A DNA stretch of 41,006 bases from Klebsiella pneumoniae (GTDB taxonomy: Bacteria; Pseudomonadota; Gammaproteobacteria; Ga0077536). The stretch covers positions 1 through 41,006 of the forward strand of contig CAMCQE010000021.1 in assembly GCA_945876945.1 (NCBI GenBank), given 5' to 3'. Below, piece after piece: positions 1 through 41,006 of this stretch; positions within the stretch are counted from its first letter, which is position 1, and every line of letters begins with the position of its first letter. The translations under genes were made by a program, and so were the position numbers. The notes beneath the pieces were generated by a model that saw only the letters and a list, made by a program, of their open reading frames with translations, did not search any database and had not been told where the DNA came from.

Positions 1-102
1 CCCCACCGATGCGCGGTGATTCATGACCCATCGAGCAAGCGTGAATCTCATTTAAACCAAACCTCCCCAAGGTAGAACGTTTTTATACAGTCCTGATTCC
101 CG

Positions 103-131
103 CTAAAAGAAAACCCGCAGGGTTGCGGGTT
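103..131 (-). terminator. Rho-independent terminator after tRNA-Thr
   Basis: Read on the minus strand, an 8-bp perfect inverted repeat (AACCCGCA / TGCGGGTT, arms at 124-131 and 112-119) with a 4-base loop is followed by a T-rich run (TTCTTTT). It starts 7 bases beyond the encoded CCA of the tRNA, as expected for an intrinsic terminator ending the tRNA-Thr transcript. Confidence 0.85.
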
Positions 132-137
132 CTTTGA

Positions 138-213
<76 letters not shown>

Positions 214-235
214 GTGCGGGAACGGCTAGATAGGA

Positions 236-241
236 ATCATA
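236..241 (-). promoter_or_regulatory. Possible -10 box for tRNA-Thr
   Basis: On the minus strand TATGAT (5 of 6 consensus positions) lies 22 bases before the tRNA 5' end. No convincing -35 hexamer sits at the right distance, so the tRNA may instead be transcribed from the Fur-family promoter upstream. Confidence 0.3.
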
Positions 242-282
242 ACCCAAAGTTTTCGGGAATTGCCCGCCAATTTTGGGGCGGA

Positions 283-711
283 TCAGGCTTTGCGGATGCG
301 AATAATGACGTCCAGCCCTTCGGCGATGGTCCCGGCCGGCGCTTTGGGCAGACAGGCCAACAGCGTCGCCGGCATTTCCAGGTCTGTCAGGATGCCGTCA
401 TCCACATTGTAGTAATGAAAGTGCGGTCGAACGTTGGAGTCGTAGAAGACGCGGGCGGCGTCTACCCGTAGCTCGCGCAACAGTCCGCGGGCCGCAAAAA
501 GTCCCAGCGTGTTGTAGACCGTTGCCTTGGAGACCGCCGCGCCGTCGCTATTAACGCGCTCCAGCACCTGATCGGCTGCCATATGCTGGTCTTGTGCGAA
601 CAAGACCGCTGCAATGTCCAAGCGCTGCGGAGTGGGCAAAATTCCTTTCGATTCCAGCCTTTGAGCCAGCACGGATCGATCGGTCATTGGGGTTGAGGGG
701 TTCTCACTCAT
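283..711 (-). CDS. Fur-family transcriptional regulator lacking the structural zinc cysteines
   Basis: This 142-residue protein has the Fur fold. The winged-helix DNA-binding half includes TPQRLDI (about residues 27-33) and the recognition-helix signature SKATVYNTL (about 61-69). The C-terminal dimerisation half has the metal-binding region PHFHYYNVDDG (about 96-106). Fur proteins are metal- or peroxide-responsive repressors. The two CxxC motifs that bind structural zinc in most Fur, Zur and PerR proteins are missing, and asparagine stands where HxHxxC members have cysteine. The only cysteine is in the C-terminal LLACLPK. This resembles the zinc-free subgroup that includes Irr, but specificity (iron, manganese, haem or peroxide) cannot be assigned. 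The gene is transcribed away from the pilin operon and toward tRNA-Thr. The start is supported by a promoter whose predicted transcription start falls almost on the ATG. Confidence 0.88.
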   Translation of the reverse strand: MSENPSTPMTDRSVLAQRLESKGILPTPQRLDIAAVLFAQDQHMAADQVLERVNSDGAAVSKATVYNTLGLFAARGLLRELRVDAARVFYDSNVRPHFHYYNVDDGILTDLEMPATLLACLPKAPAGTIAEGLDVIIRIRKA

Positions 712-718
712 GGGCCGA

Positions 719-746
719 AGTATACCGGCGGCCCCTCCTCTGTCCA
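719..746 (-). promoter_or_regulatory. Sigma-70 promoter of the Fur-family gene, predicted leaderless
   Basis: On the minus strand TGGACA (741-746, 5 of 6) and TATACT (719-724, 5 of 6) are separated by 16 bases. The -10 box ends only 7 bases before the ATG at 711-709, so transcription should begin at or within two bases of the start codon. No ribosome binding site can fit. Confidence 0.7.
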
Positions 747-922
747 GATTTCGAACAAGCGGTGCAGCGTCTTCGATTCCCGACCAACCGGGACCTCAGA
801 ACTGAGAACCCGTTCACAATTGGCAGATAGCCAGAAACGCACACCGACCGTTAATGGACGCAGAAGCGCCGCTCGTCCGGCTGACGTCTGCAGTCTATCG
901 ATTGCCAGCCGACACTACGTCC

Positions 923-1528
923 ATGAGAAAAGTAGCAGGCTTCAGCTTCGTTGAATTGATGATCACCATCGCGGTCGCCGCCGTGGTGATGGGGTTTGCG
1001 GTGCCAGCAGTGCGCCAGTTCCTACAAAGCAACCGCATGACTTCGCAGCTCAACATGCTCTCCTCTGCGCTGGCCACCGCCCGCAACAACGCCATCACTC
1101 AAAACGCCCGCGTGCTGGTCTGTCCCTCCTCGGACGGCAGTAGCTGTACGGGCACCACCAGCTGGCAGAACGGCTGGATTGCCTTCATTGACCGCAACAA
1201 CGACTTTACCCACAGCCTGAGCGCCAGCGGCTGCAATCAGGGCGCCACCACCGACTGCCTCCTGATCCGGCAACAGACGCTCACGGGGAGCAATACCCTC
1301 GCAGCGGCGTCTGGCGTCGGCAATATGCTGGGATACAACGGCGCGGGCACCGCCATCTGTGATGCCAACAAGGACGCGACCCCCGAACCCTGCGTCGCCG
1401 CCAACACTTACTTAACCCTTTGCGACACTCGCGGTGGCGGTTCGGCCCGGGGACTCGCAATTTCCAACACCGGCCGGACCACCATCATCGACAAGACGCC
1501 GACCGGATCGGCCCTGACGTGTCCATAG
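923..1528 (+). CDS. fimT: FimT/GspH-type minor pilin
   Basis: A type IV pilus minor pilin of about 201 residues, part of the priming complex at the pilus tip. After a six-residue leader comes the prepilin peptidase site G|FSFVE, with phenylalanine at +1 and glutamate at +5, then a hydrophobic helix to about residue 28. The globular part is a GspH/FimT-like domain. It contains eight cysteines, so several disulfides are likely in the periplasm. The ATG at 923 gives the normal short leader. An in-frame ATG at 854 would add 23 residues, which is unusual for this family. Neither start has a strong ribosome binding site. It is the first gene of a minor pilin operon and sits 2 bases ahead of pilV. 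It could equally be called fimU or gspH. Confidence 0.85.
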   Translation: MRKVAGFSFVELMITIAVAAVVMGFAVPAVRQFLQSNRMTSQLNMLSSALATARNNAITQNARVLVCPSSDGSSCTGTTSWQNGWIAFIDRNNDFTHSLSASGCNQGATTDCLLIRQQTLTGSNTLAAASGVGNMLGYNGAGTAICDANKDATPEPCVAANTYLTLCDTRGGGSARGLAISNTGRTTIIDKTPTGSALTCP

Positions 1529-1530
1529 CC

Positions 1531-2085
1531 ATGACCAGAAAACCACCTGCCGCGGCCCGCGGTTTCACCCTTATCGAAGTGCTCGTCGCATTGGCGATCT
1601 TCACCATTGGCCTGCTCGGCATTGCAGGCCTGCAGGTCGCCGGGATGCGGTTTACCCAAGGCGCCCAACTCCGCTCGGTCGCGACCATCCAGGCGGAAAA
1701 CATGGCCGACCGCATGCGGACCAATCGCGTCGGGGTGCTGAATGGTTTCTACAACACCAAGGGCACGATGCCTTCCAGCATTACCAAAGACTGCAACGTA
1801 AATAGCTGTAGCCCGGCAGAGCTCGCAAGTTTTGACCTCTTCAACTGGAACACGGCTAACGGCAGCAGCAAGCCTCGGGAGTCCAATCCAGATGCGCTCC
1901 CCGGTGGGAGCGGCGTCGTGTGCCTGGACTCCACCCCCATCGATGGCATTCCCGGGGACTGGCAGTGTGACAACCTCGGCATCGTTTACGCCATCAAACT
2001 GACCTGGGACGAGCGCACCGCGAGTGGTTCGGATACCACCAACGATACCAATCAGAGACTGCTGGTCATGCGGGTACTCCAATGA
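1531..2085 (+). CDS. pilV: Type IV pilus minor pilin PilV
   Basis: This 184-residue protein has a class III signal: leader of about 10 residues ending in RG, cleavage before FTLIE, then the hydrophobic stretch typical of PilV (VLVALAIFTIGLLGIAGLQ). PilV joins FimT/FimU, PilW, PilX and PilE in the minor pilin complex that nucleates pilus assembly with PilY1. Four cysteines in the C-terminal half (KDC, NSC, VVC, WQC) may form disulfides. The start at 1531 was chosen over the longer open frame because it gives the normal leader. The stop overlaps the start of pilW by 4 bases (ATGA), indicating translational coupling. Confidence 0.92.
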   Translation: MTRKPPAAARGFTLIEVLVALAIFTIGLLGIAGLQVAGMRFTQGAQLRSVATIQAENMADRMRTNRVGVLNGFYNTKGTMPSSITKDCNVNSCSPAELASFDLFNWNTANGSSKPRESNPDALPGGSGVVCLDSTPIDGIPGDWQCDNLGIVYAIKLTWDERTASGSDTTNDTNQRLLVMRVLQ

Positions 2086-3134
2086 ACAGGAACCGACTCA
2101 GGTCAGCGCATCTTCAGCACGGCGTCACGCTAGTCGAATTAATGGTCGCACTGGTGGTGGGTCTCATTCTGCTGGCCGGCCTTATTCAGCTTTTTATCAG
2201 TAACAAGCAGGCCTATCGCATTCAGGAAGGCGCCAACATCGTCAACGAAAACGCCCGCTATGCCTTGGCGGAAATGCAATATGACTTGCGGATGGCTGAC
2301 CATTGGGGCGGCGTGGAAGGCGACGGGTTAGACATCGTTCCAGGGTCCGACACCGTGACCAGCGACTGCGCTGGCAATGCCGCCGCGGTCCTGAATGTCG
2401 GGGTCTTTGGCATTGAAGACGCCAGCAGTTCGCCTCTGGCCTGCATCCCGGCTGCAGACTATCTGCCTAACACCGACATCATCGTGTTGCGTTACGCCAT
2501 GCCGACCCGCGTGGCAAGTGGATCCCTTGCGGGCACGACCTTCTACGTTCGAAGCGCCAGCGGCCGACGGGGGGTGCTGCTGGAAGGCAAGAACAAGTCT
2601 TCAATCCCTTCAGACCTCGCTTCAGACAATGCTTCTGAAACCGACCCTTACAAGGAAACGCCGGTTGGGGTCGCGAATTATCAACTGCGTACCGCCGTCT
2701 ACTACCTGCGCAGATGCGCCTCGCAGGATCGGGGTACTGCGGGCGTGTGCGATAACGCCGACGATACCGTGCCGTCGCTGGCGCGCCTTAGCCTGCAAGG
2801 CACCTCAATGGTGGCAGAAGACGTCATCTCGGGCGTTGAGCAAATGCAGCTCGCCTATGGCGTTGACCTCAATGGCGACCGTTCTGCGGACGCGTTCCAG
2901 ACCGCCACTGAGGTGACCGCCGCCAACAATTGGAACCGCATCGTGAGCGTGAAAATGAGCCTCGTTCTCCGCAACGGGGAACGCGACACCACGTTTACTG
3001 ACACCGCCACCTACCAACTCTATGGCGGTGCCAGTGGGGCTCCCAGAGCGTACACACCGGCTGCCGGCGATCGGCAATTTCGCCGCAAGGTCTACAACTC
3101 GACTACCCAGATTCGCAATATGACGCGAGGTTGA
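2082..3134 (+). CDS. pilW: Type IV pilus minor pilin PilW
   Basis: A 350-residue minor pilin with a 14-residue leader, cleavage predicted in QHG|VTLVE (valine at +1, glutamate at +5) and a hydrophobic N-terminal helix LMVALVVGLILLAGLIQLF. The following NARYALAEMQYDLRMADHWGG is characteristic of PilW. The large C-terminal globular domain contains DLNGDRSAD (about residues 264-272), which resembles the calcium-type loops of the neighbouring PilX and PilY1. Its start overlaps pilV by 4 bases, and pilX follows after 6 bases. Confidence 0.93.
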   Translation: MNRNRLRSAHLQHGVTLVELMVALVVGLILLAGLIQLFISNKQAYRIQEGANIVNENARYALAEMQYDLRMADHWGGVEGDGLDIVPGSDTVTSDCAGNAAAVLNVGVFGIEDASSSPLACIPAADYLPNTDIIVLRYAMPTRVASGSLAGTTFYVRSASGRRGVLLEGKNKSSIPSDLASDNASETDPYKETPVGVANYQLRTAVYYLRRCASQDRGTAGVCDNADDTVPSLARLSLQGTSMVAEDVISGVEQMQLAYGVDLNGDRSADAFQTATEVTAANNWNRIVSVKMSLVLRNGERDTTFTDTATYQLYGGASGAPRAYTPAAGDRQFRRKVYNSTTQIRNMTRG

Positions 3135-3140
3135 TCCAGC

Positions 3141-3761
3141 ATGCGCCGCCAAGCTTCTGCCCTACCGGGATCGCAACAAGGTTTAGCGTTGATCGTGTCA
3201 CTGGTGCTGTTGCTGGTGATGACCATGATTGCCGTGGTGGCCATGCGCTCGACCACGCTCGACATCAAAATGACCACCAACACCACGCAATCCCGCCGCG
3301 CATTCGAAAGCTCGGAGGGCTCGCGCGACGCGATGACTCCCATGCTTGCCGCGCATGTCTTCTACCACGGGTGGCCGGTGTCGATGGGCGGCACCGTTCC
3401 GGATACCGCCAACTTCACCGCCATTGCGGGCATGAGCATCGCAGACGTAGCGAAACGCTATGACCTGGGCGAAAACGGCGCCTACGCCGACTTGAAAGCC
3501 CGTGCTCATGACATGGGCTACGCCAACGACGTGAACAGCAATGGCGTGATGGATCAAAGCGATATGAACTCCAGAATCTGGGTCACCCGCATCGGCACCT
3601 TGCCCGCCGCAGGGTCCAACGTGAGTTCAAACTCGGCCGACCAGGGTGTCGGGGGTGGCGCAGCAAGCAAATACATCCTGTTTGATCTTCAGTCTGACGG
3701 CAGCGCCGTTGGCAATGCCCGCTCGCGCACCGGCGCGGACTACCGCTCAATCATTCGCTGA
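3141..3761 (+). CDS. pilX: Type IV pilus assembly protein PilX
   Basis: A 206-residue minor pilin with the PilX N-terminal signature QQGLALIVSLVLLLVMTM followed by AVVAMRSTTLDIKM. As in other PilX proteins, and in the analogous GspK of type II secretion, there is no glutamate at +5. This fits a tip position, where it need not pair with an incoming subunit. A loop starting at Asp130, DVNSNGVMDQSD, has the spacing of a calcium-binding EF-hand-like loop (D1, N3, N5, G6, D9, D12). It sits between pilW and pilY1 in the operon. PilX and PilY1 are thought to act together. Confidence 0.9.
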   Translation: MRRQASALPGSQQGLALIVSLVLLLVMTMIAVVAMRSTTLDIKMTTNTTQSRRAFESSEGSRDAMTPMLAAHVFYHGWPVSMGGTVPDTANFTAIAGMSIADVAKRYDLGENGAYADLKARAHDMGYANDVNSNGVMDQSDMNSRIWVTRIGTLPAAGSNVSSNSADQGVGGGAASKYILFDLQSDGSAVGNARSRTGADYRSIIR

Positions 3762-3791
3762 AGCCGCCCTTGCCACAGGAGCAAAGCCCTC

Positions 3792-6700
3792 ATGAATATC
3801 CGTAACACTTTGATTGGTATAGGTCGCGGCCTGCTCCTCAGCATCGCGTTTCTGCCCGCAGTCTGGAGCGGTGCGGTAGCGGCGGCCAACCTGTCAGGGC
3901 GCAGCATGGCCGATTTCGCCATGCAGCCCATTCTCTCGCTGCAGTCCGTGCCGCCACTGGTGATGCTGACCATGTCGATGGACCACCAGTACTGGCAGAA
4001 GGCCTACAACGACTATACCGACCTCAACAACGACGGCGTGGTTGAACGCACCTACTCCGACACGTTCGAGTACTACGGCTATTTCCACGCCCAACGCTGC
4101 TATGCCTACAGCGACAGCGACAAGCGATTCGTCATGAAGGCCGGCAGTGACGGCATCGCGAGCGGCACCAACAAACATTATTGCGACGGGGCCTGGAGCG
4201 GCAATTTCCTCAACTGGGCCACCATGACGCGCATGGATGTGGTGCGCAAAGTGCTCTTCGGCGGGCAGCGTGTAGTGGACACCGCCAGTCAGACCGTGCT
4301 GGAACGTTCGCACCTGCCCAGTGACGCCCACAGTTTCGTCAAATACTACAACGGCTCTGACATCGCCAAACTCACGCCCCACTCGAGCCTCAAAACCGAC
4401 ACCACCAATGGCGGCAACAATGATGGATTAGACAACGCCGACGAGGGCATCAGCATCTGCAACACGACGTATGCAAGTTCGGGCAGCTCACAGGCCACCA
4501 CCGCGCCACCCCTCATCCGTGTCGCCAAAGGAAACTTCTCGCTCTGGTCGGCAAACGAACGGTGGCAGTGCACCTGGCGGGATGAACGCGGCACGAATAC
4601 CAGTAGCAACGTTTCTTCTGAGTCTGACATTTATGCCAGCGCGAATGACCCCGCGAGCGGTAGCGAGCTCAAATCTCCCGGCGGTTCGCGCGATCAGGTC
4701 GTGCGGATTGAAGTGTGCGCCACTGGTAACTTCGACAGCTTGAATAATCTGGAGAACTGCACGGTCTATGGGAGCAACCTGAAGCCTGAAGGCCTGCTGC
4801 AAAAATACGGGATCGACGGCGAAATGAAGTTCGGACTGGTGACGGGTAGCTACCAGAAAAATCTTTCCGGCGGCGTGCTCCGCAAACGCATCAGCGACCT
4901 CAGCGATGAGGTGAGCACCGCCGACGGCACCTTCAAATCCCTCTCCGCCACGACGCCGGGCATTATCAAAACCCTGAACGCCGTTCGCGTCTGGGGCTAT
5001 GGCTACAAGGACGGCACTTATCTGAGCGGCGACTCGGGCGGCGACAACTGCACCTTCCAGCTCACCGACATCCTGAAGTCGGGCGACTCCTCCGCGCCTG
5101 GCGAAGGCAAGTGCGCCAGTTGGGGCAATCCGATGTCGGAGATTTACACGGAGGCAGTGCGTTATTTCACGGCCACCACCCGCGCGCCCACATCGGAGTT
5201 TGACGCCGATGACTCGAGCTACATCACCGGATTGACCAAAGACTCCGACTGGACTTCACCGCTGACCTCAAACAACGCGTGCGCTTCGCTAAACACCATC
5301 GTGTTCAACGCCAGCGTCTCTTCCTACGACGACGACCGGACCACGCCTTCGGATATCAGTCTTGGGGAGAGTGTAGAGTCGCTGACGAAGAAAGTGGGCG
5401 ACAGCGAAAAAATCACCGGTGAAAACTATTTCGTTGGTCGTACGGGCGGCGCCAGTGGTACCGGCGCGAGCAACAATGAATTTTGCACGGCCAAATCCAT
5501 CAGCGGCACGAACGGTCTGGGTGACGCGCTGGGCCTATGTCCCGAAGCGCCAACCATCCGCGGCTCCTATCACATGGCGGGCTTGTCGGCGTGGGCGCAC
5601 ACCAACGATATGTCCAGCACGCTGGTCGGCGCCCAAAAGCTCCGCACGTTTGCCGTGTCCCTGCAGACGGCAACCCCGGTCATCAAAATCCCGGTTGCAG
5701 ACGGCAAGACGGTTAGCATTCTGCCCGCCTATCGCTTGCGTAAAGGCACTAACAGTACGGATGAAGCGCTCAACGCCAGCGGCTCGTCGAAAGAGGGCGG
5801 CGGCACACTGGTGGATTTCAAAATCGTCCGCCCGCACACGGAAGTCACCAGCAAGACCGATATGACCGCGAAGAGCGGCACCGGGATCTTCAACGGCAAG
5901 TTCTACGTGAACTGGGAAGACTCGGAGCAAGGTGGCGACTTCGACCAGGACATGTGGGGCACGATCGAATACGTGTTGGAACAGGCTGAGGGCAAGCTCA
6001 CGGTCACCACCAATGCGGTCGCTGAATCCACGAGCATCGGCCAGCTGTTTGGCTTCGTCACCAGCGGCACCACGCAGGACGGGTTCCATGCCTTCTCCGG
6101 CATCGATTCGGCTAACTTTTACGCAGGTTCGGGTTCCGCCGCAGGCAACGATCCCTCCGGCGTTAAAGGCTGCAAGACTTGCCGCGCGCTCTCCGAGAGC
6201 AAGACCGACGGCGAACTCACCGGCATCACCATCGCGGTGGGCGGGGGCGGCACCGGTTTTACTAACGGTCAGACAGTGACCATCGTGGGGAATAGCTCGG
6301 GCTCACGTAACGCCGTTGGTACGGCGTCAGTGACGAGCGGCAATTTGACCGGGGTTACCCGCACGTTCAACGGCTACAACTATACGAACGGCGAAACGCT
6401 CACCATCACCAGCGCAACGTCCTCCTCGGCCGCCAGCGCGACCGCCAGCGCGAGGGCCATCAGCAACCAGATCGGCCGGCAGTCGTATACGTTCACGGTG
6501 GGCAGTTCCAGTTCTGCGTCCTATCTGCAGTCACCGCTGTATTACGCCGCCAAATGGGGTGGCTTCACCGACAAAGATGCGAGCAAGACGCCGTTTGTTA
6601 CGGCAAGCCCGGGCGACAATTCAGAGTGGGACGCCGACGGCAATGGCATCCCGGACACGTTCTACTACGTGACCGACCCGAGCAAGCTGGAAGATTCCCT

Positions 6701-9248
6701 GCGCTCGGTCTTCAACGCGATTATTGAACGCATCTCCTCCGGTACTGCGGCGGCAGTGGTCGCCAATGAGCAGAAAGGGAACGGCGCGATTTTCCAGGCG
6801 CTGTACGACCCACAGAAAAAAGACGCCGATGGCAATGCGGTCGGTTGGGTGGGTACGCTGCACGCCCTCTTTGTTGATTCTTTCGGCCTCATCCGCGAGG
6901 ACAGCAACAGGAACGGTCAGATCGACGATTACAGCACCGACTACGTGGTGAAGGTGTACTTCGATGATGGGTCCAAAACCTCGGTCGAAGACCGGCGCAC
7001 AAAGCTCATTCGCTACAAGCCAGTAAAACCGGATCCCAACAATCCCGACACAACGGATCCCGCTCAATTCACAGCACAATTGCCTGCTGAGCTCACCGAT
7101 CTGAAAACACTGTGGAATGCTCGCGAGCAGCTTTCGTCACTCAGCAATAGCACGATCACCACCCAGAGAACCTACTCGAGCACCGCCGACACCGGACGTT
7201 ACATTTTCACCTGGCTGGACGGGAACGCTGGCACCGATCCGGACGGTATGGTCGCCTCGGGCGAAGTGGTGGATTTTGTTTCGAGCAACCTGACCAACAG
7301 CAACTGGTATTGGCTCGATTACTTCAATGCGGCAGACGGCGACAAAAAAGCGGGCGCGAAGCGTCTGGTCGACTGGGTCCGCGGACTCGAAACGTCAGGC
7401 TCCACGGAATTCCGCACGCGTAGCGTGGACTACGACGGCGTCACCGGCTCGCGTTCAGTGGAGGCCATGCGACTTGGGGACATCATCAACTCGACCCCGG
7501 TCGCGATTGGTCCGCCGATTGCCAACTTTGATCAGGCCAGTCTGGATTACTCCTATGCGCCGTTTCGCGAGAAGTACCAGCAACGCAGACAGGTGGTTTA
7601 CATCGGCGCCAATGACGGCATGCTCCACGCTTTCAACAGTGGCTTCTACAACGCCGATCTGAAGAAATTTGAACTCAAGCCTAGTGGTAGCACGATCACC
7701 CAGCATCCGCTCGGTTCGGAGCTGTGGGCCTATGTGCCGGGGAATCTGTTGCCGCAACTGCAGTGGACGGCGCGGCAGGATTACACGCACGTCTATTTCG
7801 TGGACCAGCCTATTCGAGTATTCGATGTAAAGATTTTCCCCAACGACGCAACACATCCCAATGGCTGGGGCACGATTCTCGTGGCAGGCATGCGATTTGG
7901 CGGCGGTAACGACAACACGGGGATCAGCGTGGATGTCGGCGCGGACGGCTCCAGCACCAACAATGTGAAGACCAAGTCGGCCTACGTCGTAATGGACATT
8001 ACGGACCCAGAACAAGCGCCGACGCTGCTGGCTGAAATCTCGCCGCCCAATCTGCAGTACACCACTTCCCTGCCTCAGGTGGTCAGCCAGGCCGCGCCCA
8101 GCAGTAGCCGAACCGATGCCACTCCTGGCAAGTGGTATCTGGTTTTCGGCTCCGGCCCCACCGATCTCGCGGACGGCAAGTATCAAGCTGCCAGCGCGAA
8201 TCCCACAGGCCGCAAGGCAGATGTTTTTGTGTATGACCTGAGCGCGATGCGCACGGCATCCGTACCCTCGGACAAGCTCGGACTCTCGCGCACCTTTACC
8301 CTGAGCGACACCGATGTCTTTATCGGCGACCCGGCAAGCACCGACTTCGACCTTGATATGAAAGACGAAGCTATCTATTTCGGCACAGTTGGCGCACCGG
8401 TCGCACCAGGCACCAGCGCATCGACGGCAGTTCAGGGCAGTCTTTACCGGTTGCTAATGAACGAGAACTCGGCCACCTCGTCCTGGACCGCACCGGAGAA
8501 AATGCTAAGCGACTTGAACCGCCCATTCGCGACTCAGCCGGCGATCACTGTGGATAGCAAATATCGCAGGTGGGTCATTGCCGCTAGCGGGCGTCTGTTG
8601 GTCAGCCCGGATAAGTCAACGCAAAACCAGCAATCGCTGTACGGCATCATCGATAAAACGTTCAGTGGCGCGAGCGTGCCTGCCGTGACCAGCGATCTGG
8701 TGAATGTGTCCAATGCACAGGTGTTTTCCAATGACAGGGTGACGGGCGTAACGCTGGCCACCGGATCAGACACCAACGACGACGGCGCCATCAGCACCAA
8801 GGAGCTGCGTAATGCGGTAGCGGCTGCCGGCGGCTGGCGCAGGGACATGCAGATCACCAGCAGCGCGCCTTCTGAGCGCAGCGCGAATCGCCTGACTGTT
8901 TTTGGCCAGGTGCTGTTTGGTGCGCTTTACACGCCGAGCACCGACCTCTGCGGCTCCGATGGCTCAAGCCGCTTACTCGGGCTCGACTTCACGACCGGAG
9001 CTGCCTCCTTGCTTGGCGTATTCCCGTGCTCAAACTGCAACGATCCGACGGTGCCATTGCCGGACAACATCTCGCTCGGCGCGGGCTATTCGTCTAGCGC
9101 GAGCATCCACTTTGGCGAGCAAACGATTGAGGGCAAAGTCACCGTCATCACGCAGGACTCCCGAGGCGAGCTTGAGGCCAACAGGCTCACGACTGGCAGC
9201 GGCGATCCGTCAAGCGAGATTTCATGGCGCGAGTATCGGGGTGAATGA
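3792..9248 (+). CDS. pilY1: PilY1-like pilus tip adhesin / assembly factor, extra-large
   Basis: An 1818-residue secreted protein, well above the roughly 1160 residues of P. aeruginosa PilY1. It has a Sec signal peptide ending near VAAA (residue about 32). The N-terminal half opens with an aromatic-rich segment (DHQYWQKAYNDY, YYGYFHAQRCYAYS). From about residue 1265 lies the Neisseria PilC/PilY1-type beta-propeller, recognised by VYIGANDGMLHAFN, ELWAYVPGNLL and GTILVAGMRFGGG. Residues 1660-1671, DTNDDGAISTKE, form a textbook 12-residue EF-hand calcium loop at the place where PilY1 proteins bind calcium to control pilus retraction. Similar Asp/Asn loops start at residues 77, 947 and 1037. Residues about 815-895 are a Gly/Ser/Thr-rich insertion with a doubled TNG(Q/E)T(V/L)TI motif. 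The start is supported by AGGAG ten bases upstream. PilY1 sits at the pilus tip and is needed for adhesion and assembly. Confidence 0.93.
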   Translation: MNIRNTLIGIGRGLLLSIAFLPAVWSGAVAAANLSGRSMADFAMQPILSLQSVPPLVMLTMSMDHQYWQKAYNDYTDLNNDGVVERTYSDTFEYYGYFHAQRCYAYSDSDKRFVMKAGSDGIASGTNKHYCDGAWSGNFLNWATMTRMDVVRKVLFGGQRVVDTASQTVLERSHLPSDAHSFVKYYNGSDIAKLTPHSSLKTDTTNGGNNDGLDNADEGISICNTTYASSGSSQATTAPPLIRVAKGNFSLWSANERWQCTWRDERGTNTSSNVSSESDIYASANDPASGSELKSPGGSRDQVVRIEVCATGNFDSLNNLENCTVYGSNLKPEGLLQKYGIDGEMKFGLVTGSYQKNLSGGVLRKRISDLSDEVSTADGTFKSLSATTPGIIKTLNAVRVWGYGYKDGTYLSGDSGGDNCTFQLTDILKSGDSSAPGEGKCASWGNPMSEIYTEAVRYFTATTRAPTSEFDADDSSYITGLTKDSDWTSPLTSNNACASLNTIVFNASVSSYDDDRTTPSDISLGESVESLTKKVGDSEKITGENYFVGRTGGASGTGASNNEFCTAKSISGTNGLGDALGLCPEAPTIRGSYHMAGLSAWAHTNDMSSTLVGAQKLRTFAVSLQTATPVIKIPVADGKTVSILPAYRLRKGTNSTDEALNASGSSKEGGGTLVDFKIVRPHTEVTSKTDMTAKSGTGIFNGKFYVNWEDSEQGGDFDQDMWGTIEYVLEQAEGKLTVTTNAVAESTSIGQLFGFVTSGTTQDGFHAFSGIDSANFYAGSGSAAGNDPSGVKGCKTCRALSESKTDGELTGITIAVGGGGTGFTNGQTVTIVGNSSGSRNAVGTASVTSGNLTGVTRTFNGYNYTNGETLTITSATSSSAASATASARAISNQIGRQSYTFTVGSSSSASYLQSPLYYAAKWGGFTDKDASKTPFVTASPGDNSEWDADGNGIPDTFYYVTDPSKLEDSLRSVFNAIIERISSGTAAAVVANEQKGNGAIFQALYDPQKKDADGNAVGWVGTLHALFVDSFGLIREDSNRNGQIDDYSTDYVVKVYFDDGSKTSVEDRRTKLIRYKPVKPDPNNPDTTDPAQFTAQLPAELTDLKTLWNAREQLSSLSNSTITTQRTYSSTADTGRYIFTWLDGNAGTDPDGMVASGEVVDFVSSNLTNSNWYWLDYFNAADGDKKAGAKRLVDWVRGLETSGSTEFRTRSVDYDGVTGSRSVEAMRLGDIINSTPVAIGPPIANFDQASLDYSYAPFREKYQQRRQVVYIGANDGMLHAFNSGFYNADLKKFELKPSGSTITQHPLGSELWAYVPGNLLPQLQWTARQDYTHVYFVDQPIRVFDVKIFPNDATHPNGWGTILVAGMRFGGGNDNTGISVDVGADGSSTNNVKTKSAYVVMDITDPEQAPTLLAEISPPNLQYTTSLPQVVSQAAPSSSRTDATPGKWYLVFGSGPTDLADGKYQAASANPTGRKADVFVYDLSAMRTASVPSDKLGLSRTFTLSDTDVFIGDPASTDFDLDMKDEAIYFGTVGAPVAPGTSASTAVQGSLYRLLMNENSATSSWTAPEKMLSDLNRPFATQPAITVDSKYRRWVIAASGRLLVSPDKSTQNQQSLYGIIDKTFSGASVPAVTSDLVNVSNAQVFSNDRVTGVTLATGSDTNDDGAISTKELRNAVAAAGGWRRDMQITSSAPSERSANRLTVFGQVLFGALYTPSTDLCGSDGSSRLLGLDFTTGAASLLGVFPCSNCNDPTVPLPDNISLGAGYSSSASIHFGEQTIEGKVTVITQDSRGELEANRLTTGSGDPSSEISWREYRGE

Positions 9249-9292
9249 GTCGTCGCTATGATTGAATGCCATTCAGCTTTGCGAGATCAGAC

Positions 9293-9763
9293 ATGAAGTT
9301 GCAGAACAAGCTGCGTACATCAATAGCGCCCCGCGCTTATCGTGAGCGCGGCGTAACACTCATCGAACTGATGATCGTGGTGGTCATCCTGGGAATCTTG
9401 ACGAGCATTGCGTTTCCCGCCTACCGAGGCTACGTGGAACGGGCGCGTCGCAGTGACGGCAAGGCCATGCTGACGGATATCGCCGCCCGGCTAGAGCGCT
9501 TCTACGCCGACAACAACACCTATACGGCGACCATGACCAACCTTGGGTTTACGGGCACCAGCCCGAGTTCAGGCGAAGGTTTTTACACGGCAGGCGTCGC
9601 GGCCGGTCCCTCTGGCAGCATCGCGACAAGCTATACGATCACCGTCACCCCGGTGGCCGCCAGATGGGGCGGTAGCGGCGATAGTACCTGCGGCGCTCTC
9701 ACTCTGGACTCGAGAGGCACTCAGGGGAGCTCCGCCGGCTCGCTCTCCATATGCTGGAATTAA
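9293..9763 (+). CDS. pilE: Type IV pilin-like protein PilE
   Basis: A pilin of about 156 residues: basic leader, cleavage in ERG|VTLIE, hydrophobic helix LMIVVVILGILTSIAFPAY, then an ARRSDGKAMLTDIAARLERFYADNNTY segment split here as SDGKAMLTD and ARLERFYADNNTY, typical of the PilE family. Two C-terminal cysteines (STC and SIC) match the D-region disulfide. Given its place after pilY1 it is probably the minor pilin PilE rather than the major subunit. The ATG at 9293 was chosen; an ATG at 9266 would lengthen an already long leader. Its 3' end overlaps the next gene by 13 bases. Confidence 0.9.
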   Translation: MKLQNKLRTSIAPRAYRERGVTLIELMIVVVILGILTSIAFPAYRGYVERARRSDGKAMLTDIAARLERFYADNNTYTATMTNLGFTGTSPSSGEGFYTAGVAAGPSGSIATSYTITVTPVAARWGGSGDSTCGALTLDSRGTQGSSAGSLSICWN

Positions 9764-10203
9764 AGGGCAGCGCTCGATTTGTGTTGTGGCTGACCGTCGC
9801 GCCGTGCCTGTCCCACGCTGTGCACGCCGAGGCGGTGTATCAGTGGAAAGACCAAGACGGTCAAACAGTGTTCTCGCAGCGGCCCCCGGAAAACGCCAAA
9901 GCGACGCGCGTGCAAGCTCATGCGGGGAAACCCGCAGTAGACAGCAATCAACGCCTCGCCGATCAGCGCAAGCAACTCGCACCATCGGCCCCTGTGAGCA
10001 AGGCGGAAAAGCCTCTGACACCCGAAGAGCAGGCGAAGTTAAAAGATGCCTGCGCGCAGGCGAAAAACGCGCTGAAACTGTTACAGGAAAACAGTCGGCC
10101 CCGTTACATCGACAGCAATGGTCAATTGGGCGTAATGACTGAAGCACTAAAAGCCGAGCGCATCGCCGACGCGACGCGCAAGGCTAACGACTATTGTCGA
10201 TGA
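9751..10203 (+). CDS. Secreted DUF4124-like protein
   Basis: A 150-residue protein with an N-terminal signal peptide (hydrophobic stretch about residues 9-23, likely cleavage after HAVHA). The DUF4124 signature follows: VYQWKDQDGQTVFSQRPP (about residues 29-46), a small beta domain common in proteobacterial envelope proteins of unknown function. The rest is Lys/Ala/Glu-rich and probably helical, with two cysteines (DACAQ and the penultimate C). The start codon lies inside the end of pilE, so it is probably translated with the pilin operon. Its place differs from PilY2, which in Pseudomonas lies between pilY1 and pilE, and I do not equate the two. The stop is 3 bases from the convergent ispH stop. 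Confidence 0.8.
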   Translation: MLELKGSARFVLWLTVAPCLSHAVHAEAVYQWKDQDGQTVFSQRPPENAKATRVQAHAGKPAVDSNQRLADQRKQLAPSAPVSKAEKPLTPEEQAKLKDACAQAKNALKLLQENSRPRYIDSNGQLGVMTEALKAERIADATRKANDYCR

Positions 10204-10206
10204 TTC

Positions 10207-11178
10207 TCAGTGATGGTGATGTTCGCCTACGGGGTCGCCTACACGGGCCAGTTCCCTCGGCAGACTGAACACCACTTGCTCTTTGATACCGGGCACTTCA
10301 TTAACCGTCTTGCCGCCCCATTCCCTTAACCTGCTGACAACTTGCTCGACCAGCACTTCAGGGGCGGACGCTCCAGCGGTAACGCCCACGCTACGCTTGT
10401 CGGTAAGCCATTCGCGCTGGATCTCTTCCGCGTTATCAATCAGGAAGGCCGAAATGCCTTGCTTCTCCGCAATTTCCCGCAGACGGGTGGAGTTTGAGCT
10501 GGTTTGCGATCCGACCACGAGAATCAGATCACAGTTGGACAACAGGCCTTTGACCGCGTCCTGTCTGTTTTGCGTGGCGTAGCAAATGTCTTCTTTTTTG
10601 GGGCCAACAATTTGGGGGAATCGCCGACGAAGCGCCTCAATCACCACCGCGGTGTCATCCATCGATAATGTGGTTTGAGTCACGAAGGCGAGGAAGTCAG
10701 GATCTTTGACTTCCAGCTTGGCGACATCCTCAACAGACTCGACGAGGTACATGCCACCCTGCCCTTTCGGGGCCGTGTACTGCCCCAGAGTGCCTTCCAC
10801 TTCCGGGTGACCCGCATGGCCAATGAGAATGCATTCGCGCCCTTCGTGCTGGTAGTGACCGACTTCCATGTGCACCTTGGTGACCAAGGGACAAATCGCA
10901 TCAAACACCCGGAGCTTGCGGCGCGCAGCCTCTTCCCGAACCCCTTTAGCAACACCGTGGGCGCTGAAAATCACCGTAGCGTCGTCCGGGACTTCGTGAA
11001 GTTCATCGACGAAGATTGCACCCTTCTGCCGAAGGCCGTCGACAACATATTTGTTGTGTACGACTTCGTGACGGACAAAAACCGGGGCGCCGAACAACTC
11101 CAGCGCGCGTTCGACAATGCCGATTGCGCGGTCTACGCCGGCGCAGAAGCCTCGGGGGTTAGCGAGATGGATTTCCAT
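10207..11178 (-). CDS. ispH: 4-hydroxy-3-methylbut-2-enyl diphosphate reductase (LytB/IspH)
   Basis: A 323-residue iron-sulfur enzyme catalysing the last step of the MEP pathway, reducing HMBPP to IPP and DMAPP. The three cluster-binding cysteines are visible: Cys12 in [12 protein letters not shown], Cys96 in DAICPLVTK and one near residue 197 in [11 protein letters not shown]. The conserved motifs HEVVHN, FSAHGV and [11 protein letters not shown] are also present. Length matches the family. It ends in four consecutive histidines (GEHHHH), which the family does not require. In related genomes it follows the minor pilin operon. Here lspA is 45 bases upstream on the same strand, without the fkpB that often separates them. 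Confidence 0.97.
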
Positions 11179-11223
11179 GTTTGTTGTCCGTAAAAAAATA
11201 GTCTTGTTGAATTATACGCAGGC

Positions 11224-11733
11224 CTAATCCGGCCGGGCACTGACAGAGTGACTGGATGAGTCGAGAAATGTCTCCAGAACCAACATCACGGCGCCAACAG
11301 TGATGGCGCTGTCGGCGATATTGAAGGCGGGGAAGCACCAGCTCGCGTAGCAAATTTGAATGAAGTCGATCACATAACCGAGCGCCAGGCGATCCCACAA
11401 GTTGCCAAGCGCCCCGCCCATTACCAACATGAGGGAGGCGGGTAGCCAGCGCGCCCCGGCCGGCGCAAGCACAAGCATCCGCAGCAGCCAGAGGGAGACC
11501 ACGAGCGCGATCCCCGTAAACAGCCAGCGCTGCCAGCCGTCACCGGTCGCAAAAAGACTGAACGCAGCGCCCGGGTTATGCATGAGCGTGAGATTAAATC
11601 CGCCAAAGACGGGGTTAGGCACCCCAAACTCGAGACGAAGGCTCGCCTGCCACTTTGAGAGTTGGTCGAGAACGACCACGACCAGGGCAACTATCAACCA
11701 GCGAAGATTGGCGAATTGACTATCACTCCTCAA
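11224..11733 (-). CDS. lspA: Lipoprotein signal peptidase (signal peptidase II)
   Basis: An inner-membrane aspartic protease that removes signal peptides from prolipoproteins such as the MlaA-like and TPR lipoproteins in this window. With a TTG start at 11733-11731 it is 169 residues long, the usual size. An AAGGAG ribosome binding site lies 7 bases before that TTG, and no ATG exists upstream of the conserved core. The catalytic aspartates are in GNLWDRLALGYVIDF (Asp123) and FNIADS (Asp141), and the substrate-pocket motif MHNPGAAFS is present. Four membrane helices can be seen. It overlaps the end of ribF by 11 bases. In related genomes ileS stands between these two genes. Confidence 0.93.
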   Translation of the reverse strand: MRSDSQFANLRWLIVALVVVVLDQLSKWQASLRLEFGVPNPVFGGFNLTLMHNPGAAFSLFATGDGWQRWLFTGIALVVSLWLLRMLVLAPAGARWLPASLMLVMGGALGNLWDRLALGYVIDFIQICYASWCFPAFNIADSAITVGAVMLVLETFLDSSSHSVSARPD

Positions 11734-12670
11734 CTGCCGACTCCTTGGAGAGCAGGATCCGCCGCGCAACCTGACAGTCGTCTGCGATTTGTCTCGAGAG
11801 GGTCTCAAAATCGGTAAACGGCAGGTCGTCCCGAATCTTCTCGATGAACTCCACCTTGATATGGCGACCGTAAATATCCTCGGCAAAATCGAATAAATGA
11901 ACCTCGATGACCCACCGTGAGTTCTCGATAATCGGGCGATTGCCAACGTAGGCAATCGCCGGTGCGGGCGCTGCGCCGACGCCCAGCACCTGAGCGGCAA
12001 AGATTCCCTGCAGGGGAGAGGCTCGGCGATGGAGGTCCAGATTGGCGGTTGGGAAGCCCATTTCGCGCCCCCGCTTCTGGCCATGCACGACCCGCCCGGA
12101 CATAAAGTACCTGCGGCCCAGCAGCGGTTCCGCGTCACGTATCAGGCCTTCGCGCAAACGGGCACGAATACTGGTGCTGCTGACCCGCTCACCGTCGGTG
12201 AGAAACGAATCGGCGCGATTAATGAAAAAGCCGTGGCGCTCTGCGCTGCGCTGGAGCATTGCAAAATCGCCGCTACGGTGGCTACCGAATTTGAAGTCGT
12301 CGCCGACGATGAGGCCCCGTACACCGAGCCCGTCAATGAGTAGGCGCTGCACGAAATCGTCGGCTGGCCGCGATGCCAGAGCCGCGTCAAAAGGCATCAC
12401 GAGCAAACGTTCAATGCCTAAATCATCAAGCAACTGAGCCTTCTCTCTCAGACGCGTGAGGCGTGCCGGCGGGTTCCCTGTTGCGAAATACTCAGACGGC
12501 TGAGGCTCAAAGATCACCACGGTGGATACGGCATTGAGCGCCTTCGCCTTCGTTATCAGGGCGCGCAACACCGCTTGATGACCACGGTGCACGCCATCGA
12601 AGTTACCAATGGTCGCTACGCATCCCCGGTGGCGGGGCCGCAAATTGTGCTCGCCTCTGATGATTTCCAT
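11723..12670 (-). CDS. ribF: Bifunctional riboflavin kinase / FAD synthetase
   Basis: A 315-residue enzyme converting riboflavin to FMN and then FAD. The N-terminal adenylyltransferase domain has TIGNFDGVHRGHQA (about residues 20-33), VGDDFKFG and SSTSIRARL. The C-terminal kinase domain has GREMGFPTANL and the AYVGNRP region. The ATG at 12670 fits known N-termini; a longer open frame upstream lacks similarity. It starts 31 bases after murJ and its 3' end overlaps lspA, consistent with a murJ-ribF-lspA-ispH operon on the minus strand. Confidence 0.95.
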   Translation of the reverse strand: MEIIRGEHNLRPRHRGCVATIGNFDGVHRGHQAVLRALITKAKALNAVSTVVIFEPQPSEYFATGNPPARLTRLREKAQLLDDLGIERLLVMPFDAALASRPADDFVQRLLIDGLGVRGLIVGDDFKFGSHRSGDFAMLQRSAERHGFFINRADSFLTDGERVSSTSIRARLREGLIRDAEPLLGRRYFMSGRVVHGQKRGREMGFPTANLDLHRRASPLQGIFAAQVLGVGAAPAPAIAYVGNRPIIENSRWVIEVHLFDFAEDIYGRHIKVEFIEKIRDDLPFTDFETLSRQIADDCQVARRILLSKESAVEE

Positions 12671-12701
12671 TACCTGCTGGGCTCCGTAAGGGGCGGTCGC
12701 A

Positions 12702-14249
12702 TTATAGCCGCGCCTCAGCGTGCGCCATATCCGAAATCCGCAGGCCGCTGAGTCGTGCCGTGACACCATAAATCGCAACGCCGCCAAGCACGAAACAGCC
12801 CAGCAGGCTTGCTCGCGGCAGCAGCGAATACGCGCCCCAGTTATCGACAAACGTGGTCGCAAAGCCAAGCGTCAGTCCCATCAGCAGGGAGGCCCCTCCC
12901 ACCCGCAAGGCATGTCCCAACCAGCCTGGCAACGGCCTGTAGGCCTCCATTCGAATCAGTTGGCGCAGGAGTAATCCGCCATTCACGAAGGCCGCGATTG
13001 AGGTCGCCAACGCGAGACCTGCGTGCTCAAGGAGCCCGCTAAGCGCGAGGCACCCAATAAGATTGGTGACCATTGCAATCAGCCCGACCCTGACGGGGGT
13101 ACGGGTGTCCTCCCGCGCATAAAATCCCGGTGCCAGCACTTTGACCATAATGAATCCCGTCAGCCCAAAGGCATAAGCCCGAAGCGCTGCGGCTGCCATC
13201 TCAGCATCATGACTGTCAAATTTCCCGTACTGGAACAGTGTACTCATGAGGGGCTCGGCGAGCACGCAGAGACCGACCGCCGCAGGGATAGTGGCTGTGA
13301 ACACATTACGCAAGGCAAAGTCCATCGTCGCCGAAAACATTGCGGCATCGCCCTTGGCGTGATGACGCGAGAGGGTCGGCAGGATCACGGTGCCAAGCGC
13401 GATGCCGAAAATAGCCAGCGGGAACTCCATGAGTCGGTCGGCGTAGTACAACCAACTGATGCTGCCGGGCTGGAGAAACGAGGCTATAAAGGTATCGACC
13501 AGGAAATTGATCTGCGCGATCGACACGCCAAAAACCGCCGGACCCATGAGCCCCATGATGCGCCGAACACCCGGGTGGCGCGGACGTAACTTAAGTCTAG
13601 GCAACATGCCCAGCCGCCAGACGGCCAAGAGTTGGATACCCAATTGCAGGCAGCCCCCCACAAATACGCCAATCCCCAACGCGATGATGGGCTCTTCAAG
13701 TTTAGGAGCCAGCCACACAGTTGCCAGAATAAAAGCCACATTTAGCAACGCGGGAGTGACCGCTGGTACCGCGAATCGGCCGAAAGTATTCAGGACCCCG
13801 CTGAGCAATGCTGTCAGCGCTATAAACAGTAGATAGGGAAATGTAAGCCGCAGTAGTTCTACTCCGAGCATGAACTGATGCGGATCCTGCGCAAATCCGG
13901 GCGCAAACAACGTGATGATATAAGGCGCGGCGAAAATACCGACGGTCACGAGGGCCATCACAACCATCGCCAGCGTGCTAAAAACGGCATCAATCAACTT
14001 GCGTAGTTCCTCATCGGAACTCGAGGAGCGGTAATGGGATAAAACAGGAATGAAGGCTTGGGAGAATGCGCCTTCAGCGAATAGTCGCCGAAAAAAATTG
14101 GGTACCCGGAATGCAACCACAAACGCGTCCATTGCCCCGCCCGCACCGAAGACCGCGGCGATCAGGCTGTCCCTGACCAAGCCGAGAATGCGTGAGATGA
14201 GCGTCATCTGCCCCACAAGAGCAGTCGAACGGAGAAGGGTCTTGGCCAG
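12702..14249 (-). CDS. murJ: Lipid II flippase MurJ
   Basis: A MOP-superfamily membrane protein of about 515 residues that flips lipid II across the inner membrane for peptidoglycan synthesis. Conserved features are SRILGLVRDSLIAAVFG, FVVAFRVPNFFRRLFAEGAFSQAF (seen as RVPNFFRRLFAEG and FSQAFIPV), and SWLYYADRLMEFPLAIFGIALGT in the middle, with about 14 hydrophobic helices. The start is not ATG. The family normally begins with a short Ser/Lys-Leu-Leu-Arg-Ser segment, which here follows ATT-ATT-CTG. A GGGAG ribosome binding site lies 6 bases before the CTG at 14249, so CTG is the most likely start and ATT the alternative. It is divergent from rpsT. Confidence 0.93.
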   Translation of the reverse strand: MAKTLLRSTALVGQMTLISRILGLVRDSLIAAVFGAGGAMDAFVVAFRVPNFFRRLFAEGAFSQAFIPVLSHYRSSSSDEELRKLIDAVFSTLAMVVMALVTVGIFAAPYIITLFAPGFAQDPHQFMLGVELLRLTFPYLLFIALTALLSGVLNTFGRFAVPAVTPALLNVAFILATVWLAPKLEEPIIALGIGVFVGGCLQLGIQLLAVWRLGMLPRLKLRPRHPGVRRIMGLMGPAVFGVSIAQINFLVDTFIASFLQPGSISWLYYADRLMEFPLAIFGIALGTVILPTLSRHHAKGDAAMFSATMDFALRNVFTATIPAAVGLCVLAEPLMSTLFQYGKFDSHDAEMAAAALRAYAFGLTGFIMVKVLAPGFYAREDTRTPVRVGLIAMVTNLIGCLALSGLLEHAGLALATSIAAFVNGGLLLRQLIRMEAYRPLPGWLGHALRVGGASLLMGLTLGFATTFVDNWGAYSLLPRASLLGCFVLGGVAIYGVTARLSGLRISDMAHAEARL

Positions 14250-14295
14250 AATAATCTCCCGGATATTTTCAGGCAGAGGACGAACAGGCGGGCGG

Positions 14296-14301
14296 AGTAT
14301 A
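14296..14301 (-). promoter_or_regulatory. Candidate -10 box for murJ
   Basis: On the minus strand TATACT (5 of 6) lies 46 bases before the proposed murJ start, in the divergent murJ/rpsT region. The -35 position is weak. Confidence 0.4.
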
Positions 14302-14332
14302 GACGAACTGCCAAGCAGGCAGGATTTTGGGA

Positions 14333-14361
14333 TTGACTTGCGGCGCCGTCGATAGCATATT
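14333..14361 (+). promoter_or_regulatory. Sigma-70 promoter of rpsT
   Basis: TTGACT (14333-14338, 5 of 6) and CATATT (14356-14361, 4 of 6) are separated by the ideal 17 bases. The predicted transcription start is near 14368, giving a leader of about 27 bases before the TTG start of rpsT. Confidence 0.7.
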
Positions 14362-14394
14362 TCCCGGCCCTTATCCCGTTCTCTGGAGCCTCCG

Positions 14395-14667
14395 TTGGCC
14401 AACACCGCTCAAGCCCGAAAGCGCGCCCGTCAAGCTCAGAAGCACCGCGTGCACAACGCTAGCCGCCGCTCCCTGCTGCGGACTCGCATCAAGCAGGTCA
14501 TCAAGGCGATCGATTCAGGCGACAAAACTGCCGCTCAATCCGCCATGGCGGTTGCGACGCCAACCATCGACCGCATGGTCAAGACCGACATCATTCATCG
14601 CAACAAGGCCAATAGGCACAAGTCGCGTCTGAATGCTCGCCTGAAGGCGATGCAAGCCGCCAACTAA
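14395..14667 (+). CDS. rpsT: 30S ribosomal protein S20
   Basis: A 90-residue basic protein with the S20 sequence: (M)ANTAQARKRARQAQKHR at the N-terminus and HRNKANRHKSRLNARL near the C-terminus. S20 binds 16S rRNA early in small-subunit assembly. The start codon is TTG at 14395, with GGAG 7 bases upstream. E. coli rpsT also starts with UUG, where the weak start takes part in translational autoregulation by S20. The same control is likely here but unproven. It is flanked by its own promoter and by a hairpin shared with the convergent proB. Confidence 0.97.
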   Translation: MANTAQARKRARQAQKHRVHNASRRSLLRTRIKQVIKAIDSGDKTAAQSAMAVATPTIDRMVKTDIIHRNKANRHKSRLNARLKAMQAAN

Positions 14668-14676
14668 GCTTGGCGC

Positions 14677-16913
<2,237 letters not shown>

Positions 16914-16926
16914 TCAGAGGGAGGAC

Positions 16927-17187
16927 TTAACCGGCAGGAACAACGCTGACATAGCGGTGATTTTCCGGCCCTTTGCGTTCGAAGAGCACCGCGCCATCCG
17001 TCGTTGCGAACAGGGTGTGGTCCCGACCGCATCCCACATTCGGACCCGCGCGATAAGAGGTACCGCGCTGGCGGACGATGATATTGCCGGAGATCACGGC
17101 TTCGCCGCCGAACTTTTTCACGCCCAGACGCTTGGCCTGTGAGTCACGACCGTTGCGGGTACTACCGCCAGCTTTCTTGTGTGCCAT
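16927..17187 (-). CDS. rpmA: 50S ribosomal protein L27
   Basis: An 86-residue ribosomal protein near the peptidyl transferase centre. It has the family sequence [15 protein letters not shown] at the N-terminus, then [10 protein letters not shown] and IIVRQRGT. The N-terminus begins directly with MAHKKAGG, so no N-terminal propeptide is present, unlike in Firmicutes. It lies 6 bases after rplU and is followed by a strong terminator. Confidence 0.98.
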
Positions 17188-17193
17188 GGCGCA

Positions 17194-17508
17194 TCAAACT
17201 CCTACAATTTCGTTGATTTCGACTCTGGTGTAGTTCTGGCGGTGACCCATCTGCTTGCGATGGTGCTTGCGGCGTCTGAACTTCAGAATGCGAACTTTGT
17301 CGCCCCGACCGTTTTCAAGCACGGTGGCGCGAACTTTGGCCCCGACAATCATCGGGGTGCCGACCGTCACTGAATCACCTGATTTGATCAGCAGCACCGA
17401 ATCGAATTCGATTGCGGCGCCGGCTTCAACTGGAAGTGATTCGACGTTAATTTTTTCACCGATGGCAACGCGATACTGCTTGCCACCAGTTTTGATCACT
17501 GCTTGCAT
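17194..17508 (-). CDS. rplU: 50S ribosomal protein L21
   Basis: A 104-residue ribosomal protein with the L21 signatures [14 protein letters not shown] and [16 protein letters not shown]. It is the first gene of the rplU-rpmA unit, with a good sigma-70 promoter about 60 bases upstream. It is divergent from ispB, the usual arrangement in gammaproteobacteria. Confidence 0.98.
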
Positions 17509-17570
17509 GGGGTACTCGACCAGTACTGTTCAAGGGGTGGTCACCTTAGAGGCGACCGACAGAGCCAGCG

Positions 17571-17599
17571 ATAGTACGTAAATGATTGCACCGACTCAA
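17571..17599 (-). promoter_or_regulatory. Sigma-70 promoter of rplU-rpmA
   Basis: On the minus strand TTGAGT (17594-17599) and TACTAT (17571-17576) are exactly 17 bases apart. Predicted transcription starts near 17564, giving a leader of about 56 bases before rplU. Confidence 0.75.
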
Positions 17600-17703
17600 C
17601 ACTTTTCGCCCTTCATTTATGGTTGCAGGCGAATCGCGCTGGCAAAGGCGTCGCCCACTTGGCAGAATCGCTGCGTTTTCCGGCCTGGGTGCCCTCTCCA
17701 ATA

Positions 17704-18702
17704 ATGTCGTCTCCATCTGCCTCTGCCGGTGACTCCGGATATGAACTAACCCGTTCGCTCATCGCTGGGCCTATGGCGGCAGTCGACGCCCTGATGCGCG
17801 AGCGCCTGTACTCAGACGTGCCGCTCATCAATCAGGTGAGCCATTACGTGATCGCAAGCGGCGGCAAGCGCATGCGGCCGGCCTTGGCCCTGCTGAGCGC
17901 CTGTGCCTTGGGTTACGAAGGCCAGCGACACATCGATCTGGCCGTGATCGTAGAACTGATTCACACCGCGACCCTGCTCCACGACGATGTGGTCGATTCA
18001 TCCTTGCTTCGACGCGGGCGCGAAACGGCTAACACCGTCTGGGGCAACGAGGCCAGCGTGCTCGTGGGAGATTTCCTGTACTCACGGGCCTTTCAGATGA
18101 TGGTCGACATCGGGAGCCTTAGAATCCTGCAAATTCTTGCTGATGCGACCAACACTATCGCTGAAGGCGAAGTGATGCAGCTCGTGAATTGCCATGACCC
18201 GGAAACTACGGAGCGGCGTTATCTCGACACCATCCGGTTCAAGACCGCCAAGCTGTTTGAGGCTGCCGCTCAACTGGGCGCGGTGCTGGCAGGCAGTTCA
18301 CCCGAAATTGAAATTGCGCTCGCCTCTTACGGTCGACATCTTGGCACCGCATTCCAGTTGGTGGACGACGCATTGGACTACAGCGCCACCGCCTCAGAGA
18401 TCGGTAAAAACATTGGCGACGATCTGGCGGAGGGCAAACCCACCTTGCCGCTGCTGTACGCGATGTGGAAGGGATCACCGGATCAGGCGGCGCTGATCCG
18501 CCACGCTATCGAACATGGCGGGCTCGATCACATCAATGCAATCTCTGCCGCAATTGAATCGACCGGTGCCATCACTTACACTTTCGCGCTCGCCGAGGCC
18601 GAAGCGTCGAAAGCACGGTCAGCCTTGGAGAACGTACCAGTCTCGCAATATCTCGAAGCGCTACTCGCGCTCTCCAGGTTTGCGGTGGTGCGGAAGTCGT
18701 AA
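17704..18702 (+). CDS. ispB: Polyprenyl (octaprenyl) diphosphate synthase
   Basis: A 332-residue trans-prenyltransferase that builds the long isoprenoid side chain of ubiquinone from IPP and FPP. Both aspartate-rich motifs are present: LLHDDVVD (first DDxxD) and QLVDDALDY (second), with GGKRMRP near the N-terminus, RGRETANTVWGN after the first motif and GKPTLPLL. The start at 17704 (MSSPSASAG) is preferred over an in-frame ATG at 17623 because the extra 27 residues look non-conserved. In related genomes ispB is divergent from rplU, as here. tRNA-Pro begins 9 bases after its stop, and the hopanoid-phosphonate operon follows on the same strand. Confidence 0.93.
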   Translation: MSSPSASAGDSGYELTRSLIAGPMAAVDALMRERLYSDVPLINQVSHYVIASGGKRMRPALALLSACALGYEGQRHIDLAVIVELIHTATLLHDDVVDSSLLRRGRETANTVWGNEASVLVGDFLYSRAFQMMVDIGSLRILQILADATNTIAEGEVMQLVNCHDPETTERRYLDTIRFKTAKLFEAAAQLGAVLAGSSPEIEIALASYGRHLGTAFQLVDDALDYSATASEIGKNIGDDLAEGKPTLPLLYAMWKGSPDQAALIRHAIEHGGLDHINAISAAIESTGAITYTFALAEAEASKARSALENVPVSQYLEALLALSRFAVVRKS

Positions 18703-18711
18703 AGCACAAGT

Positions 18712-18788
18712 CGGGGTGTAGCTCAGTCTGGTAGAGCACTGCCTTCGGGAGGCAGGGGTCGTAGGTTCGAATCCTGTCACCCCGACCA
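18712..18788 (+). tRNA. tRNA-Pro (anticodon CGG)
   Basis: A complete cloverleaf with acceptor CGGGGTG paired with CACCCCG, discriminator A and encoded CCA. The D-arm contains GCTCAGTCTGGTAGAGC, and the anticodon arm CTGCC-TTCGGGA-GGCAG has anticodon CGG (codon CCG). The T-arm is AGGTTCGAATCCT. It lies between ispB and the squalene synthase gene on the same strand, so it may be processed from a longer transcript. No terminator is obvious after it. Confidence 0.96.
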
Positions 18789-18874
18789 TATTTTCTTCAT
18801 GCGCAGTTGCCCTTCCCGGGGGACCATGCGCCTGAGGCGCTCAAGCGCCGTTACGAGGAAGAGCGACGCCAAGC

Positions 18875-19960
18875 ATGACTGCTGGTTCCCCTACCGCAGC
18901 CGACGAAGCCTTCCAGCTCGCCATCTTGCAGGGCGTCTCACGCACCTTCGCGCTCACAATTCCAGTGTTGCCCTCAAGCCTGTCACGCGCAGTGGGTAAC
19001 GCTTATCTGCTGTGTCGCATTGCCGACACCATCGAGGACGATGCCGGCCTCTCTCTGAACGAAAAACAGCACTACGCGGACCGCTTTAACGACATAGTGC
19101 TCGGCAAAGCCGACCCGGCACCCTTCGGTGCCGAACTCTCAGCGCGCCTGGCTCCGCATGCAACGGCCGCGGAACGCGAACTTATCGCCAACACCGACCG
19201 AGTCATTCGGATCACCCTGTCGTTTGCGCCAGCCCAACAGGCCGCACTGGCGCGCTGCGTCCGCGTCATGTCGGACGGCATGATTCACTATCAGGGTCAG
19301 GAAACGCTGGACGGTTTAAGCGATCAAATCGCTATGGACAGATACTGCTATTACGTCGCAGGGGTGGTCGGTGAAATGCTCACTGAACTCTTCTGTCACC
19401 ATTGCCCGAGCCTCAAACCAGAGCGCGAGAAGCTGCTTCGGCTAGGCGTGTCCTTTGGCCAAGCCTTGCAAATGACGAACATCCTGAAAGACATCTGGGA
19501 AGACCGCAGTCGCGGTGCCTGCTGGCTGCCACGATCGGTGTTTGACCCACGCGGTCTGCGCCTCAGTACGCTGGCACCCGGCGGCGGAGGAACGGCTTTC
19601 GCGGCTGGACTGAACGATCTCATCGCGGTCGCCCACGGCCATATCAAGAACGCGCTTGAGTACACCTTGATGCTGCCTTCCAACGAAACAGGCATTCGCA
19701 AATTTTGCCTCTGGGCGCTCGGAATGGCAGTGCTGACGCTGCGGCGCATTCATGAAAACCCGCACTTCATGAGCGGACAGGACGTCAAGATTTCGCGGCG
19801 CAGCGTCAAAGCAACGATCATTCTGACGAGTCTCAGTGCCCGCTCCGATTTGGCACTCAAAAGCCTTTTCGGACTAGCCGCAACAGGCCTGCCCCTCGCC
19901 CACGTACCCGCGTCGGCACCGGCATTGATTGCCGGAATGGAATCTCGACACCGTCTTTAG
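18875..19960 (+). CDS. Squalene synthase (one-step, eukaryote-like type)
   Basis: A 361-residue trans-isoprenoid head-to-head synthase. The substrate-binding motifs are DTIEDD (residues 51-56) and NILKDIWED (202-210). The segments VSRTFALTIPVLP and YCYYVAGVVGEMLTELF resemble farnesyl-diphosphate farnesyltransferases, which make squalene in one enzyme from two FPP, rather than the bacterial HpnC/HpnD pair. No hpnC, hpnD or hpnE is nearby, which fits a one-step enzyme. Phytoene synthase is the main alternative, but no carotenoid gene is adjacent. It is the first gene of the hopanoid-phosphonate operon and supplies squalene for a hopene cyclase that is not in the window. An AGGA-like site lies rather far upstream, so the exact start is moderately certain. 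Confidence 0.85.
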   Translation: MTAGSPTAADEAFQLAILQGVSRTFALTIPVLPSSLSRAVGNAYLLCRIADTIEDDAGLSLNEKQHYADRFNDIVLGKADPAPFGAELSARLAPHATAAERELIANTDRVIRITLSFAPAQQAALARCVRVMSDGMIHYQGQETLDGLSDQIAMDRYCYYVAGVVGEMLTELFCHHCPSLKPEREKLLRLGVSFGQALQMTNILKDIWEDRSRGACWLPRSVFDPRGLRLSTLAPGGGGTAFAAGLNDLIAVAHGHIKNALEYTLMLPSNETGIRKFCLWALGMAVLTLRRIHENPHFMSGQDVKISRRSVKATIILTSLSARSDLALKSLFGLAATGLPLAHVPASAPALIAGMESRHRL

Positions 19961-19995
19961 GGACGGGGCTACGAGACTCTGGCAAACCTCCGGTT

Positions 19996-20718
19996 ATGAA
20001 TGAACGCGCCCCTGCCGGAATCGTGGTAGCACTTGAGGCCGAAGCCTCAAGCTGCGAACGCTGGCGACAATCTGGCGAGATTTGCATCAAGTTAACCGGT
20101 CCGGGCGCGGAACGTGCGGCTGCAGGCGCCCGGTCACTGGTAGACGAAGGCGTGAGCTGTCTTGTGAGTTGGGGAACCAGCGGTGCGCTGGCGCCAGACC
20201 TGCGAGCTGGCGCGTTACTCATCGTGACGCACACTACCGACTCGATCGGCAACGAGTACACGAGCGATATCCGACTGGTCGAAGGCTTTCGAGTCGCCCT
20301 CGGCACGCTTTCGCCATCACTCGGACGTGCCCTTACCGTCGACGCTCCCGTGATGGGTCAGGCGTGCAAGCTTGACCTCGCCGGCCGCTATGCGGCCACA
20401 TCAGTCGACATGGAATCTGCCGCGGTGGCCGAGGTGGCCCGCGGCGCGGGGCTGCCGTTCGTGGCCGTTCGCGCGGTGGTTGACGCGCTCACTTTCGACA
20501 TTCCACTGGCAGCCTGCGCCGGAATGGGCGAAGACGGCGTTTCACGCCCCCTGCGGGTGTTGTCCGCGCTCGCCGCACGTCCGTTTGAATTGCCGCAACT
20601 GCTCAGGCTGGCGGCACACTTCTCCGCCGCCTGCAGAACGCTCAAATCTGCCGCCAGCCTGTTGGAAAACGACTCGTGGTCAAATCCTTTGGTGCCTACC
20701 GTGGGAGCAATGCGGTGA
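19996..20718 (+). CDS. hpnG: Hopanoid-associated nucleoside phosphorylase HpnG
   Basis: A 240-residue member of the purine nucleoside phosphorylase/MTA nucleosidase superfamily. The N-terminal strand IVVALEAEAS, the glycine-rich WGTSGALAP and the ribose-binding TSVDMESAAVA (Asp138-Met-Glu140) are visible. In hopanoid clusters HpnG removes adenine from adenosylhopane, the HpnH product, to give (phospho)ribosylhopane, the precursor of bacteriohopanetetrol. hpnH is in this window at 29060. It follows the squalene synthase by 35 bases. The stop overlaps the GTG start of the next gene by 3 bases within a GTGA, so translation is probably coupled. Confidence 0.85.
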   Translation: MNERAPAGIVVALEAEASSCERWRQSGEICIKLTGPGAERAAAGARSLVDEGVSCLVSWGTSGALAPDLRAGALLIVTHTTDSIGNEYTSDIRLVEGFRVALGTLSPSLGRALTVDAPVMGQACKLDLAGRYAATSVDMESAAVAEVARGAGLPFVAVRAVVDALTFDIPLAACAGMGEDGVSRPLRVLSALAARPFELPQLLRLAAHFSAACRTLKSAASLLENDSWSNPLVPTVGAMR

Positions 20719-21326
20719 CGCAGCGCTCGAAGCCCTACGACGCGCAGCTCGCAGCCTGGCTGGTTGGTCCGCTGGCGCAAGGCCCCATCACGCCCAATCA
20801 TCTGACCGCCTTGCGCCTGCTGACGGGCATGGCCGGCGCCTTCATTTTTGCTGTGTGCGAGGCACCTAATCTGGCCGCCTGGCTGATTGTGTTATCCAAC
20901 TTTCTAGACCACACCGATGGCGAACTGGCGCGACTCAGCGGCCGCCAAAGCAGGTTCGGCCACAACTTCGATCTGGTGTCAGACGCGCTGGTCACCAGCG
21001 GCATGTTCATCGGCATCGGTATCGGCCTACTGCAGGCGGAGGGCGCGTTCGCTTTGGTGCAGGGACTGGTGGCCGGACTGGCGGTTGCCGCCATCTTTCA
21101 TTTGCGCAATACCCTTGAAAGCCGTTACGGAAAGAACGTTACACGCCAGCCCCGTTGGGGAGGATTCGAGGCAGAAGACGTGCTTTACCTCATCCCGCTG
21201 ATGAGCCTCTCAGGAGAGCTAAAACTCTTTCTTGCGGCCGCGAGCATGGGAGCACCCATCGCGTTGGTCATTGTTGTCCTTCATTACCGTGCGGTTGAAC
21301 GACGCGCGCAGGGTGAGCTTTCATGA
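20715..21326 (+). CDS. CDP-alcohol phosphotransferase (candidate AEP-lipid transferase)
   Basis: A 203-residue multi-pass membrane protein carrying the complete CDP-alcohol phosphotransferase signature DxxDGxxAR(x8)GxxxDxxxD: Asp65, Asp68-Gly69, Ala72-Arg73, Gly82, Asp86 and Asp90. All four metal-binding aspartates are present, so it should be active. Such enzymes move a phosphoalcohol (or phosphonate) between a CMP-linked donor and a hydroxyl, in the membrane. The start is GTG at 20715, with GGGAG 7 bases upstream; it overlaps the hpnG stop, and the gene's own stop overlaps hpnA by 4 bases. Because this operon encodes AEP synthesis and two nucleotidyltransferases, CMP-AEP is the likeliest donor. 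The acceptor, diacylglycerol or a hydroxylated hopanoid, cannot be read from sequence. A phosphatidylglycerol- or inositol-type reaction is the alternative. Confidence 0.85.
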   Translation: MTQRSKPYDAQLAAWLVGPLAQGPITPNHLTALRLLTGMAGAFIFAVCEAPNLAAWLIVLSNFLDHTDGELARLSGRQSRFGHNFDLVSDALVTSGMFIGIGIGLLQAEGAFALVQGLVAGLAVAAIFHLRNTLESRYGKNVTRQPRWGGFEAEDVLYLIPLMSLSGELKLFLAAASMGAPIALVIVVLHYRAVERRAQGELS

Positions 21327-22312
21327 GCATTCTGGTGACGGGCGCATCCGGTTTTGTGGGCAGTGCGGTGGTTCGAGCGCTGCTCGCGCAAAACGAAAAG
21401 GTGCGAGTGCTGGTGAGGCCCGCCAGCGATCGAAGCAATGTGCGGAATCTTGCCATCGAGCTTGTCGAAGGCGACTTGCGCGACCCTGCCTCATTACAGC
21501 GAGCCTGCGCCGGCTGCCGCGGGCTCTATCACGTGGCGGCTGACTATCGACTGTGGACGCGCGATCCCAACGAACTCTACGCAAGCAATGTCGAAGGCAC
21601 TCGCCATCTGATGAGCGCCGCGCTTAAAGCCAAGATCCCCCGCATTGTTTACACCAGCAGCGTGGCCACGCTCGGCATCCACCCCGATGGCACTGCCGCC
21701 ACCGAAGACACGCCGGTCACAGAGGCCGATATGATCGGGCATTACAAGCGCTCGAAATTTCTGGCCGAAGCGCTGGTTCAGCAACTCGTGCAACAGGAGG
21801 GTCTGCCCGCCGTTATCGTCAACCCGTCGACGCCAATCGGTCCCCATGATGTGAAGCCCACCCCCACCGGACGGATGATTCGGGATGCGTGGTTCGGCCG
21901 GATCCCGGCCTATGTTGATACCGGGCTTAACATTGTTCACGTGGAAGACGTGGCACACGGTCATCTGCTGGCGTTTGCCACGGGCGCAATTGGGAGACGC
22001 TACATTCTTGGCGGAGAGGACATGGCGCTCCGCGACATTCTCGCCGTGATCGCGGAGCTCGCCGGGCGTTCGCCGCCGCGCATCGAGCTCCCGCGATTGG
22101 GCCTCATGCCTGTCGCGGCACTCGCCGAAGCATGGGCATGGTTAACCCATGGCAAAGAGCCGCAAGTCACGCTGGACGGCTTGCGCATGTCGCGCAAGAA
22201 GATGTTTTTCGATTCTTCGCGCGCGGTGCAGGAACTGGGCTACAGCTTTCGGCCGGCCAGGGCCGCGCTTGCCGCCGCCGTTGAATGGTTCAGCCAGCGA
22301 CCTGATCGCTGA
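21323..22312 (+). CDS. hpnA: Hopanoid-associated sugar epimerase HpnA
   Basis: A 329-residue extended short-chain dehydrogenase/reductase. The Rossmann motif GASGFVG is at residues 7-13, and the catalytic pair Tyr141 and Lys145 lies in HYKRSKF, with a serine-rich VYTSSVATLG strand before it. VNPSTPIGPHDVKPTPTG and the NIVHVEDVAHGH region are typical of the HpnA family in hopanoid loci. Its exact substrate is not established; a sugar-nucleotide or the ribosyl side chain of a hopanoid are possibilities. It overlaps the CDP-alcohol phosphotransferase by 4 bases and is followed after 2 bases by a nucleotidyltransferase, tying it to both the hopanoid and phosphonate genes. Confidence 0.88.
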   Translation: MSILVTGASGFVGSAVVRALLAQNEKVRVLVRPASDRSNVRNLAIELVEGDLRDPASLQRACAGCRGLYHVAADYRLWTRDPNELYASNVEGTRHLMSAALKAKIPRIVYTSSVATLGIHPDGTAATEDTPVTEADMIGHYKRSKFLAEALVQQLVQQEGLPAVIVNPSTPIGPHDVKPTPTGRMIRDAWFGRIPAYVDTGLNIVHVEDVAHGHLLAFATGAIGRRYILGGEDMALRDILAVIAELAGRSPPRIELPRLGLMPVAALAEAWAWLTHGKEPQVTLDGLRMSRKKMFFDSSRAVQELGYSFRPARAALAAAVEWFSQRPDR

Positions 22313-22314
22313 AT

Positions 22315-23055
22315 ATGGATGCCATCCTGCTCGCTGCCGGGCTTGGCCACCGTCTGGGTCGCAGCGATGGCCGACCCAAAGCGCTGCTCGAGTTCGGCGG
22401 GCAATCCCTGCTGGCCAGGCATCTCGCGAACCTTGCGGATCTGGGCATTGAACGCGTCACTGTCTGTACCGGCTATCGCGCCGACCTGCTCGAACAGGCC
22501 ATTACGGCCTATCGTCGGCCCGAGACTAGCTGCATCGTGAATCCGGACTATCATCAAGGCAGCGTGAAAAGCCTCTGGACTGTCCGGGGCGCCTTACGAA
22601 GCGCAGGCGAGGTCTTATTGATGGACGCCGATGTGCTCTATCCTGCGAGCATCCTGCAGCGTCTGGCTGCCAGCGAGCACCGCAACTGCATGCTGCTCGA
22701 TCGCCACTACGTGCCGGGCGATGAACCCGTCAAGGTATGCGTTCACGCGGGCCAGATTGTGGAATTCAGCAAACGACCTGACCCAACTCTCACGTGGGAT
22801 TTCATGGGCGAATCGATCGGCTTTTTTAAATTCGATGCCGCTCTTGGCGCACGCTTGGCCGCCTTGACGGAAGCCTATGTGGCGGACGGCCGCAGCGACT
22901 CCCCTCACGAAGCGGCGATCCGCGATTTGATTCTGGCTGGCGACCACGGCATCGGGTTCGAAGACGTCAGCGGCGCGCCCTGGATCGAGATCGACTTTCC
23001 CGATGATATCCGCCGCGCCACCACCGAAATCCTGCCGGCGCTCGAACATGCTTGA
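22315..23055 (+). CDS. Stand-alone nucleotidyltransferase (LicC/PntC-like)
   Basis: A 246-residue NTP-transferase with the nucleotide-binding signature [10 protein letters not shown] (residues 6-15) followed by [10 protein letters not shown]. The metal-binding MDADVLY (about 102-108), [11 protein letters not shown] and the C-terminal [11 protein letters not shown] are as in phosphocholine- or sugar-phosphate cytidylyltransferases of the LicC type. It likely activates a small phosphate or phosphonate with CTP. It is the second nucleotidyltransferase of the operon, since a related domain is fused to the next gene. It may make CMP-AEP, or activate a different head group for the CDP-alcohol phosphotransferase. 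Its last 8 bases overlap the next start. Confidence 0.82.
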
Positions 23056-24694
23056 AGCCGCTTCAACACCGCCACGCCGCACGCGCCAACTGCGATCGCT
23101 GCTGGAATCGGCCGCGCTGGAGTTTTTACTTGAGGCCCACAACGGCCTGAGCGCGCGCATCGTCGAAGAAGCGGGCTTCAAAGGCATTTGGGCTAGCGGT
23201 CTCGCGATCTCCGCCCAACTTGGCGTGCGTGACAACAACGAAGCGAGCTGGACGCAGGTGGTCGACGTTGCCGAATTCATGGCCGACGTCACCTCCATTC
23301 CTATCCTGCTGGACGGGGACACGGGCTACGGCAACTTCAACAACATGCGTCGGCTGGTACGAAAACTCGAGCAACGCGGCGTCGCCGGTGTCTGCATCGA
23401 AGACAAGCTCTTTCCCAAAACCAACAGCTTTATTGCTGGCGACCGTCAGCCGCTGGCCGAGGTCAATGAATTCTGCGGCAAAATCGCCGCCGGCAAGGAC
23501 ATCCAGTCGGATGACGACTTCTGCATCGTGGCTCGCGTCGAAGCGCTCATCGCTGGCTGGGACATGGCCGAAGCGCTGCGCCGGGCCGAGGCTTATCGAG
23601 TGGCCGGGGCGGATGCCGTTCTTATCCACAGCAAGCTTTCCCGGCCCGATCAAATCCTCGAGTTTGCTCAGGAATGGGCCAATCGCCTGCCCTTGGTGAT
23701 TGTCCCGACCAAGTACTACAGCACGCCGACTGAGGTGTTTCGGCGGGCCGGTATCAGCGCGGTGATTTGGGCTAATCCGCTCATTCGGGCGGCGGCGTCT
23801 GCCATGCAGAGCGTGGCGGCGCAGATTCAGCGCGAACAATCGATCGCAGAAGTTGAAGACCGCATTGCCTCGATGGAAGAGATCTTCCGCCTGCAGGGCG
23901 CCGAAGAACTCGAAGCAGCGGAAGAGCGGTATTTCGGTGCCCGACAAAACGAAACCCGCGCGATTGTGCTCGCCGCCTCACGCGGCGAAGGCTTTGCCAG
24001 CCTGACCGATGACCGGCCCAAGGTCATGCTCCCCATCGCGGGCAAACCGCTACTCCGTCATCTGGTCGACAAGCTTAAAAAACGCGGCATTGACGACATT
24101 ACTGTGGTGGCCGGCTACAAGGCAGAAGCTATCGATATGGGCGGGATCCGGGTGCTGATTAACCCACAACACAGCACCACCGGCGAACTCTCCTCACTGC
24201 TCTGCGCGCGCCAGCATTTCACTGAGGACTTTGTGCTGATTTACGGCGACGTGCTGTTTCGCAGCTACATTCTGCGTGATCTGCTGGAGAGCGAAGCGCC
24301 CATCACGGTGGTGGTGGACTCCAGTCAGACCCAACTCACCAGCGATGCAGGTGATTTTGCCTGGTGTAGCGAGGCGGACGATCGCTCGAGCTGGGGCCAG
24401 GCGGTGCGCCTCAAAAAAATCAGTACCGGAGCGGGCAACAACGGCGCCGCGCCGCACGGCCGGTGGATCGGCATCGTTCGCGTGTGTGGGCCGGGCCGGG
24501 ACTGGTTCGAGGCCACGCTGGCCAGCTTACGCGAACGTGCAGACTTCGACCGCTTAAGCGTTCCTGACCTCATCAATCAGTTGATCGCTGACAACAAGCC
24601 GGTGCAGGTTTGGTACGTGCACGGGCACTGGCTTGATGTGAATTCGGTTCGCGATCTGGAACGCGCGGGCAATTTCGCTGCCGGCAGTCACTGA
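23048..24694 (+). CDS. pepM: Phosphoenolpyruvate mutase fused to a nucleotidyltransferase (PepM-PntC type)
   Basis: A 548-residue two-domain protein. Residues 1-300 are PEP mutase, which forms the carbon-phosphorus bond of phosphonopyruvate. They carry the metal-binding DGDTGYGN (from Asp89) and the diagnostic mutase motif [10 protein letters not shown] (118-127), which distinguishes PepM from isocitrate lyase-like relatives. Residues about 303-548 are a nucleotidyltransferase domain ([42 protein letters not shown]), as in PntC, which makes CMP-AEP. Its first motif has SRGEG rather than the GxGxR of the stand-alone neighbour. The ATG at 23048 lies inside the end of the preceding gene and gives a normal PepM N-terminus. 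phosphonopyruvate decarboxylase follows after 12 bases, which pulls the unfavourable PEP mutase reaction forward. Confidence 0.94.
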
Positions 24695-24706
24695 GCGTCG
24701 GTTCGC

Positions 24707-25855
24707 GTGATTGAGGCGAAGGTTTTTATCGAAACCGCGCGGTCGGCAGGCTTTGGCTGGTACACGGGCGTGCCGTGCTCCTACCTCACGCCGTTCATCA
24801 ATTACGTCATCGGCGACCAGTCGCTGAACTATGTCTCGGCGGCGAACGAAGGCGACGCCGTCGCGATCGCTGCCGGGCTGCATCTCGGTGGTCACCGCGC
24901 CGTGGTGATGATGCAGAACTCAGGTCTGGGGAATGCCGTGAGCCCGCTCAGCTCGCTGACGCATGTCTTCGGGATCCCGATGCTGCTCATCTGCACCCAC
25001 CGGGGCGCACCGGAGGTTCCGGATGAACCGCAACACGCCTTGATGGGACAGATCACCGGTCAGATGCTCGACACCTTGTCGATATGCTGGGAACCGTTTC
25101 CCGCGTCAGCGGCCGTGCTTGATGAAGCACTGGCGCGGGCGACCACGCACATGGCGCAGCATCACCAGCCCTACGCGTTCCTGATGCCCAAAGGCGCGGT
25201 CTCGCCCTATCCGCTGGCGCCGCAGCCGCCTCGCGCAGTGGCAGAGCCGCCCCCGGTGATGGGCGCACATTGGCCAGCGCAGCGCCCGACGCGGTCTGAG
25301 GTGCTAGCGCGGGTCATCGACGCCACACCGCTCACCGGCACCGTCGTGATTGCGACCACCGGCTACACGGGGCGGGAACTTTATGCGCTGACCGACCGCG
25401 CGAACCACTTCTATATGGTGGGATCGATGGGATGCGCCTCGGCCTTCGGCCTGGGGCTCGCGCTGGCCCGCCCAGACTTACACGTGGTGATCTTGGACGG
25501 CGACGGCGCCGCGCTGATGCGTATGGGCAATTTTGCGACTCTTGGCTATTACCGCCCGCCCAATCTTTCGCACCTGCTACTCGACAACGAGGCCCACGAT
25601 TCGACCGGCGGGCAAACCACGGTGAGCGCGGGGGTCGACTTCGCCAGTATTGCCGCAGCCTGCGGCTACGCGTCAGCACAGCGGGCGGGAAGTCTCGACG
25701 CGATAAGCCAATTTTTCGGCCGCCAAACAGGTGCTGGCCCCGGTTTTATGCACGTCAAAATCGCCACAGGCACGCTAAGCGATCTCCCGCGACCTGCAAT
25801 CACCCCGCCGGCTGTACTGGCGCGCTTAAGGCAGCATCTGGAAGGCACCGCATGA
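24707..25855 (+). CDS. ppd: Phosphonopyruvate decarboxylase
   Basis: A 382-residue thiamine diphosphate enzyme that decarboxylates phosphonopyruvate to phosphonoacetaldehyde. The family N-terminus is clear (FGWYTGVPCSYLTPFINYV, about residues 16-34), with AANEGDAVAIAAG and MMQNSGLGNAVSPLSSL near it. The TPP-binding GDG(x)n N motif is at Gly265-Asp266-Gly267 through DNEAHDSTGGQ. The start is GTG at 24707. Sulfopyruvate decarboxylase is related, but the flanking pepM and transaminase decide the assignment. Its stop overlaps the next ATG by 4 bases. Confidence 0.94.
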   Translation: MIEAKVFIETARSAGFGWYTGVPCSYLTPFINYVIGDQSLNYVSAANEGDAVAIAAGLHLGGHRAVVMMQNSGLGNAVSPLSSLTHVFGIPMLLICTHRGAPEVPDEPQHALMGQITGQMLDTLSICWEPFPASAAVLDEALARATTHMAQHHQPYAFLMPKGAVSPYPLAPQPPRAVAEPPPVMGAHWPAQRPTRSEVLARVIDATPLTGTVVIATTGYTGRELYALTDRANHFYMVGSMGCASAFGLGLALARPDLHVVILDGDGAALMRMGNFATLGYYRPPNLSHLLLDNEAHDSTGGQTTVSAGVDFASIAAACGYASAQRAGSLDAISQFFGRQTGAGPGFMHVKIATGTLSDLPRPAITPPAVLARLRQHLEGTA

Positions 25856-26937
25856 ATCGTCTTGTTCTGCTCAATCCGGGGCCGGTAAATCTGAGCGATC
25901 GCGTCCGGCAAGCGCTACAAAAGCCCGATCTCTGCCATCGGGAGGCAGAATTTGTCACGCTGCAGGCGTCGATTCAAAGCCGCCTGCTGCGGGTTTACGG
26001 GCTGGATAACACGGACTGGGCCGCCGTTTTGCTGACCGGATCGGGCACTGCGGCCGTTGAGGCAATGGTGACCAGCTGCGTGCCGCGAGGAGGCCGTCTG
26101 CTCGTGATGGACAACGGCGTGTATGGGGAGCGAATCAAGACGATGGCGGAACGCAGCGAGATCCCGGTCGCCATCGCGGCGAGCAACTGGTTATCGCCGC
26201 TTAACCTCGTTGCCGCGCGCGAGCAACTCGAGCGTTGTCCGGACATTACCCATGTGGCCGCCGTCCATCATGAAACCACCACCGGCCGGCTCAATGCAAT
26301 TGACCAGCTCGCAGCACTATGTCGGGAATTCAAGCGTCCGTTGTTGCTCGATGCGGTGAGCAGCTTTGGTGCTGAGACCATCGACTTCAATCGCTGGCCA
26401 ATCGCCGCCTGCGCGGCCACCGCCAACAAATGCCTGCACGGCGTACCAGGCGCATCGTTTGTGATCGTTAACCGGCATGCATTTGCGGAAGCCGGCGCGC
26501 CGGCGCGCTCGCTCTATCTCGATCTCGCCGGCTATCTGGCCCAACAGGATGCAGGCGGCACACCGTTCACCCAGTCGGTGCAGGCGTTTTATGCGCTCGA
26601 CGAAGCGCTCGGCGAATTCATGGATGCAGGTGGGGTCGCGGCAAGACAGCAAACGTATCGTCAACGGCTCGAACGGATTCACACCAAACTTGACACGTTG
26701 GGCGTCACAGGCTTGCTGCCGCAAGCAGACAGCGCTTGTGTGCTACACGCTTTTCAATTGCCTCAAGGATTCAGCTATCAGGCCCTGCACGACGGCCTCA
26801 AGGCGCGAGGCTTCGTCATTTATGCCGGGCAAGGACGCTTGGCGGCGAGCATGTTCCGCATTTCGATGATGGGCGACATTGGGGAGTCAGACCTGCTCCG
26901 TTTGGAGCAGGCCTTGAGCGAGGTGCTGAACCGCTGA
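25852..26937 (+). CDS. phnW: 2-aminoethylphosphonate transaminase
   Basis: A 361-residue fold-type I PLP enzyme. It begins with the PhnW signature LLNPGPVNLS and CHREAEF, has the cofactor-binding TGSGTAAVEAM, the DAVSSFGAE strand and the PLP lysine Lys193 in ATANKCLHGVPG. It interconverts phosphonoacetaldehyde and AEP. In phosphonate catabolism it runs toward the aldehyde, but beside pepM and ppd, and with no phnX, phnA or phosphonate transporter nearby, it should make AEP. It is the last gene of the operon; its ATG overlaps the ppd stop by 4 bases, and dxs converges 12 bases downstream with no terminator visible. Confidence 0.93.
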   Translation: MNRLVLLNPGPVNLSDRVRQALQKPDLCHREAEFVTLQASIQSRLLRVYGLDNTDWAAVLLTGSGTAAVEAMVTSCVPRGGRLLVMDNGVYGERIKTMAERSEIPVAIAASNWLSPLNLVAAREQLERCPDITHVAAVHHETTTGRLNAIDQLAALCREFKRPLLLDAVSSFGAETIDFNRWPIAACAATANKCLHGVPGASFVIVNRHAFAEAGAPARSLYLDLAGYLAQQDAGGTPFTQSVQAFYALDEALGEFMDAGGVAARQQTYRQRLERIHTKLDTLGVTGLLPQADSACVLHAFQLPQGFSYQALHDGLKARGFVIYAGQGRLAASMFRISMMGDIGESDLLRLEQALSEVLNR

Positions 26938-26949
26938 AGGCGCGCGACG

Positions 26950-28824
26950 CTAGGCTTTCTGCAGGGTTTCCCACCGCGCCTTGATTGCGGCTTCCATTTG
27001 CGGGACATCCAGCCCCGCCTCGCGCAGCATGTCTTCACGCGCTCCGTGCTGAATGAAGCAATCGGGCAAGCCGAGGTGCAAAACCTGAGCGGCAACGCCG
27101 TGTTCGGCCAGCGCCTCGGTTACGGCGCCACCGGCACCGCCCACAATGGTGTTTTCGTCCAGCGTGACCAGCAAATCGTGGGACGCGGCCATCTTCAACA
27201 CCAGCTCGGCATCGATGGGTTTGATGAAGCGCATGTTGACCACCGTGGCATCCAGACGCGCCCCGATTTCTTCCGCCGCCGCCACGAGACTACCAAAGGC
27301 CAAGAGTGCGATGCCGCGCCCTTCGCGCCGAATTTCGGCTTTACCAATCGGCAGGCAGGTCATCTGCTTCTCGACCGGCACCCCGGTGCCGCCGCCGCGC
27401 GGGTAGCGCACCGCTGCAGGACCATCAACGCAAAAGCCGGTGTAGAGCATCTGGCGGCATTCGTTCTCATCGGCAGGGGCCATGAACACAAGCCCCGGCA
27501 TACAGCGCATGAAACTCACGTCGAAACTGCCGTTGTGGGTAGGTCCATCGGCGCCCACTACCCCGGCACGGTCGATGGCGAACAACACGGGCAGGCCCTG
27601 CGTCACCACGTCGTGCACAGCCTGATCGTAGCCGCGCTGCAGGAAGGTGGAGTAAATCGCTACGACCGGCTTTACGCCGTCGCAGGCCATGCCGGCGGCA
27701 ACCGCCACGGCATGCTGTTCGGCGATCGCGACGTCGAAATAGCGGTCCGGATATTCGCGGGCATAACGCACGAGACCCGAGCCTTCGCGCATCGCCGGCG
27801 TAATGGCAACGAGGCGGGGGTCTTGCGCGGCCATATCGCAAATCCACTCGCCGAATACGTCGCTGTAGCTGAGTTTGGGCGTTTTGCCGGACGGCACGAT
27901 GCCCACAGAAGGATCAAACGGCGACACTCCGTGATATTTGACGGGGTCGGCTTCGGCCGGGGCATATCCTTTGCCCTTCTTGGTGATGATGTGCAAAAAC
28001 TGGGGGCCGCTCAGTTCCTTGATGTTCTTCAAGGTCGACAACAGCGTGGGCAGATGGTGCCCATCGATCGGGCCGATGTAGTTGAACCCGAATTCTTCGA
28101 ACAGGGTGCCGGGAACAACCAGACCTTTCACATGCTCTTCGGCTCGCCGCGCCAGTTCCCACACGTTAGGCATCTGCGACAGCACTTTCTTGCTGCCTTC
28201 GCGCACCGTGGTGTAGAGCTTGCCGGAAATCAGCTGCGCGAAGCGATTGGCCAAGGCGCCAACGTTGGGCGAAATCGACATGTTGTTGTCGTTGAGGATC
28301 ACCAGCAGGTCGGTGCCGGTATCGCCCGCATGATTGAGGGCTTCAAACGCAAGGCCTGCGGTAATGCCGCCGTCGCCAATTACCGCGACCGCGCGACGTC
28401 CGCTACCGGTTTGCTTGGCGGCGATGGCCATGCCGAGGGCGGCGCTGATGGAGGTGCTGGAATGGCCAACACCAAAGGCGTCGTACGGGCTTTCCTCGCG
28501 TTTGGGAAATGGGGCCACACCCTGCCATTGGCGGATGGTGTGCATCCGGTCGCGCCGACCGGTAAGAATTTTATGGGGATAGGCCTGATGCCCCACGTCC
28601 CACACCAGACGATCTTCTGGCGTGTTGTAGAGGTAGTGCAAGGCGACGGTGAGTTCCACCGAACCCAGGCCGGCGGCGAAATGTCCACCGCTTTGGCTGA
28701 CAGAATCCAGCAGGTATCCGCGAAGTTCGCGCGCCACCTGTTCCAGAGACGATTCTGGTAGTGCGCGTAAATCATGGGGTGAGTTAATCCGCGAGAGTAG
28801 CGGATACTGGCTTTGCTCGGTCAT
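26950..28824 (-). CDS. dxs: 1-deoxy-D-xylulose-5-phosphate synthase
   Basis: A 624-residue TPP enzyme condensing pyruvate with glyceraldehyde 3-phosphate, the first and flux-controlling step of the MEP pathway. Visible are [31 protein letters not shown], the TPP motif [14 protein letters not shown] through [13 protein letters not shown], and the transketolase-like C-terminal half ([23 protein letters not shown]). Full length. It stands between two hopanoid operons, so it probably supports their precursor demand. A candidate promoter lies about 50 bases upstream. The adjacent 235-base region (28825-29059) is the only sizeable intergenic gap between dxs and hpnH and should hold the promoters of both. 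Confidence 0.97.
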
Positions 28825-28871
28825 TTTATAGTCCGCAATGGGGAACCCGTCGCGCCGCGATCGGACTTTGG

Positions 28872-28900
28872 ATTATGGATAGCGTGGCGAGGCCTTGCAA
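28872..28900 (-). promoter_or_regulatory. Candidate sigma-70 promoter of dxs
   Basis: On the minus strand TTGCAA (28895-28900, 4 of 6) and CATAAT (28872-28877, 5 of 6) are 17 bases apart. Transcription would begin near 28865, about 40 bases before the dxs ATG. Confidence 0.5.
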
Positions 28901-29059
28901 GCCAAGGGGCTGAGCAGGGCCGGTTCGCTGCACCTGCGTCATTGGATGCAGGCGTGCGCTTCCGATGCTTTTATCAATGTCGTACCATGCCCAGCTTCCA
29001 GCCTATTAATCCTTTGAATCGCAGTGGTTTATTGCCAGCTGCCCCGGGGTCTTCAAAGC

Positions 29060-30190
29060 ATGAGTGTTCCGTTTATCCAACAGTACCGAGTCGCCCGCTA
29101 CATCATCAGCAACAAGCTGCGCGGGATTAAACGCTACCCTCTCGTCCTGATGCTTGAACCCCTCTTCCGTTGCAATCTGGCCTGCGCTGGCTGCGGCAAG
29201 ATTGATTATCCAGACGAGATTCTCGACAAGCGCCTCAGCGTTGAAGAATGCATGCAGGCGGTTGATGAAAGTGGCGCGCCGGTGGTGTCTATCGCCGGTG
29301 GCGAGCCGCTGATTCACAAAGAAATGGCCCAGATCGTCAAAGGCTATGTGGAACGCAAGAAGTTCGTTTATCTCTGCACCAACGCGCTCCTGCTCGACCG
29401 CAAGATGGACGAATACACCCCGTCGCCCTATCTGACCTTCTCCATCCATCTCGATGGCAACAAGGAACGGCATGACAACTCGGTCTGCCGTGAGGGCGTG
29501 TATGAAAAGTGCGAGCAGGTCATTCGCAAAGCCCGCGCGCGCGGTTTCCGGGTAACGGTCAACTGCACCCTCTTCCAGGGCGAAACTGCCCCGGAAATCG
29601 GCCAGTTCATGGACCGCATGATGGCGCTTGACGTTGAGGCAGTGACGATGTCGCCCGGCTACAGCTACGAGCGTGCGCCACGGCAGGACGTCTTCCTGAA
29701 GCGCGAATCCAGCAAGCAACTCTTCCGGGATATTTTCAAACTCGGGCAAGGCAAGAAGTGGCGCTTTAACCAGTCGCCGCTGTACATGGATTTTCTGGCC
29801 GGTAACCAAACCTATCACTGCACGCCGTGGGGCGCGGTCACGCGCAACGTCTTCGGCTGGCAGAAACCCTGCTATCTGCTGGTGGGCGAGGGTTACGCCA
29901 AGACCTTTGACGCCCTCATGAATGAGACGGAGTGGGATCGCTACGGCACCGGGGTCAACCCCAAATGCGCCAACTGCATGATGCATTGCGGTTATGAAAT
30001 GACCGCCGTCGACGACACCTTTTCCCACCCGTTGAAAGCCGCCAAGGTGGCCTTCTTTGGTCCCAAAACCTCCGGACCGATGGCGCCGGAAGTCCCGTTC
30101 CGTTATCCGGAGCCAGTGCCCAACGCACCCCGACCGGTTGCGATCGCCGACAGCGACGCCGACAACAGTTCCAGCAAGCGCGTCGCCTGA
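29060..30190 (+). CDS. hpnH: Adenosylhopane synthase HpnH (radical SAM)
   Basis: A 376-residue radical SAM enzyme that joins the 5'-deoxyadenosyl group to diploptene (hopene), creating adenosylhopane, the entry to all C35 hopanoids. The cluster motif CNLACAGC holds Cys38, Cys42 and Cys45, in the hallmark stretch YPLVLMLEPLFRC. The C-terminal NPKCANCMMHCGYE carries further cysteines typical of the family. The ATG at 29060 matches known HpnH N-termini (MSVPF), so the 12 extra codons upstream were left out. It starts the second hopanoid operon, hpnH-hpnB-hpnM-mlaA. HpnG, which acts on its product, is in the first operon. Confidence 0.96.
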   Translation: MSVPFIQQYRVARYIISNKLRGIKRYPLVLMLEPLFRCNLACAGCGKIDYPDEILDKRLSVEECMQAVDESGAPVVSIAGGEPLIHKEMAQIVKGYVERKKFVYLCTNALLLDRKMDEYTPSPYLTFSIHLDGNKERHDNSVCREGVYEKCEQVIRKARARGFRVTVNCTLFQGETAPEIGQFMDRMMALDVEAVTMSPGYSYERAPRQDVFLKRESSKQLFRDIFKLGQGKKWRFNQSPLYMDFLAGNQTYHCTPWGAVTRNVFGWQKPCYLLVGEGYAKTFDALMNETEWDRYGTGVNPKCANCMMHCGYEMTAVDDTFSHPLKAAKVAFFGPKTSGPMAPEVPFRYPEPVPNAPRPVAIADSDADNSSSKRVA

Positions 30191-30241
30191 CGCGCATTTG
30201 ACCCCTGGCTGCTAGCACCTGGCATTGAGGGGGTCGTAGCG

Positions 30242-31360
30242 ATGTGGGTGTGGGTGCTACTTTCTGCGGGCCTCTGGGCGGCAATTTTGTTGCTGCCCTG
30301 GCGCCCATGGGGAACCTCCGAGCAGATCTCGGCTGCCGCCCCGGGCGCTCTCGCCGGCTTGGGTGGCGTCACGGCGCTGGTGCCCGCCCGCAATGAGGTT
30401 TCCTGCATCGGTACCACCTTGCCAAAGCTTGCTGCGCAGGGCGAACTGGCCCGAATCATTCTGATAGACGATGAAAGCGATGATGGCACCGGCGAATTGG
30501 CGCGGAGCCTCGGGATACCGGCCCTCACAGTGTTATCCGGCCAACGCTCACCCGGCGGATGGTCAGGCAAGCTTTGGGCGCTGGAGCAAGGCCTGCAAGA
30601 GGTCGACTCGCCCTATGTGCTACTGATGGACGCCGACATCGCACTCGAACCCGGCATTCTCGATGCGCTTTTGGGCAAGTTGCAGCGTGAGTCCCTCGAT
30701 CTGGTGTCGGTGATGGCAGCGCTGTCGATGCATACCTGGTGGGAGCGTCTCCTCATCCCGCCGTTTATCTACTTCTTCAAGATGATTTACCCCTTCGCGC
30801 TAGCCAATAGTCAGCACCGAATGGTGGCCGCCGCCGCTGGGGGTTGCATCCTCATCAGAACCGAAACCTTGCGCGGCATTGGCGGCTTTGCAGCGCTGCG
30901 CAACGCGCTAATCGACGACTGTACCCTGGCCAGAGTCGTGAAAAACCAGGGTGGCAAAACCTGGCTTGGTTTATCGCGGGATGTTGCCGCCGCACGGCCT
31001 TACGAATCCGTCGGCGCAATCTGGAATATGGTCGCCCGAACAGCCTTTACCCAGTTGCGCTATTCGAAGGGCCTGCTGGCGGTCTGCACCTTGCTGCTGA
31101 TAGTGACCTTCGTCATGCCAATTGCCGGGCTCTTCTCGGGCCAGCCCAACACCAGGCTGGTCGCCCTCGGGGCATGCCTCGCGATGTCCGCGAGCTACTT
31201 ACCCATCCTGCGTTACTATGGCCGCCCCGTGCTCTGGGCGCTGACCTTGCCCTTGGCTGCCAGCCTTTATCTGGCGATGACATGGACTTCCGCCATACGC
31301 TACTTCCGCGGTGAACGTTCCCGTTGGAAAAATCGCAGCTATGAGCGTGACCCTTCCTGA
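30242..31360 (+). CDS. hpnB: Hopanoid-associated glycosyltransferase HpnB
   Basis: A 372-residue membrane-anchored family 2 glycosyltransferase. There is an N-terminal membrane segment, then the GT-A core with ALVPARNEV (about residues 44-52), ILIDDESDDGTG, PGGWSGKLWALEQG, LLMDADIALEPG and the acceptor-side LIDDCTLA. The C-terminus has three to four hydrophobic helices. LIPPFIYFFKMIYPFALAN is split here as LIPPFIYFFKMIYPF and is typical of HpnB. The family is found in hopanoid loci and is thought to glycosylate hopanoid side chains, but the sugar is unknown. It follows hpnH by 51 bases, with a GAGGGGG ribosome binding site. Confidence 0.88.
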   Translation: MWVWVLLSAGLWAAILLLPWRPWGTSEQISAAAPGALAGLGGVTALVPARNEVSCIGTTLPKLAAQGELARIILIDDESDDGTGELARSLGIPALTVLSGQRSPGGWSGKLWALEQGLQEVDSPYVLLMDADIALEPGILDALLGKLQRESLDLVSVMAALSMHTWWERLLIPPFIYFFKMIYPFALANSQHRMVAAAAGGCILIRTETLRGIGGFAALRNALIDDCTLARVVKNQGGKTWLGLSRDVAAARPYESVGAIWNMVARTAFTQLRYSKGLLAVCTLLLIVTFVMPIAGLFSGQPNTRLVALGACLAMSASYLPILRYYGRPVLWALTLPLAASLYLAMTWTSAIRYFRGERSRWKNRSYERDPS

Positions 31361-31378
31361 GCGTTTAAGGACTACATC

Positions 31379-31978
31379 ATGCTGAAATCCCTTCGCCTCT
31401 TGCTCTCCTTGTGCCTGCTTGGCGCTTCTGGCCTCGCTACGGCCGCCGAAGCTACCGCTGTCGTCGACACCTTACACAGCGCCTTGCTGGAGACGATGAA
31501 GAACGCCACAACCCTGGGCTTCAAAGGCCGCATGGAAAAACTCGGTCCGGTGCTCGACAGCACTTTCGATTTTCCGTCAATCGCGAAGGTGGTGACCGGC
31601 CGACACTGGCAAAGCTTGCCCGAAGATAAACGCCAAGCCTTCATCAAAGCCTTCCGTGACCTGAGCGTCGCCACCTACGCCGAAAATTTCTCCGGCTTCG
31701 GTGGGGAAAGCTTTGAAACGCTAGGTCACGAGCAGAAGAAAAATTCGGAGCTGGTGCGTACCAACATCGTGACGGGCGATGCGAAAAGGGTCTCACTCAA
31801 CTATGTGCTGACCAAGAATGGAGAGGAGTGGCACATTGTGAATGTGGTCGCCGAAGGCGTCTCCGATCTCGCACTCAAACGCTCTGAGTACGACGGCATC
31901 ATTGGCGCCGAAGGCATTGATTCGCTGGTTGCGAAACTCAATGGCAAGGTTGCATCATACGTGGCGGCCGGCAAGTAA
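31379..31978 (+). CDS. hpnM: MlaC/Ttg2D-like periplasmic lipid-binding protein, HpnM type
   Basis: A 199-residue protein with a signal peptide ending in ATAAEA and an MlaC-like domain (FDFPSIAKVVTGRHW, LSVATYAENFSGFGG, NGEEWHIVNVVAEGVSDLALKR). MlaC proteins carry phospholipids between the outer and inner membranes; the HpnM version is found in hopanoid loci and is presumed to carry hopanoids or related lipids through the periplasm. It sits 18 bases after hpnB and is followed by mlaA, while the mlaFEDB transporter genes are not in the window. It may be a second, hopanoid-linked Mla-type system. Confidence 0.85.
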   Translation: MLKSLRLLLSLCLLGASGLATAAEATAVVDTLHSALLETMKNATTLGFKGRMEKLGPVLDSTFDFPSIAKVVTGRHWQSLPEDKRQAFIKAFRDLSVATYAENFSGFGGESFETLGHEQKKNSELVRTNIVTGDAKRVSLNYVLTKNGEEWHIVNVVAEGVSDLALKRSEYDGIIGAEGIDSLVAKLNGKVASYVAAGK

Positions 31979-32040
31979 ATTGCCGCGCTTTTGTGCGCTT
32001 CTACAGCGGAACCGAACTCCTCGGCTGGAACCCTGACATC

Positions 32041-32814
32041 ATGAAAAAAGAATCGGTGACACGTTCGCTCATCGCCCTTGGCCTAACAACATTGCTCGGC
32101 GGATGTGCAACGTCCCAAACAAATACGGCTTCCAACGACCCGTGGGAAAAGCCAAACCGTGCGATTTACAACTTCAACGACAGCCTTGACCGCAATTTCT
32201 TTGTGCCGGTCGCCAAAGGCTACGTGTGGGCCACGCCGAAACCGGTTCGGGCCAGCGTCACCAACGCCTTCGATAACGTGTCCTATCTGAACGTCATCGC
32301 GAACAACCTGCTGCAGGCCAAGTTCACCGGCGCCGCCGTCGGCACGGGTCGATTTCTCGTGAATAGCACGGTGGGCATCGGCGGCCTTTTCGATCCTGCC
32401 ACCAGTATGGGACTGCCGCTGTCAGACGAAGATTTGGGGCAGACGTTCGGCAAGTGGGGAATGGGCGAAGGACGCTATGTGGTGCTTCCGCTTACGGGAC
32501 CGAACTCGGTCCGAGACTTACCCAACGTCGCCTCGGCCGCGGCACTCAACCCGCTCGTCTACCTGACGGCGGCCGTCACGGTTCCTTTGGGCGTGTTGCA
32601 GACCATCAACATGCGCGCCAACTTGCTGGAAGAAACGAATATCCGCGATCAGGCCGCGCTTGACCCGTATACCTTCGTCCGCGAAGCCTATCGCCAGCGG
32701 CGCGAATTCCTGATTTACGACGGCAATCCGCCGAGCGAGAGCATCGACGATTACCTCAACGCTCCCGATGAACCAAAAGCTGCCGACGAATCCTCGGTGC
32801 TTAAGGTCTACTAA
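32041..32814 (+). CDS. mlaA: MlaA/VacJ-family outer membrane lipoprotein
   Basis: A 257-residue lipoprotein with lipobox LLGGC (Cys22). The VacJ/MlaA domain contains DPWEKPNRAIYNFNDSLDR (split as DPWEKPNRAIYNFND), RFLVNSTVGIGGLFDPA, LGQTFGKWGMGEGRYVVLP and GPNSVRD. MlaA removes phospholipids from the outer leaflet of the outer membrane and passes them to MlaC. Its partner here is the HpnM-type protein 62 bases upstream. The ATG at 32041 was chosen because it starts the signal peptide. An open frame from 31993 has no signal. The MlaA-HpnM pair ends the second hopanoid operon. Confidence 0.93.
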   Translation: MKKESVTRSLIALGLTTLLGGCATSQTNTASNDPWEKPNRAIYNFNDSLDRNFFVPVAKGYVWATPKPVRASVTNAFDNVSYLNVIANNLLQAKFTGAAVGTGRFLVNSTVGIGGLFDPATSMGLPLSDEDLGQTFGKWGMGEGRYVVLPLTGPNSVRDLPNVASAAALNPLVYLTAAVTVPLGVLQTINMRANLLEETNIRDQAALDPYTFVREAYRQRREFLIYDGNPPSESIDDYLNAPDEPKAADESSVLKVY

Positions 32815-32821
32815 CCGCCTG

Positions 32822-34051
32822 CTATGGCTTTGACGGGGTGGCGCTCGCCGCCTCGTCGAGAATCTCCAGCCAGTGTCGAACTGGCGTCCTCATGCCATTC
32901 TCCAGATGGAGCAGGCATCCAATATTTGAAGTCGCCACCAGACCGGGTTTTCCCGCTTCCAGCGCAGCAACCTTCCGTTTTTTCAGCGCCGCACTCATGC
33001 CGGGTTGAAGCAGGGAATAAGCGCCTGCGGACCCACAACACAAATGCCCATCCGCCACCGGGGTGAGCGGTGCACCGGCTGCCGCCAACAGGGCTTCAAT
33101 GCGGCCACCGCCGCGTAATCCGTGTTGCAGCGAGCAGGGTGTTTGGGTGGCAATCGGTGTCGAGAGGTTCAATCCAAGACTATGGATATCTGCCGGTTGA
33201 ATGGCTTCGGTGGCGTCCTTTACTCGTTCCGCAATCAGACGCGCACGCTCGGCATATACCGGATCGTCGGCGAGCACGACCGCGTACTCTTTCAGAAAGG
33301 TCGTACAGCCGCTCGCCGTACTCAGCACGCCTTCTGCGCCGGCCAGTAAAGCCTTCGACCAGGCATCGATGTTCCGACGCATCTGGTCTTTAGCGTCTTC
33401 GTGCGCGCCCAGGTGATAGGCCAGCGCGCCACAGCAACCGCTGCCGGGTGCCACCACCAAGGATTGTCCGCATCGATCGAGCAGGCGGGCCGCTGCGGCA
33501 TCGATCGATGGCCGTACCGCAGATTGCACACAGCCTTTTAGCGCCACCCAGCGCCGCGGATGTCGCACGCCGGGCCATGTGCCGGCCTCGCGCGCCACCG
33601 GGATGCGGCGGGCGAGCCGGGCCGGTAGCAGCGGTCGGAAGACACGCCCGATCTGCAATAACCATCCGAAGCCGCGTGATGGAATCGCCCGCCGAATCAG
33701 CCATCGCGCAACGCGTGGCCCAATGCCGCGCGGCACCTGCGCATCTAGCAGCGGCTTCGCGATATCCAGCAAACGGCCATAGCGCACGCCCGAGGGACAG
33801 GTTGTCTCGCAGGAGCGACAGGTCAAACAGCGGTCGAGATGCAGTTGCGTTTCGGCGCTGACGGCCGTGCCTTCCAGCAATGACTTGATTTGATAAATGC
33901 GGCCGCGCGGACCATCGCGCTCGTCACCGGTGAGCTGATAGGTGGGGCATGTCGCATTACAAAATCCACAGTGCACGCAGGCCCGAAGGATCGATTCAGC
34001 CTCGACGCCCTCTTTCGTATTCGCAATATCGGCGGCGAGTCGAGCGCGCAT
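32822..34051 (-). CDS. glcF: Glycolate oxidase iron-sulfur subunit GlcF
   Basis: A 409-residue subunit with two [4Fe-4S] motifs near the N-terminus: CVHCGFCNATCP (Cys25, 28, 31, 35) and CLTCRSCETTCP (Cys75, 78, 81, 85). Two CCG cysteine-rich domains follow (GSGCCGALAYH and CCGSAGAYSL), as in GlcF and other heterodisulfide reductase-like electron carriers. It accepts electrons from the flavin subunits of glycolate oxidase. It is the last gene of the minus-strand unit and starts 2 bases after glcE. The catalytic subunit GlcD is not in the window. Confidence 0.93.
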   Translation of the reverse strand: MRARLAADIANTKEGVEAESILRACVHCGFCNATCPTYQLTGDERDGPRGRIYQIKSLLEGTAVSAETQLHLDRCLTCRSCETTCPSGVRYGRLLDIAKPLLDAQVPRGIGPRVARWLIRRAIPSRGFGWLLQIGRVFRPLLPARLARRIPVAREAGTWPGVRHPRRWVALKGCVQSAVRPSIDAAAARLLDRCGQSLVVAPGSGCCGALAYHLGAHEDAKDQMRRNIDAWSKALLAGAEGVLSTASGCTTFLKEYAVVLADDPVYAERARLIAERVKDATEAIQPADIHSLGLNLSTPIATQTPCSLQHGLRGGGRIEALLAAAGAPLTPVADGHLCCGSAGAYSLLQPGMSAALKKRKVAALEAGKPGLVATSNIGCLLHLENGMRTPVRHWLEILDEAASATPSKP

Positions 34052-34053
34052 GT

Positions 34054-35130
34054 TTAGCCTTCCTCGGCAGAAAGTTCAGGATTAAACAGGCCATCCGGAT
34101 CAAAACTCTGCCGGAGTCGGGATTCGAGCGCGCGGCGAGCCGGGGGCAAATCTGCGTCGCGCCGGGCGTAGGAAGCATCGAATCGCCGTGCGTAACCGCC
34201 GGCTGCCGCCGCACGGGCTTTGATGTCGAAGTCATCGGCAGCACTTTTTAACCAGCGCTGCCCGCCGCCCCAATCCCATAGCACCGCGCCAGGAATATCC
34301 ACTGGCGGCGCCGCCGGCGGCAGCACCAGCCGCCATAGCGGGGTCGGCGATTGGAAAAACGGGAGCTGCCAATCGCGTAGCTGGGTCCAGAAATCACTGG
34401 TTTCCCCGACCGCGCCGGCCGGCAGCGAATCAACGGCCGCCACGACCGCAGACTCGGCGCCGGCAAATCTCACATGCAGGCACTCTCCGTCGTGGCAGAG
34501 TCCGGTTAAGGGCCAGGGTTGGCTGCCCGCAGATTGCATCCAGACTTGCGCTTCTGACAGCGGCATCGGCCAACGCAGACAGCGCACCAGCGCCGGCCTC
34601 GGCACCACTCGCACGGCCAGTTGAAGCATCGGCCCAAATGCGCCCCAGGCGCCGACGACCAGACGCGAGACGTCATATCCGGCCACGTTCTTCATGACCT
34701 TGCCGCCAAACTGCAGCACTTCGCCGCGAGTACTCAGCAGGGCAAGGCCTAGCACATGGTCGCGAACGGCAGCGGCATACGGGCGCGCTGGGCCAGATAA
34801 ACCGGTGGCGATTACGCCGCCAAGCGTTGCGCCTGCCGCGCTGCGCGGCGGCTCGAATGCGAGTTGTTGGCCGTGCTCGGCGAGAAGGGCTTCGATCTCA
34901 AGCAGGCGGGTTCCGGCACGGGCGACGATCACCAGTTCGGAGGGGGCGTAATCAATGACGCCCGCGTAGTCGGCAAGGGAAAGCGGCTCGCCCTCAGGCT
35001 TGGGCCGTAAGCATTGGTGGGTGCCGCCGCCATGCAGGCTGAGCGGGGTGCGCGTTCTTGCTGCCTTCGTCACCCGCTCGCGGAGTGAGGCCAGAACCTC
35101 TGTCGCGCGAGTGTCGATCGGCGCGTCCAT
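34054..35130 (-). CDS. glcE: Glycolate oxidase FAD-binding subunit GlcE
   Basis: A 358-residue FAD-binding PCMH-type protein: LSLHGGGTHQ, ATLGGVIATGLSGPARPYA and GGKVMKNVAGYDVSRLVVGAWGAFG (given here as GGKVMKNVAGYDVSRL) are characteristic of GlcE. The C-terminus ends in the usual LRQSFDPDGLFNP. GlcE works with GlcD and GlcF in oxidising glycolate to glyoxylate. Here it stands 12 bases after aroC, and glcD, which normally precedes it, is missing. Confidence 0.92.
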   Translation of the reverse strand: MDAPIDTRATEVLASLRERVTKAARTRTPLSLHGGGTHQCLRPKPEGEPLSLADYAGVIDYAPSELVIVARAGTRLLEIEALLAEHGQQLAFEPPRSAAGATLGGVIATGLSGPARPYAAAVRDHVLGLALLSTRGEVLQFGGKVMKNVAGYDVSRLVVGAWGAFGPMLQLAVRVVPRPALVRCLRWPMPLSEAQVWMQSAGSQPWPLTGLCHDGECLHVRFAGAESAVVAAVDSLPAGAVGETSDFWTQLRDWQLPFFQSPTPLWRLVLPPAAPPVDIPGAVLWDWGGGQRWLKSAADDFDIKARAAAAGGYARRFDASYARRDADLPPARRALESRLRQSFDPDGLFNPELSAEEG

Positions 35131-35142
35131 GGCGGCAGCCGC

Positions 35143-36240
35143 TCAGCGCGGTCTGCAGATATCGGGCACTCCCGATTGGACGTCGGCATTTTGCGCCCGG
35201 TGCCGGAGCGCATGGTCCATCAGCACCAGCGCCAACATCGCCTCTGCCACGGGGACCGCGCGGATCCCGACGCAAGGATCGTGACGCCCCAAGGTTTCGA
35301 TGGTCGTGGGCGTCCCATCAACATCAATCGTCTCACCGCTCAGGCGGATGCTGGAGGTGGGCTTCAAGGCCATGCTGACCAGAATGTCCTGCCCGGTCGA
35401 CAAGCCACCGAGCACGCCACCGGCGTGATTACTGAGAAAACCCGTGGGCGTCATTTCATCGCGATGCACGGTGCCGCGTTGGTTGACGGTCGCAAATCCA
35501 TCACCAATTTCCACCCCCTTCACCGCGTTCAAGCCCATCATGGCCTTGGCGATGTCGGCATCGAGTCGGTCGAACACCGGCTCGCCCCAGCCCGGCGGCA
35601 CACCGCGCGCAATCAGATTCACCCGCGCGCCGATGGAGTCACCGCTCTTGCGTAAGGCGTCCATGAACGACTCCAGTTCGGCAACGCGGTCCGGCGCGGC
35701 GCAGAAAAACGGGTTTTCCGCCGTTGCTTCAAGATTCTCACAAGGCAGTTCAATGGGGCCTAGCTGGGCGAGATAGCCGGCGATGGTGATGCCGTACCGC
35801 TCGAACAGAAATTTCTTCGCAATTCCAGCGGCGGCCACGCGCACGCAGGTCTCGCGCGCCGAGGCCCGACCACCGCCACGATAATCGCGCAAACCGTATT
35901 TGTGCTGATAGGCGTAGTCGGCGTGACCGGGGCGAAATTTGTCTTTGATGTTGCCGTAGTCTTTGGATTTCTGATCGGTGTTCTCGATCACAAAGCCAAT
36001 GGGCGTACCGGTCGTCACGCCATCAAACACGCCCGACATGATGCGAACTTCGTCCGGCTCCCGGCGCTGCGTGGTATGGCGCGACTGGCCGGGCTTACGC
36101 CGGTCGAGATCGCGCTGGAGATCGGCCTCTGACAGCCTTAATCCCGGCGGACAGCCGTCGACAATGCCGACATAACCCGCGCCGTGGCTTTCGCCCGCGC
36201 TCGTGACGCTGAACAGCGTTCCAAAAGTATTTCCTGACAT
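35143..36240 (-). CDS. aroC: Chorismate synthase
   Basis: A 365-residue FMN-dependent enzyme making chorismate from EPSP, the last shikimate step. The three family signatures are present: [18 protein letters not shown] (residues 16-33), [18 protein letters not shown] split as [11 protein letters not shown], and [17 protein letters not shown]. Length is normal. It is 9 bases after prmB, the usual gammaproteobacterial neighbour, and 12 bases before glcE. Confidence 0.97.
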
Positions 36241-36249
36241 GCCTGCATT

Positions 36250-37188
36250 CTAACGAGTGCGGCGCGCGGCGTCGCCACGCGGCGCAGGTAAATCGCGCGC
36301 GTACAGCACAGAAATGCCGTCGCCCCCGTGCGCCATTTCAGGCCAATAGAACGGCAGATCGGGGAAGGCTGCCGCCATTGCTTCTGAGGTGGCGCCAGTA
36401 TCCATCACCAGCACGCCGTCCGGCGCGAGATAAGACCGCGCCTCAGCCAGCAAGCGTCGCACGACATCCAGGCCGTCATCTCCGGAGACCAAACCCAGCG
36501 CCGGCTCGTGCCGGTATTCGGGCGGCAGGGCATCAAACTCGGCCTGCGGCACATAGGGGGGGTTCGCGAGGATGAGGTCGTAGGGTTCGCCCGCATCCGG
36601 GTAAACATCGGTGAGATGGAACCGCACCCGGTCTGCCACACCAAGGCGCGCCGCGTTGGCTCGGGCCACGGTGAGCGCCGCGTCAGAAATATCGGTGGCA
36701 TCAACGAGCGCCTCAGGCAAGGCGAGTGCCGTTGCAATTGCAATGCAGCCACTGCCAGTGGCGATATCCAGCACCCTTTGCACTTGGCTCGCGTCCAGCC
36801 AAGGTGTGAAGCGCTCATTGATGAGTTCGCCGATGGGCGAACGCGGCACCAGCACGCGCTCGTCAACGGCAAATTCATGCCCGCAAAACCACATGCGACC
36901 GGTTAGATAAGCCGCCGGCCGCTGTTCAGAGATTCGTCGCGCCACCAGCGCCTCAACGCTAGCGGCGGCCTCGGCCGCAACCGGTTGGTCGAGCGTTGCC
37001 TCATTCACGTTGAACGGCAGCCCCAGCGCGTGAAACACCAGAAACACCGCTTCATCGCGCGCGTTATCGGTGCCGTGACCGAACACCAGTCGCGCGCGCT
37101 GGAAACGGCGCTCAGCGTTGAGCACCAGTCGCCGGGGGGTGAGAACGCGCGGCGCCACGCTTAAGCGTTCCGCCGCGCGGGAGGGCAA
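36250..37188 (-). CDS. prmB: Ribosomal protein L3 glutamine methyltransferase PrmB
   Basis: A 312-residue SAM-dependent N5-glutamine methyltransferase. The SAM motif is DIATGSGCIA (141-150), and the NPPY catalytic motif is at 209-212. RSPIGELI (116-123) is typical of PrmB, which modifies ribosomal protein L3, rather than of PrmC, which modifies release factors. The N-terminal substrate-recognition domain covers about residues 20-100. It lies 6 bases after htpG and 9 before aroC. Confidence 0.93.
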   Translation of the reverse strand: MPSRAAERLSVAPRVLTPRRLVLNAERRFQRARLVFGHGTDNARDEAVFLVFHALGLPFNVNEATLDQPVAAEAAASVEALVARRISEQRPAAYLTGRMWFCGHEFAVDERVLVPRSPIGELINERFTPWLDASQVQRVLDIATGSGCIAIATALALPEALVDATDISDAALTVARANAARLGVADRVRFHLTDVYPDAGEPYDLILANPPYVPQAEFDALPPEYRHEPALGLVSGDDGLDVVRRLLAEARSYLAPDGVLVMDTGATSEAMAAAFPDLPFYWPEMAHGGDGISVLYARDLPAPRGDAARRTR

Positions 37189-37194
37189 CGCAAA

Positions 37195-39069
37195 TCAGCC
37201 CGCCGCATCTACGAGGAACTGATTCACGCGCCGGACGAATGCGGCCGGGTCTTCCAGACGCCCGCCTTCGGCCAACACCGATTGCTCGAACAATAAAACA
37301 GCGAGTTCGTTGAAGCGTTCCTCGCCCTCCTCCGTCGCCAGACGAATCAGCAACGGATGCCGCTCGTTGACCTCAAGGATGCGCGTGCTGTTCGGCACTT
37401 CCTGACCCGCCGCGCGCAGGATGCGCTGCAGGTTGGCGCTCATGTCGTAATCGTCGCCAACCAGACACGCCGGCGAATCCGTGAGGCGGGTGGACGGACG
37501 CACCGCACTCACTTTGCCTTCCAGCGCCGCTTTGAGCTTGGCGATGAAGTCCGACTCTGGCGCATCTTCCGGTTGCTCGGGCTGCGCTTCGTCGCCCGGC
37601 AATTCGAGCTTGCCCTGCGTGACCGAGCGCAAAGGCTTGCCGTCGAATTCGGTCAGGTGTTGGACGACCCATTCGTCGACCGGGTCGGACAACAGCAAGA
37701 CTTCCACCCCGCGGGCGCGGAACACTTCCAGATGCGGACTGGACTTGGCGGTGGCGTGGGTTTCGGCGGTGAGGTAGTAAATCGCCTTCTGGCCTTCCTT
37801 CATGCGGCCGATGTAAGACTCAAGCGACACGGCCGGCTCGGCTTTGTCATCCAGCGTGCTCGCAAAGCGCAGCAACTTGGCCACGCGCTCGCGATTCGCC
37901 GCGTCCTCGATCACACCTTCTTTCAGTACACGGCCGAAGGGCTGATAGAACTTCTGGTAGTCCTCGCCCTCGGCCAGCGTTTCAATCAGGCCCAGAATTT
38001 TTTTGATCGACGCGCCGCGAATGGTGTCGATGGCCTTATTCCGCTGCAGGATTTCGCGGGAAACGTTGAGCGGCAGGTCGCGGGTATCGACGATGCCGCG
38101 CACAAAGCGCAGATAGCGCGGCAGCAGCTGCTCGGCGTCGTCCATGATGAACACGCGCTGCACATAGAGCTTGATGCCACGCTTGGCGTCGCGGTCGAAC
38201 AAATCGTACGGCGCACGGCCAGGAACAAAGAACAGCGTGGTGTATTCCAGCTTGCCTTCTGACTTGGTATGCACCCAGCTCATCGGATCTTCAAAGTCGT
38301 GCGAAATGTGCTTGTAGAACGCCTTGTAGTCGTCGTCGCTGATGTCCTGCTTCGATCGCACCCACAGCGCGGTCGCGCTGTTGACGGTCTCCAGGGCAGG
38401 CGCCTCGCCCCCTTCCTCTGCCGGCGCGGTCGGCAGCATCCGGATGGGCACCGCGATATGGTCGGAATACTTTTTGATGAGGCTGCGCAGCCGCCAGTTG
38501 TCGGCATACTCGGACGCATCCTCCTTGAGGTGCAAAATAATCTCGGTACCACGACGGGCTCTGGAGCAGGGCTCGACGGTGAATTCGCCCCGCCCGTCAG
38601 ACTCCCAGCGCACGCCCTCGGCGGTGCCGGCCTTGCGAGTGAGCACGGTAACGCGATCGGCCACGATGAAAGCGGCGTAGAACCCAACGCCGAATTGACC
38701 AATAAGCTGCGAGTCGGTGCGAGCGTCGCCGCTCAGCGCCCCAAAGAACTCGCGGGTGCCGGACTTGGCAATAGTCCCCAAATTGGCGACGACATCGTCG
38801 CGCGTCATGCCGATGCCGGAGTCCCGGATGGTCACGGTCCGGGCCTCTGTATCGAACTCGACGTCGATGGCGTTTTCAGGGTCGCCTTCCAGCAGGGATT
38901 CGTCGGACAGCGCCGAGAAGCGCAGTTTTTCGATCGCGTCAGACGCGTTCGATACCAGCTCGCGCAGGAAGATTTCGCGGTTGCTGTATAGCGAGTTAAT
39001 GACGAGATCGAGCAGTTGGTTGACTTCAGATTGGAAGCCCAGCGTTTCTTTGTTCGGGGTAGTAGTCAT
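37195..39069 (-). CDS. htpG: Hsp90-family chaperone HtpG
   Basis: A 624-residue ATP-dependent chaperone, the same length as E. coli HtpG. The N-terminal ATPase domain has YSNREIFLRELVSNASDA (split as YSNREIFLRELVSNASD), DSGIGMTRDDV, LGTIAKSGTREF and GQFGVGFYAAF. The middle domain has RGIVDTRDLPLNVSRE and the C-terminal dimerisation domain follows. It is led by a sigma-32 promoter and is the first gene of a tight minus-strand series through glcF. Confidence 0.98.
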   Translation of the reverse strand: MTTTPNKETLGFQSEVNQLLDLVINSLYSNREIFLRELVSNASDAIEKLRFSALSDESLLEGDPENAIDVEFDTEARTVTIRDSGIGMTRDDVVANLGTIAKSGTREFFGALSGDARTDSQLIGQFGVGFYAAFIVADRVTVLTRKAGTAEGVRWESDGRGEFTVEPCSRARRGTEIILHLKEDASEYADNWRLRSLIKKYSDHIAVPIRMLPTAPAEEGGEAPALETVNSATALWVRSKQDISDDDYKAFYKHISHDFEDPMSWVHTKSEGKLEYTTLFFVPGRAPYDLFDRDAKRGIKLYVQRVFIMDDAEQLLPRYLRFVRGIVDTRDLPLNVSREILQRNKAIDTIRGASIKKILGLIETLAEGEDYQKFYQPFGRVLKEGVIEDAANRERVAKLLRFASTLDDKAEPAVSLESYIGRMKEGQKAIYYLTAETHATAKSSPHLEVFRARGVEVLLLSDPVDEWVVQHLTEFDGKPLRSVTQGKLELPGDEAQPEQPEDAPESDFIAKLKAALEGKVSAVRPSTRLTDSPACLVGDDYDMSANLQRILRAAGQEVPNSTRILEVNERHPLLIRLATEEGEERFNELAVLLFEQSVLAEGGRLEDPAAFVRRVNQFLVDAAG

Positions 39070-39102
39070 GGCCTCAACTCTGGCAATTAACAGGAGTCGT
39101 CG

Positions 39103-39131
39103 AAATGGGGATCTGCATTACGCAAATCAAG
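39103..39131 (-). promoter_or_regulatory. Sigma-32 heat-shock promoter of htpG
   Basis: On the minus strand the -35 element CTTGATT, preceded by CCCC (39125-39131 plus flanking C's), and the -10 element CCCCATTT (39103-39110) are 14 bases apart. The -10 is a perfect match to the sigma-32 consensus CCCCATnT and the -35 matches CTTGAAA at five of seven positions. The transcription start is predicted near 39095, about 26 bases before the htpG ATG, with GAGG just ahead of it. Confidence 0.85.
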
Positions 39132-39215
39132 GGGGCACCAGCGCCTGAACGGCACGGGGCTGCTATATTGCCTCATCCGAGTCCCGCAATCCGCGATTCA
39201 TTTACCGAGCCCCGC

Positions 39216-39725
39216 ATGAACGCCCCGGTTTTTCGCTCCAGCCTTGTGATGACGCTGACCCTCTGCAGCGCGCTGTCCGGATGCGGCGGTTTGCAGAGCC
39301 TCCGGTCTGCGAGTGCGCCGGCGAACAAGTTAGAAGTGCCAGCCAACGCCGATCCCGCCAGCCTGCTGGCCAGCGCGGACGCGGCCTACATCGCACAGGA
39401 CTGGGGCCGCGCCGAACAAGACTTTCTTGCGCTGAGCCGACTGCAGCCGGCCAACAGCCAGCCGCCCTACAAGCTCGGCAATCTCTATACCCGTACGGGA
39501 AAACTGGAACAGGCGAGCGCGGCCTACGCCGAGGCCGTTCGGCGCGACCCGGGCTTCGACCGCGCCTGGCACAATCTCGGCATCGCGCAGCTACGGCAGG
39601 CTCGCGCAAGTCTTGCCAAGGCCGCCGAATCGCCGGCGCCGGATGAGCCGGAAGTCAGCCAGCGGGCGGCGCGCCTGACGACAGCCATCGACGCCCTGCT
39701 CGCGCCCCAGCGCCCAGCGAAATAA
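39216..39725 (+). CDS. TPR-repeat lipoprotein
   Basis: A 169-residue lipoprotein with signal peptide and lipobox ALSGC (Cys23). From about residue 50 two tetratricopeptide-type repeats follow (LLASADAAYIAQDWGRAEQDF, given here as DAAYIAQDWGRAEQDF, and PPYKLGNLYTRTGKLEQAS), with a third partial one (DRAWHNLGIAQLRQA). The C-terminus is Ala/Pro-rich. TPR lipoproteins usually act as scaffolds at the outer membrane; no specific function can be given. The ATG at 39216 starts the signal peptide; an open frame from 39105 would run through the htpG promoter. A TATATT at 39163-39168 is a possible -10 box. mutS begins 3 bases after its stop. Confidence 0.85.
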   Translation: MNAPVFRSSLVMTLTLCSALSGCGGLQSLRSASAPANKLEVPANADPASLLASADAAYIAQDWGRAEQDFLALSRLQPANSQPPYKLGNLYTRTGKLEQASAAYAEAVRRDPGFDRAWHNLGIAQLRQARASLAKAAESPAPDEPEVSQRAARLTTAIDALLAPQRPAK

Positions 39726-39728
39726 TTC

Positions 39729-41006
39729 ATGCGCGATCCCGCCACTCACACGCCCGTGATGCGCCAATATCTGGGCTTCAAGGCGGAATATCCGGACCGT
39801 CTGCTGTTCTATCGGATGGGCGATTTCTACGAACTCTTTTTCGAAGATGCCCAGCGCGCCGCGCAGTTACTCGACATCACGCTGACCGCGCGCGGCGAAA
39901 GTGGCGGCGTGAAGATCCCGATGGCCGGGGTGCCCGCCCATGCGGCCGAGTCCTATTTGGCGCGCTTGCTCAGGTTGGGCGAGTCGGTGGTGGTGTGCGA
40001 GCAGGTGGGCGATCCGGCAACCAGCAAAGGCCCGGTGGAACGACGGGTGGCGCGTATCCTCACGCCGGGCACGGTCACCGATGAAGCCCTGCTGACGGCG
40101 AGGTCCGAGACCCTGTTGGCAGCGGTGCATCCGCATGACGGCAAGTTCGGTCTCGCCTGGGCCGATCTCGCCAGCGGTCGCTTTCGCGTCAGCCTGTTAC
40201 CGGATATTGCCGCGCTGGAAGCGGAACTTGCGCGCCTGTCTCCCGCCGAGACGCTAGTCGCCGATTCAAGACAAGCCGGCTTTACGCCAGCGGGCGCGCG
40301 CCCCCGCCCGCCCTGGCAGTTTGATGCGGCCGAAAGCGAGCGCCGCCTGCGTGCCGCCTTTCAACTCGCGAGCCTGCGAGGCCTCGGCATTGAGGACGCG
40401 CCGGCGCTGCTTGGCGCCGCCGGTGCGCTGCTGCAGTACTGCGAGGAGACCCACTGCGGGCGCGTGCCGCAGCTGCAGCCGCCGCTCATCGAAGTGGCGG
40501 ATGAAGCGGTGGTGATCGACCCCGCAACGCGCCGCCATCTCGAAATCACGCAGGCGCAGGAGGGCGACGAGCGCCATACGCTGGTTGAACTGATGGATAC
40601 CACCTGCTCGCCGATGGGCGGCCGTTTGCTCCGACGCTGGCTGGCGCGTCCAAGCCGTCAGCACGAGGAACTTCGGCTGCGACTGCAGGCAGTCGAAACC
40701 CTGCTCCACGCGATGTCGCTGCTGGAATTGCGGGATCTGCTGTCTCGTCTGGGTGATCTGGAACGCATCGTGACCCGGGTGGCGCTTGGTACCGCGCGAC
40801 CACGCGACCTGGCGGGACTGCGACAGAGCCTGCAGCTACTGCCGCTGATCACCGGCAGCCTCGCTTCGCTCGCCTCCCCCCGGCTGATGCAGCTAGGCGA
40901 ACGCTGCCCGCCCTACACGGGGATTCGCGAGCTGCTGGAGCGGGCGGTCATCGAAAACCCGCCGGTCACGGCCCGCGATGGCGGCGTCATCGCGCGGGGC
41001 TTCGAT
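39729..41006 (+). CDS. mutS: DNA mismatch repair protein MutS (N-terminal 426 residues, cut by window end)
   Basis: An uninterrupted frame from the ATG at 39729 to the last base of the window encodes the N-terminal half of MutS. The mismatch-recognition motif is FYELF, with Phe33 and Glu35 equivalent to Phe36 and Glu38 of E. coli MutS. It is followed by [26 protein letters not shown] split as [16 protein letters not shown], and [18 protein letters not shown]. Residues about 250-426 contain the connector and start of the lever domain ([28 protein letters not shown]). The ATPase domain lies beyond the window. MutS recognises mismatches and starts repair with MutL. It probably shares a transcript with the TPR lipoprotein. 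Confidence 0.97.

Follow-up and report, generated by a model that had tools for sequence, protein, structure and literature searches.

A hopanoid operon interlocked with an aminoethylphosphonate pathway points to phosphonate-headed hopanoids

Why are hopanoid genes interlocked in one operon with genes for 2-aminoethylphosphonate (AEP), and which lipid would receive the phosphonate? Hopanoids are the bacterial analogues of sterols, the counterparts of cholesterol, and their fossils serve as biomarkers. We have analysed a window of 41,006 nucleotides, i.e., the whole stretch of DNA under study, in which the gene calls place eight genes in one plus-strand run at 18875–26937, all of them as described in the initial annotation. 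Its further statement that every junction after hpnG is an overlap or a gap of at most 12 bases is confirmed: six of the seven junctions are of this kind, and the sole larger gap, 35 bases, lies between the squalene synthase gene and hpnG.

The run begins with a squalene synthase gene of the SQS_PSY family (18875–19960) and hpnG (19996–20718), for the phosphorylase that removes adenine from adenosylhopane. The gene of a membrane CDP-alcohol phosphotransferase (20715–21326; PF01066), the proposed AEP-hopanoid transferase, follows. Its reading frame can start at 20676, which gives a 43-base overlap with hpnG, or at the GTG at 20715, which gives a 4-base overlap (GTGA); the latter start is more likely, as homologues begin near there. 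The transferase gene overlaps by 4 bases (ATGA) with hpnA (21323–22312), for a hopanoid-associated NAD-dependent epimerase/reductase, and after a gap of 2 bases comes a gene for a PntC-like cytidylyltransferase (22315–23055), proposed to activate AEP with CTP. This gene overlaps by 8 bases with pepM (23048–24694, ATG at 23048), which is fused to a LicC-like nucleotidyltransferase domain. A gap of 12 bases leads to ppd, the phosphonopyruvate decarboxylase gene (24707–25855), and phnW, the AEP aminotransferase gene (25852–26937), starts at the ATG at 25852 with a 4-base overlap; its listed start at 25432 is a mere same-frame extension back into ppd.

Beyond 26937 the hopanoid theme continues. 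The minus-strand dxs (26950–28824; TIGR00204, 911 bits, cut-off 466), for isoprenoid precursor supply, is followed on the plus strand by three hopanoid genes at 29024–31978: hpnH (29024–30190; TIGR03470, 540 bits, cut-off 225), for the adenosyl-hopene transferase of the first side-chain step, hpnB (30242–31360; TIGR03469, 390 bits, cut-off 379), for a hopanoid-associated glycosyltransferase, and hpnM (31379–31978; TIGR03481, 199 bits, cut-off 160), for a hopanoid-associated protein. Elsewhere the genome (G000) encodes hpnJ, squalene-hopene cyclase (SHC; C81, 772 bits, cut-off 431) and HpnN (C4, 813 bits, cut-off 752). The gene order of the window is repeated in other loci (e.g., L022 and L027), with proteins 37–91% identical to those of the window, so the arrangement is not due to chance.

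The gene identities assigned initially have been supported in large part. PepM (TIGR02320, 394 bits, cut-off 320), Ppd (TIGR03297, 435 bits, cut-off 313) and PhnW (TIGR03301, PhnW-AepZ, 375 bits, cut-off 361) all score above curated NCBIfam cut-offs, as does HpnA (TIGR03466, 486 bits, cut-off 368), and the ten-residue PEP mutase signature EDKXXXXXNS is found at residue 118. HpnG, on the other hand, reaches 148 bits with its best match, TIGR03468, below the cut-off of 187, and the squalene synthase, which matches Pfam PF00494 with 186 bits, is above no NCBIfam cut-off, with 117 against 287 for its best family, TIGR01559. As for the AEP pathway, which had been called complete, the three steps up to AEP stand on these families, while the step to CMP-AEP would depend on a nucleotidyltransferase. 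By sequence, the window holds two of them, and the stand-alone one, not the one fused to pepM, is nearest PntC: its closest solved relative is 6pd1, PntC of T. denticola (E 5e-11), while the nearest structure to the fused domain is 1jyk, LicC. The stand-alone protein carries LAAGxGxR in 19 of 19 aligned rows, and its D104 and E199 align by eye to E104 and E196, the contacts of the AEP amine in PntC.

The acceptor of AEP is then a matter of the CDP-alcohol phosphotransferase. It shows the catalytic motif of its family and a predicted helical membrane fold: DxxDGxxARx8GxxxD is invariant across 30 transferase sequences, the final Asp of DxxDGxxARx8GxxxDxxxD is kept in at least 90% of them, and the AlphaFold model is all-helical with a pLDDT of 91.5. 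The nearest folds to the model are AF2299 (TMq 0.72 and 0.74 for two chains and 0.58 for a further two), IPCT-DIPPS and PIP synthase, and the solved transferases most similar to it have other partners. CEPT1 and CPT1, which transfer to diacylglycerol, are among its relatives in both sequence and fold. This favours the main rival reading, in which the transferase makes a phosphonate analogue of phosphatidylethanolamine on diacylglycerol and the hopanoid genes adjoin it as both lipids are needed together; the predicted membrane fold by itself would not identify the acceptor. The initial annotation had named this diacylglycerol lipid as a simpler reading than an AEP-headed hopanoid.

The distribution of the transferase among genomes argues for the hopanoid. 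We have used 276 genomes of the class, counting the pepM-nucleotidyltransferase fusion at 60% identity or more and the transferase profile at E <= 1e-25, with co-occurrence assessed by the Fisher test; for the test at family level the number of families was set at 157, the largest family number encountered (160 in another run). The fusion occurs in 18 of the 276 genomes, and the transferase profile matches exactly these 18 and none of the 258 others. SHC lies above its cut-off in all 18, against 39 of 276 overall, and HpnH is found in 17 of the 18, against 37 of 276. In the remaining fusion genome (G258), sqs and hpnG lie beside pntC-pepM, HpnA lies beside the transferase, and both HpnN and SHC are present. 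Of the 37 genomes with HpnH, all 17 that carry the fusion also have the transferase, and it was found in none of the 20 that lack the fusion; it therefore marks the intersection of the hopanoid and phosphonate pathways. The 60% line was set post hoc and separates the 18 fusions from two weaker pepM matches (G271, 53%; G272, 43%); without it, HpnH is present in 17 of 20 pepM genomes. Only two SHC genomes in the sample lack HpnH, one of them G258; SHC and HpnH are thus nearly inseparable here, and so are a need for the side chain and a need for hopane itself.

A wider set of genomes gives a similar picture. The initial annotation had staked the link between the two pathways on the phosphonate genes accompanying hpnA/hpnG in other genomes as well, and the link withstands this test: 55 of the 80 loci have sqs or one or more of hpnA, B, G, H, I and N close to the pepM fusion, though of the 27 cyanobacterial ones only 11 have a hopanoid gene nearby. 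HpnH is present in all 47 further fusion-bearing genomes tested, which were picked for spread from the 80 loci (Gammaproteobacteria, Burkholderiales and Cyanobacteria). The cyanobacterial sample taken alone is weak: the fusion occurs in 4 of 194 genomes, all four with HpnH and one of them the chosen centre, and the association with the transferase has a p of 0.018 with this centre and 0.069 without it.

We have further observed where the transferase sits when it is separated from the phosphonate genes. In four loci (L125, L127, L135 and L137) it lies beside hpnN, hpnA, hpnG or sqs with pepM far off. Elsewhere it follows HpnI-J-K, with pepM either on that contig at a distance of about 90 kb (L140) or on another contig (L134), or lies beside HpnJ with pepM on another contig (G199 and G299). 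In four more loci (L130, L132, L136 and L138) hopanoid genes again adjoin it and pepM is absent from the contig. As these contigs run out a short way off, the two parts may come from one operon cut by assembly (L138 and L025 each stop in hpnA), and these loci were left out of the separate-location cases. On a Roseomonas plasmid, hpnA-B-C-D-E-shc-G-H-N-L are accompanied by pntC, pepM-NTP (51%), ppd, phnW and a CDP-alcohol phosphotransferase that scores 131 bits with the transferase profile. Among plasmid records, too, the transferase and the fusion go together, both being found in the same 14.

Certain loci depart from this pattern. G081 and G093 carry both the fusion and HpnH and yet gave no transferase at E <= 1e-15, although the locus of the latter (L078) seems intact, a single contig stretch holding sqs, hpnG, hpnN and hpnA; in another genome (G089) the match is weak (65 bits only). 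In a member of the window's own family (G016) the operon lacks the transferase gene; this is located at another site, next to an HpnL-like gene (L029, L123). Within the fetched stretch, the transferase has no confirmed hopanoid neighbour in L124 and L126, only weak hpnA-like matches nearby in L128, L141 and L142, and a weak hpnG-like match in L139; in Burkholderia multivorans and Cupriavidus P-10 no confirmed hopanoid neighbour besides HpnL has been found. The radical SAM gene adjoining the cyanobacterial transferase is above no family cut-off.

Overall, the hopanoid acceptor is now better supported than diacylglycerol. As diacylglycerol is near-universal, nothing obvious would confine a diacylglycerol transferase to hopanoid producers, yet in the class sample ours is confined to SHC genomes, and its gene either has hpnG/hpnN on one side and hpnA on the other or follows HpnI-J-K; we thus regard the diacylglycerol reading as unlikely, though it has more in its favour than the other alternatives. 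It is quite improbable that AEP goes to a glycan or protein, as proposed for known Pnt clusters, with the CDP-alcohol phosphotransferase serving another lipid in an incidental neighbourhood. The available text of PMC6697681, where AEP is activated to tailor the cell surface and three Pnt clusters have LicD-like and glycosyltransferase genes close by, and the HpnB glycosyltransferase encoded in the region are consistent with such a fate, but no LicD family match has been found among the scanned subset of window proteins, and transferase and fusion share the same genomes and plasmid records. That the two gene sets make no common product and form a neighbourhood merely frozen in place or moved horizontally is very improbable. 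A small number of transfers could account for the lineages, and the G+C content is slightly raised across the operon (0.62 versus 0.58–0.60); against this, the partnership is kept although the gene order differs among gamma-, beta- and alphaproteobacteria and cyanobacteria, and where the two sets separate the transferase stays on the hopanoid side.

We therefore read the operon, with a probability of roughly 0.7, as a phosphonohopanoid pathway whose transferase moves AEP to a hopanoid, the acceptor being deduced from the genomic company. With support from the sequence families, PEP is converted to phosphonopyruvate by PepM, to phosphonoacetaldehyde by Ppd and to AEP by PhnW, while squalene synthase, SHC and HpnH supply squalene, hopene and adenosylhopane, from which HpnG removes adenine. 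The stand-alone PntC-like enzyme would make CMP-AEP, and the transferase would pass AEP from it to a side-chain hydroxyl of a C35 hopanoid, probably bacteriohopanetetrol or ribosylhopane, with release of CMP. The product may be moved by HpnN (and by HpnL, present in relatives). The transferase branch that follows HpnI-HpnJ-HpnK would perform the same reaction on glucosaminyl or cyclitol-ether hopanoids. A cyclitol ether as the general acceptor has been rejected: HpnJ is found in 7 of 18 module genomes (including G199, with the gene in two pieces) versus 9 of 20 other HpnH genomes. The phosphonate may be hydroxylated in relatives by an oxygenase of the 2-oxoglutarate or PhyH type. Bdellovibrio makes a sphingophosphonolipid with 1-hydroxy-AEP, which shares the AEP-type head group but has a ceramide backbone, not a hopanoid. 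With a phosphonate and an amine, the predicted lipid would be a zwitterionic, C-P-stable hopanoid.

Among known systems, the Pnt clusters of Rice et al. 2019 (PMC6697681), whose acceptors are presumed there to be carbohydrate or lipid, share with the window, as far as the available text goes, the fusion of PEP mutase with a PF12804 nucleotidyltransferase, the AEP pathway and, by sequence similarity, a putative PntC-type cytidylyltransferase. They differ in the final transferase, which in the window belongs to the CDP-alcohol phosphotransferases and is encoded within a hopanoid operon; a term search of that text returned neither 'hopan' nor 'CDP-alcohol'. The hpn clusters of PMC12583986 resemble the window in hpnA, hpnB, hpnG, hpnH and hpnM (with shc, hpnJ and hpnN elsewhere in our genome), but the available part of that paper describes no phosphonate branch among its five hopanoid types. 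This 2025 survey quantified 63 bacteriohopanepolyols in Alphaproteobacteria, in strains that may or may not carry these genes, and its text contains neither 'phosphono' nor 'phosphorus'. The initial annotation knew of no description of such a lipid. The idea has in fact been published before, as a guess: in the available portion of a 2021 Acetobacteraceae survey (PMC8776678), the only relevant precedent that we have recognised, a Roseomonas hopene cyclase is linked to pepM and an 'undiscovered terpene-phosphonate' is suggested. The partnership is the same as in our operon; that account, in the same portion, concerns one bacterial family and comes without the transferase, a co-occurrence test, a structure or a mechanism. 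In the available text of a Burkholderia flavophos preprint (PMC12871164) 'hopan' occurs only inside words such as phosphopantetheine, and the corresponding portions of PMC9765116, PMC8692599, PMC5862535 and PMC12858407 hold no hopanoid-phosphonate link.

We consider it rather likely that phosphonohopanoids form a new class of membrane lipids, i.e., C35 hopanoids with AEP or 1-hydroxy-AEP on the side chain in gamma-, beta- and alphaproteobacteria and cyanobacteria, made by a CDP-alcohol phosphotransferase subfamily dedicated to them, of which a second branch would act on glucosamine or cyclitol-ether hopanoids. If so, the phosphonate head group would be a new route to amphipathic hopanoids, the reduced-phosphorus cycle would be tied to membrane ordering, and a function would be assigned to a transferase now annotated by family alone; Nostoc, Cupriavidus and Roseomonas are named carriers in which the lipid can be sought by mass. 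In addition, a gene for an MlaA/VacJ-like lipoprotein with a putative part in the system (31993–32814, plus strand; NF011672, 120 bits, below cut-off) stands next to hpnM in the window, and such a gene adjoins hpnM in many relatives.

We have confirmed that squalene synthase (sqs), hpnG, a membrane CDP-alcohol phosphotransferase (CDP-AP, 20715-21326), hpnA, a pntC-like nucleotidyltransferase gene, a pepM-nucleotidyltransferase fusion, ppd and phnW occupy 18875-26937 on the forward strand, with the junctions described in the initial annotation. Its gene names are backed by Pfam and NCBIfam, with reservations for two of them: HpnG is the best-matching family at a score of 148 against a cut-off of 187 (NCBIfam), and the squalene synthase is a member of SQS_PSY that passes no finer cut-off (Pfam, NCBIfam). 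The block belongs to a longer stretch of isoprenoid and hopanoid genes, with a polyprenyl synthetase upstream (17623-18702, Pfam), dxs downstream of phnW on the opposite strand, and hpnH, hpnB and hpnM beyond these on the strand of the block (NCBIfam). Other hopanoid pathway genes lie elsewhere in the genome, namely squalene-hopene cyclase (SHC) on contig C81, HpnN on C4 and HpnJ on C1. The G+C content is ~0.62 at 20001-28000 versus 0.58–0.60 on the flanks, perhaps a trace of transfer.

In a first sample of 58 genomes, the fusion, counted from matches listed at E < 1e-100, occurred in 33 of the 36 genomes of the window's family and in 1 of the 22 others. For a second sample we have drawn 276 genomes evenly from the class, each at least 90% complete. 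HpnH was present in 37 of them, SHC above its cut-off in 39, and pepM (E <= 1e-60) in 20, 18 of which carried the fusion (identity of at least 60%). The transferase, searched with its own profile at E <= 1e-25, was found in 18 genomes, exactly the same 18. SHC accompanied both in 18/18 and HpnH in 17/18; the HpnH-negative genome (G258) has sqs and hpnG on a 4 kb contig with pntC and pepM, HpnA adjoining the transferase, and also HpnN and SHC. The two genomes with weaker pepM matches (G271, G272) were negative for HpnH, SHC and the transferase in the same searches. Of the 37 genomes with HpnH, all 17 that carry the fusion have the transferase, and none of the 20 without the fusion does. The Fisher p values at genome level, 5e-16 for HpnH and 8e-18 for SHC, are made too small by relatedness; at family level p is ~1e-9, with the phosphonate genes and transferase (the module) in 10 of 24 HpnH families. 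In 8 of the 17 genomes with both HpnH and the fusion, HpnH and pepM are on the same contig, no more than 12 kb apart.

A whole-genome search also found HpnH in all 47 genomes picked for spread from the best 80 of 393 relatives. Among 194 cyanobacteria, HpnH occurs in 52, the fusion in 4 (one at 54%) and the transferase in 3, and every carrier of fusion or transferase has HpnH. When 30 fusion genomes were chosen, either for checking or because the transferase was not obvious, 27 had a match, including a weak one of 65 bits in G089, and none was found in G271, G081 and G093.

The neighbourhoods were scored in the loci of the best 80 of the 393 relatives, grouped by record title, with short contigs and truncated genes counted as misses. 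Within the fetched stretches, 28/34 gammaproteobacterial or other loci, 16/19 Burkholderiales and 11/27 cyanobacterial loci contain one or more of the genes hpnA, B, G, H, I, N and sqs, and 53/80 contain a transferase. Recurrent partners absent from the window are HpnN, HpnL, a 2-oxoglutarate-type oxygenase and PhyH proteins; for one PhyH protein the closest model is that of a phosphonate hydroxylase, at a score below its cut-off. A further 20 stretches were fetched around transferases not seen beside pepM or present as second copies. Here the transferase lies beside hpnN, hpnA, hpnG or sqs in L125, L127, L135 and L137 with pepM far away, and in L130, L132, L136 and L138, but these contigs end nearby; L131 holds pepM and hopanoid genes together, and L123 and L133 have an HpnL-type neighbour (above cut-off in L133). 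No confirmed hopanoid neighbour was found in the fetched stretches of L124, L126, L128, L139, L141 and L142, and L126 itself contains pepM-ppd-phnW. A counter-case is genome G016, with the operon lacking the transferase (L029) and a copy elsewhere (L123); similarly, sqs, hpnG, hpnN, hpnA, pntC and pepM share one stretch (L078) in G093, and the search of this genome finds no transferase.

In the cyanobacterial locus L052 (3611-8282), HpnI, a B12-type radical SAM protein with DUF4070, which passed no curated cut-off, and an ABC exporter adjoin the transferase. Four gammaproteobacterial loci (L047, L088, L097, L099) have two protein kinase-like genes upstream of pntC-pepM with a glucose-6-phosphate isomerase-like gene between, named by reading of L088 and L097. 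The operon is also present in two MAG contigs titled Klebsiella pneumoniae (L026, L095); these titles are probably wrong, since the L095 transferase groups with Burkholderiales.

A search of plasmid records found 14 that carry the fusion (aligned over 94% of its length, at least 65.8% identity): Mycetohabitans 9, Burkholderia 4 and Cupriavidus 1. The transferase search returned the same 14, and the remaining 61 pepM-matching plasmid records, most of them rhizobial, had no match to the transferase at E <= 1e-15, a limit that misses the too distant Roseomonas transferase. Mycetohabitans rhizoxinica has one 19 kb run of CDP-AP, oxygenase, HpnL, pntC, pepM, ppd, phnW, dxs, HpnN, ispH, hpnH, hpnA and hpnB. 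Burkholderia multivorans and Cupriavidus P-10 have CDP-AP, HpnL, pntC, pepM, ppd and phnW, and in these unannotated records no hopanoid gene beyond HpnL was confirmed within 14 kb. On Roseomonas marmotae plasmid p1318-3, hpnA, hpnB, hpnC, hpnD, hpnE, shc, hpnG, hpnH, HpnN, HpnL and a match to dxs surround pntC, pepM-nucleotidyltransferase (51%), ppd, phnW and CDP-AP (131 bits to the profile). Since gene orders differ between lineages, the hopanoid-phosphonate partnership is not one frozen block.

For the stand-alone nucleotidyltransferase (22315-23055), the best solved relative is the T. denticola 2-aminoethylphosphonate (AEP) cytidylyltransferase PntC, and LAAGxGxR is kept in 19/19 rows shown; we take this enzyme to be the maker of CMP-AEP. 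The PepM-fused domain (23948-24691) is nearest to LicC, and LicC's AAGLGTR is replaced in the fusions by AAx[RQ]G, which lacks that arginine (22/22 rows shown). As this glycine loop is changed but conserved, the fused domain may use a different substrate or have a non-catalytic role.

The catalytic motif of the transferase is invariant in 30 sequences, save the last aspartate (at least 90%). Its predicted model is confident (pLDDT 91.5); AF2299, IPCT-DIPPS and PIP synthases are closest to it in fold, and CEPT1 ranks lower. Within the class sample the transferase is confined to genomes that have both pathways, and many genomes place it inside a hopanoid operon; the simplest reading is therefore that it is the enzyme joining the phosphonate and hopanoid pathways. 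For this reason we prefer, at a probability of about 0.7, transfer of AEP from CMP-AEP to a C35 hopanoid; a diacylglycerol phosphonolipid, with AEP moved to diacylglycerol instead, seems unlikely. HpnJ, found in 7/18 genomes with the module versus 9/20 HpnH genomes without it, is neither enriched nor depleted, which rules out the cyclitol ether as a general acceptor. For the C35 hopanoid reading, we can infer rather than observe the acceptor atom, and whether bacteriohopanetetrol or ribosylhopane would be the acceptor.

A separate CDP-AP clade (6 rows, support 100/99) includes the transferases of L134 and L140, which directly follow HpnI, HpnJ and HpnK, each above its own cut-off. HpnJ lies 1.1 kb from the transferase in G299 and 99 bases from it in L129 (G199). 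In Pandoraea loci (L040:6633-8186 and others), CDP-AP is fused to a 2-oxoglutarate-type oxygenase, which suggests that head-group hydroxylation is coupled to transfer.

A 2021 Acetobacteraceae survey, in the part consulted, noted a linkage of pepM and hopene cyclase in Roseomonas, for which it suggested a terpene-phosphonate yet to be discovered (PMC8776678). PntC was defined by Rice et al. 2019, who presumed carbohydrate or lipid acceptors; unlike the window's operon, their Pnt account, in the sections drawn on here, is without hopanoids (PMC6697681). The excerpts used of a 2025 alphaproteobacterial hopanoid study give five types, phosphonate not among them, and describe HpnA, HpnB and HpnL as lacking an established function (PMC12583986). 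Among the results viewed from literature searches of open-licence papers, we have found no described phosphonate hopanoid.

Elsewhere in the window, a run of pilin-like proteins with an 1818 aa PilY1-like protein (854-9248) reads as a type IV pilus minor pilin operon; two of its proteins, at 2082-3134 and 3792-9248, were compared with the NCBIfam models and had no hit at E 1e-20. On the reverse strand at 11224-12868, ribF directly adjoins a gene that reads as lspA-like, while the usual order places ileS between the two.

Follow-up and report, generated by a model that had tools for sequence, protein, structure and literature searches.

The window (the whole stretch of DNA analysed, 41,006 nucleotides of contig CAMCQE010000021.1) contains two nucleotidyltransferases in tandem, one free and the other forming the C-terminal part of PEP mutase (PepM), within a group of genes for the synthesis of 2-aminoethylphosphonate (AEP) and hopanoids (Table 1). 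The free protein comprises 246 amino acids, reading from ATG at 22315 to a stop codon at 23053-23055. The PepM-nucleotidyltransferase fusion comprises 548 amino acids, from ATG at 23048 to a stop codon at 24692-24694; a further in-frame ATG at 23003 marks the mechanical maximum of the frame, and the PepM alignment agrees with a start at 23048. In a Pfam search the free protein was assigned to PF12804 (2e-18), and the fusion to PF13714 (3e-61) together with PF12804 (2e-15). These data bear out the claim of an earlier note on this DNA that a free LicC/PntC-like gene is adjacent to a relative fused to PepM and overlaps it by 8 bases.

Table 1. Features of the locus, with their positions in the window. 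Only the start is given for the outer genes.
Feature	Position	Strand	Evidence
Polyprenyl-synthase-like gene	17623 (start)		
Squalene-synthase-like gene	18875 (start)		
HpnG-like gene	19996 (start)		
CDP-alcohol phosphatidyltransferase, proposed phosphonolipid-forming transferase	20676..21326	+	PF01066 E 2e-14
HpnA, hopanoid-associated epimerase, between CDP-alcohol transferase and free nucleotidyltransferase	21323..22312	+	TIGR03466 above cutoff
Free cytidylyltransferase (PntC-type), proposed CTP:AEP cytidylyltransferase	22315..23055	+	PF12804
PepM with C-terminal nucleotidyltransferase-like domain (AepX-type fusion)	23048..24694	+	TIGR02320 above cutoff
Overlap of the two genes, 8 bp, ATGCTTGA	23048..23055	+	
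PEP mutase domain of fusion	23048..23935	+	PF13714 E 3e-61
Fused nucleotidyltransferase-like domain; P-loop LAASRGEGF, without GxGxR arginine; keeps K325, D401, W473, W528, N532	23957..24691	+	
Phosphonopyruvate decarboxylase (Ppd)	24707..25855	+	TIGR03297 above cutoff
AEP aminotransferase (AEPT)	25825..26937	+	TIGR03301 above cutoff
DXS-like gene	26950 (start)	other strand	
HpnH, adenosyl-hopene transferase, neighbouring hopanoid gene	29024..30190	+	TIGR03470 above cutoff
HpnB	30242 (start)		
199-aa ORF	31379 (start)		
MlaA	31993 (start)		

The phosphonate pathway and its hopanoid setting

The PepM part of the fusion contains the EDKxxxxxNS motif and scores 394 bits against TIGR02320, for which the cutoff is 320. 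It superimposes on the mussel PEP mutase 1pym with a TM-score of 0.96, and is 64-65% identical to solved PEP mutase. A structure search with the full-length fusion returned PepM relatives among the matches listed; the model of the fusion has a pTM of 0.56, with uncertain inter-domain geometry. All structure predictions were run without plasmid-derived alignment rows.

PepM, Ppd and AEPT all score above the curated NCBIfam cutoffs, so that the AEP pathway is complete; HpnA and HpnH also exceed theirs. PepM would convert PEP to phosphonopyruvate, from which Ppd and AEPT would generate AEP. The free nucleotidyltransferase would join AEP and CTP to give CMP-AEP, and the CDP-alcohol phosphotransferase would pass the phosphonate head group to what is presumably a lipid, in a Kennedy-type pathway. 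The AEP genes, an activating enzyme and a CDP-alcohol phosphotransferase, i.e. the gene content of a phosphonolipid pathway, are found together, and judged from these genes the cluster probably makes carbon-phosphorus membrane lipids. The acceptor could be a hopanoid or a glycerolipid.

Between 17623 and 32814 the phosphonate head-group genes are interleaved with those for HpnG-like, HpnA, HpnH, HpnB, DXS and MlaA proteins, in an order that is kept across the family. Roseomonas too has hopanoid genes neighbouring the cluster, and in Pandoraea HpnH is close by. Some relatives carry genes for a HalD-like 2OG-Fe(II) oxygenase and an HpnL-like protein of the LPG-synthase-TM type (L255:1466-2305, L255:2302-3288 and L187:7301-9018). 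A 587-codon open frame antisense to the DXS gene (26998-28761 on the + strand) is probably a high-GC shadow ORF.

The free nucleotidyltransferase resembles assayed PntC

The free protein retains the canonical loop, as the earlier note stated. Its top match among PDB sequences is the PntC-AEPT protein of Treponema denticola (6pd1/6pd2; E 5e-11 for the single sequence, 4e-30 for the profile), and a Foldseek search with its predicted structure (pLDDT 94.9) also ranked 6pd2 first, with a TM-score of 0.86. R13, K22, D104, D106, K153, E166, E199, E225 and D227 are invariant among 80-81 homologues. R13, K22 and K153 correspond to R15, K25 and K153 of Tde-PntC, each of which reduces activity to below 10% when replaced by alanine (Rice et al. 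2019, PMC6697681).

The acidic residues of the amine site are D104 and E199, both invariant; the first is aspartate as in LicC, not glutamate. The corresponding pair is Glu/Glu in Tde-PntC (E104/E196) and Asp/Asp in LicC (PMC6697681), so that a preference of the free enzyme for AEP is likely rather than proved. LicC, a CTP:phosphocholine cytidylyltransferase, shares fold and motifs with the free protein (TM 0.76), which is nevertheless nearer to PntC by both sequence and fold.

The free protein thus has a PF12804 fold closest to that of Tde-PntC, the catalytic residues, and linkage to ppm, ppd and aept. By sequence, modelled fold and invariant catalytic residues we assign it as a PntC, an assignment that is new here, and by homology to the assayed PntC we infer that it is the enzyme forming CMP-AEP.

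The domain fused to PepM has lost the arginine of the GxGxR motif

The loop of the fused domain reads LAASRGEGF, again as had been noted. Where the GxGxR motif has its arginine, none of the aligned fused domains has R (86/86); the residues seen are E, G, N, A, D, K and S. The arginine is likewise missing from all C-terminal PepM fusions in the sampled Pseudomonadota and Cyanobacteria. In Roseomonas the loop is shortened further, to LAASAGDVGDPGQPK. The neighbouring Arg312 is conserved as R in 81 of the 86, certain lineages having Q, K or A instead. The column of the free enzyme's K153 is unconserved in the fused domain (H, K, R, Q, D or N), the position of D104 is taken by Tyr399, and the column of E199 is ambiguous. 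By contrast K325 (the lysine of the PK motif), Asp401, Trp473 and Trp528 are invariant save in a single row with a gap, and Asn532 is almost invariant, being Asp in distant members. The domain has in addition a conserved set of its own, comprising Y399, D424, C440, D444, G-x-W473-x-G and W528.

The fold is that of NTP_transf_3 (99.7% in hhalign against the free family), and the top PDB sequence match is LicC. Of the features expected of a PntC/LicC-type enzyme the PK motif is retained, while the GxGxR arginine and the amine-site acid are absent and K153 is not conserved. The GxGxR arginine sits in the pyrophosphate site and the conserved lysine at the alpha-phosphate (PMC6697681). Since the former is absent in all 86 sequences, the fused domain appears to have lost its pyrophosphate site, with much of the remaining nucleotide and metal site retained.

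In a quick tree the fused domains form one clade (SH-aLRT 100) apart from the free enzymes, Tde-PntC and the rhizobial nucleotidyltransferases. Values of dN/dS are 0.09-0.16 for the fused domain, 0.15-0.21 for the free enzyme and 0.04-0.10 for PepM; these are rough values, because synonymous sites are near saturation in the wider comparisons. The ratio for the fused domain is lower than that for the free enzyme, so the domain is not decaying, and decay was rejected as an explanation. The degraded P-loop, most eroded in Roseomonas, might suggest a functionless remnant, but with invariant residues across phyla and a dN/dS below that of the free enzyme we regard this as scarcely credible. Rather, the sequences indicate a domain under purifying selection with invariant residues of its own; its separation as a clade and its missing arginine are new here.

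A separate cytidylyltransferase accompanies the fusion

Scanning of a genome collection provided 80 related loci from other genomes (Gammaproteobacteria, Burkholderiaceae and Cyanobacteria). A free nucleotidyltransferase is present in the same stretch as the fusion in 74 of these, in 71 cases on the same strand and less than 400 bp from PepM; 55 of the 80 also have a CDP-alcohol transferase in the stretch. With 74/80 the pairing is not due to chance, but similarity to the fusion was the basis on which the loci were picked, and they include several close relatives, so that the counts do not represent independent events. Two members of the window's own genus (G003 and G007) have the free enzyme and Ppd in the hopanoid cluster, with PepM-nucleotidyltransferase, AEPT and CDP-alcohol transferase on another contig. 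In Roseomonas marmotae the free enzyme and the fusion are divergently oriented, adjoining hopanoid genes.

We note a second locus in G003 and G007 (L254, L255) and in G005 (L263/L264), containing a CDP-alcohol transferase, hydroxylase and/or HpnL-like genes, PepM-nucleotidyltransferase and AEPT. Its fusion protein is only 63-65% identical to that of the window, and the locus may be a transferred cluster that has partly replaced the original.

PepM-bearing genomes within a sample of 398 Pseudomonadota and 292 Cyanobacteria were examined for a separate cytidylyltransferase. Every locus or genome with fused PepM that is complete enough to judge has such an enzyme or a homologue, of three kinds. 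The first is the free nucleotidyltransferase of the window, present in most PepM-bearing genomes and sometimes on another contig. The second is of the Tde-PntC type, found directly downstream of AEPT in G176, about 12 kb away in G324, and about 52 kb from PepM in Calothrix NIES-4101. The third is an unrelated PF01467 cytidylyltransferase, seen in G616, beside Ppd in G183, and at a second PepM locus in G176, the last two being assigned by similarity to the G616 protein. In G616 a PntC homologue was not found, the cluster having the PF01467 enzyme instead. This is fused to a PF04464 domain like CDP-glycerol glycerophosphotransferase (L253:14498-16051) and lies near PepM-nucleotidyltransferase, Ppd and AEPT; it is possibly an enzyme that both activates and transfers in the synthesis of a phosphonoglycan. 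The count leaves out the incomplete genomes G005, G031 and G235, the contig of the last stopping within ppd. The genus of G023 and G028 is a weak case, because its homologues outside the fusion are all divergent and the best is an orphan (31-32%) that lacks the K153 motif and has unrelated genes around it.

Absence of the free enzyme from some relatives was considered and rejected. Eight loci lack it in the fetched stretch, and each was accounted for individually. Unlinked copies exist for L088, L137 and L147 (the latter from G003), L093 has an enzyme of the Tde type, L084 and L052 have a weak orphan, and for L082 and L049 the contig starts 91 bp before PepM. The situation that the earlier note had taken as evidence against a division of roles, i.e. 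relatives all without the free enzyme and with the fused domain as sole AEP enzyme, was looked for and did not occur. Rhizobial clusters in which PepM is unfused have one canonical nucleotidyltransferase each. That of Sinorhizobium numidicum, on a plasmid typed as conjugative (L189:1358-7856), includes unfused PepM, a class I/II aminotransferase, the cytidylyltransferase and a CDP-alcohol transferase nearby, with no Ppd listed in the vicinity.

From the co-occurrence it follows that the fused domain alone does not suffice; it does not imply that the domain is inactive. The same Pfam family and a detectable common fold, and the third of known Ppm proteins that carry such a fusion (PMC6697681), would be compatible with both domains making CMP-AEP, the fused one as a redundant or channelled copy. 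This is very improbable given the absence of the pyrophosphate-site arginine and the amine-site acid, the separate clade, and the other cytidylyltransferase that accompanies the fusion even when unlinked.

Comparison with known systems

Of the Ppm enzymes surveyed by Rice et al. (2019, PMC6697681), 33% carry a fused PF12804 domain and 2.9% have PF12804 together with PF01467, and some clusters hold both a ppm-fused and a separate nucleotidyltransferase. The window is therefore a new instance of a published arrangement. The triple fusions of Ppm, PF12804 and PF01467 (Rice et al. 2019) fit the rule of a separate cytidylyltransferase. The PntC proteins assayed as forming CMP-AEP, Ari1348 and Tde1415 (the latter fused to AEPT), are neither of them Ppm fusions, and no assay of a ppm-fused PF12804 domain was found in the part of that paper used here (PMC6697681).

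The Pnt clusters of T. denticola, A. rimae and O. uli (PMC6697681) resemble the window in having a PepM-nucleotidyltransferase fusion, a separate nucleotidyltransferase one or two genes away, ppd and aept; moreover the separate enzyme of the window resembles their assayed Tde-PntC. They contain LicD-like or glycan genes, whereas the window has a CDP-alcohol phosphotransferase as acceptor enzyme, lies in a hopanoid cluster, and has directly overlapping nucleotidyltransferase genes.

In PMC5987646 (Fig. 7, after Yu et al. 2013) a cluster of the phosphonolipid type is drawn for Burkholderia and for Nostoc symbionts of lichens. It comprises CDP-alcohol transferase, 2OG-Fe(II) oxygenase, NTPT, pepM, ppd, AEPT and hpnL, and shares with the window the CDP-alcohol transferase, NTPT, pepM, ppd and AEPT. 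Homologous loci occur among the 80 scanned and in M. rhizoxinica. In contrast to that cluster, a homologue of the 2OG-Fe(II) oxygenase is missing from the genome of the window, there is no hpnL-type gene between HpnA and the free enzyme, and the genes are embedded among those for hopanoids.

The non-catalytic protein GMPPA binds GDP-mannose and regulates its paralogue GMPPB (PMC11228364). It is thus a precedent for regulation of an enzyme by a nucleotide-product-binding protein of nucleotidyltransferase fold. This is an analogy only; the partner of GMPPA is a paralogous pyrophosphorylase, while that in the window would be PEP mutase. Fom1 is also a fusion of PepM with a cytidylyltransferase, but there the domain belongs to PF01467, lies at the N-terminus and acts on HEP, whereas that of the window is PF12804, C-terminal and has an altered loop.

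Function of the fused domain

The fused domain could alternatively be an active cytidylyltransferase with another substrate (phosphonopyruvate, 1-hydroxy-AEP or a different head group), in which Arg312 takes the place of the usual arginine. Other CMP-acid synthetases employ different loops. With R at position 312 in most sequences an active enzyme with a non-canonical loop is possible, the retained K325, D401 and N532/D532 are compatible with catalysis, the domain's own conserved residues suggest a specific ligand, selection is strong, and the cytidylyltransferase of Fom1 is a precedent for an active PepM-fused domain (cited in PMC6697681). Against this, Arg312 is replaced in some lineages, the cluster has a single CDP-alcohol transferase and no second one, and five genomes (G000, G001, G004, G008 and G016) have no homologue of the head-group hydroxylase genome-wide and yet keep the fused domain. 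The domain is thus not tied to HAEP, and supply of a second head group by the hydroxylase was rejected as the reason for its presence. The domain also recurs in clusters with different downstream transferases. On balance we think a different-substrate enzyme rather unlikely.

The earlier note had proposed either a division of labour, with one enzyme for CMP-AEP and the other for activation of a second head group, or a structural or regulatory role for one of the domains. The first half of the former proposal is supported, the free protein being nearest to Tde-PntC by sequence and fold, with invariant catalytic residues; a second head group handled by the fused domain found no positive support. 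A structural or regulatory domain is favoured over a second head group, rather than established, by the arginine missing from all 86 sequences, by the further erosion of the loop among sister lineages, and by a separate cytidylyltransferase, from one family or another, wherever the data are sufficiently complete.

The simplest account of the co-occurrence is that the CMP-phosphonate comes from a separate enzyme, of whatever family, while the fused domain has a task connected with PepM. The latter would be a derived nucleotidyltransferase fold that has kept the alpha-phosphate lysine and metal site and lost the arginine of the pyrophosphate pocket, most likely binding a nucleotide or CMP-conjugate and tuning or scaffolding PepM. 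Gene content, fold and residues, the split into clades, co-occurrence and purifying selection are direct observations; the regulatory or scaffolding role is our best guess, made by analogy with GMPPA. The scheme as a whole, in which the CDP-alcohol transferase receives its CMP-AEP from the free enzyme and the fused domain tunes or scaffolds PepM instead of activating the head group, seems to us reasonably probable. More tentatively, the fused PF12804 domain might be a pseudo-nucleotidyltransferase that senses CTP or CMP-phosphonate and so controls entry into phosphonate synthesis.

Most deserving of pursuit is the rule on residues and co-occurrence that the fused domain follows, its co-occurrence half being new here. 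The rule gives a clear way to recognize the true PntC in each cluster. The survey of Rice et al. (2019, PMC6697681) counted domains fused to Ppm in favour of the view that phosphonate synthesis relies mainly on nucleotidyl activation. That view would need revision if the PF12804 domain of the fusions has no functional pyrophosphate site and is never a substitute for a separate cytidylyltransferase; a regulator of the step that forms the C-P bond may then have been overlooked.
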